From: Macrocystis pyrifera
Taxonomy: Eukaryota > Sar > Phaeophyceae > Laminariales > Laminariaceae
Length of the DNA: 64,000 bases
NCBI GenBank assembly: GCA_031763025.1
Contig: JASSKH010000028.1
Span: forward strand, 10,369,359-10,433,358
Direction: 5' to 3'
In this document: in pieces, positions 1 to 64,000 of the stretch
Position numbering within the stretch: the first letter of the stretch is position 1
How the letters are laid out: each line of letters begins with the position of its first letter
Program-made: the position numbers and the translations under genes
The notes under the pieces: model-generated
Seen by the model: the letters and a program-made list of their open reading frames with translations, nothing else
The model's database searches: none
What the model was told of the DNA's origin: nothing

Positions 1-697
1 TCGATTACTTGCCGGACCTTTCCAGCGGTTCTTTGTTTTCTCCATTTTTTTGCACTTTCAGTTCTTCTTTTTTTCCTTTATTCTTCTTTCGTTTTGGGTG
101 CGTGTGCGTGTACTCAGAGCACGGCGCCGCGGGCGAGCCCGGCGCCGTCGCGGGTGTCAGCGGGTGCTGGCCGGTAGAGGGGGGTTGCAAGGAGCGCGGT
201 CGCCGTTTTCGTGGCTAGGAGTCGCGTGTGCCTTGAGACACGAGGGAAGCATCAATGGGCTCTGTCTGGCCTCCTGGTGTGGCTCCGGTTGTACTGTGTA
301 CGAGTGTATAAGGGTCGTTTTGATATGCCAACTAAACTGAAAGCGGTGCTTATTTTTGCGACCAAGCTGAAGTTCACAGAGAGAGCTACGCAGTCTGAAC
401 ACCAACATTTTCGAGCTGGCGAACGAGGGCCACGGTGAGCACCGGGCTTCACGCGAGGCGAGCGGGCGACGGGGCTCACTGTGGCAGTGAGGGAGGAAAG
501 CTTTACCCGGACCGAATCGGTGGCGAGGTGGTCGCGAGCGGGGCGGGCGGCGTACGAGGCGGAGAGAGAAGCTTTGCTGTTCGATTTTTTCCTTTTTTTC
601 TTTTTGACCTGTGTAAGGTGTTCCAATCAGGCAAGAAATTATTACACGAGAGGGGACGGGGATTTTTTTTTCTTTCCGTTTTTTTCGGTTTCATTTT

Positions 698-1201
698 CAT
701 TGTTTTTGCGGTGCTGCTTTGCCGTGCTGTGCTTTCTCTTTCGTACATACGAGTACAGATATACAGCATATCAAAAGAAGAAAAGAAGTACCTTACCTAA
801 GGTAAGTAAATACGTACGGCATGCGGCGTTCGAGTTGTTTTCCTGGATGGAGCATGGAGCTGTCGGCAAATTGCAAGTCGCCTGTTCGCACCTAATTGTT
901 TGGACCGTCTGTTCCGTTCCATTCTTCTGAGCGAGCGTAGCGGGCGGAACATTTTCGTTGTTTTTGAGGTGCTGCTGTGCCGTGCTGTGCTTTCTCTTTC
1001 GTACATACAGCATACTATAAAGAAGAAAATTCGTACTCTACCTGGGTTATGTAGGTACGTACGGCATGCGGCGTTCGCGGGTTGGTTTTCAGGATGGAGC
1101 ATGGAGAGCTCTTGGCATTTGCCAATCGCCTGTTTGCACCTAATGGTTTGGACCATCTGTTCCGTTCCATTCTTCTTCCTCGTGGGCGAGCGTCGCGGGC
1201 G
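698..1201 (+). repeat. Tandem direct duplication of about 250 bp
   Basis: Two head-to-tail copies, about 698-946 and 955-1201. Shared blocks include a pyrimidine-rich stretch around 711-755 and 969-1010, the segment with GGCATGCGGCGTTCG (about 818 and 1065), and the end block with GTTCCGTTCCATTCTTCT. The copies differ by substitutions and small indels, so the duplication is not very recent. No coding potential is seen. Confidence 0.8.
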
Positions 1202-1263
1202 AAACCGCCCGCGACGCGAAGCGCTTGTATATAAATATATTTAACACTTACTTGTACAACAAC

Positions 1264-1372
1264 TATTACGGGGGGCCATAGTTAATAGGACCTATGGTAT
1301 ACATAAAAACCTATATATTTACCTATTTTTACTAACAATATTTGGTCCTATTTACTATGGTCCCCCGTAATA
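1264..1372. mobile_element. 109-bp TA-flanked MITE, copy 1
   Basis: It begins TATTACGGGGG and ends CCCCCGTAATA, with inverted ends of about 20 bp (ACCATAGT-type continuation) around an AT-rich core. The outer TA on both sides fits a TA target duplication, as in Tc1/mariner-type MITEs. The same element recurs at 7395-7503, 9341-9450 and 16935-17043. No coding capacity. Confidence 0.85.
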
Positions 1373-1790
1373 CTGCTATTACTCATGTTTCACCACTTCT
1401 GCTAATAGTACTACTGGAAATATTATTGTCAGACGAATAGGAGAGCAGTTGCGCTGACCGATCGACCAACCTTAGCGGCGGCGACAACGGTTTTTGCTGT
1501 GTAGTGGAGGCATGTGCAGGCTGCGATGATGATGTTTTTGCTTCTTTTTCTTTTTGTCGGGGAAGGGGAGGGCGGGGGGGGGGGGGGGTCTTGTGGCGTT
1601 ACCGCTGCGCTATATTTTTGGTTCTATTATTTTTGCGACGTATGTAGATGCGCACACGCGGACGTGTCAACTTATACCAGTATGTATACAGGATATAAAG
1701 TATACTTCGCAGTGTTTGGTTTGTAAGTCTTCCCCCCGTCCCGTCTCCGCCTTTTGGCCTCTTCCTTCCCCCCCCCCCCCCCCCCCCTCA

Positions 1791-2036
1791 TTGAAGCTGT
1801 CATCCGTGTGCAAGTCCGCCTCACAAAGTGGTTCTTAGTAGGATGCAGTTCATCGTTCATGCGACTCGCCGAACACCTCACGTTTCGCTTCGCGCTTGGC
1901 GCAAGCAATATCTGCCTGGTCGGTGAAAACCCGACGTGCTAAAATCCCGCATTGTAGGGGCGCGAGGGTCTATTGTCATAATACGAACACGACTACGGCC
2001 ATGCATGAATGTCGAGTACACCCCCCCCCCCCCCCT
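1791..2036 (+). mobile_element. SINE-like element (family A), C-tailed
   Basis: A copy of a dispersed family with conserved blocks GCTGTCATCC, GGATGCAG, GCGCTTGG.GCAAGCAA, CTGCCTGGTCGGTGAAAA, GAGGGTCTATGGTCATA and CGGCCATGCATGA, ending GAGTAC followed by a C-run (about 2023-2036). A C-run also precedes it (about 1769-1787). It lies directly upstream of the first recognised exon of the large gene. Confidence 0.8.
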
Positions 2037-2078
2037 GCTGCCCCTACCCCTCGTGTGTTATTTGTGTGCACACAACAG

Positions 2079-2304
2079 GTGCCGGGATACCACAACAAGA
2101 AGATCTTGCGACCGATTCACTTGCGCCTCGTCGACGACAGGCTGAAGCGAGGGGGGTACCTCAACGAGTTCGCCTTTGTGAGTCGACGCTCTCTGAAAGA
2201 AATTTCACACGTCGTTGCTACGTAATAGGAAGTATTGTTATTATTATTCCGACCCTGGCTTCCACATTATTATGATTGTTATTATGATTATTGTTATTAT
2301 GATG

Positions 2305-2399
<95 letters not shown>

Positions 2400-3023
2400 G
2401 TTAATATATTTTGGTGTGTACTAGATGATTGACGACGGGATTATTATAGTATATCTGCCCACCGGAGGGAGGTCTGATTAGGGTGTGCTTTGGGTTGCGT
2501 GCGATCGTCGGCTGCCGCTGTGCTTCTTTTTTAAAATATTAAATAATGCGATGTGCTGGTACTTGTAAGAGCATTTCTAGGGGCCCTAGGAATCAGAAAC
2601 CACGATCGACCCAATACCTCAATGCCCCTCATGTTTACGATACCTTAGTTGGTTCGGATTGGTTCTAAGTGCTATGTTCGGAAATATAAGGACCTTCTAG
2701 GCATTCCTATGCATGTCCAAAAGTCCCTTACATTTTCGGACAGGGCGGTAATTGGCTTTTGGCTCTTTTGTCTCTTCCGCCTCTTGGTTTCTCTGCTTTC
2801 CCTGCGTGTCGCGAACATGTATATCAAATACAAAAAAAAAAAAAACGAACCTTTGATCGATTTTCTTTTTTTAATACCAGGCGAGCGACGTACGTCTGGC
2901 GTGGTCGAACGCAAAGCTGTTCAACCGCGAGGGGTCGGAGCTGTGGGCGGCGGCCGACCGGCTTTCGAACGAGTTTGAGGCGCTCTTCTGCGAGTGGGTC
3001 ATCAACCCGCCCGACGGTTTCGG
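2079..3023 (+). CDS. Bromodomain 1 (two exons)
   Basis: Exons 2079-2177 and 2881-3023. The first reads a V-P-G-Y start and a modified 'PIHL' in place of the usual PMDL, then a Y-x-N-x-F helix; it ends at a GTGAGT donor. The second continues with D-V-R-L-A-W-S-N-A-K-L-F-N, the conserved acetyl-lysine-pocket asparagine helix, and then a long C-terminal helix with ADRLSNEFEALF. The junction is phase 0 on both sides. The ZA-loop start must be in an exon upstream of 2079 that I could not find. The intron between them holds a long ATT microsatellite. Confidence 0.85.
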
Positions 3024-3040
3024 GTGCGTGTTGTTTGTGG

Positions 3041-3072
<32 letters not shown>

Positions 3073-6000
3073 GGTGGTAGTGGTGATAGAGGTGTTGGTG
3101 TTGGTGTTGTTGTTGGTGTTGGTGTTGGAGGTGATGTTGGGGTTGGTGTTGATGTTGGTGGTGTTGGTGTTGGTGGTGCTGTGTTGTTGTGGTAGTGGTA
3201 GCGGTAGCCATGGTTGTGGTTGCGTTGGTGCTGGTGGTGCTGGCGTTAATGTTAGTGGTGTGGGTGATGTAGGTATTGTTTGTGCAGCTGTTTTATTCAA
3301 CGTGCAGCAGGGTTAATATTGTCACGTGGTCCTGAGGTAGCCCCCCCCCCCCCCCCCCCCCGCGCACGCCTGGCTTGCTTGCACTTGTGATACATGGCAT
3401 TGCAGGAGGGGAACGCAGGGAGACGCGCCAGCGGAGGGTCCGTGGGACGAGTGGCAGGAGCTGAAGTACTTTGAACCGTTCAGCGTGTGCAAGGGCTGTG
3501 CTAAGGTGAGCGGTGGGGGTGAGGGTCGGGGGTAGTGTTTTCGGTTGCGGTTGTTGTTGTTGGTGGTGGTGATGCTGGTGTTATTCGTATTGATGCTGTT
3601 GGTGTTGATGTTGCTGCTGCTGTTGTTCTTTCGTTTTTTGTTGTTGAATTCAGTTGTTCGTAAATGTTGTTGGTTTGTTGGTGATGTTGGTGTTCTTGTC
3701 GGTGTTGTTTGCAGTGAAGTAGTTTTTGCTATGCTAGTTGGTTGATGTTGGTGATGTTTTCACGTCATTCCATTATACCAGGTAGTAGGTTTCGTCAGTA
3801 CGCATCCGATCGTCTAACGCGGTGTAACCCCGCGTTCCGCCGCACGCATTCTGCGGCCCCAGACAAACTCCGATGACCTCAAACGCTTGCGTAATATTTA
3901 GCACGAAATGTGTCACGAACAGTTTTTGCATTGTTTGATTTGCAAGTTCGAACTCTGTTTTGCTTCTTCTAGTTTTTTCTGACGCGAAAAGATACTTCCG
4001 AACATTTTTTTTTTTTTTCCTCCCCGGTTTTCCTTTTTTCTGTCGTGTTACCTGGCATCGTATCCTATCGTCACACACAGGCTTCTAAAAATAGGGACAG
4101 GAAGAAGCACCCAGTCGCGGCCGGGGGGGACGGCGGCGGGGAAGGAAGAGGGATGGACGAGCCGGCGCTGGCGCGGAAGGGCGTGCCGCCCGAGCTGGTG
4201 TGCTCGTCTTGCGAAGACGAGTGGCACGCGGTTTGCCTCGGGCGGCGGCGGCGGCGGCGGCGACAACGGCATCCTTGGAAGGCCGGCCGTTTTTGTGTCC
4301 CAGGTGAAAGCATCCAGGAAATCGTAATGAATGAAAATCATCGTAGTGAAACATAGTTAAAGGTGTCCATGCCATGCCGTGGAAACCGTGCCGACGAGAG
4401 AAAATAGTAGTGGAAATAGTAATGAAACATATCAAAGTAATGCCGTATCATGCAGTGGAAAACCTGCCGGTGGCGGCGGCGGCGGCGGCGGCGGCAGCGG
4501 TGGCGGCGACAACGGCGTCCTTGGAGAGCCGGCCGCTTTTTGTGCCCCCAGATGAAAGAAAGCATGCAGAATGTTCTGAAAAGTGTTGCGAAAAGTAATA
4601 GCGAAACTGATGATATTAATGCCATGTCATGCCGTAGAAACCCTGCCGGCGGCGGTGGCGGCGACAACGGCGTCCTTGAAGGGCCGGCCATTTTTGTGCC
4701 CCAGATAGAAAAACAGCTGAAAATAGCCATGAAAATAATCGTAGTGAAACATACCAGGTATTCAAGTATCCCAGGCCACGCCGTGGAGACCGTGCCGACG
4801 GCGGGAAATAGTGGTGAATGTATTATTAAAAGTGCAACATATCAAGGTGATGCCATACCATGTATGCCTTGGAAACCCTGCCGGTTTTCTTTTTTTGATG
4901 TTGATGTTGGTCTTGGTGGTGATGGTGGCTGTGTTGGTGTTGTTGGCTCGGATGGTGGTGATGGTGTTGATGTTGGTTCTATTTTGTTGTGCTATACTGG
5001 TTTTTATTTTTGATCGTGGTGTCGGCGGCGTTCGGTGCTGGTATTGACAGTGTTTTACGTAGTTCGGTCCTCGTGTTTGATGCTGTTCGTGGAGGTGTTG
5101 GTGTTGCTGGTGTTGGTATTGGTACTGAGGCTTTGTTGTTGGATTTGGTGGCGGTTAGTGTTATTGTAGAGGTCATTGTTGTTTGGGTTGATGTTGTTGT
5201 TGCAACTATTGTCTCCGGTGCTACTGTTGCCGTTGATATTCACGGATGTTTACTGTTGATACCACCGTTCGTGCTGCCGTTGGTGTTGCCGTTGATGTTT
5301 TTACCGTTGATGTTGCCGTTGGTGTTGCTGTTGATGGTTTCGTGCAGAACCAGTACGGGGTGGGGGGCAATAACAAAACCGTTATGTTTGAGTGGCTGTT
5401 GCAGGAGACAGCAATCGACGACGGTACATTGGTGTCCAAGTACAGCAACGCGCGAGGTTCAAAGCGAGGTTCAATCAGCCACGCTTTCAACAATTTGGAG
5501 AGCGTATCGTACCGCCGTCAACCTGCTGCGGTCCACCAGCACGCCCCCCCGGCCGCCCCCTCCCTTTCTTGGTCCGCTTTGTCGCGATGTTTTTAATATT
5601 GTTCTACTCGGACGCATAGTCTCTTCAGATTTTGAGTTGTTTACCCTTTCCTTTTCTTCCTTTGTACTCTACATTCGTTGCCTGCCAAAGGTGCACGGCG
5701 TGGGCCAACGCGGGCGGGGTAGGTGGGGGCTGGCGAGGAATGGTGGCAGCCTACTCGTCGCCGCCGGGAGGCGTGGGGGAGGGGACGCAAGGCACCCAGG
5801 GCGAAGAAGGAGGCGGTCGGTCGCACCCGCAGTTTCAGCCTCACTCCAGCCTGCCGGCAGGGTTTCAGCTTAGAGGTGAGGCGTGGTTGGTTCGGGGAGG
5901 GGGGGGGGGGGGGGGCTGATCACACCCGCGGTTTCAGTAGCACTTCAGCCTCCGGGGAGGGTTTCGGGCAGGGTTTCAGCTTAGAGGTGAGACGTGGTTG

Positions 6001-6855
6001 AATAGCGGGCGGTGGGTGAGGCACGTCGGGTATCGTGAAAGAGAGGTCTGACAATCGCACACGCAGTTTCAGCCGGATTTTATCCTTCCAGCGCGTTTCA
6101 TGTTTGGTGGTGAATCGTGGTTGGGGAGGGGGGACGGGGGAGATCGTGGGTCTGTCTAAAGACCCCAGCCACGACCAAACGCCCGTTTGTTCGTGTAAAG
6201 CACAGAAACACGCCACGTTTTTGAAACACGGGGTCGGGGTAAAAGGAGGACGAGGGTCGTCGATATACTTCCCGGCCAGGTTGCCGTCACCTACTTGCAA
6301 GTTTACTTGTGTTCTTAAAATCAACAAAACCTAATACCTGGTAGAAAACATTCGGGTTTTTTTTCACTCTCCATTTAATTTACAATTACCACTCGGGATT
6401 CCTCCTACCCCCCACCCCTCTAACACACCCTGCCCCCCCACCCCCCAAAGGCGACGTAATGAGAGCCCAAATGTTGAAGGTCTCTATTAGGCGTAGAAAC
6501 GGTGCTCCATCTCGAAAGGGATGCATGGTCAACGGTGAAATGGCTAAGGCAAGCAACAAATGAGTACGCGCCCCCCCCCCATGAAAACCCAACGTGCTCC
6601 GTCCCGGCGTTGTACGGATTCGAGGGTCTATGGTCATGCGATTACGGCCATGCATGACATGAGAGTACCCCACACACACCCGTGCGACTACAGCCATGCA
6701 TGACATGAGTACCCCCCCCCCCCCCCCCCCCCCCCCTGTGCGCTTGGTGCAAGCAATGTCTGCCTGGTCGGTGAAAACCCGACGTGCTCCGTCCCGGCAT
6801 TGTAGGGATGCGAGGGTCTATGGTCATACGACTACGGCCATGCATGATAATGAGT

Positions 6856-6901
<46 letters not shown>

Positions 6902-9900
6902 TTTGTGGTTTTGGACAGACGACCCACCGGCGGTGGCGGCGGCGACGTTGTCGGCTTCTGCTGCTGCAGAATCGGAGGATGCGGCGGCGACGGTGGCAGC
7001 GGTGGCGGCCACGGCATCCCCGCGGCAGGTTTTCCTAACACCCACGGGGGCGGTGGTTGTTGGGTTTCCTACGGCGCAGGCGTACGCGAAGGTCTACCAG
7101 GGGAGAGTCACGGCCGACCAGAAGGTTCGCTCAGTTAGTTTTGTTGCTACAGTGGTGTATATAATGCTGGTTGAGTAGTTCCGGCTTCCCGCTATAGTAT
7201 AGTTAGTGCCTGTGATTTCGCTTGGCACAGATGGGATTCACCAGTGCGGTACTAGTTGGTGTGCGGCGTAATTAGTGCCGTTTGGTTGCCGCTACGAGAA
7301 TAGTGCCGGTATTTTGTTGGCTCGCGCCTACCGGCACTATAGAGAGACCACGACCAGGTACTGTATAATACTGGTAATGGACTTCTCCTCGTACTATTAC
7401 GGGGGTTCATAGTAAATAGGACCTACGGTACACAGTAAAATCTATTTATTTGCCTATTTTTGCTAGCAATATTTGGTCCTATTCACTGTGGTCCCCCGTA
7501 ATATTAAACTACGTGAGTGATGCTGCTCCAGTTCCGAGTAGCAATTTTTTGAAGCCCCGAAACGTGGGGGGTGCAGTTGTATCCTACTCTAATCCCGATC
7601 GATTTGACATCGAGACGTGGGGCGCATGCACGTATATCCTATTTATATTTCCAGGTATTTTGTGTCCCCAAACTCGTGAGTGCAGCTCTATCCTGCTCTC
7701 ATAACTCCGAGTGGCTTGTTTGTCCCATGAAACACGGGTACACCTCTATCTCACTCTAGTTCCAAGTATGTAGGCTGTCCCCTGTCCCCGAAACGTGGAC
7801 GCACCTATATTACTCTATTTTCACGTATGTAGGCTGTTCCCTTTCCCCGAAACGTGGGTGCAGTTCTATCCCACTCTATTTTCAAGTACATAGGTTGTCC
7901 CCTGTCCCCGAAACGTGGGTGCTACCCAACTCTCATACCAATTGTGTAGGCTGTCCCGTCCCTGACCTGAAACTTGGGTGCAAATTCTATCCCACTCTAA
8001 TTCCATGTCGTTTGTCCCCGAAACGTGGGTTGCAGTATTGTCATATCCTACTCTGACCTCCAATCCTACTCTAATTCCGAGTAACTTGATCCGCAGAACG
8101 TCGGTACAGCTCTATCCTACTTTGCCTCGGTGACACAAGACTCGAGTTGTCGGCCAGGCTTTCTCTAGGTCCCAACATCGATGACTGAGGTCCAGCACAC
8201 TCGTGACCGAACCTCAAAAGCACTAAACCACAAATCACAACACATGGGTACGGTCGTGACAAGGGAGTGGATTTATCACGTTGTAGTATTATTCATGAAA
8301 CTAGAAAACAACGGCTGTGAGGTCGACGATTCCGTCGCTCAACTTTTGTGCACTGCTGTGGATTTAATTTTCAGTAGCATTGTTGTACATATGTACTGTG
8401 TGCTGCTGTCTACTGTCTGCACCTTTGATCTGACATGCACGCACGTTTCGCGAAGACAAATACAAAAACAACCCCCCGTCCTTTTCCGCCGTAGTCTCGT
8501 CCCCCCCCCCCCCCCCCCCCGTCCCATACGACTACGGCCATGCATGATAATGAGTACACCCCCCCCCTCCCGACTGAAAACATGACGTGCTCCGTCCTGG
8601 CATTGTAGGGGTGCGAGGGTCTATGGTTATACGATTACGGCATGCATGATATCGAGTACCCCCCCCCGCCCCCGCCCCCCCCTGACTCGCAAAACACCTC
8701 ACGGCGCTTCGCGCTTGGTGCAAGCAATGTCTGCCTGGTCGGTGAAAATCCGACGTGCTCCGTCACGGTTTTGTAGGGATGCGATTGACTATGGTCATAC
8801 GACTACTACGGCCATGCACGATATCGAGTACACCCCCCCCCCCCCCTCCCCCCCCCTCCGCCTTGGTCTCCGTCTCCCCCTCTGGGTGTACACAGACGAA
8901 GGCGGGTGCACGCAAACGCGATGTTTTCTTCACCGTTCCTGGGCAGAGTGGGGAGGACAGTGCCTACTATCTCGCCGTCGCCGGCTTTGACAGGCGAGCG
9001 AGCTAGAGATGGTAGTCGGTGTTGGTGTTGGTGGTGTTGGTGTTGGTGTTGGTGTTGGTGTTGGTGGTGTTGGTGTTGGTGTTGGTGTTGTGTTGGTGGT
9101 GTTGTTGGTGTTGGTGGTCGTGTTGGTGTTGGTGTTGGTGACGTTGGTGTTGGTGTTTGGTGGTCGTGTTGATATCGCTGGTATTCATCGTACTGGTGTT
9201 GGTGATCGTCCGTGGTGGTGGCGGGTGGTGGAGTTTGTGGGTGGTGTTGGTGTTGGTGGTGTTGTGGCGAAGCTGATGATGTTGGTGTTGGTGGCGACGA
9301 TGATGGTGTTGACGGTGTTGGAGTCAATGCGTGGTGTTGAATATTACGGGGGGCCGTATTAAATAGGACCTGCTGCACACACAAAAGCCTATATATTTTG
9401 CTATTTTTACTAACAATATTTGGTCCCGTTTCCTATGGTCCCCCGTAATAGTGCTTGTGGCGTTGTGTTGCATTATTGGTGTTTTATGACGGTGGTGTTG
9501 TTGGTAGTGTGCCGACTTTGTCTTAAGTACGATGACGTCAGCCATCTATACTTGGTACATATTTATGTCGCTGTTTCTCGTTGGCACGCCGTGGCCTCTC
9601 CGTTCCAGTGTGCCGACTTTGTCTTAAGTACGATGACGTCAGCCATCTATACTTGGTACATATTTATGTCGCTGTTTCTCGTTGGCACGCCGTGGCCTCT
9701 CCGTTCCTCGCCCCTCGCAATGTTTCTCTCTCACGCGCGCGTAGCATATCGGCTTTTTTGTGCCGTACGAAGCGTAGCGCTTCGTTCTGTCTCGGTGTCG
9801 TATACGGAGTGTAAAACAAGCGAAGCCACGCGAAGCGACTAGTTGCGTTCGGAGAGCGCGGTGCCGCATGACTACGGTACACAGCTTGTGCCCATTGGCT

Positions 9901-12900
9901 CGTAGTGCTACACGCTCGTAGACGGAAGCCGTTTTCAGGATTTCCATCGCTTGAAAGTATGTGTTCGTCTTGGGGGATTTTCACTACATGTGTATGTCGT
10001 GTGCATTTCGAACTTTCCACCACGTGTATTCATGTGTTTCCAGGATTTGTTTTTTTTCCTGATCTTTGTTTTTTTTTTTTTCGTATCACTATCGATAGAT
10101 AGCTTGAGCGGATCGCCCTCCAAAAGACATTGCTATTTTTTCCTACTTGTTTCTATTTTTTTCCGTTCTTGTTTTTTAGCGAGCTTGCTGCTTGGTGGGG
10201 CGTAATATATTTTGGTCCGTTGTTTATTCCGGTAGTGGGCGAGCATGCTGATGATGGGAGATTCGCCGATCATCAATTTCTGCGGCCGCCGCCACTGTCT
10301 TTACGTTTCGCGACAAACGTATTTTCCTTGTTCCCATCTGGAAAGGGATGCGTGGTCATTTGCCAGAGTTACTAAGGCAAGCAACCAATGAGCACGCCCC
10401 CCCCCCCCTCCCGCCGCCGCCGCTGCTGTTTTTCACTTTTCACAAAAAATGTGTTTTCTTTGCTCCCTCCCCCCCCCCCCCCCGGCAGAGTCGCCGGAAG
10501 CATCGACCCGGCGGGAAGCGGTGCAGGAATCGGCGACGACGGACACTTGGGGCTGATGATGCCCGACCTTAAGAACCGCGTCGAGGGGCTTCCGGGGGCG
10601 GATCAGTGCGAACTCTACGTTATCAAGGTACGGGTCAAGGGACCATGGCACCGGTGGTCGTGGCGGAGGTGGCGGCGGCGGCGGCGGCGGCGGTGGTGGT
10701 GGTGGTGGTGATGGAGGTTGCCATAGGGTGGGCGAGGTGGGAAGGAGGGGAGGGAAGCGAGGGGGGAGGGGGGGAGTCGTTGGTATTTTCGTATGTTGAC
10801 CTGCCTTGCGGAAGACAACATGCAGCAGTCGTTTGTGAAAAAAATCTCTCCGCGTTACGCCGTGGATTGAAAGGCTCAGAAAATGAAGCACTCATATTCG
10901 CGCGAGTTGTGCCCAGGGTCTCGACCAATCAACTTGGCCCTTACTCGAAACTCACGGCAGTAGCACAGCACCACAATAGAGATAACCACTACCTAATAGT
11001 GCAGTAGGATGAGAGGACAGCAATACGACGGTACAAGTAGGACAGCAGGACAACCGCAGCACGGTAGTGTAGTAGTCCCTCGTGAGCATTACAGTAGTAT
11101 ATATTACTTCTACGGCAGTAAGACAGTATTATGTATTGTAGGACAATAGGACGTACTGCAGGGAAGTAGGACGTATTGAAGGACAGTTGGGCAATATTAC
11201 GGCAGTGCCGGTTCTTGCTCGAAACAGCCCGTTGTCTCCTCCTTGTTCGAAGTCAGTAAAACACGAGGAGAGGGCGAGTGGGCGAACAACTTTATCACTT
11301 TATGCAGACGCTAGTATTTGCTTCTCGCGCTCTCAGGACATCGCTCGCCAGCAAGAAGACGTGGAGAAGGCGACGCAAGCTCGGGACATAGCCTTTGATG
11401 CCCTTCAGGTATGGACGAGAGAGGGGTTTGGTTTGGGGGTAGGTTTTGGGTTTTTGAGGTGGGGGCGGGGAGGCGGGGGAGGCTAGAAGAGGGGTGTAAC
11501 GTAGCTAAAAGTTCATCGCGGTCCATCCCGGAGCCAATAATTTGGTGTTGGTGCAGGGCATTACAAACTCGGCAACGTACCGCCAGTGCTCCCCCCCACC
11601 CGCACCCCTCGCCCGGTGAATTGGTAGCGTCCAGCCTCACATGGACACGGGCTTGCAAGTGTTTGTTTTTTTGTTTTATACGGTACGCGGTCCGATTGTG
11701 AGGCGCTTGGTGCAGCAGAAAATTCGCGACAACGGCAGAAGCAGTAGCATTAGAGGCAGCAGCGACAGCAAACCCAGCAGCCGACGCAGCAACAGCAGCA
11801 TCAGAAGCGGTAGCAGTAGCAGCAGCAGCAGCAGCAACAGCAGCAGCGGCGGCGGCGGCGGCGGCAGCAGTAGCGACAACAAGTAGTATATAGTAGCAGC
11901 AGCAGCATCAGCAGCAGCAGCAGTGGCGGCGCCCAAGTTCGCAGCAGGCCCGAACCACGCCCTTTCATCGCGGCCTTTTTGTTTCTCCCCCGCAGGCCGT
12001 GCGCGTTAGGCTGCACTCCCGGCTGGCGGAGGAGCGGTGGTACTGGTCCAAGGGGCGGGAGCGAGCGGGGGACGAGCGGCACGGCGTCTCGAAAGCGGAC
12101 ACTTACGCGGCGGCGAGGGAGCAGGCGCTGGAGAGGCACAGGTGCGACAGTAGTGGCCATAGCTATGAAGACGACGATAGTGAATGCGGCGAGGGTGGTG
12201 GTGGTGATGGTGGTGTGTTTTTTGTTTATGTCTTCTGTCTTCTGTTTCTATCGCGCTCTTTTATTTCCAGAACTGTCTTTCAACCTATTTTACGTCGTCC
12301 CCAGATGTAGCAGTGGCAGGCGGTTGCACGTTGCCTGCCTCGTGTAATGTTTGTTGTGTGTCGTGTTTTGTGTCGTGTGTTGTGTGTTATGTGCTGTTTG
12401 TTGTAATGTGTTGTGTTCTGTGTGCTGTGTTGTGTGCTATCGTACTGTAGTTTGCCCGCCTTTCCACCACGTTGTTGTACACCTGGCATTCGTAATTCGG
12501 CTTGAGTGAACTTTGCTTTCGGTTGAAAATCGACGAGCGTTGGGAAAGCTCAAGACCTACTGCTGTGCGATATATCGAAGGCATGTACCGCGCGGGTGGG
12601 GGGAAGGGACGCCTGTGACTACGGCTTGCCTAGCACGTCGCCGAACGTGAAACTGATTACCCAAGATATAATTATATCTGGATGAGTATTCATAGTAAGA
12701 AATTTAAGCTGGACTCACCCCCTCCCCCCCTCTGGGCGGCTATTTTTTTTGTTCTTGCTTTATGTCCTGCCTCTCAGCAAAAATACGTCATCGACGGGCG
12801 GGGGAAGCTCCGTCGGTGTTCCCGAATCGAGCCAACTGATTCCGCCTACGTTGGGAGACCCGGCACCGCTATTCGCAAGGTTCGTGTGGCATGGCATCTT

Positions 12901-15900
12901 CTTTGGGCTCGAAACTGCGTGTCATATGTGAAGTACGTATACTTGGCGCCAGTAAATACTCTGCACGGCTCTTTTTCTATCAAATTTCTAGCTGGTCTGT
13001 GGTATGAAATGTTGCCTTAGCCGCTTGTGTGTTCGCAGCGTGGCAACGGAACGAGGAGGAACGCGTTGGGTTTTCGACTACCAGCAGACGCATGCATGTA
13101 TGCCAGTCAGCACCAGCGCGAAATATGTAATAGGCCGGATCCGGCAGCGGTTAAGGCCTTGTGAGCTTTACGAGTGTAGCCAGCCGGTCACCCCTTTTTA
13201 GAGTCTCGCACCTCGCTAAATCATGGAACATGACGTCCTGCATCTACCTGCTCGGAGCAACCGTGGAACCGTCTCTCCGACCCTGGATTCTTCCCCTACT
13301 GCACATCCCCAATGCTGCAGGCTACCCACCTTTTTTATTTTCCGCACGCCAACCGAATCCAACTCAACCCACGCCATCATCGCCTACCACTTGTCAACCT
13401 AGTCTAGCCTAGCCTAATCCAACACGTTCCAACCTAGTCTGACCAAACCTACCCCATCCCAACCGAGCCTAACCCAACCCTACCCACCCCAACCTAGCCT
13501 AGTATTATCCAGCCCAACCTAGGCTAACCTATTATAACCTAGCCCACCTCACCCTACCCCGACCCACTCCTACCCACCCCAACTAACCCACCCTCACCCC
13601 ACGCCATCCAACCCAACCCCCAACCCAACCCAAATCAACCCAACCCACCTCCTGTCTCCGCCTGCCCAGCAATCCTGCGCTGTCCGGGTGCTCGTGGGCT
13701 GTGGAGCAGTCTCTCATGGCGTGGGATTTTCTGTCCTCGTCGCGCGATCTGTTGGGTTTTGTCCTCCCTCCTGCGAGGCGGATGATCGACGCCCTTACGC
13801 CCCCCATGGGCAAGGTGGGTTGTTGTTGGTTGTTGTGTGTCGTGTTGTTGGATGTTTTGTTGTGTTGGTGCTATGTTGTGTGTTGTGTTGTATCGTGGTT
13901 CGATGGTGTTGCTGTGTTAGGAGGTGCTGTGTCGGTACGTGCTGTGTCGTGTTGGTGTTGTGTTGTGTTAGTTGTTGTGTGTTTGCGTTGTTTATCGCGT
14001 GTTGTTAGGGTGTTGTCTTGGCCTATACCAGGTATCTGGTACCAGGTACCAGCTATGTGAACACGACCCCGTCCCCTTCCCTTGACCTTAGCCACCATCC
14101 ACCTTCCCTCCCTCCCTCCCTCAGGCCGCCGTCATCCCATCCCCGTCGGAGCTAGCATTCTCCGAGGCCTGCATGCTGCTGACCAAGCTGCTCCTGGTGG
14201 AAGTTAGAGACGTCCTGCGAAGGCACATGTCCAAGAAGCTGGTAGACGACGTCTTGGCACAAAGGTGGAGCGGGCTGGGGGGGGATAGGATACCGGTTTG
14301 GTACCCACCTTTACGCAATCCGTTTTCAACTGTTTCTTTGTGCGTCCTTTTCGCATTTTCGGAACTGACCGCGCCATTTAGCCGCTCAGAATAAGATCAA
14401 CAACGCCCTCGGGTGTTCTTCTGGCGACGCACTTGGCGCAACGATTTATTCGAACACATAATTGGCTGGTAGGGTCTCCCTCAACCCCCCCTCCGCCCCC
14501 CCGTTTTTTTTTTTTTTCTTCCCATCCCATTCATCATCTCCGCCCTTTTTGCTCCTGCTCTCTTCGTGTAGTCCCAAGTCAGATCCGGGGTAACTACGTA
14601 GGCTGTTCTCCCCCCTCCGCACCACGGTACGACTCTTGCGTTTTTATCGCTAGAAGAGTTGCGGAACTTTCTTCCGTCGTCGACTCGCGTCGAATTGTGC
14701 ATGCATACCCACGCTATGATAGGCTCTTTCGACAGTTGATGCCATTAGAGAATAAAAACTCCATACGGAGACTCGAACCCTCTACCTCAGCCTTGGTAGT
14801 GTTCGAGGTTAGCCGGGGCGACCGGTACTATGACCATACGACTACGACCATGCATGACACGAGAACTCCCCCCCCCCCCCCCCCGTCTCCCCCTCCCCTC
14901 CATACCTGGCGCTGTTTGGGGCCGCGCGTCGTCCCATTTGATGGTGAGCAGACCGATCAACCTCTTGACCTGGCCGGAGGTGGCCGGCGATGCATTGGTT
15001 GCTTTGGCCAATCACAGGGCGCACCCGGAGATGCGCACGAGCGAGATGGCGGCTCTTCTCAGCGTCCGGCCGTCGGGATGGCTCGCGAGGTGCGATGCGG
15101 TCGGTCTCTGCTGGATTTTTTTTGCCAGGCAGGGGTTGGTGGTTGGGAGGTCCCCTTGTCACGGTTACGGCGCATGCTTTTTTGTTTAGTGTGTGTTTCC
15201 GTGTGTTGCGTGGACGGAACAAAGGGGGACTCGGACAAGGGGTGTGTTTGTTTTGCTTTTCAATCCTGTTTGTTCCTGCTGCAAAAATGACCCCACTCTA
15301 ATTCCAAGTTATTTTACCCCGAAAAGGAGGGTGCAGTGGTATCACACAGGAGGAAAACACACCAGTATGACTGGTAGTCGCTCGGCGGAAGCGCGCAGAA
15401 ACAAGAGACCACGCGTTATTTCAGACCCGGCCCGGTATTCTGCAACTGTCTGCAGTGTCATACAGCAGTGATAGTAGTATTAATAGTAGTGGTAGCGGCA
15501 GCAGCATCATTAGCAGCAGTAGTTGCAACATATAGTAGCTGCAGCAGTAGTAATATAAGAGGAATTAGTCTTGTGTCTAGCTTTTTATGTAGTGCCAAGC
15601 ATTTAGAGCATATGTACAAGTACCCGCCTCTAGTAATAGTAATAGCGCGTTGACCCTTATCTTTGCCCCCTTCCCTCCAACTAACGTTGCGCCGACGACG
15701 CCGTGGCGGTACCGACTTTCACGCCCTTTTTTTTTCCTCCTCCCAGGTGTGGAGACATGGTGGCGATCATTATCTCGCGCCCGCTGGCAGCGGCGTTCGT
15801 GAGACCGGTGGACCCTGCCCTCGTCCCCGGGTACTCCGACGTGGTGTCGAGACCCATGGACCTGGTGAGCAATTATGCTACTATGGGAGGCGCTAGTAAT

Positions 15901-18900
15901 CGGAACCCGCAATGAACCCAAAAAACATATATACCACTCTGACCGGAAATATAAACACCCTTTGATGTCGATATCAGAGACCAAATGGGTGTTATATTTT
16001 CGGTCCGAGTGGTTTATATTTATAAAAATAAGAAACAACAGCTGTGAGATCGAGGATGTGGTCGAAACTCACATATTTGCAAGCTGTGTGTGATACTATA
16101 CTAGTGATACTTCGATCGCACGTACTACGGGTTTTATATGACCTAATCATGCAGGAAGTACATCCCGTATATGAGGATATACATGTAATATACGAGGCGA
16201 CCCTCTATTATTACCAACAATGTTTGGTTCTGATTGCTCTTTATGTCTCCCCGTCATGCTGTACCAAGTATATAGGGGAGACCGCGATTTGACCCCTTGA
16301 CTGACCGCCCCTTACTCTAAAACCAGTATGTTAAAAGCCAAACGAGGCCTTGGCGCGATCTCAAAATGACCGGTTTCCTACCTCTAGCGTGTTTGCTAAG
16401 TGAGAGACTCACAGCCGCGGAATGAGATCGCGAATCGTCTTTGCCCGGGGGAGGGGTTGCTGCTTGCTTCGTTCTTGGTATATAAACATATCGGGGTTAA
16501 TGATGAACCTTCAGTTAGTGTGCCTGCTGTATATATCGGGATTAATGGTCGAGTTCGTCTGTTACAGCCATGCTTTCCTTAACCACGGCTAGGTTTAGTG
16601 TTACAATCATAAATGCGAGTTTTTTTAATGGGCTTATTGTCATCGGTCGTGATGATGCGGGCAGAGCACCGTGCGTCGACGGCTGTGGAGCCGGCGCTAC
16701 CAGTGGCACCAGCAGGTCGTCGACGACCTGCGCCTCGTGTGGTCCAACGCCATGGCCTTCAATCAGGTATACTTGTACAGCGAGTAGTATGCACTTTAAT
16801 ATTACGTAGAACTGCGGCGTGTATGATATGTGCTGCATATACATGCTTTGTGCTGTCTGTGCTTTGCGTGCTTTAGGCTATGCATGCACCGTATTTGCTA
16901 GGTGCCGTAGGTACTTCAAGTGCTGCAGGTGTGGTATTACGGAGGTCCATAGTTAACAGGACCTATGGTGTACATAAAAACCTATATATTTACGTATTTT
17001 TCCTAACAAAATTTGGTCCCATTAACTATGGACCCCCGTAATAGGTGCTTTTTGTGTACCGTGTGTGCTGCAGATGTTGTTGGTGTTGTGATTCGAAAAC
17101 GCGAGCTGAAGGCGCGTAAGTTGTTGTATGTACTGTAAATGCTGTATTGTAGGTGGTGTAGGCGCTGCTGAGGTTGAAAAAAACTGCTGTGTCCGGGAGA
17201 AAAACGCTTGGTTACACGGGGGTGAGACGAGAGGCACACTCACACCCTGCTTGACGCTACGAGTGCGCCACCATACCCTAGCACACCGCACGAACCAAAC
17301 ACGTTCAAGCATCGTTTTCGCTTTTTGCTGCTGTTGTTGTTGTTGTTGTTGCTTTGCTTGCCCCGGCCGCGTGATGGTATTGACGACACTGATAACGACA
17401 AACAACGACAACGGCGACGATGATGAAACGCTTTCGGGGTGGGCGCAAGGAAACCACGGACTTCTGGCATGCGGCGGACTCGCTCTCCCTCCTGACGGAG
17501 TCCCTATACGAGGCGTGGGTGTTGCAGCCGGAGAGGCGGAGGGACGCCGAGAGCATGAAGGAGGCGGGGCTGGCGGGTGGGGGAGGGGGCGCGGCCTTGC
17601 CCCTGGCCTCCTCTTCTGATTCTCTCAGCCAGTCGGGGGTGTCGGACGTGGCGGCGGCGGAGGCGAGAGGGGGGGGGGGGGGGGGGGTGGACGGGGGGCA
17701 CACGAAGGCGAGTGCAGATATCCCATGCATGCGCTAAGCTTCGTCGACATGTAGACCGACACCGGGTAGAGGATCTCCTTGGGTGTGTTTGGTAGGGGTA
17801 TGATCTATATACTCTGGGGTACCCGGGTAGAAACCTGGTTGTTTTGGTGGTACTCGAGTAGGTACCCGGGTACCTCCCACATAAATACTCGGGGAGGTAC
17901 CCGGGTACCCCCCAATGATACTCGGGTAGGCACAAGGGTACTCCCCAGTGTGATACTCGGGAAGGTACCCGGGCACCCCCCAGAGTGATACTTGGATGGG
18001 TACCCGTGTAACCCCTAGAGTGGTACTCGGGTAGGCACTCGGGTACCCCCCAGAGTGTATACCTTGCAGAACACCTAACAAAACCTTGGATGCGTTCGAT
18101 TTGCCTTCCTGATATCTCGTTTTGGGCCTCTCGCTTTTTGCTTTCAGCTTTGTTTGTTTTTTGTTTCTGATCCCGTCATTTACATGCATAGCCCAGCGCC
18201 TTTGTTTGTTTTGGCCCGGCGCCACCGAATATGCATCCCCTTTTGCCAGTGATGCGCTCTTGGCTTTGATCGACTGCGGATGCGCGGCGGGGGTGCGTGA
18301 TACTGACTTACGCGACAATCGAACAAGCAGAATTGCTCTACATATCGTACCATCAAAAGCGTCGCTGTGTTTTGAAAGTTTTTTGCTACATGGGTGTGCC
18401 GCGCACATCGCTCCCCGAGCGCCGGCATAGTGTTACTCGATGGGTTGAGAGGGGGTGTGCTCGATATCAACTATGGCCGTAGTCGTATGACCATGGGTCC
18501 TTTTCATCCCTACAATGCTGGGACGGAGCATGTCGGGTTTTGTCCGTCGTTTACGCAGAAACCAGCGGATAGAGTGGCGTCCTCCAGGGGAGATGAATGC
18601 AGAGTCGTCGGGTCTGAAGACATTTTTTTTACCTTTTATAGGACTTGAGAGGAAAAACTGACGAACGTGATTTTTGATTGCAGCATCAGCCACAAGAAGC
18701 CACGCGGCGGCTGCTATTTGTTTAGGTTGCTAGGAGATGATGCTTGCAATGCTGGACTCCAATTCAAGGAATCGCACGACACGAGACGCTCATGTTGGAT
18801 GAGACTATCGTAGGGTCCTCGCTCACACTTTTAAAAGGCCGCAATCTTTTGGTTTTGTGTTGTTGCTTTCAATGGGTCCCACAAGGGTTATCATCTATTT

Positions 18901-21166
18901 TGTGTCTTCGGTTAATGCTTTTTCAGTTTTGTTTGTTTTTTCCTGTTCCCGCCCCTGGTGTCCACCTCTTTCCTTTCGATTCGGTGTCAGGATGCAATAT
19001 GAGCTACCAGGTATGTGTATACACCCCTGTTAGTTGTGTCCCTTGAAACAAATCAGTTTTTATGGCGGCCGGTCGGACCTGAGATGACGCGCTTGTGGTT
19101 TCAGAGACGACGATGCGCGACGATTTTTTTTTGTTTTGCCACATTCTGTGTATCTCATAAAAACTTTCCAGCGCACGGTAGAAGACAAACGCACGCGATC
19201 GATTGACGACCGTGCCCATCGCCGTGCCCCAAGGCTGCAGCTTGGCTTACCCCCCTGGCGCATGCTGCGTCAGTCAGCGCAAGCACTCGATCAACGTTCG
19301 TCGCTGTTTGGTGCTGCCTTCGTCGACCCTGTCGTCCGCGTCATTTGTCGTGGATGTCCAAACTTGTCGCGCAGGTGAAAAGAGAGGGTGGCCCCCCGCA
19401 CGGCGATGCACCCGTCACTGTCGCCGCGACGACTGGTACCGCCGCCGCCACGGCTGACACCACCACCGGTGCCAACACCAACGCCAACATCAACTCCAAC
19501 GCTAACCGAGCCCTCTTTGGTGCCCCTCCGGTATTGGGTGTCGCCATCAAGACGGAGGCGGGTTCCCAGCCCCCCGCGGGGGCGGCGCCTGTTAAGGCGA
19601 CCGCAAGCGCCGCCAACACCGACGCGAGCGAAGCGACGGCGGCCACGATGGTCCCGGAAGCACCGGAGGCCGGGGCTACTGCTAACTCGACAAGCATGGG
19701 CGTCGTCGTCGGTAGCGGCGGCGGCGGCGGTGGGGGTGGGGGTAGCGAGGTGGACGGCGGAGATGGTAGTGGTGCACGCGGAGCAGGAGCTGTTGCTGGG
19801 CAGGCCAAGCACGAGGAAGAAGCAGTGAAGCCGAACGGCTACCTCGGCGGCGGCGGCGACGGCGGTGGCAGCATCGCAAGTAGCAGCACCAGCCAAAGCC
19901 CCGACCCGGACGCCGCGATCAACGGGCTCCCGAATGCCGACAACAACGTCGGTGCCGGCCGGAGCCACCATCCCACTAGGGTGGCTCCCACCGGAGGGGT
20001 TCAATCGGAACGCCGGCCGGGAGAAGACGTCACGGAAGACGGAGAGAGAGAGAGAGAGAGCCTCCCCCTCCCGCGCGCTTTCCGTTGCTTCCCCCTCGCT
20101 CACCTTTGCCTCCTCCGCCGGCACCGGCGCCGCCTCCGCCGCCGCTGGTGGCGGCAGCGGCAGCGGCAGCGGCAGCAGTAGCAGCAGCGGCAGCGGACGC
20201 CCCGAACGCCTCCCTCTCGACCCTATCTCGATGCACCCCGCGTTCGCCGGGAGGCGACCGCTCCTCAAGCACGAGTCGCCGCCCTCGGGGCGCGCATACG
20301 GCCTGTGGGACCCGACTGCGGTGCACCCCGTGTACTTCGGACACCTGCGGCACGACGCGGAGGCGTCGGGCGCGGCGGGCCTTCCGGGGTGGACGGGGAC
20401 TGGAGACGGAGGGAGTCTAGACCGCGGGCTCCGGGTTCTTCGAGGGGCGATCGATGCTGGGGCCGCTGGGGCCGCCGCCACCGCTGTCACAGTGGTGACA
20501 GAGGCGAGGGCGGGTGGGGGGAAGGGATTGGGGAGGCGGGACGAGGCCTCGGGAGAGGGAGGGAAAAGGGGGGTTGGGGGGGACGGGGGGGGGGGTGGAT
20601 GTGGGCGGTGTGGCGAGGTGGTCGACGGAGGAGCGTGCCACCGTCCTCGGGCTGCTTTGCGACGAGGCGTCGATGACCGGAATGTTTCTGAGTCACATGG
20701 AGGTGAGGTTGCGGCTGCGGGCAGGCTGGTGCGATCGGGTCGGGTCGGGTCGCGTCGGGATGGGTTGGGTGGTGTGTTCGTGTCCATGCTCGTGCTCCCG
20801 TGGTTTTTTAGTCGCGTGCGCCGTGAGCGCTCGGCATTTCGTTGGTTCGGTGGCCTGGTGGTTCGGCTGGTGAAGTGCGATGATTGATAGGGGGTCTGGT
20901 TGTTGATGGCGCTTGGTGTCGTTGGTGTTAAATGCCGGGGCCAAACTTTCCCCCGAAGAACTGTAACAGTTGTGGTTGCTGTGGGCGGTTGTGGCGACGG
21001 GCGTGGCCGTGAGCCTGAGAAAGGTGCAAAACGGTTGCGCGGTGTTCCCTCGTTGGACCCTCCCTGTCTCTTACCTGTGTTACCTCTCTCTCACCCTCTC
21101 CGTCTCCCTGTCTTCCTCTGTTTCCTTTCTCATCTGTCTCTCTGTCCCGCCCTCTTCCTCTCTCTA

Positions 21167-21234
<68 letters not shown>

Positions 21235-24200
21235 TATACCCCCCTTTTTGTGTATCTCCCTTTCCCGCTATCCCTTCACCCACCTTCTACATACCCCTTC
21301 ACGCGGCAGGAGTTGCAGAAGAAGGATTTGGAGGTGGCTAGAGAAAAGGAAGAGAAGTGCGGAGGCGTCGGCGGCGGCAGCGAGGGGTCGGGGCAACCCG
21401 AACTTGACGGCGGCCAACCGTTCGAAGCACCAGGAGACGACGAATCGGCAGTACAAGGGCTGTCCCTCGTCCCCGCAGGTACGGTAACCATTGTACCCTC
21501 AAGTGCGGTATCTGTTGTTCTCTCCGAGTACAGTACCCGTTGTTCCCGTTCGAGTGAGGTAGCCATTGTACCCGCTGATGCGGCAACCATTGTTACCCTG
21601 CAAGTACGGTAGTCGTGGTACCCGCGGGTAAGGTACACATTTTTACCCGCAGGTACGGTAACGACTGTTACCCGCATGTAAGGTAACTATTGTTACCCGA
21701 AACTACGGTAGCCATTATACCCGCGTGTACGGTAACAGTTGTTAGCCTGCAAGTGCGGTAGTACTTGTTACCCATATGTAAGGTAACCGTTGTTACCTTC
21801 AAGTACGGTAACCATTGCACCCGTGGGTACAGTAACCATTGTTTCCTGCGAGTATGGTAGCCATTGTACCCGCCATTACGGTGACCAACGGGGGGAAAGT
21901 TTAGACACTCTTTACAGCAGTAGTAGGTAAGAGTCAAGCGTTCGTTGGGAGCTCGCGACCGGTTGATCGGGCGTATCTGCGTCAATTCGCCGAGAGTACA
22001 TGTCGGTGCGGTGCATCCTGCTGCCTTTTGGTGTGGTACATGCTCCTCTCCTGTTTTTGAGAAGATGCACCGATATTCTGCTTCGAAACGGTACTGGTTC
22101 AAGCAACCTTCTATCGTATCTCGACCATGGAGAGTTTGTTTCGTGCGTGTTGATCTTGATTTGTTCCGTTGACAACCTTCAGCAACAGCTGTAGTGTAGG
22201 TTATTGAGTGTTTCGGACGACAGCGGCCGAGAGAGCCGGGGCCGTAGTAGGCCTCCTCATTTTGTTTTCTGCGGCGCATTTCTTAGTTGCCACGCTGCCC
22301 CACGACAGTTACATATAACCGTACCACATTTTCTATCCCCTATGCAATTTCGTGCTCCCATGCGTGTGGGCTTGGGTGTGAGTGTGTGCCGAATGACTTC
22401 TGCAACCCCCCCCCCCCGACGTGACAAGTGGATGCGAGCAAGTCGAAGCAGAGCGGAGCACGCGTTTTATACTTTTTCGTAAGAATGTCGCCCGCCACTC
22501 CACCTCCCCCCTCTCTTCGCCCCGCGCATATGATGGAAGCGTTCGGGGACCTCCCTTGGTGCCTCCCGTCCCCTCCCCCCCGCCAACCCCCCATCCTCCC
22601 CTCCCCCCCCCTTTCCCCAACCCCCTCATCTCAACCCCCTCCCCCCTCAACGTCCACCCCCCCCCCCCCCCCCCCTTCACCTCTCCCCCCCTTCCCCCTA
22701 CCCCTCCCCCTCCCCTCCCTCGTGTGTGCCCGCCTGCCTTCCTTCGTTCCTACCTTATCTGCAAATCCGCCCCCAAAATAATTAAAGATCCCCTCGACGT
22801 CGCCTTTGGCGGGGGCATCTGTTGCCTCTGCGGCGGCGGCGCTAGTGTGTCCGGCGGGTCCGACCTTCTAGACGGGGCGAGTGGCGGGTGGGTGCTGGTG
22901 CCCCCCGAGCTGAAGTCCCTCCCGGCCAAGCTCTTGCCTCGCTTCACGCACCTGAGGAGGGGGGGGGGGGGTGAAGGTTGTGGCGGAGGCGGGGGAGGAG
23001 GAAGCGTTGTTGAGGTTACTCCGGAGGAGGGTGAGAGTTGTAGAAGCAGTAGCGGTAGTAGTAGCAGTGGTAGTCGTGGTAGTAGTTGAAGTAGTAGTAG
23101 CAGTAGTAGCGGTAGTAGCAGTAGCAGCGACAGCAACAATAGCTGCAGTAGCAGCAAGCCGACTTTTTTTTTTGTTTAGTTCCGTTCGGTGCTTGTTGTT
23201 GCACGATGCTCGAGAAGGGGTCATGGGGGGGGGGAAGGGGGGGGGGGGGGGGGGGGGTACTCGGTATCATGCATGACCGTAATCGTATTGACCTGGGGGG
23301 AGGTTAGGAGGGGGAAGGCGGGAGGTGGGAGACGGGGGAGGAAGGGACAAGGAACGGGGGATGTTGTGTTTTGTGCTGCTTGCCACCCCTGAATGTCATC
23401 GCCGTCGTTGTTGCTCTGCCGTTGGTTGATGTTGTCGGATATTCCTGACGTTCAGATCCTTCATTTTACTTTCGGTGTGTGTAATGTATGGAGGCGGGAG
23501 TCCTCGGAGTCATGTGCTGGGAGTAGCGTGTGAACGTTGTCAAGAAGGAAAAAAAAGAGATGGGGGTGGCATGTGCATTGTCGCGTGCGGAATCGGATCC
23601 TAGTCGCCGCCGTGCCGCCTTTTGATTGGATGAATAGGACTGCGACATGGACGAGGTCCTATTTAATATGCCCCCCCACAATAGTTGTACGACACGCTCG
23701 GAGCACCACAAACAAGACACTCGTACGAAAACATGATCACGCTTATAGTTGCAGATCGTCCGCCTTACCTGGTACACAGCAGCAGTAGGTAGACGGTCGA
23801 ACGCTTCAGAAGGGCACGAAAAGATCTGTGCAGGTTTTTTCGCGCACGACGCCCCATGGTGCGCAAATTTGCACTCCCCTGAAACACAATGCGCCTCAAC
23901 GTGTTGTGGCCGAAATGACGTTATTCATTTTTTCCATCAACGTTTACAGCTGGTGAAGCGCGAAACATAAGACATGACAACGCCAGAGAGAAGACAGCAC
24001 GTATTAGTTAAACACCCCTGCCCCCCTCCCCAACCCCCGCCCACCCACCCACTTACTCACCCACCCCCGCCCACCTAGCCACCCACCCACCCACCCACCC
24101 CACTGACTACCATGCCCGCGCCTTCTTCCATACTTGTACATGACGCTTTTTGTTTGGCGTGGCCTTTCAGGAGCCGAAGTCCTCGCGTCGCCCCTCGCGT

Positions 24201-26711
24201 CGACCTGGCTTCGTCAATTGTACTGCCCCCGCCCGAGCACGGCGTCGAGGAAACCGCTGGCCGACATGGACGATTCCGACGATTCCGAGGAAGGTTCCGA
24301 AGATGAGGAGGGCGACGGCGGCGGCGGAAGGGGGGGAGATAAGGCAGGGGCGGCGGCGGAGGTAGGGGCGGCGGTAGAGGGAGCGGAGGCGGTGGTGGTT
24401 AGGGTGGGGGTGCCCGATGCCGCGGCGCCGGTGAAGAAGAGGGATGGGAACGTTTTCGCTTCTCGGATCGCGGCGCACGCGGAGTGCACGAGGAGGCTGT
24501 GGAGGGCGCGGTACTTGGCGATGCGAGATGTAAGATTTCATTTTTTTCATTTTTTAGTCGTGTTACGTATACTTCGTATGTGTTCTGTTTACTTTACGCG
24601 CTTGGTATAAAATGTACTCCGTATTCGTTTTTTGTTATATTTTGTTTTATATTTTGTTCTGGTCGAATAGTTTTGTTTTTGATGCTGGTGCGTCCCGAAA
24701 CTGGGCTGGAGTTGTGCGCCTGCAGAATCGGCAAATCCTACTGGTTTCCCCTGGAAGAGTAGTCAATAGCACACTTGAGAGTTCGTGTCAACTGATATAA
24801 AACCTTCCCTCTTTGCCGTAGTTTGTTGAGGGGGTGGTTTCATTTAGTTTGTATGAAGGATATAATTACGAATTATTTTTGTTGAAGAATTCATCTTTAG
24901 GTCGAAAATTTTATACTTTTTAAAACCGTAAATGGTTGTTGGATAAAATTTATAGTGAGCAGGGGACATATTATTCCACCCCCTGGAGAAAATGCCTACG
25001 AAGTTGTTGATAATACCTTGTTTTGGTTTTAGTCTCCTATGAGAGTCAAGGGCCCTGTATGGCAAACATGACACCAGCTGCCGACGTAGAGTCAAATATT
25101 CATAACTACCTCAATGAATGTTTGGATTTATTATGAAATAAGCGGGAGTGTTTTTTTTAAGGAGCACAACATCAGCCGCCGACGTCAACTCAACTAAACT
25201 GCTTTTTAACGAACACTTTTAACGCATTGTTTTTGCGTTGCCTTCGTTGCTGAACACTGGCGACGGCGGCGACGGCGGTGGCGGTGGTGACAGGAGCGAC
25301 GGCTGAGGAGACGGGAAGAGCGGAGCTATGCCTACCCGCAGTTCATCAACCCTCCGGCTCCTCAGCGCTACGACCCGTACAACCGGCACCAGAGGTACTC
25401 CCCGCCTCACGCTCTGGGGCAGTGGACCGAGGGGGGGCAGACGGCGCATTCGGTGTCAGCTTATCACCAGCAGCTGCAGCAGCAACAGGAACAACAGCAA
25501 CCGCAGCAGCAGCTTCAACAGCGGCAACAGCAGCAGCAACTTCAACAGCAGAAGCAACAACAGCAACAGCTACAGCAGCAGCAGATTCAGAAGAAGCAAC
25601 ACCAGCAGCAGCTGCAGCAGCTCCAAAAGCAGCAGGTACAGCAGCAGCAACTTCAGCAGCAGCAGCTTCAGCAGCAACAAGTTAAGCAGCAACAACAGCT
25701 ACGGCAGCAGCAGCTGCAACAGCAGCAGCTGCTGCGGCAGAGGCTACAGCAACAGCCGCCCCAGCAACAGCAACTGCAGCAACAGCAGCAGCAACAGCTG
25801 CAGAAGCAACAGCAGCTGCAGCTCCAGCAACAACTCCAGCTCCAGCTGCAGCAGCTGCGGCGACAACAGCAGGTACAGCAACAGCTGCAGTTGCAACAGT
25901 TACAGCAGCAGCAGCAGCAACAGCTGCAGCGACAACAGCAGCAGCAACTACAGCACAGACAGGTTCTCGTCGGCGCGGCGACAACGACGGTCGGGCAAGC
26001 CGCTCGCACCACTTCATCCCTTTACCCCTCCACTGCGCCTGCCGCGGCTTCGGCAGCATCCAGTACCACTACCGCGCCAGGGCTGCCGCCTCTAGCTGTT
26101 GCACCTGCTACTACTACCCCTGCTGCTAGTTCTGTGGCCGCTCCAGGGGCCGCCCAAATTGCTGCCGTTACTGCTGGCACAGCCCTCCAGCCGCTCTCTC
26201 TGTCGCCGCAACGGGTAGGCGTCCTCGCCACCGCCACCGCCGTCAACAACAGCACCAGCACCACTATCAGCAGCAATAACAATGTAAACAAGCTGTCGGC
26301 CGCACCAACAGCACTAGCGGCAGCAGGAACAACAGCAGTATCAGCAACAGCGGCAGCAGCAGCAGCAACAGGAAAGGAGGCGATGGTGGTGGTGGAAGTA
26401 CTGGACGTGGGTGGGGACCCGCCCAAGGCGGTAGGGAGTTCCATTGCCGCCACCGGCGGCGGTGCCGACGGCATTAGCGGCGGTGGCGGGGTACGAGGAG
26501 TCGGAGAAGCAGGAGGAGCAACAAGAGCAGGAGGAGGAGGCAATGGCAGAGCGGTAGCGCCAATGGCGATAGCGGCCGGGGTGGCGGCGGTGGCGGTGAG
26601 GGCGAAAGCGGGGGAAGATGAGGTGGACGACGAGACCGCGGACGTTGACAGTGACATGGACGATGAAGAACTTGCGAATAAACTACAGGTGTGGTGCCTG
26701 GGGGCGGGGGA

Positions 26712-26746
<35 letters not shown>

Positions 26747-29700
26747 TCCACTAAAAGAGATGTACTCGATGTCATGCATGGCCGTAGTCGTATGACCATA
26801 GACCCTCGCATCCCTACAATGCCGGGACGGAGCACGTCGGGTTTTCACCGACCAGGCAGACATTGCTTGCACCAAGCGCGAAGCGCCGTGAGGTGTTGAG
26901 CGAGTCGTATGAAGGGTGAGCTGCATCCTTCTAAGAACCGCTTGTGAGGCGGACGAGCATATGGATGACAGCTTCAATGAATCAATTTAATTTCCGGTGT
27001 AACCAACATCCAGAGACAGCAATGGGACTACAATGTGACTGCCTCTTGGGTGCCTTACCATGAACACTACGTGATACGATCATTCCCCTTATGCGGAGTA
27101 AAGGTTGTTCACCTCGCACAAATGATCTAACTGGATCACCAGCTGTGACCGACCGCCAAAAAAAAAAAAACGGTACCCTGGTTGTCTAGCTCAAGTAGTG
27201 AGCGGCATATTTTACAGTGTCGTAGCCATCCGACGCCAACCCAACCTATATATAATCGGGGGGGGGGGGGGGGCGTACTCATTTGTTGACTGCCTTAGTC
27301 ATTTGACCATTGACCACGCATCCCTTTCGAGACGGAGCACCGTTCATACTTCTAATAGAGACACCTCCAACAATTGGGCGCTCATTACGTTGTTTCCATA
27401 TATTACATGGAAACATTTTGTTAATCTTATCCTCTTCCTGCTTGGCCACTGCTTGGCCACCTGTGGCCACCATCTATCTCCTAAGATAGCGATCGTTTTC
27501 TCGCTGCTATTCATTGTCACATTCGTCTATTTCCCTCATCTCCTCTTCTAACACATCCCGTTCCTCCTTGTATATTTCACATCCTCCTACTATGTGAGTT
27601 CTACTCTATTGCTTTGCCACACGGGCACATCTGTGCATCTACGCCCTCCTCCTCCCGGCTACTGGTGTACCTCTTTCTTCTTTCTGGCAGGTCCAGGTCC
27701 CCTACACGAAAGCGCAGTTTCAGCGTTTTCGCGAAGTCCATTGGGCCATGCAAATACGTTTTCATTCCTATTCCTTCCCTCAATCCCCCGTATATCTCCA
27801 AGTGTTTTTCCGATTCCACCTTGTTTCTTAGCGCTAGCCTTTCCCTTCTTTCTATCCTTTCTTCTACTTCTGCTTTGTACCTCCCAAACTTCCCGGCGGA
27901 CATCATCTCTTCTTGGTTTCCCCCTATATCCTTCCATACTTTCTCAACTACGCCATCCCACCTTATTCCAGCTCGCCCTTTATTTACTTTCTCCCATGCA
28001 GCTCTATCAACTATGGCTGGCAACCTCTTTTTTGGAATGTTCCTTACTTTATATTGCCAGCTCAACTTTCTCATGTCTCTATTTGTCTTGAGTGGGTGCA
28101 TTTCCAGTTCTGCTCTTAATACTGTCTTACTAGTCGTACTTGAGCATCTTAGGAGTTTTTTAGCTGCTGTCATTTGTACTGTTTCCAAATGTTTTACGAG
28201 TTTCGCGTTCCCTTTCCATACTTCTCCTGCAAATTCTAGCTTTGGTACTATCACATTCATCAAGATACATAGCTTAATCCTAGTTTGTTAGGATCACATC
28301 CATGTTGCCTACTTGTGCCTTACCCTTTCCTATTACTTTTGCTATATGTGTATCCCAAGAGCAGTCTTTTGAGATCTCTACGCCAAGGTATGCATACTGG
28401 TCTACGATCGGCAATTCATCTTCTCCCCACTTCCAACTGAAATTTACCGGGTCTACCTTGTCTTCGTTACAAACAACTACTGCGCGTTTCTTGACGTTCG
28501 CCGTCACCCTCCATTTCCTGGTGCATTCTAGCGCCTTCTCTGTTTGTTTCTGCCATCCTTCGGGTGTTTCTGATATCCCCACGAAGTCATCCGCAAACAT
28601 CAATCCCGACGCCGCGTCTTCCCCTACCGTGACTCCCTGCCTTGCTGCCTCGACTGCTACTATCAGGTCGGAAATATATATCTTGAATAAGTTAGGTGAC
28701 ACCGTACATCCCATAATCGAGGGGGGGGGGCTGATTCATGCAAGTATGGTACAACATAAAACGGTCGATCGTCACGTTCACGTTTTTGGACCGCCCAGAC
28801 CAGCCGCCTGCTGAGCCGCCGTTGAAAAGGTTGGCCCGGGTGCAGGTAGCCTCTTTGTGGCTGGGCCTTTCTGTCTCTTTTTTGTTCGGCTGGCCTATTT
28901 AGAGCTTATTTGACCCATGTATCCCCAACCGTACTCTGACCCCAACCCTTACCGTATCTCCTAAACAAAAAAGCCCTCTCCCTAACCCTATAACTGACTA
29001 TTAATAACAGGTTCATCGTCCTGTCGCGCCTCTCTCTCTGTCTGTGCTCCTTTCTCTGCCCCCCTCTCCTCCCACCTCTCTCTATCCCCTTCCCCCTCAT
29101 TATGTCTCCCTCATCCCCCCGCCCCCTTTCCCGTCTCTTTTTTCTCTCTCCCTCTCTGTCTCCCTCCCTCTCTATCCCCCCCGCCTCTCTCTCCGCCTCT
29201 CTTTCGCGGTCTCCGCCTTTACTTCTGTCGCTCTGCCCCCCCCCCCGACTCTCTTTCTCGGCGGCGGCTATCTCGGGTAAAAAACAAACTTGCCCTATCA
29301 CCTCAAAGGCCGGCCACGAGGACCGACGCTGCACCCGAAACCGTCCGCTCGGGCGAGACCGGTACGGCAATGAGTACTGGCGCTTTGCGGGCGACAAGCA
29401 CTTGGTCCTGGTGCGGAGGCACGGCTGTTGGTGGGGTCTCTACGACGGCCCGGAGAAGGTACGCGCGATACTGGGATGGTACTGGCACAGGGTGGGGTGG
29501 AATGGGATGGGGTGGGCTGCTCCCGTCGACCGTTGAGCTCCCCCTCACCCTGCGAATGGTAGGTTTAGTTTCGTTTCTCCGCCGAAAGTTGTGCGCCGTT
29601 GTGCCTCCATCCGGCGTTTTTTTTTTTTCTTGCCGCACAGAGGGAGAAGGCCTGAGAAAGTGGCAAACGGCGGGATTAGAAAACCCCCAAGTATTTGTTT

Positions 29701-32700
29701 TCGTCGACACACAGGTTGTGGCCGAAACGTTTTGCGTTTTGTGCGTGTTCTGTGTGTGCTGATATGGACTATGGTGGTAGACCGTCGGGTGACTCTCTCA
29801 CACACTTTTCTGCAAATCGCATCTTCGCACCTTTCCTTCACTTTCATCCCTCCCTCCCTCCCTCCCTCCCTCCCTCCCTCCCTACCCCCCCCCCCTCCGG
29901 CCTTGCATTTGCGCGTCGAACTACCCCCCGCCGCCGTGGTGGCCGCCCTCCCCACCGACGGTAATGTTGTTGGCTTCGTTCTTCACTAGATCCAGGAGCT
30001 CGTACGAAGCTTAGACATCAGAATAGACGGCGAGAGGCGCCTCCGCAACAGGTCTGTGAGGCATTGCTACTATCTTCACATGTATTCGTATAGCCCGTTA
30101 TGCTGCTGCCGCTGCTGGTGCTGCGGCTTTTGATTCTGCAAATTTGATATAAAACTCTGAATTGTTGAGAGGTTGCGAAAGTTAACGAGGCAATATTTGG
30201 TATTGGTAGAAGAAGAATTACTTTTTTCCAAGTTTCAAAAGGGTGGCCGCAGCCCCTGCTAGGCAGTGCCGTACAACAGTCACCGTGTGGAAGGACGAGC
30301 GCAGGTCGGGTCAGAGATAGCGGGAATGCATGGGCATATGGCACTTAACGTCGTAGCGGTCAAGCTGGCTGCTAATTTGTGCCCTCCACATCGATGCAGT
30401 TATCATAGGAGTATGGGGGTGAACGATTAAGGGTTTGATGGTTGAGCGGAGTTGAAAAAAGAAACGGCGGAACGTAGAGAACAGCTGCAGAATACATAGA
30501 AAGCGCCCGGAAATTGCATTATTTTACTTTTTCAAGTTTTACGTTGAAACCGATCAACGAGACGGGCACGTCGAATCTCGGAGGGAGAGGGCGAACGTGA
30601 CTCGAACCCTTGGTCACAAACACCTGTCTCGTATGTTTTTTTTCATGTATTTGTACGATTGGTGGTGGAGTTGGCCATCGTCCTGCGACCTCGACTGGGT
30701 TTGGTTTGTGTTTTCCTAGTATTTATTGTAGATTTTTTAATGTATTTTCGTGGCCATTAGATTGTAGCAAAATAAGCTTGATATTATATATATCAGCAGC
30801 AACATCAACAGCATCAACGACAACATCGACTACAAAACCTCAATGACGACAGCCTACCACAATAAATAACAAAGTTCGATCAATTTGTGTAGCCTGCGAC
30901 GATTCAACCGACTTTAGGGGTAAAAAAAAACAGCTGACTGTTACCTTCCAAAACAAGGTCCCCCACCTTCCCCCCCGCTAAACAACACCGCCGCCCCTTT
31001 TTGCTTCAACACCCGCTATTTTTACCAACCTTCCCTTCTCTGTCGTCACCCGAAAGGCTTCACGAGGCGGTAGACGTGTGGGGCATCTCCGAAAAACTCG
31101 ACGACTTCCTCAAGACAAAGCGAGCGGCAAGGGAGCGGGCTGATCACTCAGCTGGCGGCGGTGGCGGGGGTGGAGGCGGGGGTAGCGCGTGGGGAGTGTG
31201 GGGAGGAGGTGCGACCGGTAAGAGTGGAAAGTCCGCGGGCAACGCTTATCTGGACGAGAGGAGAAAGGAGGAGGCCGAGCGTATCCGGGCCCACCTCGAC
31301 CGCGTCGTGAGACCGGCACAGTGGGAGAGGGTGAGTGGGGTGGAGAAGCGGCTTTGTTTGTGTACTGGGGGGCGTTTTTTCTTCCATTGATGAGTGACGA
31401 AGAATGCTTCAATGGCACCGGGAGAAGAGGTTGGGTGTTGATGACTGGGGGGTATGTTGTTGCGCATGACGGATGACGAATATTATGCCTCAAAGCACCT
31501 CCTGTGTGTTATGTTACCTCTAGCGGGAAATCAATACTGTCGATCACGCATGCGGCGTACGGTGTGTGCAATCACGCATCGCGGAGCTTTGCAAAGATGA
31601 ACATCGACAAATCACGTTAGTCATCGACATCCCCACAGCTGACAACCTGGATGTTTGTAAGTACATGTTTTCCTAGTTGATTTGAGAACAAGAATGCTGT
31701 ACGACAGCCTGGATATTTCCAACGGGGACGAAAAGCGCTTCCGCCCGCCCGAGATGTTGTCCACCTTGCCGTCGGTAACGCTAGCCAAACGATACCCCCC
31801 CCCCCCGCCCTCCGCCCCACCTCCCCCTCCTCTGCCCCTCCGCCCTCTCCCCCCCCGCACAATCAATACACTTCTTTATGCAATCGATCAAACGGACAAA
31901 CAGATCCACAGTGCCCGAGATTCCTGGCTGGAAATGGAGAAGCAGGCCTTTGAGGATTTCCTACCCGTGGAGGCCGCGGGCTCGGCAAACGCCTCCACCG
32001 ACTACCGCTTCATCGCGGCGAGCGTCCGGCAGCAGCGGCTGTTCGCCCGCTCCATGGAGCTGCGGCTCGGGGAGTACCTGGGGAGGTACGACAATGTGAG
32101 GATGCTGGCCGTGGAGGGGGGCGTATCGAGACGGGGACATCGAACGGGTGAGCGTGCTGTACTGTGTTGTGTTGTGCTCGGCTGGGCTGTTTCGCGGGAG
32201 GAAGCTTGCCGCGTTCACCACCTCCCCCCCCCTTACCCCCCCCCCCCCCCTGCGTCCACGCCTACGCGCGCTTCACCGCCGCGCCATTCATTCCATTAAT
32301 TGCACGAATTCCCTTCGTTCCGTGCACTCCGCCCATTTATTGCATTCCATTCATCCCATTCGATTTCCGTCCATGTCATTAAATTCCATCCATGCCGTTC
32401 AGCTCCATTCGTTCCCTTCATCCCGATCAGTCCACTTTAATCCCCTTCGTTCCACTCGTCCCCTTCATCCTATTTAATCCCCTTCCTTCCGTTCTGATTA
32501 AGCCCCTTCATCACATATTGCCTCCATTCCCTCTCAAATCAAATCGATTACCTTCTCTTTTTTTGCCCCCAACAACAGCTGCGCCTCGAAAAAGCGCGTG
32601 TGAAGAGAGACCTCGCCGACGACCCGGCCGACAACGCCGACGGGCAAGGGTGGGTCCGAAACACGCTGGCGGCAGTCACGCGCGACGTCGCTTCCGAGAC

Positions 32701-34260
32701 GAGAGCCCTGCGCCTCCTCCACGCGCCGGACATGAGGACCCCCGCGCAGAGGCGGAAGGACGTCGAAGCCCGAGCTGCGGGGGGTGCCTCCGCCATCGCG
32801 GTTGCAGCAGACGCGGTGGAGGCTATTGCCGTGCCCAAGCGGGTCGCGGCGCGGGAACAGGCGAGGGCCGCCGCAGCCTTGGCTCCAGCAGCGGGCTGGC
32901 AGAGCTATCAGCACGGGGTAGGGGCGGGGGGCAGTTTCGCGGGTTTGGCGGAGGAGGACCGGTTAAGTGGTAGTGGTGGTGGTGGTGGTGGTGGTGGGGG
33001 GGGGGGGGCGGTGGGGGTGAGGGATCTGTCTCCGTGATGCCTTTAGCGGCGGCGGCCGCAGCGCGACGGGGGGAAGGTGGCGGAGTTTGGGACGCGCGGT
33101 CTGTGAAGGTAGAGGGACGGACTGCAGGCGCTGGCGGTGCTGCGGCCTCGGCTCTCTTGGTAAGGGATGGGATGACGCCGTCGCCGCCGGGAGGAGCCGG
33201 GCCGTACACGACCGGGACGGCGGCAGCGGCGGCTGCCGCCGCCGCCGCCGAACGAAAGGCGGAGGGCACTGAGACGTTGATGCCAAGGTGGGCCCCCGTT
33301 GAGATTCAATGGAGGTGGGCCTCGCCGTTGTCGTCGTCGTTGTCGTCGTTGCTTGTTTCTGCAACATAAACCATGCCGTCATAAGATATGACGTTTGCCG
33401 CTGTCCTCGCCTGCGATGCGTCGAGTGCTACATGTGCACGCTCACGTGACGCTCATGGTACGCATATGTCATACTCACTTGCGCACGTTTGCCCACGTCA
33501 GCAGCGGAGCGGGCTTTAGTAGCGCCCCGAAGTTTGAAGGGGGCCATGATTGGTCTGCTGCGGCTACTGCTCCTCCTCCTCTTTCTCCTTTTCTCATGTT
33601 TCACCTCCCGCCGTTGATGGACGGAGAAGCATCGGTTCCCCTAAAACAGACAACTATAAGTAGACCTTCCTTGTAGCAGGAGTAGATATGAGGTAGTGGT
33701 AAATAAACTCCTTTATAGGCAGCGTCACTCAAGTACACGCGGGTGGATATCGAAGACTCACCGCCCCTGCCCCCCCCCCCCCCCCCCTCGTCGGCTCCTG
33801 CCTTGCGATGACCGTGCTACACGGAAGTGCAGACCCGGGTCGGCAAGCATGCCGGGGTTTGACGAGGACGACCTGAACACCTCGCGCACCTACTGGGAGC
33901 CATCGGTGACGGCTGCTGGACTCGCGTCACCCGAGATGGTAAAGCTCAAGGTGAGGGTGGACTTGGGTAACTGAGAACTGAGCCTTTGTTCCTTCCTATT
34001 TTTCATAATTTTTGCCCCTGCGACTCAGTTCAGCTCGGGGGATGCGGTATGCGTGATGTGGGGTGGCGTGGTATGTTATGAGTTGTGAGTGCACGTACCG
34101 GCGCTAAATATATCGATTATGCCGTTTTTTCTGGGGGAGCCAGGAACGGATGTTCTGCTACCGTTATGATACAGCCCTTCTGGATGGAAAAAGTGTTATT
34201 TTAACGGGGCACGGCGGTTGTCGCCTCCTGCGGTGCATTTTGGGTTAGTAGTCAGGCTCG

Positions 34261-34298
<38 letters not shown>

Positions 34299-37200
34299 AC
34301 TCCTATATTATATACCTGGTGTAGATAGGTTGGGTTGGCGTCGGTTCGCGACGACGCTGTAAAACACGCCTCTGAGTGCGTGAGCTAGACAGCCAGGGTA
34401 CCGTTTTTTGTTTTTTTGCGTTACCACAGGTGGCGGTCGAGTTAGATAATTTTTGTGCGGATAGAACCATTTTTCCACACAAGGGGGGTGATCGTATCAC
34501 TTGGTGTGTATATGGTAAGGCACCCACGAGGAAGTTACATAGTAAACCCATTCCTGTCTCTGGAAGTGGCCACACCAGAAATTAAATCAATTAATTGATG
34601 CTGTCATCCATATGCAAGAAAATCTGCCTCTAAAGTGGTTACTAGTAGGATGCAGCTCACCCTTCATGCGACTCGCCCAACACTGCACGGCGCTTCGCGC
34701 TTGGTGCAAGCAAGCAATGTCTGCCTGGTCTGTGAAAACCCGACGTGCTTCGTCCCGGCATTGTAGGGATGCGAGGGTCTATGGTCATACGACTACGGCC
34801 ATGCGTGATAATGAATTTACCCCCCCCCACGCCGCTTGCCTCTCCTTGGGTATTGTGTTTGTTTCTGCGCGGAACCTCTTCCTCTCGCGACGTTCCCGGC
34901 TACTCGTTCCCTGCTCCCTGCCTTCACGCTTTTTTCGGCCCATTTGTGTCTGTCCGATCCGATTCCGGTCGTGTCCTGGCCCCATACTCCTTCGAGAAAA
35001 CGCTACCGCTACCGCTCACGTTAGCGCGGACAACATTTAGTTGTTAATAGTGAAGCCTCATGAACTTGCGGTCATTCAACAATGCGACTGGCTCTAATAT
35101 CGCCACGCGTTACGCGGCAATACTTGCACAACCGCGTTCACCGCTCACTCGCCCGCTGCCTGCTCTCTGTTGTCCGATACCCACCGTCCGGCTGTGTGCG
35201 CTGTCCACTGCCCGTTGTGTCCCCTGCCCGCCGTCCCCTGTTCCCTGTCCACTGTCCGCTATCTGCTGTCCGCTGCCCCTTGCCCTCCGTCGTCCGTCCG
35301 TCGTCTGTTACCCATTGTGTGACGCAAACGGTTCCGGTTCAGGTGGAGATGCTTGCCGTGGCGCTTTGCCTCCCGCAGCAGTGGGAGCGAGTTAACACCG
35401 CCCCTTTGCGGGGCTCGACGAGGGGGAAGCCCCGGCAGCGGCAGAGCAGCGTCGCTGGCGATGATGCCGCCGCAGACGCAGAAGCGGCGGCGGCGGCGGA
35501 AGCGGCAGCGGCAGCGGTGGGTGTTGGTGCGGCGGGTGGGATGGTGGCGGGGACAAACGGAAGGTCGTCTAACGTGGGGGGCAGGCGTTCGACGTCGCCG
35601 GTGGTGCTGGCACCGGGACAGTTCTTCTCTCCGTCAAGGGGGATCGCGCCCGAGCTGGCTGCGGCGTTGAAGGAGGCGGTCGAGCAGCAGGCGGCTTACG
35701 AGGAAGCGGCGGAAGAGCAGGCAGAGGCAGACGCGGAAGCAGCGGCGGCGGTGGCCGCCGGCGACGATGAAGACGATGACGACGGCGGCGCCGGCGGCAG
35801 CGGCGCTGGCTACGGCAACGACGATGTCGACATCGGCATGGAACCGGGCACCGCGGCGGCGCCACCAGCTTCGCCAGAAACGGAGCCAACGCCCGAGCCC
35901 GAACCCGAACCCGAACCCGAACCTGTGCCAGACCAACCGTTCGTGAGGAAGGCACAAGGGAAGTGGCTGTCGGTGGAGTCTAGCAGCGACGAAGAAGACT
36001 TTGAGGACGACGAGGTCGCGACGGGCATAGCCGAAGAGGGCGCAGGGGTGGAGGCGGAGGCGAATGTGGCAGCGGAGGCGGTGGTGGAGCCGGCTGGAGC
36101 GGGGGATGCAGGGGTGTGCAAACCTTCGTCGATGGAGTTGGAGAGCCGGTCGGTGGCCCCGGCGGCCGCTCCCGAGATTGTCGCCGACGTGTCCACGGCT
36201 GCCGGACCGATTGCTTCTAACGGCGACGTGGAGGGTACGAGCCCGGCGGATGCCGCAGTACCAGACAGTGGACAAGGTCTGGAGGTGATGGCGGCGGCGG
36301 TGGCGGTGGCGACGCAGGCGGCAGCCTCGGCGGTGGCAGCGGCGTCAGAGGCGGTGGTGGAGCCCGTGGTTGACGTCGAAATGCCGGACACTCCGGCTTT
36401 GGTGAAGGCAGAACCCGAGCCCTCACCGCCTGCGCCTGCGTCTGCGCCTGCAACAGCTCGTTTGCCGGAAGCTTCGACGGTGGGCGTCGCCCAGACGATG
36501 GAGATTGATGTCCTTGAGCCGCAACATGCTGCATTGCCAGACGCGCTGCTGCCGCCGGTACAGCCGCCACCTGCAGCAAAGGAGCCGGAAAAAAAAAAGC
36601 CCGGAGTAGAGATTATGTCGATGCCGATGGACCTGGAAGACTGGCGAGAAAGGGTGAGACGCGCGGAGACTACAGAAGGGCTGGCGAACCTCGCCTTGGA
36701 GTTGGACTTTGCCCTTCCGCGAGAGGAGGGGTGGCTGGAGCCGTGGTATAAGACGGAGAGCTTCGCGGAGCCTCGCTTGGGTGGGGGCTCGTCGCTTGCG
36801 GCCGCCGCCACGCGAGTGTTTGCCCTCGACCGCGCCCTCCGGTGGGACTTTATCCCCCGCCCTCGCCGGGGGGGAAGCCGGCTTCCCGGAGACCTGCCGC
36901 GCGTGTGGGCGTTCTTTTACCAGTGCCCCGCGTCGCCCCTATGCACGCGCCCGTGCATGCACAAGGGCAAGTGTAAGAGCCACCGCAGCGGAATCTCGCG
37001 GGTGGACCACCCGATGGTGGTGCCGACCCCGCCGTACACGCCGCCCTACGTGGCGCAGCACGCGGCGCAGCACGCGGCCCAACACGCGGCCCAGACCGCG
37101 GTCCAACAAGCTGCGCAGCACGCGGCTCAGAATGCGGCTCAACATGCTGCGCAGAAGGCGGCGCAACAGGTGGCGCAGCACGCAGCGCAGCATGCTGTCG

Positions 37201-39272
37201 CACAGCAAGCTGCACAGCATGCCACACCGCACGCGGTGCCGTACAGCGCAGCGGCCTCGTACGGCTACGCCACCTCTACGGCTGCACCAGCGGCCCCGGC
37301 AACGCCAGTGACCGCACCGCCGCATGCTCCCGCCGGTTCTTCCGCAGCTGTGAGTTCGGCAGCGGCGGCGGCACGCGGCGGCACCGGCGGTAGTGGGGGC
37401 AGCGCGGCGGCTGCGGCGGCCGCTCTTTCGAGTGCCAATCAAATCCGACCACAGCTTGCCGCCGCTTCTGCCGGGCTGCCGCATGGCCTCTATGGCCAAG
37501 CGCAGACTACAACAACAGAGGTGCGTCCTTTGGTCCCAGTACCGATGCCAGTAACGACGACGGGCGGCGGCGACTGCTGCTGCGGCGGCGGCGTATCACC
37601 GCCCGACCCCAGCCCCCGCGAGACCGGCAGGTCAAGAAGGAAACACGACGGCCTCGGCGGCGGTGGCGGCTGCAGCACGGGCAGCATTGGCGGCAGCAGC
37701 TGCCGGAAGTGGTGGTGGTGGTAGCGCTAGCAATTTACCTGCCCAGCCCGCCGCTATCGCGCCCGCACCGACCGGTCCGGTTCCTTCCGCACGGACCCCT
37801 GGCCTCGTCATGCCGGGTCTTAACCTGGCAATGCCGCCCGCGGGAGTGGGCCTCTGGTTCCCAGGCCTGAACACCGCCGAACAGATGCGCGATTTCCAAG
37901 CCAAGGCGGAGAGCGCGGCGAGGGACGCCTGGGCGGCGACCGCGCGGGGCGCGGCGGGGGAGCCGCAGCCTCCGCTGCCGACACCAGCGCAGCTGGCGGC
38001 GGCCCACCACGCCGCTGTGTGGGCGGCTTCGGCCACGGCCGTGTCGAGGGCGGCGGGGGCGGCTCCGCCTGCGCCGCAAACGACGACGACGACGCCGGCT
38101 GCGTCGGCGGGGATGACAGTGATGGCGGCGGCGGGGGCGGGGGGGCGGGGGGTGGGAGGGGCAGGCGGGGTAGCGCCGGCTGACGCGGTGGTATCGCTGG
38201 CGCAGCAGCAAGCGCGGCAGGCGCCCCCCCTGTTCTCTACCGCGTTGCCTGGTGTGCGGCAGGCTGTGTTGCCTGCTGTGCTGCCTGTTGTGCTGCCTAC
38301 CACCGCCGCAGCTTCGGCTTTCACGGCGCAAGGCCACCATGGTCCCGCTGTTGCCGTTCCGGGTGTAGCGGCGGTGGCAGGGGGGGGTACGGCTGCGAGT
38401 GCAGCGGTGGTGGCGGGGGGGGGGGGGTGGCGGCAGCACCAACACCGCAGTTGCCTGACGGATCGAGCGCGAGTGCCAACACCAACACCCACGCCAACGC
38501 CCTGCCCCGGTCTGACTAAAAAATCAGAAGACTGCACCGTCGCCGCCTGGAGTGGCGAGCGGTGCCTGTTGTATTTCACGGGTGGGCCTGCGGGCTGGGG
38601 GGACTGGGAAGGGGGGGGGGGGGGGTGAGGGGTTGGGATCCATGCAGTAAAAACAAGGAGTTGTGCGGAAGCGATGGGCTGGTTGTCGTCACTTGCGCGA
38701 AGGAGTGTTGGAGAGGGCAGAGAGCTCAACCGTATTTATTTGTTCATGTTTCGGCGGCCCCGTGATTAGTCACGGCGGCTGTGTTGTACGCGGTGCGTTG
38801 TTTTGGAGGGGGGGTGTTGTCGAACCGCGAGGGTAGGTAGGGTAAGCGCTGACGGCGTGAACCAGACGGAGCGCGGTTCGTTTTGGCCGCGTGTTCTCCG
38901 CGCTGCTCCGGCTGGGAGCTGGTCGGCGAAGAACATACTGGAGGCCGCGGGACGAGGCGCGGGCGGCGCGCAGGCGGCGTCGAAGTTAACAGTCAAGGTG
39001 TACCTACCTACTCTGTACGCCAAGGGTTGATAGTACTCTCGTCTTTGTTTTTTTTTTTGTCGCCGTTTATCGCCCGATCTCGCCTTCTTGGTTTGGGTGG
39101 GTAGGCGGAGGAAGAGGCGGAGGATGAGGGCGACGGATTGACTGAAGTAAATCCGGGAAAAGCACCTTCTTTGTTCGTTTTGTTTTTTATTGTTCGTTCG
39201 GACCTTCGTGCTGGTTTGCTATGCATGGCTTCAGCGTGGAACTTCCGAGGTGGATTCCCTTGTGTCGTTTGA
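2079..39272 (+). CDS. Large bromodomain-PHD-DDT-WHIM chromatin remodelling subunit (multi-exon)
   Basis: A gene of about 36 kb whose product looks like a nuclear ISWI-type remodeller partner of the BAZ/RLT/MBD9 class. Exons with matching phase: 2079-2177, 2881-3023, 3406-3505, 4081-4303, 5691-5722 (end uncertain), 6919-7124, 8896-8993, 10489-10627, 11337-11408, 11996-12141, 12778-12879, 13670-13814, 14125-14264, 14952-15089, 15747-15864, 16665-16766, 17450-17707, 19375-20702, 21310-21478, 22788-23030, 24171-24529, 25294-26688, 29309-29458, 29990-30051, 31057-31330, 31524-31561 (weak), 31687-31774, 31904-32095, 32579-33287, 33833-33950, 35343-about 38519, then tentative 38866-38997 and 39105-39272. 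Domain order: BRD1, PHD, DDT, WHIM1, BRD2, WHIM2, polyQ, WSD, BAZ/RLT-like tail. Known of the family: DDT-WHIM modules bind the ISWI HAND-SANT-SLIDE region and measure linker DNA; bromodomains and PHD fingers read histone marks. The start codon and first exons are missing from the model. It could be two adjacent genes, but continuous phase from 2079 on argues for one. Confidence 0.8.
2305..2399. repeat. (ATT)n microsatellite
   Basis: About 32 uninterrupted ATT units in the intron between the two bromodomain-1 exons, with an imperfect ATT/ATG lead from about 2265. It creates poly-I and poly-Y pseudo-ORFs that are not genes. Confidence 0.95.
3040..3260. repeat. GTTGGT-type simple repeat
   Basis: Degenerate GTT/GGT/GTTGGT repeat starting shortly after the donor of the exon ending at 3023. 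Similar tracts recur at 3545-3745, 4895-5340 and 9010-9180, each just downstream of a splice donor or inside an intron of the same gene. Confidence 0.85.
3406..5722 (+). CDS. PHD-type zinc finger exons
   Basis: Exons 3406-3505, 4081-4303 and 5691-about 5722. Exon 3406-3505 ends with C-K-G-C. Exon 4081-4303 has C-S-S-C-E-D-E-W-H-A-V-C, the C-x2-C-x4-H-x2-C core of a PHD finger, then L-C-P. Exon 5691 supplies R-C, completing the final C-P-R-C pair. The loop between the first and second cysteine pairs is unusually long (about 45 residues, against about 8-20), so this is a divergent PHD. The LCPRC ending needs a one-base shift inside the GGC run near 4226-4250; without it the frame becomes arginine-rich and loses the last cysteine pair. 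The end of the short exon (5718 or 5722) is uncertain; 5722 matches the phase of the next exon. Confidence 0.65.
4226..4890 (+). repeat. Degenerate tandem copies of the PHD exon 3' half
   Basis: Units of about 170-200 bp, starting in the exon at 4226 and then running through the intron near 4440-4560, 4615-4710 and, more decayed, 4770-4810 and 4855-4885. Each has a TGCC-x-GCCGTGGAAACC-type block, a GGC/GCG run, GACAACGGC.TCCTTG, GGCCGGCC.TTTTTGTG and CCCAG. The second copy still reads H-A-V-x3-P followed by A-T-T-A-S-L-E in the same frame as the exon. This looks like partial exon duplication, not independent exons. Confidence 0.75.
5820..6125 (+). repeat. Three degenerate tandem units
   Basis: Three units near 5822-5900, 5920-6000 and 6053-6125 share CGCA(C/G)TTTCAGC..., CCTGCC-GGGTTTCAG(CTTAGAGGTGA), then (A/G)CGTGGTTG. 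Each contains CAG and GGTGAG sites that look like splice signals, but no conserved frame was seen. A G-run (5896-5916) lies between units 1 and 2. Confidence 0.6.
6447..6901 (+). mobile_element. Nested C-tailed retroposon cluster
   Basis: Head-to-tail array on one strand. First comes a 5'-truncated copy of the LINE 3' end (family B, about 6447-6590, ending AATGAGTAC plus C-run). Then two short family-A copies (about 6583-6669 and 6670-6736) and a longer family-A copy (about 6737-6901) whose tail is an uninterrupted C-run of about 45 bases (6857-6901). Each later copy starts right after the C-run of the previous one. The cluster ends 18 bases before the exon at 6919. Confidence 0.8.
6919..10627 (+). 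CDS. Linker exons between PHD and DDT (6919-7124, 8896-8993, 10489-10627)
   Basis: Exon 6919-7124 is Ala-rich, then reads a better-conserved-looking segment around Q-V-F-L-T-P-T-G-A-V-V-V-G-F-P. Exon 8896-8993 contains DVFFTVPGQSG and AYYLAVAGFD; its only phase-compatible donor is GC (ACAG|GCGAGC), because the open frame meets a stop just beyond. Joining it to 10489-10627 gives a continuous frame through G-L-M-M-P-D-L-K-N to L-Y-V-I-K at a GTACGG donor. I do not recognise a domain. Intron 7125-8895 holds a MITE, a minisatellite and a SINE cluster. Confidence 0.65.
7395..7503. mobile_element. 109-bp TA-flanked MITE, copy 2
   Basis: Same family as 1264-1372: TATTACGGGGG start, CCCCCGTAATA end, AT-rich core with the conserved AATATTTGGTCC block. 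It lies in the intron downstream of the exon ending at 7124. Confidence 0.85.
7540..8130. repeat. Degenerate minisatellite, about 60-bp unit
   Basis: About nine or ten diverged units containing CCCCGAAACGTGGGTGCA, TCTATCCCACTCTA and TT(C)CAAGTA.GTAGGCTGTCCC. A single related unit appears at about 15290-15340 in another intron of the same gene. No coding potential. Confidence 0.7.
8500..8856 (+). mobile_element. Three head-to-tail SINE-like (family A) copies
   Basis: C-run, copy (about 8521-8566), C-run, copy (about 8571-8668), C-run, copy (about 8690-8850), C-run. All are on the plus strand, 5'-truncated to different lengths, and share the CGACTACGGCCATGCATGA-type 3' end before the C tail. 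They sit just upstream of the exon at 8896. Confidence 0.8.
9341..9450. mobile_element. 109-bp TA-flanked MITE, copy 3
   Basis: TATTACGGGGG to CCCCCGTAATA with the conserved ACTAACAATATTTGGTCC core. Its 5' half is more diverged than in copies 1 and 4. It is in the intron between 8993 and 10489, after a long GTTGGT repeat (9010-9330). Confidence 0.85.
9506..9707 (+). repeat. Perfect 101-bp tandem duplication with TGACGTCA
   Basis: Two apparently identical 101-bp units (9506-9606, 9607-about 9707), each starting AGTGTGCCGACTTTGTC and ending GGCCTCTCCGTTCC. Each unit contains GATGACGTCAGC, the palindromic core bound by CREB/ATF-type bZIP proteins. Lack of visible divergence suggests a recent duplication or an assembly artefact. 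No coding role seen. Confidence 0.85.
10330..10409 (+). mobile_element. 5'-truncated LINE 3' end (family B)
   Basis: About 80 bp matching the 3' end of the retrotransposon at 27258-28729: AAAGGGATGCGTGGTCA, CTAAGGCAAGCAACCAATGAG, then a C-run (about 10397-10408). It lies about 80 bp upstream of the exon at 10489. Confidence 0.75.
11337..12879 (+). CDS. Coiled-coil-like linker exons upstream of DDT
   Basis: Exons 11337-11408, 11996-12141 and 12778-12879. The first (24 codons) is charged and helical with Q-Q-E-D-V-E-K-A. The second is rich in R, E and A (L-A-E-E-R-W-Y-W, then A-A-R-E-Q-A-L-E-R-H). The third is Ser/Pro-rich and runs directly into the DDT exon in phase 2. All donors are GT and lengths keep frame. 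The intron at 11409-11995 carries CAG/GCA-type repeats that give false Ser/Gly-rich ORFs. Confidence 0.75.
13400..13660. repeat. CCAAC/CCTAACC-type degenerate repeat
   Basis: Irregular C/A-rich repeat of CCAACC, CCTAACC, CCCAACCC and CCTAGCC blocks, serving as the pyrimidine-poor lead into the DDT exon's acceptor at 13669. It resembles telomeric repeats only loosely and shows no fixed unit. Confidence 0.7.
13670..14264 (+). CDS. DDT domain (two exons)
   Basis: Exons 13670-13814 and 14125-14264, phase 2 in, 0 between, 2 out. The first reads S-L-M-A-W-D-F-L-S-S-S-R-D-L-L-G-F, matching the DDT pattern of a hydrophobic helix with W/F-x-F-L then F/S-x-D-x-L. The second has F-S-E-A-C-M-L-L-T-K-L-L-L and V-R-D-V-L-R, the third DDT helix. 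DDT domains are DNA- and remodeller-binding three-helix modules found with WHIM motifs in BAZ, RLT and MBD9-type proteins. The acceptor at 14124 follows a CCCT run. Confidence 0.85.
14817..14884 (+). mobile_element. Short SINE-like (family A) 3' end
   Basis: CGACTACGACCATGCATGACACGAG followed by a C-run (about 14869-14884), matching only the last about 55 bp of family A. It lies about 70 bp before the WHIM1-like exon at 14952. Confidence 0.65.
14952..15089 (+). CDS. WHIM1-like exon
   Basis: 46 codons, phase 2 to phase 2. The key block is R-P-I-N-L-L-T-W-P-E-V, which fits the 'LTW-x-E-I/V-L' signature of WHIM1 following DDT in RLT and BAZ proteins. WHIM1 packs with DDT to contact linker DNA. 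It continues in frame into the second bromodomain exon at 15747, an order I do not know from described DDT proteins. The acceptor used (TGAGCAG) is weak in pyrimidines. Confidence 0.7.
15747..17707 (+). CDS. Bromodomain 2 (three exons)
   Basis: Exons 15747-15864, 16665-16766 and 17450-17707, all phase 0 at internal joins. Exon 1 gives helix Z and the ZA loop (A-A-A-F-V-R-P-V-D then V-P-G-Y, ending S-R-P-M-D-L). Exon 2 opens S-T-V-R-R-R-L and carries D-D-L-R-L-V-W-S-N-A-M-A-F-N with the conserved Asn. Exon 3 supplies helix C (F-W-H-A-A-D-S-L) followed by an Ala/Gly/Ser-rich tail. Exon 3 has no good GT donor in phase; AAG|GCGAGT at 17707 fits a GC-AG intron and keeps phase 0 into 19375. This is a complete bromodomain by motif content. 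Confidence 0.85.
15931..16018. mobile_element. Palindromic MITE, second family, copy 1
   Basis: Near-perfect inverted repeat: ATACCACTCTGACCGGAAAT and its reverse (TATTTTCGGTCCGAGTGGT) flank a core with GATATC. A related element is at 57874-57966. It lies in the intron after the first exon of bromodomain 2. Confidence 0.7.
16935..17043. mobile_element. 109-bp TA-flanked MITE, copy 4
   Basis: TATTACGGAGGTCCATAGT start and ACTATGGACCCCCGTAATA end, so its inverted ends match each other well over about 19 bp. It sits in the bromodomain-2 intron. Confidence 0.85.
17790..18062. repeat. Minisatellite with GGTACCCGGGTACC-like units
   Basis: About eight units of about 33 bp built from TGATACTCGGGTAGGTACCCGGGTACCCCCCAGAG variants. 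The internal GGTACCCGGGTACC stretch is itself a palindrome, so the tract could form hairpins. It begins about 80 bp downstream of the exon ending at 17707. Confidence 0.85.
18430..18546 (-). mobile_element. SINE-like (family A) fragment, reverse
   Basis: Reverse-strand match to the family A 3' region: GGCCGTAGTCGTATGACCAT, CATCCCTACAATGC.GGGACGGAGCA and GTCGGGTTTT. It is more diverged than other copies, and only a short G-run precedes it. Confidence 0.65.
19375..21478 (+). CDS. Ala/Gly-rich exon ending in WHIM2-like region, plus coiled-coil exon
   Basis: Exon 19375-20702 starts at a GCAG acceptor and encodes low-complexity Ala/Gly/Thr sequence. It then has a segment with L-D-P-I-S-M-H-P-A-F and G-L-W-D-P-T-A-V-H-P-V-Y-F, and ends in W-S-T-E-E-R-A-T-V-L-G-L-L-C-D, which resembles WHIM2 of RLT/BAZ proteins. 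Exon 21310-21478 continues with a charged helix (E-L-Q-K-K-D-L-E-V-A-R-E-K-E-E-K), as expected after WHIM2. The long exon changes frame twice: at the (GA)n run 20041-20058 and at the 11-G run 20585-20595. Both changes together leave length divisible by three with phase 0 at both ends, so repeat-length errors are likely. Next comes a minisatellite at the very donor. Confidence 0.7.
21164..21232. repeat. (CT)n microsatellite
   Basis: Long CT tract upstream of the acceptor at 21309; it forms the pyrimidine tract of that intron end. Confidence 0.9.
21479..21890. repeat. Minisatellite starting at a splice donor
   Basis: About 13 units of about 30 bp of the form GTACGGTAACCATTGTACCCGCA(A)GTG, with variants. 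The first unit begins with the GTACGG donor of the exon ending at 21478, so every unit carries a copy of a donor-like CAGGTACGGTA or CAAGTACGGTA site. Confidence 0.85.
22788..24529 (+). CDS. Cys-containing exon and acidic/Ala-rich exon
   Basis: Exon 22788-23030 is phase 1 to phase 1 and reads G-G-G-I-C-C-L-C-G-G-G, then L-V-P-P-E-L-K-S-L-P-A-K-L-L-P-R-F, ending Gly-rich at a GTGAGA donor. Exon 24171-24529 begins after CTTTCAG, contains D-D-S-D-D-S-E-E-G-S-E-D-E-E-G-D-G (acidic) and ends R-L-W-R-A-R-Y-L-A-M-R-D at GTAAGA. No domain is recognised; the acidic stretch is typical of chromatin proteins. An earlier G-run donor (near 22970) is an alternative end for the first exon. Confidence 0.7.
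23235..23290 (-). mobile_element. SINE-like (family A) 3' stub, reverse
   Basis: A G-run (about 23239-23257) followed by GTACTCGGTATCATGCATGACCGTAATCGTAT, the reverse of the family A 3' end and C tail. Only about 35 bp of element remain. Confidence 0.6.
24840..25150. other. AT-rich intronic island
   Basis: About 300 bp of much higher AT content than surroundings, with ATTTTATACTTTTTAAAACC and similar stretches, in the intron before the polyQ exon. No ORF, RNA or repeat relation recognised; it may be a decayed mobile element. Confidence 0.5.
25294..26688 (+). CDS. Polyglutamine exon of the chromatin gene
   Basis: 465 codons, phase 0 at both ends, acceptor GTGACAG, donor CTACAG|GTGTGG. It starts with a basic helix (E-R-R-L-R-R-R-E-E-R) and an aromatic/Pro segment (Y-A-Y-P-Q-F-I-N-P-P-A-P-Q-R-Y). 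Next come about 170 residues that are mostly Gln with interspersed L, K and R, then Ala/Thr/Ser-rich sequence, and it ends acidic (D-V-D-S-D-M-D-D-E-E-L). The CAG/CAA mix with Leu every few residues suggests a long coiled-coil-prone Q-rich region rather than pure polyQ. The opposite strand gives poly-Cys and poly-Ala pseudo-ORFs. Confidence 0.85.
26702..27200 (-). mobile_element. Near full-length SINE-like (family A) element, reverse
   Basis: Begins (as read on plus) with a G-run (about 26717-26747) that is the C tail. Then come CATGCATGGCCGTAGTCGTA, the CTACAATGCCGGGACGGAGC block, the GCGAAGCGCC block, GGATGACAGCTTCAATGAAT, and an upstream half with CCTCTTGGGTGCCTTACCAT, the CCGCCAAAAAAAAAAAA run and CCTGGTTGTCTAGCTCA. 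The same upstream half is found at 34370-34590 and 43190-43360, so the intact element is about 460-500 bp. It starts 14 bp after the polyQ exon donor. Confidence 0.8.
27258..28729 (-). mobile_element. Degenerate non-LTR retrotransposon (reverse transcriptase C-terminal half)
   Basis: On the minus strand, 28714 down to 28280 reads G-C-T-V-S-P-N-L-F-K-I-Y-I-S-D-L then G-L-M-F-A-D-D-F, the [FY]xDD active site of a LINE reverse transcriptase. A frameshift follows, then 28263-27601 encodes the thumb/C-terminal region ending in C-P-C-G, after which a TAG interrupts a further H-I-V-G-G-C-E stretch (zinc-knuckle-like). The coding sequence resumes at 27473-27279 and stops beside the 3' motif. The 3' end is ACAAATGAGTACG plus a C-run (a G-run on plus, about 27258-27273). 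The 5' end is truncated next to a C-run (G-run 28720-28728). At least three disabling changes make it a pseudo-element. It sits antisense in an intron of the large gene. Confidence 0.9.
29309..31330 (+). CDS. WSD/WHIM3 domain exons
   Basis: Exons 29309-29458, 29990-30051 and 31057-31330. The first (50 codons) has R-P-L-G-R-D-R-Y-G-N-E-Y-W-R-F, the signature of the WSD (WHIM2/3) motif of BAZ1A, WSTF, Itc1 and RLT, then W-W-G-L-Y-D-G-P-E-K. The second gives I-Q-E-L-V-R-S-L-D-I-R-I-D-G-E-R-R-L, matching the 'SLDxRGxRExxL' segment that follows. The third reads L-H-E-A-V-D-V-W-G-I-S-E-K-L, then a Gly-rich insert and a basic helix. Phases 0/0/2/0 all agree. The 2.6-kb intron before it holds the LINE and a SINE copy. 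Confidence 0.85.
31524..33950 (+). CDS. Exons between WSD and the C-terminal exon
   Basis: 31524-31561 is a small candidate exon that repairs phase. Then 31687-31774 (R-M-L-Y-D-S-L-D-I-S-N-G-D-E-K-R-F), 31904-32095 (64 codons, helical, D-S-W-L-E-M-E-K-Q-A-F-E-D-F-L), 32579-33287 and 33833-33950 (M-P-G-F-D-E-D-D-L-N-T-S-R-T-Y-W-E-P). Exon 32579-33287 is open except for one break at the 13-G run 32996-33008; one extra base there restores the frame and gives the phase needed by the next exon. No domain is recognised; the Ala-rich helices look like BAZ/RLT linker sequence. Confidence 0.65.
34365..34830 (+). mobile_element. Full-length SINE-like (family A) element, forward
   Basis: Starts near GAGCTAGACAGCCAGGGTACCG, has the poly-T/TTTTTTTGCG stretch, GGTAAGGCACCCACGAGG, TGTCTCTGGAAGTG, AATTGATGCTGTCATCC, GCGCTTCGCGCTTGGTGCAAG and the CGACTACGGCCATGCGTGATAATGA 3' end, then a C-run (about 34819-34828). 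A 35-C tract (34264-34298) lies about 65 bp upstream. It lies in the intron before the large C-terminal exon. Confidence 0.8.
35343..38519 (+). CDS. Large low-complexity C-terminal exon with BAZ/RLT-like motif
   Basis: Opens after GGTTCAG (V-E-M-L-A-V-A-L-C-L-P). About 400 residues are Ala/Glu/Pro-rich with an E-P repeat (P-E-P-E-P-E-P). Then M-D-L-E-D-W-R-E-R-V-R-R-A-E-T-T-E-G-L-A-N-L-A-L-E-L-D and F-A-L-D-R-A-L-R-W-D-F-I match the 'W-x-x-x-L...L-x-x-A-I-x-W-D' tail that follows WSD in BAZ/RLT proteins. A Cys cluster follows (C-P-A-S-P-L-C-T-R-P-C-M-H-K-G-K-C), then an A-Q-H-A-A-Q repeat at 37050-37230 and Ala-rich sequence. Frame changes near 37565 (one base too many in a GGC stretch) and possibly at the G-run near 38410-38426. 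After the latter, one frame ends with a TAA at 38517-38519, taken here as the likely stop; another stays open to 38628. Confidence 0.7.
38866..39272 (+). CDS. Possible last exons of the chromatin gene
   Basis: 38866-38997 (phase 0) reads W-S-A-K-N-I-L-E-A-A-G-R then K-L-T-V-K at a GTGTAC donor. 39105-39272 starts at GGGTAG and opens with A-E-E-E-A-E-D-E-G-D-G before a TGA. Splice signals are acceptable, but the link to the preceding exon is not fixed by phase, and an upstream stop at 38519 would make these untranslated or unrelated. Confidence 0.3.
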
Positions 39273-41741
39273 GGCGTGTTTTCTTTCGTGTTCCGTCTTG
39301 TTGGGGCTTGGGTGTTGAGGGTGTATTTTTTCTTTGTTTTCCGCCTGGGTTCGTGTTGGAGTGGGGGGGAAAAAAGCAAGCGGGGGAAGAGAAGAGAAGC
39401 AGTTCGACGGCGACACCAGTTTCAGAGGGTTCGTTGATCGTTGCCATCGCCAAAATGTCGGGAGGTGTTTCGTGGGTGTGTTTTGTGTGCCCGTGTGCAA
39501 AACTATTATATTAAACCAGCCGCCGCGTATTTTACCACACCAAGTGAAACGAGAAGAAAGCTAAATACGGGTGATGCGTACGCCCGAGGTCTACATCACG
39601 GGCGGGCGGGCGGGCCCACGCCCACGAGCCCACTGCTGTAGTGGCATCCTGCCTCTTCGCTTCTCTCTTTTATTGCGGGAGCATGTTTTGCATCATCCGA
39701 AAAGTTGCGGGAATATTTTGCATCATCTGACACGTTGGGGGAATAATTTTCGCATGCGGTATGTTGCTGTAAAATGTTTTCATATATAGTCGTACAGATT
39801 ACGATATACTGCTGTAGATATTTCTACAGTAGTGCAGATCTTAGTCTCCCGTTATGAGATGCTGTGCAGGATTTGCATAGTCAGATCCAACCCAGCAAAG
39901 ATCTCCTTAAATCATGCCGGTTATACGGCTCCCACCCGGCAACATGAGCTACCAGGTATACTGTTAGATCATATTGTAGAGCAGGGCAAGCGTTGCCCTG
40001 CTGTTCCCTAGGTGTTACCATTTAATACAAGGTTGGACGGAGGTATGGAAGTTTCAGGGATTGGTCGGGCTTGAAAAAACGGCCAAAAAACAGGAACGAT
40101 ACGTTCGCAACACGTCGGCCAGAAACAATTAACAACATGCGCAATTGGGGTAGGAGCGAAAAATAGCACGATAACAGCAGTATACTGCAGAGGTCAGGTG
40201 CATTTTGGGTAGGAATGAAAATTTGCAGCAGCGACACGAGAACGACATGCTGCAAAACAAAAAAGTCGGCAGAGTGCAAGTGCGCAGTCATCCGGACTCA
40301 GTCGTTGACTCGCGAATACCAGTCATTTCCAAGTACCGAGTCCAAGAGTACGTCAAAGTACTGAAACGACAGAGTCCTCGTGAGTCTCAAGGGTACGAGA
40401 GGCTGAAATCACTGAGTACTCGCGAGTCTCATGGGGTACTTAAAATTCGAAATATAAATCCAAAGCATAATATTACAGTCGAATCGCGCTATACTGTTAG
40501 ATCATACCTGGTATAGATCAGGAATTCATCTGCCCTGAAAAATCTAGACCAAGCGGAAATCCATTATCTGTTTGATGTCTCAAAATGTGGCGTCGATAAG
40601 TTGAGGCAATTTTTACGAAGCAGCATCCAATAGGTCGCCGTAACATGTTACGTCCAACAAGTTGCGGTAGCACTTTGCATCCTACTAGGTTGCTGGGAGG
40701 TATTTTAGGATTGTGCATCCGATATACCCCTCCGACACTCTTGTACGCAGTACGTAGCCCCCTGTCTCAATATCTCAACAGGGCGGAAGAAGAGCAAAAA
40801 AATACCCTGCTGTACGGAAAAACAGCAACAGTAGAAACCTTACAATAAAAAAACTGGACCCGCCCACTACGCAGCCTTGGCGTTCTCCCGTCTCATATAT
40901 ATCCAGAGCAACGAAACGCCTCACACACCATGCAACGCGTGAGCTAAGATAGCACACCCCCTCAGACGAAGTTCCGAGCTGGTTGATTCTCTTGACGACC
41001 GGGAGAGTGATAAACGACGAGCGACGCGTCCCCACCATTTCCGTTGTGTGCGTGCATCCCAATCTTTAGGAGAAAATCGGGCCTGACAATCGTCCCACGC
41101 AGTGAGTGTGTTGCCTTGCGCGTAGTACAGCACCTGGGATTTGCAGTGGGGCTCCTTCTTGTGCCTCCTCAACACAACGGGCTGAATCACGGCAGCGTGA
41201 AATACAGACACACGCACACTCACCCACCCACCTACCCACCCAACGCACACCCATGCACACACCCACACACTCACACAGCAGCACGAGCGGGAAGCAGTCG
41301 CGAACTAAAACAACCCGCCGACCGAGGGGCAGGACCGACCTTTTCTCCGTTTGCCGTGTCTTCCTCTCGTTGCCTCTCTTCGTCTTCGCGCACGGCTAAC
41401 AATAAAGCAAGGTCATGGAAAAAAAAAACTCAACAATCCTAAAACTAACGGCCGGGCATACACGGGGTGCAAGGGAGTGTTCTCCCTCCCTGTTCCTCCG
41501 AGAATGCAACGCGCCCGCAGATCAATCAATCAATCAATCAACCAACCAACTAACAAAAAAAAACTAAATCAATCATATAACAATTCCGTTATACGCCCTT
41601 CTTGCTGTTATTCGAAGCGAACAGCCCCGGGGCGGGGCAGAGGGAAGCTCCCCTCCTCCCAACCCCAACCCCTGTACCCACAAAATCTTCAACCACCTGT
41701 CCACAGCTGTCACTACTACTCGTTGCCACTGACATATACTA
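39273..41741. other. Convergent intergenic region
   Basis: Lies between the 3' ends of the chromatin gene and the ubinuclein-like gene. It holds a member of a dispersed repeat (39877-39958), a stretch of GAGTACT/AGTACTC-like inverted words (40280-40480), a CACA/CCACC simple repeat (41210-41285) and short A-runs. No coding exon or RNA gene was recognised. Confidence 0.5.
39877..39958 (+). repeat. Dispersed repeat family C, copy 1
   Basis: Contains CAGATCCAACCCAG, GCCGGTTATACGGCTCCCAC and CCGGCAACATGAGCT. Two longer relatives occur at about 44825-44945 and 48285-48420. Family nature is unknown; the CCGG...CCGGC block can fold into a small hairpin. Confidence 0.6.
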
Positions 41742-44700
41742 CTACCGCGGCGGCAACCCCCCCGCGACAAACGCCTCCTCTTCTTCTTCCTCCTCGAACG
41801 CCCTGCAGTCAAACATCGGCGGCGCGTCGAACCTCATGCCCCTTGGCGGCAGGAGCTCCGCCGACAGCGCCGGGGACATGGCAACCGACGAGACCTCATC
41901 GTAGCTCAGGCTTCCCCCGCCCCTACCCCCCGCGCGCCTCGTCCCCGGAGGTGTATCGGAGGCAGCCGCAGGCCTCCCTCCGAGAGGTGATAATAATACT
42001 GATGCTGATGAAGGTGATGATGATGGCGCGGGCGCCGATGCCACAGAGGGCGCCGAAGAAAAAGGCGTCATTGGAAAAGACGAAATCGGAGCCATCATCG
42101 GTGTCGACGATGGCGGTTCCGCCGCTACCGGCGACCCTACCTCCCAAGCGCCTCCCGCGGCATCGATTCCACCACCACCCCCCCCCGCCCGCCGCCGCCG
42201 CCGCCGCCGCCGCCGCCGATGCCGCGGCTGGCGCGATTTGTTGCGTTGGCGTTGGGATCGCTGGCGTTGATGGTGGCTGCATGGACGCGAAAAATCCGCC
42301 CGGGGCGAACCCCACCGCGACGGGCGTGGTTGCCGCCACTATTGTGGGTGTTCCGCCCGCCGTCGGGGTCGCAGCCGGTGAGGTTGGCCCTGCTTCCGCC
42401 GCAGCCTCTGCGCAAAACAAAGGACCGCGAGGTACAATATATGCAGGCAGGGACAAATGTAATTTAGCAGGACGACGACGCCACTGTCAGGGTGGAGTGA
42501 GCTTGCCTTTTTACACTCTGTTTTGCTCATCAGTACCTACCTGGTCATAGTGTACCCCTGGTACGTACGGTACTATTATACCAAGCTGCGCACAATTAGT
42601 TTTACATTTGGACCAACCATCTTCGTCCTTGGACAATTAATCGGCATCCGTTACTTCTACGCGGATCATAAGTATCAGTTTTTTTCAAACGGGTACATTT
42701 CCCGTTTTTAGAAAACCGGGTGGGTGGGAGCTTGGGGGGGGCGAGAGAGAGAGAGAGAGAACATACAGTCGCACCCTTGTTTGCCTTGGCCCTGATGCGC
42801 CTTTTCTCGTTCAGGTACATCTTTTTCAGGCAATCGCCCGTCATGTTCAGCTCCGTCGGCCACTTTAGAGCGAGCTGCGAAATTGGCGTGCACGAGGGAG
42901 GGGAGGGGGTAAGTACAAGGAGGGGCGAAAGGGGGTGCAGAGGGGCGGTGTACTCATGTCATGCAAGGCCGTAGTCGTATGGCCATAGACCCTCACATCT
43001 TTACAACGCCGGGACGGAGCACGTCGACTTTTCATCGACCAGGCGGACATTGCTTGCACCAAGCGCGAAGCGCCATGAGGTGTTCGGTGAGCCGCATGAA
43101 GGGTGAGCTGCATCCTACCAAGAACTGCTTGTGAGACGGGCTTCGGCACCCTGTGCGTGCTTTGTTGCATACGGATGACAGCGTCGAATTGATTTAGTTG
43201 AATTCCAGTGTGGTCACTCTCAGAGATAGCAACGGGTATACCTACCTTGTATGTAACTGCCTCGTGGGTGCCTTACCATACAATCATGACCGTTGTGCGG
43301 AGTTAAGGTTCTCCACCCAGCACAACGTGATCTAACCCAAGAGGGGGTCGGGGGGGGGGGGTGGAGGGAAGCGTGGTCATTGCACCGTTATGTTAATTGA
43401 TTTACCGCGTCACGTTGGCATTATACGTATAGAGGTTATGTCTCATTTTTCGCTTATTTTCTAACCTGCAGAAAGTTGGCACATAGATGGCGATGCCTTG
43501 TTGTGACAACAACGACACCACCACCGACACAAACCAACACCATCACCACGACCAACACCACCACCACCACCACCACCACCACGACCATGACCACCACGAC
43601 CACCACCACCACGAAGAAGCAGATTGTTGCCGCGCGTCTCCCTGAAACCGACAAAGCCAACAACAAGGAACCCCCGTGGTGGTGGGTGTAAAGTAGCACT
43701 CCCGGTGGAAGTGGTGGGTGTAAGGTGAGGGCGACTGTTGACTTACCTTGTCGTACAAAGATTTGTTTTCGGTCATCGCCTGCTTGGTTCTCAAGCCACT
43801 GAAGGAAGCAGGCGCGCGCGGGGTCGGCGGGGGGAGGGGTAAATGGGGGGGGTAAGTAGAGAGGGGGGGGTGTACTCATGTCATGCATGGCCGTAGTCGT
43901 ATGACCAAGTGGGGAGGGGGAGGAGGACGTCAGGACCAACCATATGAAATTGAGACAGCAGCACTGGAACCACCTGCAACATCGAAGGAGCAGTACTATA
44001 TCAGCGTTTCGGCGCGAGAGAGAAGTTGATGCCAGGGATTCATGTATGACGCCCGGGCACACGTCGCCTGCATACAGCCTCTGAATAACTCGGGTCAATT
44101 AGGAATTCACATTTTTGCGCCAAAATTGATTCATTTGATTGGCTTGCGATTTCACCAGGGTATTCCGGAGTATGGTGGATGATACCGGGGTACCAGGTAC
44201 TATACATGACATCTGGTAGACAGCATGATAGACTACACCAGAGGTTGTTGCATATGATGCCAGGGTACATATCAAGCTCTTACATGATACCGAGCTCAGG
44301 ACATTGCAGCAGTGCGCCTGCCATGCAACGCCAGACTCTTGAACCACAGACCGTTCAGTCCACTTGAAGTGCCTCTAACCCAACCAAATATTTCCTTACG
44401 GAGTACCTCCGGCCCTTCCCGTGTGAATTCCTTCCCGTTCTTATCCTTTAGAAAAATACCTCGACGTTTTTTTCGACATGTATATACCTTTCACGGCTAA
44501 TTTTTCGACTTGAAAGTCTCCGCTGTTTCTTCCACTTGAAATCTCTACCGGCAACCGTTCCTTCCGCTTGTATTTCATCACCGACTGTCCTATGATACGT
44601 GGAATGCCTTCCCGATGTTTCCACATGAAACGCCTCACCGCTGCACCCGACCCGTGGCGATGGCCACACGGTGGTGTCACTACCGGGTGGCGGCTTACCG

Positions 44701-47700
44701 TATTCCGAAGCATAAAGCTTGCCAGGTACCTGCGACGGCTAAGTACAGGGTAGGTCTTGCTAGGAACTCGCGCCGGTGGCTATCCGCATACATCGGGCGG
44801 ACAAATTCTCTACATATAGATCAACTAAATCATCTCTATCCTAACCTGCCGTTCTGATCGGTATTAAGTGCAAATCCAACCCAGGAAACATGATCTAGAC
44901 CATGCAGGTTATACGGCGCCCGCCCGGCAACATCAGCTAGAGATCACACACATCAGGAGATCACCACACAGCCGTCATCGCACAGCAATAATTGCACCGT
45001 CGCTTCTCGACAGCGCTCAAGCTCACAAGAGGCCCTACACCCACTGCACGAGCACCATATCAAGGCCCCGATGTTTTGAGCAGCGGCCCGCACAGCACTA
45101 TACCACCGACCACGCCGGTCCTATTGCTGCTGGATTGTTGTGTAAACTTACCAAATCACTATCTGCACCTGTCTAGGTTAGTCATCAAGTGGGAATCGAT
45201 GATCTGTCTCGAGGCGTCAACATCTTCTAAACAGGAGATATTTTATGCGGTGTTTTTCGAAACGACAAAACTCTTCCCCTTATCACACTCACTACAATGT
45301 AGTCGCCGCGACAAAAATAGGCATTCGGACGGGAGGGGGGAAGGGGGGGGGGGGGGGGGGGGGAAACGGGGGGCAGAAAGGAGTTGGGCAAGAAAGACAT
45401 AACTCACCCGTACTCGTTGACGCTCCACGCCTCGAAAGCCCGCAGCATTTCGTGCAGGTGTTCTCGCAGGCTGTTGGTCCAGGCGAAGGGAGGAGATAGG
45501 GGCTTTCCCCCGGATCTCAGCTGCGCCAAGCTTTCGTCCACCTGGCGAGGCGTGTCGCGATCGGGGTCAGGGTCAGTAGCGTACCAGGTACCTGGTATGT
45601 TTTACGACCTGCGGCGAAGCTTCGACAAAATGGCTGATTGTGCACGCAAACTCCTCGACAAAGTTTCGTTCTGATAACTTTCCGACAACTTTCCCAGGCG
45701 GTGGTGTCGGATAGGGCTGGTTAGGATTTAGAACCAAGTGTTTTTTAACCGTTTTAGCATAGCTGGGCCAAGCCATATGTATACACGGCTCGTCAGGGTT
45801 GGGGTAGGGGGCGAGGTTGTGAACGTGGGTGCGGTGGCCGATACGGACGGCGGCTGAGTGCTGAGTGCACAGCAGCAGTGAGTGATAGTAGTAGTGTTAG
45901 TAATATTAATAGTAGAAGTAGTAGTAGTAGCGGTGGAAGTAGTAGTTGCAGCAATAGTATCAGTGGCAGTAGTAGCACTACAACTGTGGTACATAGTAGT
46001 GTCGTCGTACAGTAGTAGCAGTAGCAATAGTCGTACTTACTAATAGTAGTCGTCGAAGTGGCAATATCAATAGTAGCAGAAGTAGTAGTAGTAGTAGTCG
46101 TTGTCGTAGAAGTACAGCCATTTGTACAAGCAAATACTACAGTAGTAGCAGTAATACTAGGAGGAGCACTACTTGATGCAGCAGCTGTAGTAGAAACAGC
46201 AGCAGTTATAATAGGAGAAGCAGCAGCAAACAGGATACAATGCTTGTACGTGCTGCGTATTTACTTCCTATTCCCATACTCGTAGAAGTCTACTGTAGTA
46301 GATGTATTGCACCGATACCAATACGTACCCATAGTATATAATTCCCGGCAGTCAGCAGCCTCGGGCGGGCAGCGGATAAAACGCCAAGACCTATAAATAC
46401 TGGCATAACACGAGAGAGCCACTAAAGAGGCACCTAAGCCCTGGAGGACACATGCACAGGCTGGTTCAAACAAAACGCCCCAAATTATGTCCGCCTACGA
46501 ATCCCGCATGCAATACCTACTCGAACGTCATACATTTCGAATCATAGAGGCCGTCATAAACAGTGGAAGAGGGTGACATAGCCAGAATTTCGTTCAGGAC
46601 CTAGGACTAGCGCTAGCGGCGAAAACATGCCCCAACCAACCACAGGCTTTCAAAAAGGTGAACAATCGCCAGGCGCTTCCGTAGAAAGAAGCCATTTTCT
46701 TCCCCTATTTTTTGTCCGAATGAGCCGGTTCCAGGTACCCCAAGGTACGCCTACATTTTCTTTCGCGCAAGTACTCCAAGAATTGACTGCGTAATGTCAA
46801 GATCAAGTCCAATATCACGCCAATAATCGATACTGCACCGAAACTAAGTCCAGTACAAGGCAACCACGTAAATTGCACACGTTTTCCGAACAAAAGCCCA
46901 AAAATGTTCATGCCGCTTTTGAGGGATAGATTCGTGAGTTTTTGCGACACTGTGTTGTGCGAGCCTCTGTCGACCCGTTAACGAGCGGTGTTTTCTTCTT
47001 TTTTCTTTTCTCGTCGGGAATTTGGCATTCATTGAGGCCCAAACAACAAAACAAACGATCAACAAGGAACCAATATTCCTGAATGGGTCCACAGGGGTTC
47101 ACAGAACATGCGTGCAAATGTTCAGGGTATATCTCTAAAGCAAAGGTGTGAAAATCCGACGCTTTGAATGTTCTGAACATTTAGCTTGAACCAGTTTGTA
47201 GGCCCGCAAGAAACGCCTCATCACGATGCAAACCTTTTCCTCGAAGATCACCCTGAGGACGCCGAACTCCTTGAAGAGACGGCCGCTCTCCACCCTGTCG
47301 TCCTCTTCCTTATAGGCCACGAGAATAACCTGGCGTTGTGCACACACACACAAAAAATCGGAAAATAATTTCGAAGCTGATTCGGAAAATGCCTTCGGAG
47401 GCAAATTATTCGGTTGACAATTCGGGGAATCGGAAGGCTAGTAGGCACGGTCGTTTGAGAAACCGAACCAGTGTGCATGAAAACATAACTCCAGACAGCA
47501 TAAATATTTATACTTCGTTTACATTCAACTGCACAGAGAGAGACTGACAGAGAGACCGACAGGCCGAGAGAATAGCTCGGAAAGGAAAGCGGGAGGGGGG
47601 GAGAGAGACAAACTAAGAGAGAGAGTGACGGAGACAGAGACGAGCGGAGATAGAGAGGGGCGGAGACGGAGACAGAAAGAAAGAGACAAAAAAAGGCAGA

Positions 47701-50700
47701 CAGACAGACAGATGGACAGGACTGACACACAGATAGACCGACAGACAAACCGACAGGCACAAAAAATCACAAAGAGCTACTACACATTGACAACGGCAAC
47801 GACAACGTCGCCACCGCTCGCTATCTTCCCCCGCACAAACGTCAAACCAATACTTCCCTACCGCCGCCGCCGCCACCGCCGAAGGGACTTAGGTCCCACA
47901 AAAAAATAAAACGCACACACAAAACGGTCCCGGGTGGAACCTAAATTGTTAAGACGCCCAACGGTGTGATGGGCCGGGCCGGGATGAGTTCGTGGGTAGG
48001 TACTCATGGCGGTAGGGACAGGAAGGGTACATCATGTAGACATGGGGTCGAGTACAGTACCAAACATAAAAGTGAGTTGCCGGGCACCTATACACCTCCC
48101 TGGCACACACGAATGTCCCCCGGGAGAGACATGCATGTTGCCTCTTATCATACGACCTTATCCCCAGACCGCTACACACACAACCATCTCGTACAACCTC
48201 GTACACTCCACACGTGTCTCTGAGGTTCTCGTGAAAACATACACACATATGTCGAACACCATCACAATCCAGATCATCTACAGATAGATCATCTAGATCC
48301 TAACCTGCCGTTTGGAGGCGTATGATAGTGCCAGATGTGTACAGTACGGATCAAACCCAGGGACTATGGGCTAGATCATCGTGCAGGCTACACGGCTCCC
48401 AACCGGCAGCACGAGCTTAAAGACCATGCAGAATTATCTACCGACCACGAGGTGGGAACTATCTATCTGATCCGTCTGAGCTGTGAAAAACATCTGGAGC
48501 CATCTCTACCTCCGCTAAAGTTCGATTCCGGTGAAAACGGTACGCGGCAACCCGACGAACACATCCCACGGGCTACGAATACATGATAGAAACAAAAATG
48601 CCACCATGTCCCTAAACGTATGGACAGCTTGTACATTAATATCGAGTAAAACGGCCCTCATATTTTGGGACGTTCATCAAGTTTGATTGCAATGTACTGG
48701 GTATAGGTCCCAAGTTCAGGAGCCCCCGTCATTCAAAACATTTTCGGGGCTCAAAGTACCCCTCCCTCCCCCCCGTCTCGAAAGAGACGCGTGGTCAATG
48801 GTCAAAATGACTAAGGCAAGCAACAAATGAGTACCCTCCCCCCCCCGCCCGCCTACCGTGGCATGCAAAAAAACGCCATCATGTCATAGGAAAACGCGGT
48901 TGGACCACATTTATTTTTAAACCGCCGCCCCCTACACTAAAAATAGCATATTAAAGAGCCAATAAGAGGCCTTGACGCGCCCAAAAAACACCGGCCTCCT
49001 AATATTACGGGGGGGGGGGGGGGGGGGGGGGGCATACATAGCAATCAGAACCCACGAAGGACCCAAAAATCATGTATCCCCCCACCACTTTTGGCGAAAA
49101 TGTAAGAACCGCTTTGTCTTGGTACTACGGTCTGAACGGTCCTTAAATTTCTGCCCAGAGTGCTACTTTTTTAAACGCCATGTTTCGGTTCTGACTACTA
49201 TGTTCCCCCACGACAATACATACTTTGTAGCATCTTTGGTGGCATGGCGTAACAAACACACACAGACGTACGTAGACGCACACACAGCGACACGTACGCA
49301 CCGCATGCACCTATCACACGGGTGTTAACGTAACCCCCCGCCCCCCTGGGACGAATCTTAGAGCCCGATATACTCCAACACCAGCGCGAGGGGGGGGGAG
49401 GGGCGTAATCATTTGTTGCCTGCCTTAGTCATTTGACCATTGACCACGCATCCCTTTCGAGACGTGAGGGCGGGGGGGGGGGGGGGGGGCACACACAACA
49501 AAAAGTGGTGGTGGCTTTTGGAAAGAATATCGTCGAGCTATACCGTACATACGTAGACGCGTCGCTCCTCGGCGTTTTTTGTGCTCTCCTCCACGTCGTC
49601 GATGCGTACAACCTGCTTCGACATTGGTCCGAGGGGGTGCGCTATGTTTGCGTGATACATACTGGTACACGGTAGACACATACCTTGACCGAAGACTGCG
49701 ACTGCCCGTACACGGTCGCCAGGCGGTCCAGGTAGGAAAATCTGCTGTGAGCGTCCGAGACAGACCGTCGCACCAGAGCGTCCAGCTTGCGCATCGCTTG
49801 CAGCACGCGGTCTGTGTGCTCGCCGCCGGGGCGGCCGCTCTCCACCCACCCTCGCGAGTCTGCGATATCGTGTTCGGGTGGGTTGACGCGCGGAAGTGGA
49901 AGAGGGGAGGGAGGGAGGAAGGGAAGGAGGGGGGGGGGGGGGGGTACCGTACTCGTTTGTTGCTTGACTTATCGCCTTATTAATTTGACCATTGACCACG
50001 TATCTCTTTGGAGACGGAGCACCGGTCCTACTTCTAATTGAGACACCTTCAACAGTTGGGCGCTCATTACGTTGTTTCCATATATTATTACATAGAGACT
50101 TTTTGCTAGTCTTATCCCATTCCTGTTTCGCCGCCTGTGTGTATGTGTGGGGAGCGGAAACGGGGAGGAAGTGTGTGGGGGGGGTGCTGCCTACTACAAA
50201 GGAGGCCTTGTTATCAAGGGGTGCCTGAGTTGTTTGGGCGTGGTACTATAAACATGCAGTGTCTACAACGATACATCATATATACTATTCTGGTAGTCTA
50301 GTCGCACAGCTTCAAACCGGACTACTACGCACTGACTGCGTGTAGTCGGACAGTTCTCGGTAATGTCGGCGAAGGAAGGAAGGGAAGGGTTGCAACATCA
50401 GTGCCTACCACCCCCCCTGCACAGCACAATTCCGCACCTTGCTCGAAGCGAACCAGCGCGACCTCAAGCGTCTGGTTCCAAGCCGCCACCACCGGCGCCG
50501 CCGTCGCCGCCGCCGTCACCGCCGTCGGTGTCGACACTCACCCCCCCCCCCCTCCCTCACCACCACTGCCGCTGCCTACACCCCCACCACCCTGGCCCCC
50601 ATCAGAACCCCCCACATCTAGGGCTTTACTGTCGCCTGTATTGGTGGGGGTTCCTGGCTGTTGTCTATGTAACACGCCCGCCAGCCCTAAAACCGCGCCG

Positions 50701-51352
50701 CCACCACCACCACCCTGTTGTACGGGGCTAGATACATGCACACCCCCCTTCGGCGGTGGTGGCGGCGGCGGTGGTAACAGCAGCAGCGATAGCGGCGGTA
50801 CCGTTAGAGTTAGCGCTACGGCTAGCGCTGCTGCCGTTACCGTTTGGGGTAGCCCCGGCTCCCTCTCCTCCTCCGCCTCCAGCACTTGCTCCGCCGTTAG
50901 AAACCACGGCCGTTACCCCACCCACAACATTGATATCGCTGCCCCCTTTACTAGTTGCAGCGGCGGCGGCGGTGGCCGCGGCGGCGGCGGCCGCGGTGCT
51001 GGCCGCAGCTGCGGAACCATCGGCGGTTTCGGAAAAGAGAGCCTGTCCGGTGCCCGCAGCCAGCGCGGCACTGGAGGTACCCCCGGCGGGGTTGACCTTG
51101 TTGAGCTTTGGGCTGGCCTTTTTTCCGCTCGCGGTCGCCTCGGCGGATACCTTTTTGTGTTTTTTCTTTGGCGGAGCCGCGGCGGCCTTTCCAGCTTCGG
51201 TGGGCGGTGTCGCCTTTGGCTTTGGGGGTTGGGGGTCGAGGGCGTCGGGCGGGTGCGGATGAGGAGGAGGAAGAGGAGGAAGAAGAGAGAGGGAGAGAGA
51301 GAGGCACAGAGGGCGAGGTGCGGAGAGCGAGGTACGGAGACAGAGGTTGGGA

Positions 51353-51403
<51 letters not shown>

Positions 51404-53747
51404 AGAGAGATAAATACAGGGGTATATGGGAGGGGGAATAAAGGGAGAGGCAAGAGAGACAGAGAGGTGAATGTAAGAAGAGCGGGATAGCGAGACAGGA
51501 AGACTTTTTAGACATTTGAGATATTGAAGAAAAAAAGCAGAGGCAGATGCAGAGACAAACAGAGAAGCATAGAGCGAGCGAGCAGAGTGCGAGCGGCAGA
51601 TCATGCTTCTACTAAAAGTCACGCTACCATAGCATACCTGCGAAGGGAACAGCCCCCCCCCCTCTTGCCCCGCGTACACACAGATTCAGCTACACCACCG
51701 TTCGCGCGCACCGTGCCAGGTGCATACAACGGCGCGTCAGCACCCACGGCGTGGTCCCCTCCTCGTTCCCAAAGGCGCGGACATGACGCGTCGAAGACGA
51801 CCCACGGCTCAACCTAGCCTACGTAAACTGTACCAGGTACAAAACATACCGGTAGGTAATCTACACCGATCCTACCTGAATAATACGTATGCAAACCAAT
51901 CTCGTCGGGGTTTTGTTTCCCCGACACCACAGCCGAACCTCACCTTTTTCTTTTTGCGGACGACAAGGTCACCATCCGCTCCCGACCCCGACCCCGCTCC
52001 TGCCGCTCCCGCCGACCCCATCCCGCCTGTAGCTCCCCCCTCGCTCTCTCCACCGCCGCCGCCGCTGCCGCTGCCACCGTTGGTGTGCTGCCCCGAACCG
52101 TCGCTGCCGCCGCCGGCTGACCCGACCGTTGCGACGGACCCCTGGTTCGCGAAGAACCCCGAGTGGACCGTTTGTGCCTTGCTTGAGGCCTCCTGCTCTC
52201 GTCGTTACCACCGCACGCCCCGGGCGGCATGGCAAGGGGGAAGGGAACGGGAACGAGAACGATTACAATGAGACGGGGTTTTCGAGATGTGCAACAAAGA
52301 ACGCATCCGTAGGGGTTAGGGTGGTCAACGCGCTTTCGTGCGGGTCGCTCGGGCCGTCGATGTGCCTTGTTTCTGCTCGAACCCTCTCTCTCATACTTAA
52401 GTGTCTCACTGCAGCAACAACAGCAGCAGCGAGAGGGACTGACCCCAACCCTTCTTTCTCCCCAGCTTGCCTCTCTGATAGCGCGGGAGAGCCACTGCTT
52501 CTGGCGGCCCGCTTGCACCTAGCCTAGAGAGTGGTGGACGCAGAAGCAGGGAACAACTACCCTACATCTCTTTCGCTGATGAGAAATCCGGACGATCCAT
52601 CTCACAAAGAAACTGGCAAGCGTTGTATATAAGAGTTTCTCATAATAGCAGGGCTCCTGGAACCCGCTCGAGCGCAAATTACCCAGCTGCTTGAGCAGCA
52701 TGAGACACAAACATAGAACATACAATACATAGATAAAAAGGCCGTCCCGCTTCCCTTTCCCTCCCATACCGCTGTCGAAAGCATCACTCCATGCACACTC
52801 CCCTACTCCCACACCCACCCACCTTGGCGTAGTACGCCTTCTCCAATTCAGAGTCGTCGATGAAGTCGTCCTCGTAGTCGAAGCTATGCCTCCGCACAGC
52901 CTTTTTCCTGCTCTTGCCCTTGCTCTTTCCCGCCGCGCCCCCCCCTGCCCCGCCACCATCAACGCCTCCGCCGCCACCACCACCATCGCCCCCTTCGCCG
53001 CCTCCACCGCTACCGTCGACCCCGCTACCCCCGTTGTCGTCACTGCTCTCCGCCTCGCTCTCGTCGCTGCTGCTATCCGACGAGCTCGTGCACATTCCGG
53101 ACCCGCCTCCTCCGTGCTGGAGCTCCAGGCGCTCGATGAGCCCCATCCAGCCTCGGGTTCGGCTCTCCCTGGAGATCTTTCCGGCACCGCCCTGTTGCTG
53201 GACGACCATTGCTTCCGGGCCCGTCGCTGTTCCTGCCGCCGCCGCCTCCACGTCCACGGAGCCGATCGATTCGGCACCGGTGGCAGGTGTCACCCCTGTT
53301 GACACCCCAGCCCCCGCCCCTGCAGGAAGACTGCTGCTTCCCGCGCCGTTGCTACCCGCGGCTGCTCCTGCGGCCGTTATTGATCCATCGGCCGTGGCCG
53401 CGCCCACCGACGCTGCTGCCGCCCCATCTCCAACAGGGACTCCCCCCCGCGCGCCTCCTCCTTCCCCCCCTCCCCCGGTTGAACCAACAACCACGCCGCT
53501 CGCAGTTTCTCCCGAGACCGATGCTACTGCTGGCCCTGAAGAATAATGGGTGGCAGCCTCTGAGTTTGCAGATGTCTCCGTTAATTGCCCCGCGCCGACC
53601 CCGGTCGCAGCACCATCAGGAGCAGCAGGGGTTGGAGCGTCGGTGGCTGAAGCCGAACTTTTTAGTTTCCGTCTTGGGCCGTCGGCCTCGCGTATCAAAC
53701 TCTTCACGCTCACCCCGGTGGGGTGAGCCGCGCAGTCGATATAAAAC
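41742..53747 (-). CDS. Ubinuclein/HPC2-like HIRA-complex protein (multi-exon)
   Basis: Exons in transcript order: 53747-52823, 52192-51944, 51219 to about 50544 (or on to 50438), 49859-49684, 47329-47234, 45541-45408, 43798-43747, 42874-42775, 42407-41742. All phases agree (2/0, 0/0, 0/1, 1/0, 0/0, 0/2, 2/0, 0/1, 1/stop). Exon 1 ends with F-D-Y-E-D-D-F-I-D-D-S-E-L, the Hpc2-related (HUN) domain, and exon 2 continues with H-S-G-F-F-A-N-Q-G. Later small exons read F-A-W-T-N-S-L-R-E-H-L-H-E-M-L-R-A-F-E-A-W-S-V and L-K-W-P-T-E-L-N-M-T, fitting the ubinuclein middle domain. Ubinuclein binds HIRA/ASF1 and helps deposit histone H3.3 in the nucleus. The exon 41742-42407 needs one base removed from a 9-C run (42178-42186, plus strand) to read through and match phase. 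The first exon, before F-Y-I-D-C-A-A-H, was not found. Confidence 0.85.
42935..43360 (-). mobile_element. SINE-like (family A) element, reverse
   Basis: Plus-strand order: short G-rich lead, GTACTCATGTCATGCAAGGC, CATAGACCCTCACATC, GCCGGGACGGAGCACGTCG, GCACCAAGCGCGAAGCGCC, GTGAGCTGCATCCTACCAAG, GGATGACAGCGTCGAATTGA, then the upstream half with CTCGTGGGTGCCTTACCATA and AACGTGATCTAACCCAAGAG. It is in an intron of the ubinuclein-like gene, same strand as the gene. Confidence 0.8.
43480..43620. repeat. (CCA)n/(ACC)n simple repeat
   Basis: CCA/CGA triplet tract in the ubinuclein intron; it creates poly-His, poly-Thr and poly-Trp false ORFs. Confidence 0.85.
43858..43905 (-). mobile_element. SINE-like (family A) 3' stub, reverse
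   Basis: G-run then GTACTCATGTCATGCATGGC and CGTAGTCGTATGACCA. Only the last about 35 bp of the family are present, next to the exon at 43747-43798. Confidence 0.65.
44825..44945 (+). repeat. Dispersed repeat family C, copy 2
   Basis: TCATCTCTATCCTAACCTGCCG, AATCCAACCCAGGAA, CATGCAGGTTATACGGCGCC and CCGGCAACATCAGCT. Shares order of blocks with 48285-48420. Confidence 0.6.
45880..46240. repeat. AGT/AGC triplet-rich tract
   Basis: Irregular AGT, AGC and GTA triplets through the intron between the exons at 47234 and 45541, broken by unique sequence. No unit length is fixed; pseudo-ORFs of Thr or Ser result. Confidence 0.75.
47525..47770. repeat. GAGA/GACA purine-rich repeat
   Basis: Imperfect GAGA, GACA and GACAGACAGACAG stretches, upstream (in transcript sense) of the exon 47329-47234. 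On the minus strand this is a long CT/TGTC tract. Confidence 0.85.
48285..48420 (+). repeat. Dispersed repeat family C, copy 3
   Basis: GATCATCTAGATCCTAACCTGCC, ATCAAACCCAGGGA, CGTGCAGGCTACACGGCTCC and CCGGCAGCACGAGCT, in the same order as the copy at 44825-44945. Confidence 0.6.
48773..48850 (+). mobile_element. 5'-truncated LINE 3' end (family B)
   Basis: GTCTCGAAAGAGACGCGTGG, TCAAAATGACTAAGGCAAGC, AACAAATGAGTAC then a C-rich tail; preceded by CCCCTCCCTCCCCCCCG. Confidence 0.75.
49391..49490 (-). mobile_element. 5'-truncated LINE 3' end (family B), reverse
   Basis: GGCGTAATCATTTGTTGCCTG, TTAGTCATTTGACCATTGACC and ACGCATCCCTTTCGAGACG, with G-runs on both sides (about 49391-49401 and 49471-49489). 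In transcript sense of the element it is preceded by a C-run, as for other copies. Confidence 0.75.
49928..50110 (-). mobile_element. Longer LINE 3' end (family B), reverse
   Basis: G-run (about 49930-49944), GTACTCGTTTGTTGCTTG, GACCATTGACCACGTATCTC, GAGACGGAGCACCGG, GACACCTTCAACAGTTGGGC and GCTCATTACGTTGTTTCCAT: the same order as in the LINE at 27258-27420. It lies between the ubinuclein exons at 49684-49859 and 50438-51219. Confidence 0.8.
51355..51402. repeat. 48-base G homopolymer
   Basis: Uninterrupted G-run in the intron between the exons starting at 51944 and 51219 of the minus-strand gene, so C-rich in the transcript close to the acceptor. It is the longest G tract in the window; the reported length is unlikely to be exact. 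Confidence 0.95.
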
Positions 53748-55225
53748 CTGTTTTTTGTGGGGGGGCGGCGGGAGGGAGGGAAGGGGGGGGAGGAGGTGTT
53801 AGTCAGAAGGGGGGGAGGGGGAGACGGAGAGAAGGAGGGAGGCGGGAGGGAGCGGGGGGTACGTACGAAGGGAGGGAGGGAGGGAGGGAGGGAGGGAGGG
53901 AGTTGTACAGGGGTGGGGAGAGGGATGACGGGAGGAACGGGCGGCGGCAAGGCGAAATAAAGCAGTGCGCGTTCGTCTTCGCTTGTCAAGCCGCTTTGAT
54001 AGACACCGTTCACGCTGGAATCTTTAGGGGAATAGGACGGGTATGTGGGGTGTCAGCGGCTTGGCTCGTGCCGGTGCAGTTTTTGGTAGGGTTACCCTGC
54101 GGTACGGTTGTTATGTCGCCAGAGCAGCTGCTCGTCGTGCTTCGATAAGCGCGCGAGCAGCGAAGGCCGTGGGAAAGGGGGGGGGTTGAGCTCGCCAACA
54201 GCTGCAGCCCATAGTCCACTGCCAATATATACCTGGTCCTGATACCTGGTATACCTGGCAGGTACTTTGTGCACAAGTATTCCCGATGCGTATGATACGC
54301 TTACCAGGTACGAAGTAGTACATTGACAGCAGCCCGTTCATACCTGTGGACGAGCACGACCACAGCAACACAACACGAACGCACCCTCTCTGCCGGTTGC
54401 CGCTGCAATCGCCCCGCTTGAACCACCGAACGAGTCTCGTCTTTGAACTCTCAACTCTCAACACAACTTGCAACGGCGGTCACGCCGCATGATGCAAACG
54501 GCAGGCCCGTTCTGTCAGGACCAAAAAAGGACACGTCGACTCCGACGGGAACAAAAGTCGGCCACACTAAAGGACAGGTTAGGCCTCGTGCATTGAACTC
54601 GCATACCATTAACTTGCACGAGCAGTGTTAGGGAGGTGCTTTGTCCAAGTGGTTATTGTTTTTGTTGGGTACCTGACGCACGCGTTTCCTGTTGTTAAAG
54701 CAGTAATGCATTACAGAGTATATGCCGTTGCATAGTCTATGCGTTGTGCTGTTACTGCTGTTGTTGCGTTCAGTGGCGACATCGTAGGTGTGGGCGAGAA
54801 TACCCTCGCCGGCGAGGAACGAGGAACAGCGGTGTGTTATCACGTGATCATGCTGGGTGTCCCCCATCGCCCACCTACAGCAGCTACGAGTAGCAGCATT
54901 GTGCGTGCTTGCATCTCGCAGTTATTGTCCGTACAGCAGTAGTACGAATACATAACTGAGCTATGAATGGTGCGAGTCGAGCCTACCAGGTATGTACGAG
55001 TACATGATGCACGCTCCTCAAGGGCCTCAAATGCAACGTACGCCCAAACCGATCATCGAGGGATGCCTCCGACAGATCGGATCCATTTGTCCGCAGTGTT
55101 TCGCTGACTGGACGCACTCCACAGTTATAGGTATAGCTAGTAGCGACGGCGCGGGTTGAGCTTACCTGTACCACCGGGACGGGGTACCAGCCGAAACCGC
55201 AGCTTGGCTAGATCCCGGCATCATC
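53748..55225. promoter_or_regulatory. Divergent intergenic region with unplaced 5' exons
   Basis: Between the first recognised ubinuclein exon and the candidate Virilizer start. It must hold the missing ubinuclein 5' exon(s) and probably both promoters. I see GGGA/GGAGG-rich sequence (53760-53960), several TACCAGGTA/TACCTGGTA words (54243, 54302, 54984), but no convincing TATA box or coding exon. Confidence 0.4.
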
Positions 55226-58200
55226 ATGGTCCAGCCTTCTGTTCCAGTAGCTTGTTACCAGCAGGTACTCGCTATTTCCAGCAATTTCGAAAAAAGAAAG
55301 GTCGCTTTGAATCATCGAACAAAGGGGAGAGAGAATCGACGATGCACCAGAGAAACGCCAGCAGAGCGTAGCCTATTGATCCAGCGAAGTACGCTTTCAC
55401 GGTTCCCTGCAGAGAGCGACCCGATCCCGACAAAACAGTCGTCGCCACCTAAGGGCAGCTAAACAGTTCTGACGAGGGTGGTGCCCTCAACCACGCAGAT
55501 TAATGTTTTTTTGTGTGGGCATGTGGATGCGATGGGAATGAAAGAAACATATTTTGAAGGTTTCTACATCATTCGGAAGCATGTCTTCACCGGAGGCTTC
55601 CCCATACGATCCCCAGCTACCTCGTTGCCGGTGCACGTGGATGGGCAACACATCCAAGCGCCATGCATGCTCATGGTGCACCGGGTGGTGGACTGGGGCA
55701 GGGAGACCCACACCCCTCGCATTTATCGTCACCTCCTCCTCCACAGGTGCTGTTCTTTGGCGAGTTTAGCCATCCGCTCGCTCCTGGTCAACGACCGACG
55801 GAGGGCGGGGAGGTGGACGAGGTGCGTGCAACACGAGCAACAAGTCGAGATTGGATCGCACAGGGAAGCACTAAGGGACAGAGTGTTGGTGCAAAGTCAT
55901 GCTCCCCTTGGAAGTTGTGTTATGCATGATGCATTTTGACGTGGCGGAAAAGGTGTGTTTGGCGCCCCGAATCCTTGTCTTGTGATGTGGTACTGGTACA
56001 GCAGCTGCTCTGTGCGCTGTGCGCCGGGACGCTCGATGCGGATACGAAAGGATCACCAGGATCTGGTGGCTACTGCTGTACAGCAGTATTGATAGTAGAC
56101 TGCTAAACGCACTGGTGCTGTGTACGTACAGACGCACCTTGTGAGAGGCATCTGTAATACCAGGTACTGTAGTAACATCTACCAGGTATATCTTGGCACC
56201 AAAATGGTATGGGTACTCTTGGCGCAAAGTGCAACTGGGTGCTGTCGGCGTCATGCCCATTATTAGGCTTCTTCGGATTGGAGATGCGGTCCAACAACAG
56301 CAGTGAAGATAAATGTTATTAATAGCAGTAGATGAACCAATGATTGTGATTTTGGTCGGTGACGGGAGGTTTTTGGCTTTTGACATGGAAGCAAACAACT
56401 GCTGCTACTACCGGTTAAAGTCTGTGCTTCTGGAGAGCCGACATATCCTACGTACGGACAGCAGCAGCAAGCAGCTATCAATACTCGTATACCCTGTACC
56501 TACCCTGCTAGCAGAGGTGATCGGCAGACAGACGCCTGATGATGTTGAATCCCTGTACTCGTACAGTACAACGACTGTCAACGTCAAAATGATATGATAC
56601 CTTGAGTGTTCAGTCTGCGGCTGGAGATTCGACTACTCGCCAAGTATCCGTGCTGCTGAACGCATACGCCAGGTATGTAGGTAGCCCGACGTCGGTGCTG
56701 ATGCTGCGGTGCCTGTTGCTGCTGCTCCGGGTGCCCGTTGCCGTAGAGGCCGCTGCAGGGGAGACCTAGACCTCCTCAAGTGCTTGCGGACGCAGGAAAC
56801 GAGGGGCAGTAACAGTTCTGCATACAGCAGTAGATCCACGTCAGGGTAGCTACGTAGCTGTTCTGCTTTGCCTGTTAGGGCCCATCTTAACGAGAACCGT
56901 TTTTCATGATAATCAAATAGGAAAAAAACGAATTTGATTTGATTTGAATAGAATTTAGTGAAAAATACGCCTTTGGGTACTGTCGAGGAATAGCTTATTT
57001 GAAAAAAAATCGAATAATGCACAAGGGCCAACGAACACCCGAGGGCAACCAACGAGGCGAGCGACGGCCCGCGTCCTCCCCGGGACGCCGCGGTCAGCGG
57101 GCGATTGTTTCTGGAGGCACCGCCGAAGAGGCTATCGCTCTTGGGACCTCTTGGGTGGCTGGCTGGCGCAGCCCCGAAGCCCCACGCAGGCAGCAGTGAC
57201 GGGGATACAGCGATCGAACTTCTGAGCGAAGTCGTGAACTGGTCGGTGCTCGTGTGGTTTGCGAGGCAAAGAGGGATGAAAAACTGGGTTTGCGAAGGCC
57301 TTGTAATTTTTTGAGGCGCCGCCGATGGCCTACTCTGTGCTAGGGGCCGTCGGACCTCGCGCTGCCGCTGCTCCGGTGGCCCAGTCTCTCGGGAATGGTG
57401 GATCTCACATGTGAACCAATCGACGACACGGCTCAAGTTTGCGTGGCTTGCTTCGGTTTCAGGAACATGCCACGTCGAGTTGGACAAACTCCCCAAATTG
57501 AATAACACCAAAAGCAAAAGAAGTCCCGAAAGACTTGTCGACTTCGTTTTTTTTTTTCGTTTTATTCGAATCAAAGGTCAAAGTGCCTGCTTGGTGGTTC
57601 ACTTTTCGACCAATCAGATGCAAATAAAAAATTAAACGAAAAACATATTCGCGGAGTATCATAAAAAAAGTTTCTCGATAAGATGGGCCCTTAGTACCAG
57701 AGGATTTAAACTTGACAAGCTATTAAGACGCGTCCGTTAAAAAAATGATGAGTGTTCGTAGTACTGAAGACAGCGACAATCCCATCAGAATCACAATGAT
57801 CCTGCTCTCTGCCGCGGGATTCTGCTCTGCTCTCCCCCTGCACAACAATAAGGCATACCGCATCGAGTACCAAGTACCACTTTGGACGTAAATATAAGGA
57901 ACGTTCGGTATCGATATTTGTACCCCAACATACCTTATATTTTCCGTCCAGAATGGAATAAAGTACCTCTGGACTTGCGTGTTCCCATTTGCGGTGCCCA
58001 CGGGTATGACGCTCTGGCCCTACCCGACCCACCGACCGCCATCCACGTTGTGTCGCCCCCCCCCCCACCCGCCACGGCCCGCAACGTTACAACAGCACAC
58101 TACCCCGTTTCTGTTTTTGCTGTATGTACGACATTTTACCTGTGCTGTGCTTGCGATTCATTCTGTTTTCTGTTCTCCTAAAAACTTCGCCTCTAAACTC

Positions 58201-61200
58201 TCACTGCTGCAGGAGCTGTCGCTGCCTTTGCTCGAGTTTTCACATATAAACCCACCCTGCTGCATACGACATATCTATATATATATAATATATATGTATC
58301 CGTTTGCTCTCGTGTTGCGCGTTCGCACCCCTCCTAGGTGAAGTTCAGGGAGGCTGTGGTGGCGAGGATCATCCACATCGTCCCCGTAGGAGAGTCCCCT
58401 GCGCAGGTTGCCCTGCCGCCCACCTTTCGAGGCATTACCCAGACGGAATCTTTCCAGCTGGAGGTGCGTTACCACCGACCATGTTTCACTGGCGGACGCG
58501 CGGGGAGCGGAGCTTGCTCTCGCTCTGCGTTTTTGTTTCCTTATGTTTTTTTCAAGAGCATGCGCCGGGGGCGGGGGGGGGGGGCGGGCGGGGTCTCGCT
58601 CGCCTGAGGTATATCCTCACGGGACCCCGACCTCATTCCCATGCTCTTTGGGCAAACCGGCTAATGTGGTGATTGATTCATGGAGCAAAATGCTGCAATT
58701 ATCCGTCGCTGGTTCAAGGACTCGTTCAGCAGTAGCAATACCGTCTGTAGTCTCCATCTGTGCGCAGACGACGTGTTATACCATTATTTACAATGTACGC
58801 GTCGGGTTCATTCTTGGGCCGAGTTGCTTTATTCTCCTACCTTCTGGTTACACTACGATACATATTTGAACCGGCATGAATATGCGTGGAATCGACGATA
58901 GTGGGGCTCTCTATGACGCGCGCAGGTGTTCTGCAAAGACCTGAACAAGCTGCAGTCGGGCTTCTTCGAACGGCTGATGCCCACCGCCACCGTGTCCGGA
59001 GGCGCGGTCTACACGATGCCTCAGGGCATCATCACGAACCATCTCGTCCTTCGCGGCTCCTACCAGGTACGAGTCTAACAGTGCTCGAAAAATACTATTG
59101 GTACCAGTATTTGGTACAAGTAAAAATTAGCAGGTTTATGGGTGTGAGCAGTCGGTGCGGTAGCTGATTGGTGATATTTCGGTGCTGCCCTTTTCCGAGA
59201 CTCGTCAAACGCATTTTTAGTCGCGAACCGGCCCCAACACTGCCACTGACACCGATACTGACTCGGACACTGGCACCAATTCCGACACAGACGCCGACAC
59301 CGACACTAATCCAAGGCACACGATTCAGACATCGACACTGATTCGGACACTGGCACCGATTCCGTAGCCGATACTGATTCCGACACCAACACCGATAGCG
59401 TCCCCTCAGACATGGGCTAAACCGAACGAATGAATACCGTGACTGCTGCAGTCAGTTCTACACATCCGAAACGTCGACGCCGAATACTATCGGTCGGCTG
59501 AATACCAGAGAAAAACCAAGTGTGCGTCGTTCGGCAGCGTGTGGTGTAGCGCAAAGCACGTGTCCCCGCTGGCGTATTTACAGTAGACACAACAGCAAGA
59601 TGCTTGGTAAAGAGGGGGACGTCCACCCGTTTGGTTTGGGTTTTCCCCTTGCTTCATCGCCACCGCCGCCGCCATCGGTGCTGCCCTCTTGCTCAAGTAC
59701 AGCCCATCACGCACCTCCTCGGTACATACACGTCGACGCTCAAAGTTGCCAGGGCAGCAGAAAGTGTATCGCGTCTCACGAAAAAACCGCGGCCAACCCT
59801 CACGAATACATCACATCACCTCATTACACCGCGCCCGTCGTCATACCCTTGACCTTGCCCTTTGTTATTACCCTTGCCCTTTTCTTGCCGCCCTCTCCAT
59901 ACCTTTCCGCCCCCTTCTTGCCTTGCCGCTCCCTCCTTGCCATGCCTCCCTCTCCTTGTTTCGCAGACCATGTCGGTCGTGATCAGCGGCACGGTCGTCC
60001 CGCGAACGACCCTTTCCCCTACTGCCGCCCAGGCGCTCACGGCGTCGACGGACAAACCGTCCCTAGCCGCCCCATCCCCGCCGCCGTCAGAGCTGGTCCC
60101 CCCACCACCTCCCCCGCGGCCTCGCCCCTCACCATCACCAAACCTCGCCCAACCGGTCGCGTCGACGGACTCACCGCCCCCGCCCCCGCCCCCGGCGAGG
60201 CGTCCGTTGCCGGCGGTCCAATCCCCTGCACCAGCACCACCGCGCCGTGGCGGCAGCGCCGCCGGCGCCTCAGGCGCCAGCGGTGGTGGTGCACAGCATG
60301 GAGCTACCCCCGCGGCGCGTGCAGTGGGTGCTAAAGGCACGAAGACGGCCCCGAAGCATTCCGTGTCGTCGCTGACATCGCCCGCCGCCGCGGCGGCGGC
60401 GGCGAAGGGGAAAACGGTCACGGCCGGGTCTCCTCCGCCCCCTCCTCCTCACCCCGCGAACGAGTCCTCGCGTCCAAAGGCGTGGGCGCTCTTGGCCCTG
60501 CCGTCTGTCGAGACGACGACCGAAGCTGCGGTGGCGGCCGCGGCTGCCGCGGCGACCGTTGCGGCATCGGGGGTGGGGGCGGGGGGGGGCGGGAGGGGGC
60601 AAGCCCGGCGGGATGTCCCTCGCCGACTTGGCCCCGTACGGGGAGGCCGAGCTGTCGACGGCCCTGACTGTCCCGGAGGAGAGACTGCAGCGGTCTGCCG
60701 CAGAAGCCGACCCTTTTGATGACCGCTTCTTGGTGCGGGCGGACGCGGCGCGTAGGGTGGGGGAGGCGGTGGAGAGGCTAGTGGGCCTCGCGGATGAGGG
60801 GGGCTCGGCGGAGGGGGAGGACTCGGAGGTGCGTGGGGTCTCTACTGTCGGGTGCTGTTGAGCCGGGGATGCCCAGGAGTGAGATGTAGAATGTGGATGC
60901 GCCACGCTCGTGTGTACTTTCCGGTGGCGCTAGCAACAGCTAAGGTGCTCCTGTCGGATATGATTTTCTCTGGCAGACAGTGTAAATGGTTTGATGCTAG
61001 GGTTAAAAGTTCCCGCTCTCGATCTCTCTTTCTCAGCCTTCTTGGTCGCCTCATTTCTCAGTCTCGATATACTGGAATCTCTTCTTTTGCCTGTCGCTCT
61101 TTTCTTCCGTTAATATTTTTCTCTCTCGGCCACTTTCGACGTGGACCGCAGTTCAAGGCGCTCGAAGCAACAGCCGACTGTGTCGAGGCCTGCTTTCGTC

Positions 61201-64000
61201 GGGTGTCGTCACCCTCACCGGCGGTCAAGGAAGAGCAAGGGGAGGGGAACAAAAACAACAACAACAACACCAACGTCAAAAAGGAGCAGGGTGGGCGGGA
61301 CGAACACGACCAGGAAGGAAAGAACGCGATCGTGGCAGCAGCGGTGGCCGTCATCCCTAGTAGCGAGGCATTCGACGAAGACATCTCGTGGCGCTTGGCG
61401 ACCGCCGTCATGCGCTCCCTCCGCTTCTTCCGCGCCGCCGCGGCGGGGACGGGGGCGGCCTCGGTCCCCGGAGAGGGGGTCGGTCAGCACACGCCGGCGG
61501 TGGCGGTGTTGGCGGATGGCACCGTTACTGTCGACGACGGGCCGCGCCAAATTGCCCTGGCGGGGTTGAGGCTCGCGGGGGCAGTGGCGACGGCACCGGG
61601 GCCAGCACGCGCACTCTTGGAAGCGGGGGGTTTCCCACGTGCTGTGGCGTTTGCCGCTGGACCCGGCGGCCACACCGGCCGGGGTGGCGCTGGCGCTGGG
61701 TGCGCTGTGCCAGGGAGTGCGGCACGTGGACGTGCTTCGCGTGTTCTTGACGCGTTCGGAGGGTATCGAGGCGGAGACCTCGCCGGCGGAAGGAGCGAGG
61801 GAGGGGGGTGCGGGGTTGGGATTAGCCACGATGGGTGGCTACGAGGCTTGCGCGTCGGTGCTTTCTCGCCAGGTGAGAACGGGGGGAGGGGAGAGAGAAA
61901 GGGGAGAAAGGAGAAAATTGTTTGTCCCTCCCAGGCTTCCGACTGAGGACCGGTTTTAAACTTTTTTTGACTTATTTGGTGGTGCCGTGACCGTGATATT
62001 ATTGGAAGTAAGCAAACCTTGTCTACGCACGCCTCCAAAGAAGTCCAACGACAATCGGCTGCATACCGCGCTGGGTTGAGTTTCACCGCGCTTGGCTCTT
62101 TTTGGCAGAGATGCGTTGCCACCGTTCCCGTCCTGCGTCCCCCCGCGGACAGTGTCGCGTACGGAGACGTGTGCGTGAACCGGCGGAACCGGTGCATGGG
62201 GGCTGAGGGGGCTGCGACGATAGCCGAGCGTGCGTCTTGGACCCAGCACTCACGAGTAAACCCTGGGGCGTCCGTGCTGTTGCTGGGACCTAGGTTTACC
62301 TGTAGCTGTCTGCCACGTGCTGCTATTGGCTTTACACGGCACCTGTAGTTTTTCCCAGCGACAGGAAGTTGTGTCGGCGCCGCCATCTCTGTTGTGTTGG
62401 CCGCCTGTTCTTGGCCTCGTATGTCTGCCCGCTGCCCTAAGCCCTTGAGGGCGCGAGCCCCGGCCTGAGTTTGATGCCGGTGTTTGCTATGCCTCCATTT
62501 GAAGGTGGTGATGGCGGTGGTGGCGGCGCGTTCAGACGTCCAGCCAGCTTTGCGAAACGTATCTGCCTGTCTCCGTTTCGCTCTCCGCGCTCCGCCTGTT
62601 TTGGTTTTCATTGTGTTGGCGTCGTGGTGGCGCGGCGACGAATCAAGACGAGACGAGACGACACTAATATGCACGAACGAACCGAAACGATTCGAAACGA
62701 AACAAAACGAAATGAACCGAACCGAACCGAAACGAAACGACACTAAAATTAAGTGAACGGGACGAACCGGAACGACACGGAACGAAACGGAACGAAGAAA
62801 AACGAAGCAGGACGGAGCAAAACGAACCGAATTTGGACGAAACCAAACGAAACCAAACGATACGAGACGGCACAGCACGAGATGAAACGGAACGAAACGA
62901 AACGACACAAAATCAAATCGAACGGTACAAACAAACCGAAACATCTCTTCTCGTACGCGTTTCTCTTCTGGGCGGGGTACCCTGTACAGGTGGCGCACCC
63001 AGCCGCCCTCTCTCGAGGGCGCTCGATCATGCAGTACGTGGCGCTTGTCGAGTGCCTGCAGCTGGTCCGAAAGCTGGCGGCGAAAGCCGGGGGGGTGGTG
63101 GCGGCGGCAGCGACGGCGGCAGCAGCAACTGCGGCGCCAGGCAAGGTGGCAAACGCCGCGCAGAGAGGCGGAGTGGCGGCGGCAGCTGGCCCCGCGGCAG
63201 TGAGGGGCATGGAGGACCTCGCGCACGCGCTTGGCGCCCTGGAAGCGCTGCTTTCGGAAGGGGCGGGTGATACCTCTGCCTCAGGTGAGAATGGCGCGGG
63301 AGACACCGGAGGAGCTTCGAGCCGTTGGTTGGGGTTCCGTTGGAGTTGCCGTGGGGGTTGCCGTAAGTAGACAGATACTGCTACCTGTACGGTAGTATTC
63401 GGAGCCTCCTGCGTGGCGTGGATGCTTATCGTTTTTGTGTGCCCTTGTTTGCTGCGCTCCCGGACTCCCGTCGACGATGTTGCAGTGTGCGTGGTACGGC
63501 GTGTGTGTATTGCGAATTTGCGCGTCCGTCTTCTGTCCGCTGCTACGACGAAAACCGAAAAAATAAACGCGATGATGCGCAGATTGGTCAGGAAGGACAC
63601 ACGGCAGCACCCGCCGTGTACCTCCGTCCCGCGCCTTGCCGCTTGATTAGCCCTTCGCGCACCAGCCGCGTCTACGGAGCAAACCCCTCTCAAATACCGC
63701 CTAGCCATGCGCAGATACGCGAAAATACCCCAAGCGGCGAGCACGGCAGCGTTTTTTTTTTTCGTGGTGGTGATTTTGTTCTAAACGCGCTGGCTTTGCC
63801 TCTACGGACGCCCCCCGTTGACCCCCTTCAGTATCCCCCCCGAGGGTCTACGTATGTCCATACGACTACGGCCATGCATGACATAAGTACACCCCCCCCC
63901 CTCCCCTCTGAACGCGACGCGATAGGCATCCAGCCTGGTATCAGGAAGGGAGACCGGAAGAAGCGCTTGCAAGGGTTTGAAGTGCTCCTGGCAAAGGCGG
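55226..64000 (+). CDS. Virilizer-like m6A methyltransferase complex subunit, N-terminal part (runs off the window)
   Basis: Exons: candidate start 55226-55264 (13 codons, phase 0), 55747-55821, 58338-58463, 58926-59066, 59967-60828, 61152-61872, 62990-63284, 63926 to beyond 64000. Exon 55747 reads V-L-F-F-G-E-F-S-H-P, like the 'LLFLDTFKHP' start of human VIRMA. Then E-A-V-V-A-R-I-I-H-I-V-P-V-G-E, E-S-F-Q-L-E-V-F, N-H-L-V-L-R-G-S-Y-Q and S-V-V-I-S-G-T-V fit the conserved N-terminal fold (compare FQLDLFF and GLVLRGWYN in animals). VIRMA/Virilizer scaffolds WTAP, HAKAI and METTL3/14 in the nucleus. After this comes a Pro/Ala-rich insert, then helical repeats. Exons 59967-60828 and 61152-61872 each need one G fewer (runs 60581-60589 and 61625-61630); both then have whole-codon length with phase 0 ends. 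The first exon is uncertain. Confidence 0.85.
56878..57690. mobile_element. PIF/Harbinger-like non-autonomous DNA transposon
   Basis: Inverted ends GGGCCCATCTTA(A)CGAGAA and TTCTCGATAAGATGGGCCC, flanked on both sides by TTA (56875-56877, 57691-57693), the TWA target duplication typical of PIF/Harbinger. 813 bp, AT-rich near both ends. ORFs inside do not resemble a transposase, so it is non-autonomous. It lies in Virilizer intron 2 (55822-58337). Confidence 0.75.
57874..57966. mobile_element. Palindromic MITE, second family, copy 2
   Basis: GTACCACTTTGGACGTAAAT and ATTTTCCGTCCAGAATGG form inverted arms around a GGTATCGATATTTG core, ending AAAGTAC. Related to 15931-16018. Confidence 0.65.
59215..59410. 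repeat. GACACCGA-type simple repeat
   Basis: Degenerate six-base units (GACACC, GACACT, GATTCC) in the Virilizer intron between 59066 and 59967; it gives Asp/Thr/Ser false ORFs. Confidence 0.75.
62640..62945. repeat. (ACGAA)n degenerate pentanucleotide repeat
   Basis: About 60 units around AACGA/ACGAA, in the Virilizer intron just upstream of the acceptor at 62989. It yields Asn/Glu/Lys/Thr-rich ORFs on plus and Phe/Val/Arg-rich ones on minus; neither is taken as a gene. Confidence 0.85.
63846..63902 (+). mobile_element. SINE-like (family A) 3' end
   Basis: GAGGGTCTACGTATGTCCATACGACTACGGCCATGCATGACATAAGTAC then a C-run (about 63891-63901). The last Virilizer exon in the window starts 24 bp further on. 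Confidence 0.75.

Follow-up and report, generated by a model that had tools for sequence, protein, structure and literature searches.

The most abundant single family in Ectocarpus is RTEX-N1_Ec32, a non-autonomous element of ~600 bp with >6000 copies (PMC12477816). Its 3' end is conserved with the autonomous RTE-X LINEs RTEX-1_Ec32 and RTEX-2_Ec32. In the part of the source on this family, the origin of its 5' part is given as unknown and the authors consider it a possible SINE (PMC12477816). A 64-kb stretch of Macrocystis pyrifera DNA, here called the window, and other loci of the same genome contain a family, here called family A, which resembles RTEX-N1_Ec32. It is abundant and non-autonomous, its 3' end is common with a LINE, and its 5' part is unlike that LINE. 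Family A is ~508 nt as against ~600 bp, and the C-runs and arrays of the kelp pair find no mention in the passages on the Ectocarpus family considered here. The kelp pair may well be the counterpart of the RTEX-N1_Ec32 system, and this likeness suggests that the kelp LINE may be RTE-like, or RTE-X.

Stringent LINE/SINE pairs include Bov-B/Bov-tA and UnaL2/UnaSINE1. The 3' sequence shared by Bov-B and Bov-tA is thought to be recognized by the LINE enzyme; Bov-tA carries a tRNA head, and some RTE partners carry an RTE 5' end instead (PMC3747384). Like Bov-tA, family A shares 3' sequence with its LINE; it is without a tRNA head. Green-algal RTEX families end with (CA)n, (CAA)n, (CCAT)n and similar repeats, and no C-run tail appears in the part of the table considered here (PMC3747384).

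Insertion into simple repeats is described for Dong, which targets (TAA)n, and for the telomeric TRAS (PMC2887409), and Togen inserts into (TG)n (PMC4640811). The APE-type target-specific families in the relevant part of that source are Tx1 and the R1 clade (PMC4640811). RTE elements are described as inserting without sequence specificity, with duplications of 6–12 bp (PMC2887409). The kelp pair is similar to Dong, TRAS and Togen in its probable insertion into simple repeats; a mononucleotide C target is not described in the portions of those sources considered here. Its preference for C-runs contrasts with the lack of site specificity described for RTE integration. The titles and abstracts turned up by a literature search include no poly-C-targeting element. 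Zepp of Chlorella is a LINE nested into its own copies, and we know of no SINE partner of Zepp. Its tail is poly(A) (PMC3747384). The kelp LINE would also nest into its own copies, and differs from Zepp in having C-runs rather than poly(A) and family A as a partner. Here we propose that an APE-type LINE and its parasite, family A, probably retropose into (C)n tracts, including the tails of earlier copies.

Samples and Counting Rules

The first set consists of 20 stretches, each 10 kb long and placed at round coordinates of four contigs, picked without regard to content. The window, itself picked in the first-pass annotation, was analysed alongside them. Together they cover 264 kb with 32 family A and 13 LINE hits, and 30 and 13 of these have sufficient flank. 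The third set comprises loci picked via the LINE end, from which 12 loci duplicating others were removed. One locus was counted for each of the groups L006/L015/L016/L020/L022, L001/L002/L005/L017/L019/L021, L008/L010, L012/L013, and L007/L009. Near-identical arrays are repeated within these groups (for example, L008/L010 and L012/L013), mostly across several small contigs. They are segmental duplicates or unplaced haplotypes.

A 5' C-run is at least 6 C within 30 nt upstream of the 5' end of a copy, with up to 6 nt inside the copy tolerated. A 3' C-run is at least 6 C within 45 nt past the terminal motif.

Copies and Structure of Family A

A blastn search of the window with its longest family A copy yields 14 matches (Table 1), one at each position listed in the first-pass annotation, so that every listed position is recovered. 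The weakest two, near 14828 and 23247, have E-values of ~5e-5 and 2e-4. Allowing at most one mismatch, the window contains the sequence ATGAGTACCCC 8 times versus 0.97 expected. Genome-wide, the 21-mer TACGACTACGGCCATGCATGA near the end of family A has 11,910 exact copies and its reversed control has 0.

Table 1. Copies of family A and the LINE in the 64-kb window.
Position	Strand	Feature	Method
1787..2020	+	Family A, 5'-truncated, C-run on both sides (the copy first noted)	
6454..6566	+	LINE 3' fragment, end ACAAATGAGTACGCG plus C10, family A fragment immediately after	
6582..6668	+	Family A fragment behind LINE C-run	
6737..6857	+	Family A fragment, C25 on one side and C45 on the other	
8525..8558	+	Short family A 3' fragment behind C20	
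8575..8659	+	Family A fragment, head-to-tail array with 8525..8558	
8684..8832	+	Family A fragment, head-to-tail array with 8525..8558 and 8575..8659	
10334..10395	+	Short LINE 3' copy, ~62 nt, module only; outside the counts	
14828..14878	+	Weak family A 3' fragment; outside the counts	blastn
18456..18546	-	Family A fragment, 5' side without C-run	
23247..23293	-	Weak family A 3' fragment; outside the counts	blastn
26761..27255	-	Near full-length family A, directly downstream of LINE C-run	
27276..28712	-	5'-truncated LINE, RT C-terminal remnant, C10 upstream of 5' end	
34305..34819	+	Full-length family A, preceded within a few bases by C35 and followed by C9	
42949..43336	-	Family A copy	
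43871..43907	-	Short family A 3' fragment	
48773..48833	+	LINE copy, ~60 nt, module only	
49406..49464	-	LINE copy, ~60 nt, module only, with C18 a few bases before it	
49950..50139	-	LINE 3' fragment, 5' end without nearby C-run of 6	
63841..63891	+	Short family A 3' fragment behind CCCCCCC	

Fifteen aligned copies, the majority full-length, give a family A consensus of 508 nt without the flanking C-runs. Among 50 copies whose 3' end is intact and whose flank is long enough, 12 have the full length (494–508 nt in consensus coordinates) and 38 are 5'-truncated. This bears out the earlier view that most copies are truncated at varying points, which fits target-primed reverse transcription. The first-pass annotation also described the end as a motif plus a C-run. 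A C-run does follow most motifs; the motif itself is variable, occurring as AATGAGTAC, as ATCGAGTAC, and in a doubled form. The subform with the doubled motif ends with ATCGAGTACATCTCTCCTATCGAGTAC; in the deduplicated set, a loose pattern for it matches 6 times.

Around position 100 of the consensus is a T-run of variable length, 5–39 T in the 14 copies reaching there. The variability can be seen in L004, L006, L028 and L030, for example, and the T-run length is possibly a marker of age or of slippage. The 5' head (consensus 23–90) contains the nested hairpins GCGTCG/CGACGC and GCTCAC/GTGAGC, with a folding energy of -26.5 kcal/mol. The fold of the head alignment is no better than that of column-shuffled controls.

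Family A was also considered as a DNA transposon, and this was rejected. Terminal inverted repeats are absent (the first 40 nt against the reverse complement of the last 40 score 5.0, with a shuffle mean of 5.6), and the variable 5' truncation argues against it. Viral contigs, from which records of this genome may be excluded, contain neither an exact family A 25-mer nor relatives of the LINE RT. A 112-mer used as a DNA query had 0 matches, which does not mean absence since very common words are skipped in such a search.

The LINE and the Shared 3' Module

The terminal 21-mer of the LINE, AGGCAAGCAACAAATGAGTAC, has 4,131 exact copies in the genome and its reversed control has 0. One LINE copy, in L052 and L001, extends for ~4.1 kb from an upstream C29, its putative 5' end, to its 3' end. 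It contains pieces of an APE endonuclease and an RT spread over several frames. The RT matches RVT_1 (PF00078) with an E-value of 1.4e-14. The endonuclease matches PF03372 (1.7e-4) and PF14529 (4.6e-5), both below the gathering scores. The nearest PDB relative of one RT piece is L1 ORF2p (7.9e-9).

The 3' consensuses of the LINE (40 copies) and family A (54 copies) align across 66 and 74 nt, respectively, from GTGCTCCGTC to GAGTAC. Even without the terminal motif, this shared module scores 27, while the maximum of 1000 shuffles is 18. The first-pass annotation paired family A with the LINE on the basis of the terminal motif and the C tail and took the rest to be unrelated. The pairing is supported by the common 3' module and by a partner encoding endonuclease and RT; the second statement is wrong, as homology extends beyond the terminal motif through the 66–74-nt module. 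Family A and the LINE are a true LINE/non-autonomous pair, ordinary in kind.

Outside the module, the similarity between the body of family A and the LINE is no higher than that of shuffles, and the head is not similar to the LINE copy over its first 500 nt. An origin of the body or head from the LINE 5' end, as in RIME or Bov-A2, was rejected because nothing rises above shuffles, the LINE 5' end used here being putative. A 3' hairpin of 5 bp is present in 30 LINE ends with 87–97% pairing, and a different, weak hairpin in 37 family A ends. The joint alignment of 67 LINE and family A ends has no common 3' stem-loop.

C-Runs at the 5' and 3' Ends

In the 20 stretches, a 5' C-run is seen in 16/18 copies of family A and 6/8 copies of the LINE (together 22/26). 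The window has it in 10/12 and 4/5, so that the two sets combined give 26/30 for family A and 10/13 for the LINE, with a G-run in 0/43. In the LINE-selected loci, the counts are 15/26 for family A and 23/27 for the LINE; the share of family A is clearly lower here than in the other sets. A 5' G-run is seen in 0/96 copies of all three sets, and 15/56 family A and 7/40 LINE copies are without a nearby C-run of 6. By the same test, 2.8% of random positions have a C-run. MITE-like ends in the same sequence have a C- or G-run within 30 nt upstream in 1 case out of 52.

At the 3' side, a C-run follows 16/18 family A and 4/5 LINE ends in the 20 stretches (together 20/23), and 24/29 and 9/10 when the window is included. 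The simple repeat of the probable target flanks most copies on both sides (22/26 at the 5' end and 20/23 at the 3' end in the 20 stretches). The C-runs at 5' ends are absent from the first-pass annotation, which overlooked the probable C-run target. Because C-runs are also present at 5' ends, target sequence probably makes up much of what was called the C tail.

C-runs are common in this genome in any case: of the 123 with 10 or more C, 74 are not in contact with any detected element. Among copies with a 5' C-run, no element or motif lies just before the run in 25/41 family A and 23/33 LINE copies. Runs of C or G of at least 15 outnumber those of A or T by 35 to 22 in the 20 stretches and 59 to 22 including the window, with a GC content of 52%.

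Other repeats lie in the same sequences. A MITE, mostly ~109 bp, has the form TATTACGGGGG...CCCCCGTAATA with a TA end, and is found at 1264-1372, 7395-7503 and 9342-9450 of the window and in L014, L026, L031, L032, L033, L040, L048 and L049. There are 13 full pattern matches in the deduplicated loci and the window. Judged by its ends, this MITE is presumably Tc1/Mariner-like. Long trinucleotide-type repeats (TTA, GTT/GGT-rich) are visible by eye near possible exons at 2230-2400, 3020-3260 and 8990-9330 of the window.

Truncation at the Module Edge

Among the 28 deduplicated LINE copies of at most 270 nt, 16 begin 59–65 nt from the 3' end, which is the edge of the shared module. With a log-uniform null, this peak has p ~5e-14 for a bin picked post hoc. 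Genome-wide, 289 sites in the reverse-strand column, as a raw count, have C8 within 6 nt before the edge of the LINE module, against 4 of 1025 reverse-strand copies of the 22-mer starting 30 nt further upstream; the G8 version of the edge has 0. The forward-strand column gives 788, a count inflated by overlapping starts. At the matching place in family A, the C8 count is 41 (reverse-strand column). The excess of family A truncations near the module is weaker: 10/38 at 72–90 nt (p 0.001, also post hoc).

Half of the 16 LINE breaks (8) are at 59–63 nt on CTCC, and the other 8 are at 64–65 nt at GTGCTCC. A C-run could pair at the CTCC of the 59–63-nt breaks. As a general cause of truncation, CC microhomology was rejected: it is enriched in the LINE (0.68 versus 0.19) and not in family A (0.55 versus 0.48). 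It is proposed that reverse transcription stops at the module edge and that family A arose there by a template switch.

Junctions and Arrays

The base past GAGTAC is A in 31/53 family A copies and G in 24/35 LINE copies, and C in most of the remainder. One copy, on the minus strand at 3968 of L036, has (C)10TCATCCCAG both before and after it, as if the target duplication started with the C-run. As a set, 86 copies have target duplications not clearly above those of shuffled pairs. Duplications of at least 3 bases beyond the C-run are seen in 12/86 (shuffled mean 8.9, maximum 16), and those of at least 6 bases in 5/86 (mean 1.8, maximum 7). Between the 5' and the 3' end of a copy, C-run length shows no correlation (rho -0.003, n=81); slippage and homopolymer assembly errors could erase such a correlation. 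As an association, the C-run target is unusual and well supported. The details of cleavage are not supported to the same degree, because the duplications are within the shuffle range and the end lengths are unrelated.

Neighbouring copies at most 80 nt apart are on the same strand in 33/33 pairs. All are head-to-tail, and all four combinations of family A and the LINE are represented. By source, 4 pairs are from the 20 stretches, 5 from the window, and 24 from the LINE-selected loci. At distances of 80–2000 nt, 20/25 are on the same strand. The same-strand pairs can be explained by a strand-specific C-run target, because the next target, supplied by a tail, would have the same orientation. They would also be expected from template jumping.

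Discussion

The proposed mechanism draws on the shared module, the domains of the LINE, the C-runs that flank most copies at either end, the same-strand arrays and the LINE hot-spot, all as observed above. Family A would be a non-autonomous retroposon of ~500 nt, composed of a LINE-unlike 5' body and a LINE-like 3' module of ~70 nt, and is presumably copied by the enzyme of the APE-endonuclease LINE with the same module. Both families would insert at (C)n/(G)n tracts via target-primed reverse transcription. In the presumed order of steps, the G strand would be nicked, and its 3' end would prime reverse transcription from ...YGAGTAC(A/G). The C-runs would then be older than the insertions, and a new copy would sit between C-runs in a single orientation relative to the tract. 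Head-to-tail arrays of family A and the LINE could build up because every insertion leaves a 3' C-run where new copies can land.

The length, copy number and LINE-like 3' end of family A would all fit a classical SINE made by RNA polymerase III, and the consensus fold of the head is stable. The top A and B boxes are within the shuffled expectation, however, and matches to tRNA, 5S and 7SL are all absent. ARAGORN reports zero tRNA genes in nine loci, and Rfam no relevant match in the window copy and seven loci. A T-run ends pol III transcription, and the 14 long copies carry one internally. A pol III origin is thus highly improbable, and the transcript of family A would be made by pol II or by read-through. 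The pol III promoter that the first-pass annotation proposed to look for is, in family A, no better than in shuffled sequence. Its term "SINE-like" is supported in the sense of a non-autonomous element whose 3' end is common with a LINE; with such boxes and the T-run, it is not supported in the sense of a pol III SINE.

The C-runs themselves could have other origins. The 5' C-runs might be untemplated G additions at the cDNA end, with the 3' C-run being a tail of the RNA. The unrelated lengths at the two ends would agree with this, as would the element-specific base before the 3' C-run (A 31/53 in family A, G 24/35 in the LINE). It is nevertheless improbable, because upstream runs reach 49 C, long for such addition, many C-runs stand apart from any detected element, and neighbours are on the same strand as expected of a target. 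Arrays might instead form in one integration, by an RT jumping between C-tailed RNAs with no preference for a C-run target. Such jumping would place adjacent pairs on the same strand, as in 33/33, and LINE copies of 59–65 nt resemble early departures from a template. It would leave unexplained the plain C-runs upstream of single copies and the duplication in L036, and the 25/41 family A and 23/33 LINE copies without an element or motif before their 5' C-run do not fit it either. We regard it as unlikely, if less so than untemplated addition.

Retroposition into (C)n tracts would thus be the preferred reading. More tentatively, one can speculate that the pair makes its own landing sites: each copy would plant a new C-run, arrays would grow one way, and the genome would become richer in C-runs as the elements multiply. 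The smallest unit able to move might then be the 65-nt module, and an RT template switch might have given rise to family A at exactly the module edge at which LINE copies are still cut short. This joint reading is possible, though somewhat less likely than not.

If retroposition into C-runs is correct, family A and its partner would be an APE-type LINE/non-autonomous pair that targets a mononucleotide tract, (C)n, and propagates by both exploiting and creating it. C-run targeting would be unusual for an RTE-like element, the kind suggested by Ectocarpus, since that kind is described as not site-specific. The minimal module of ~65 nt would offer a system in which to study how templates are recognized and switched. 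C-run targeting could also help to account for the many long C-runs in this genome.
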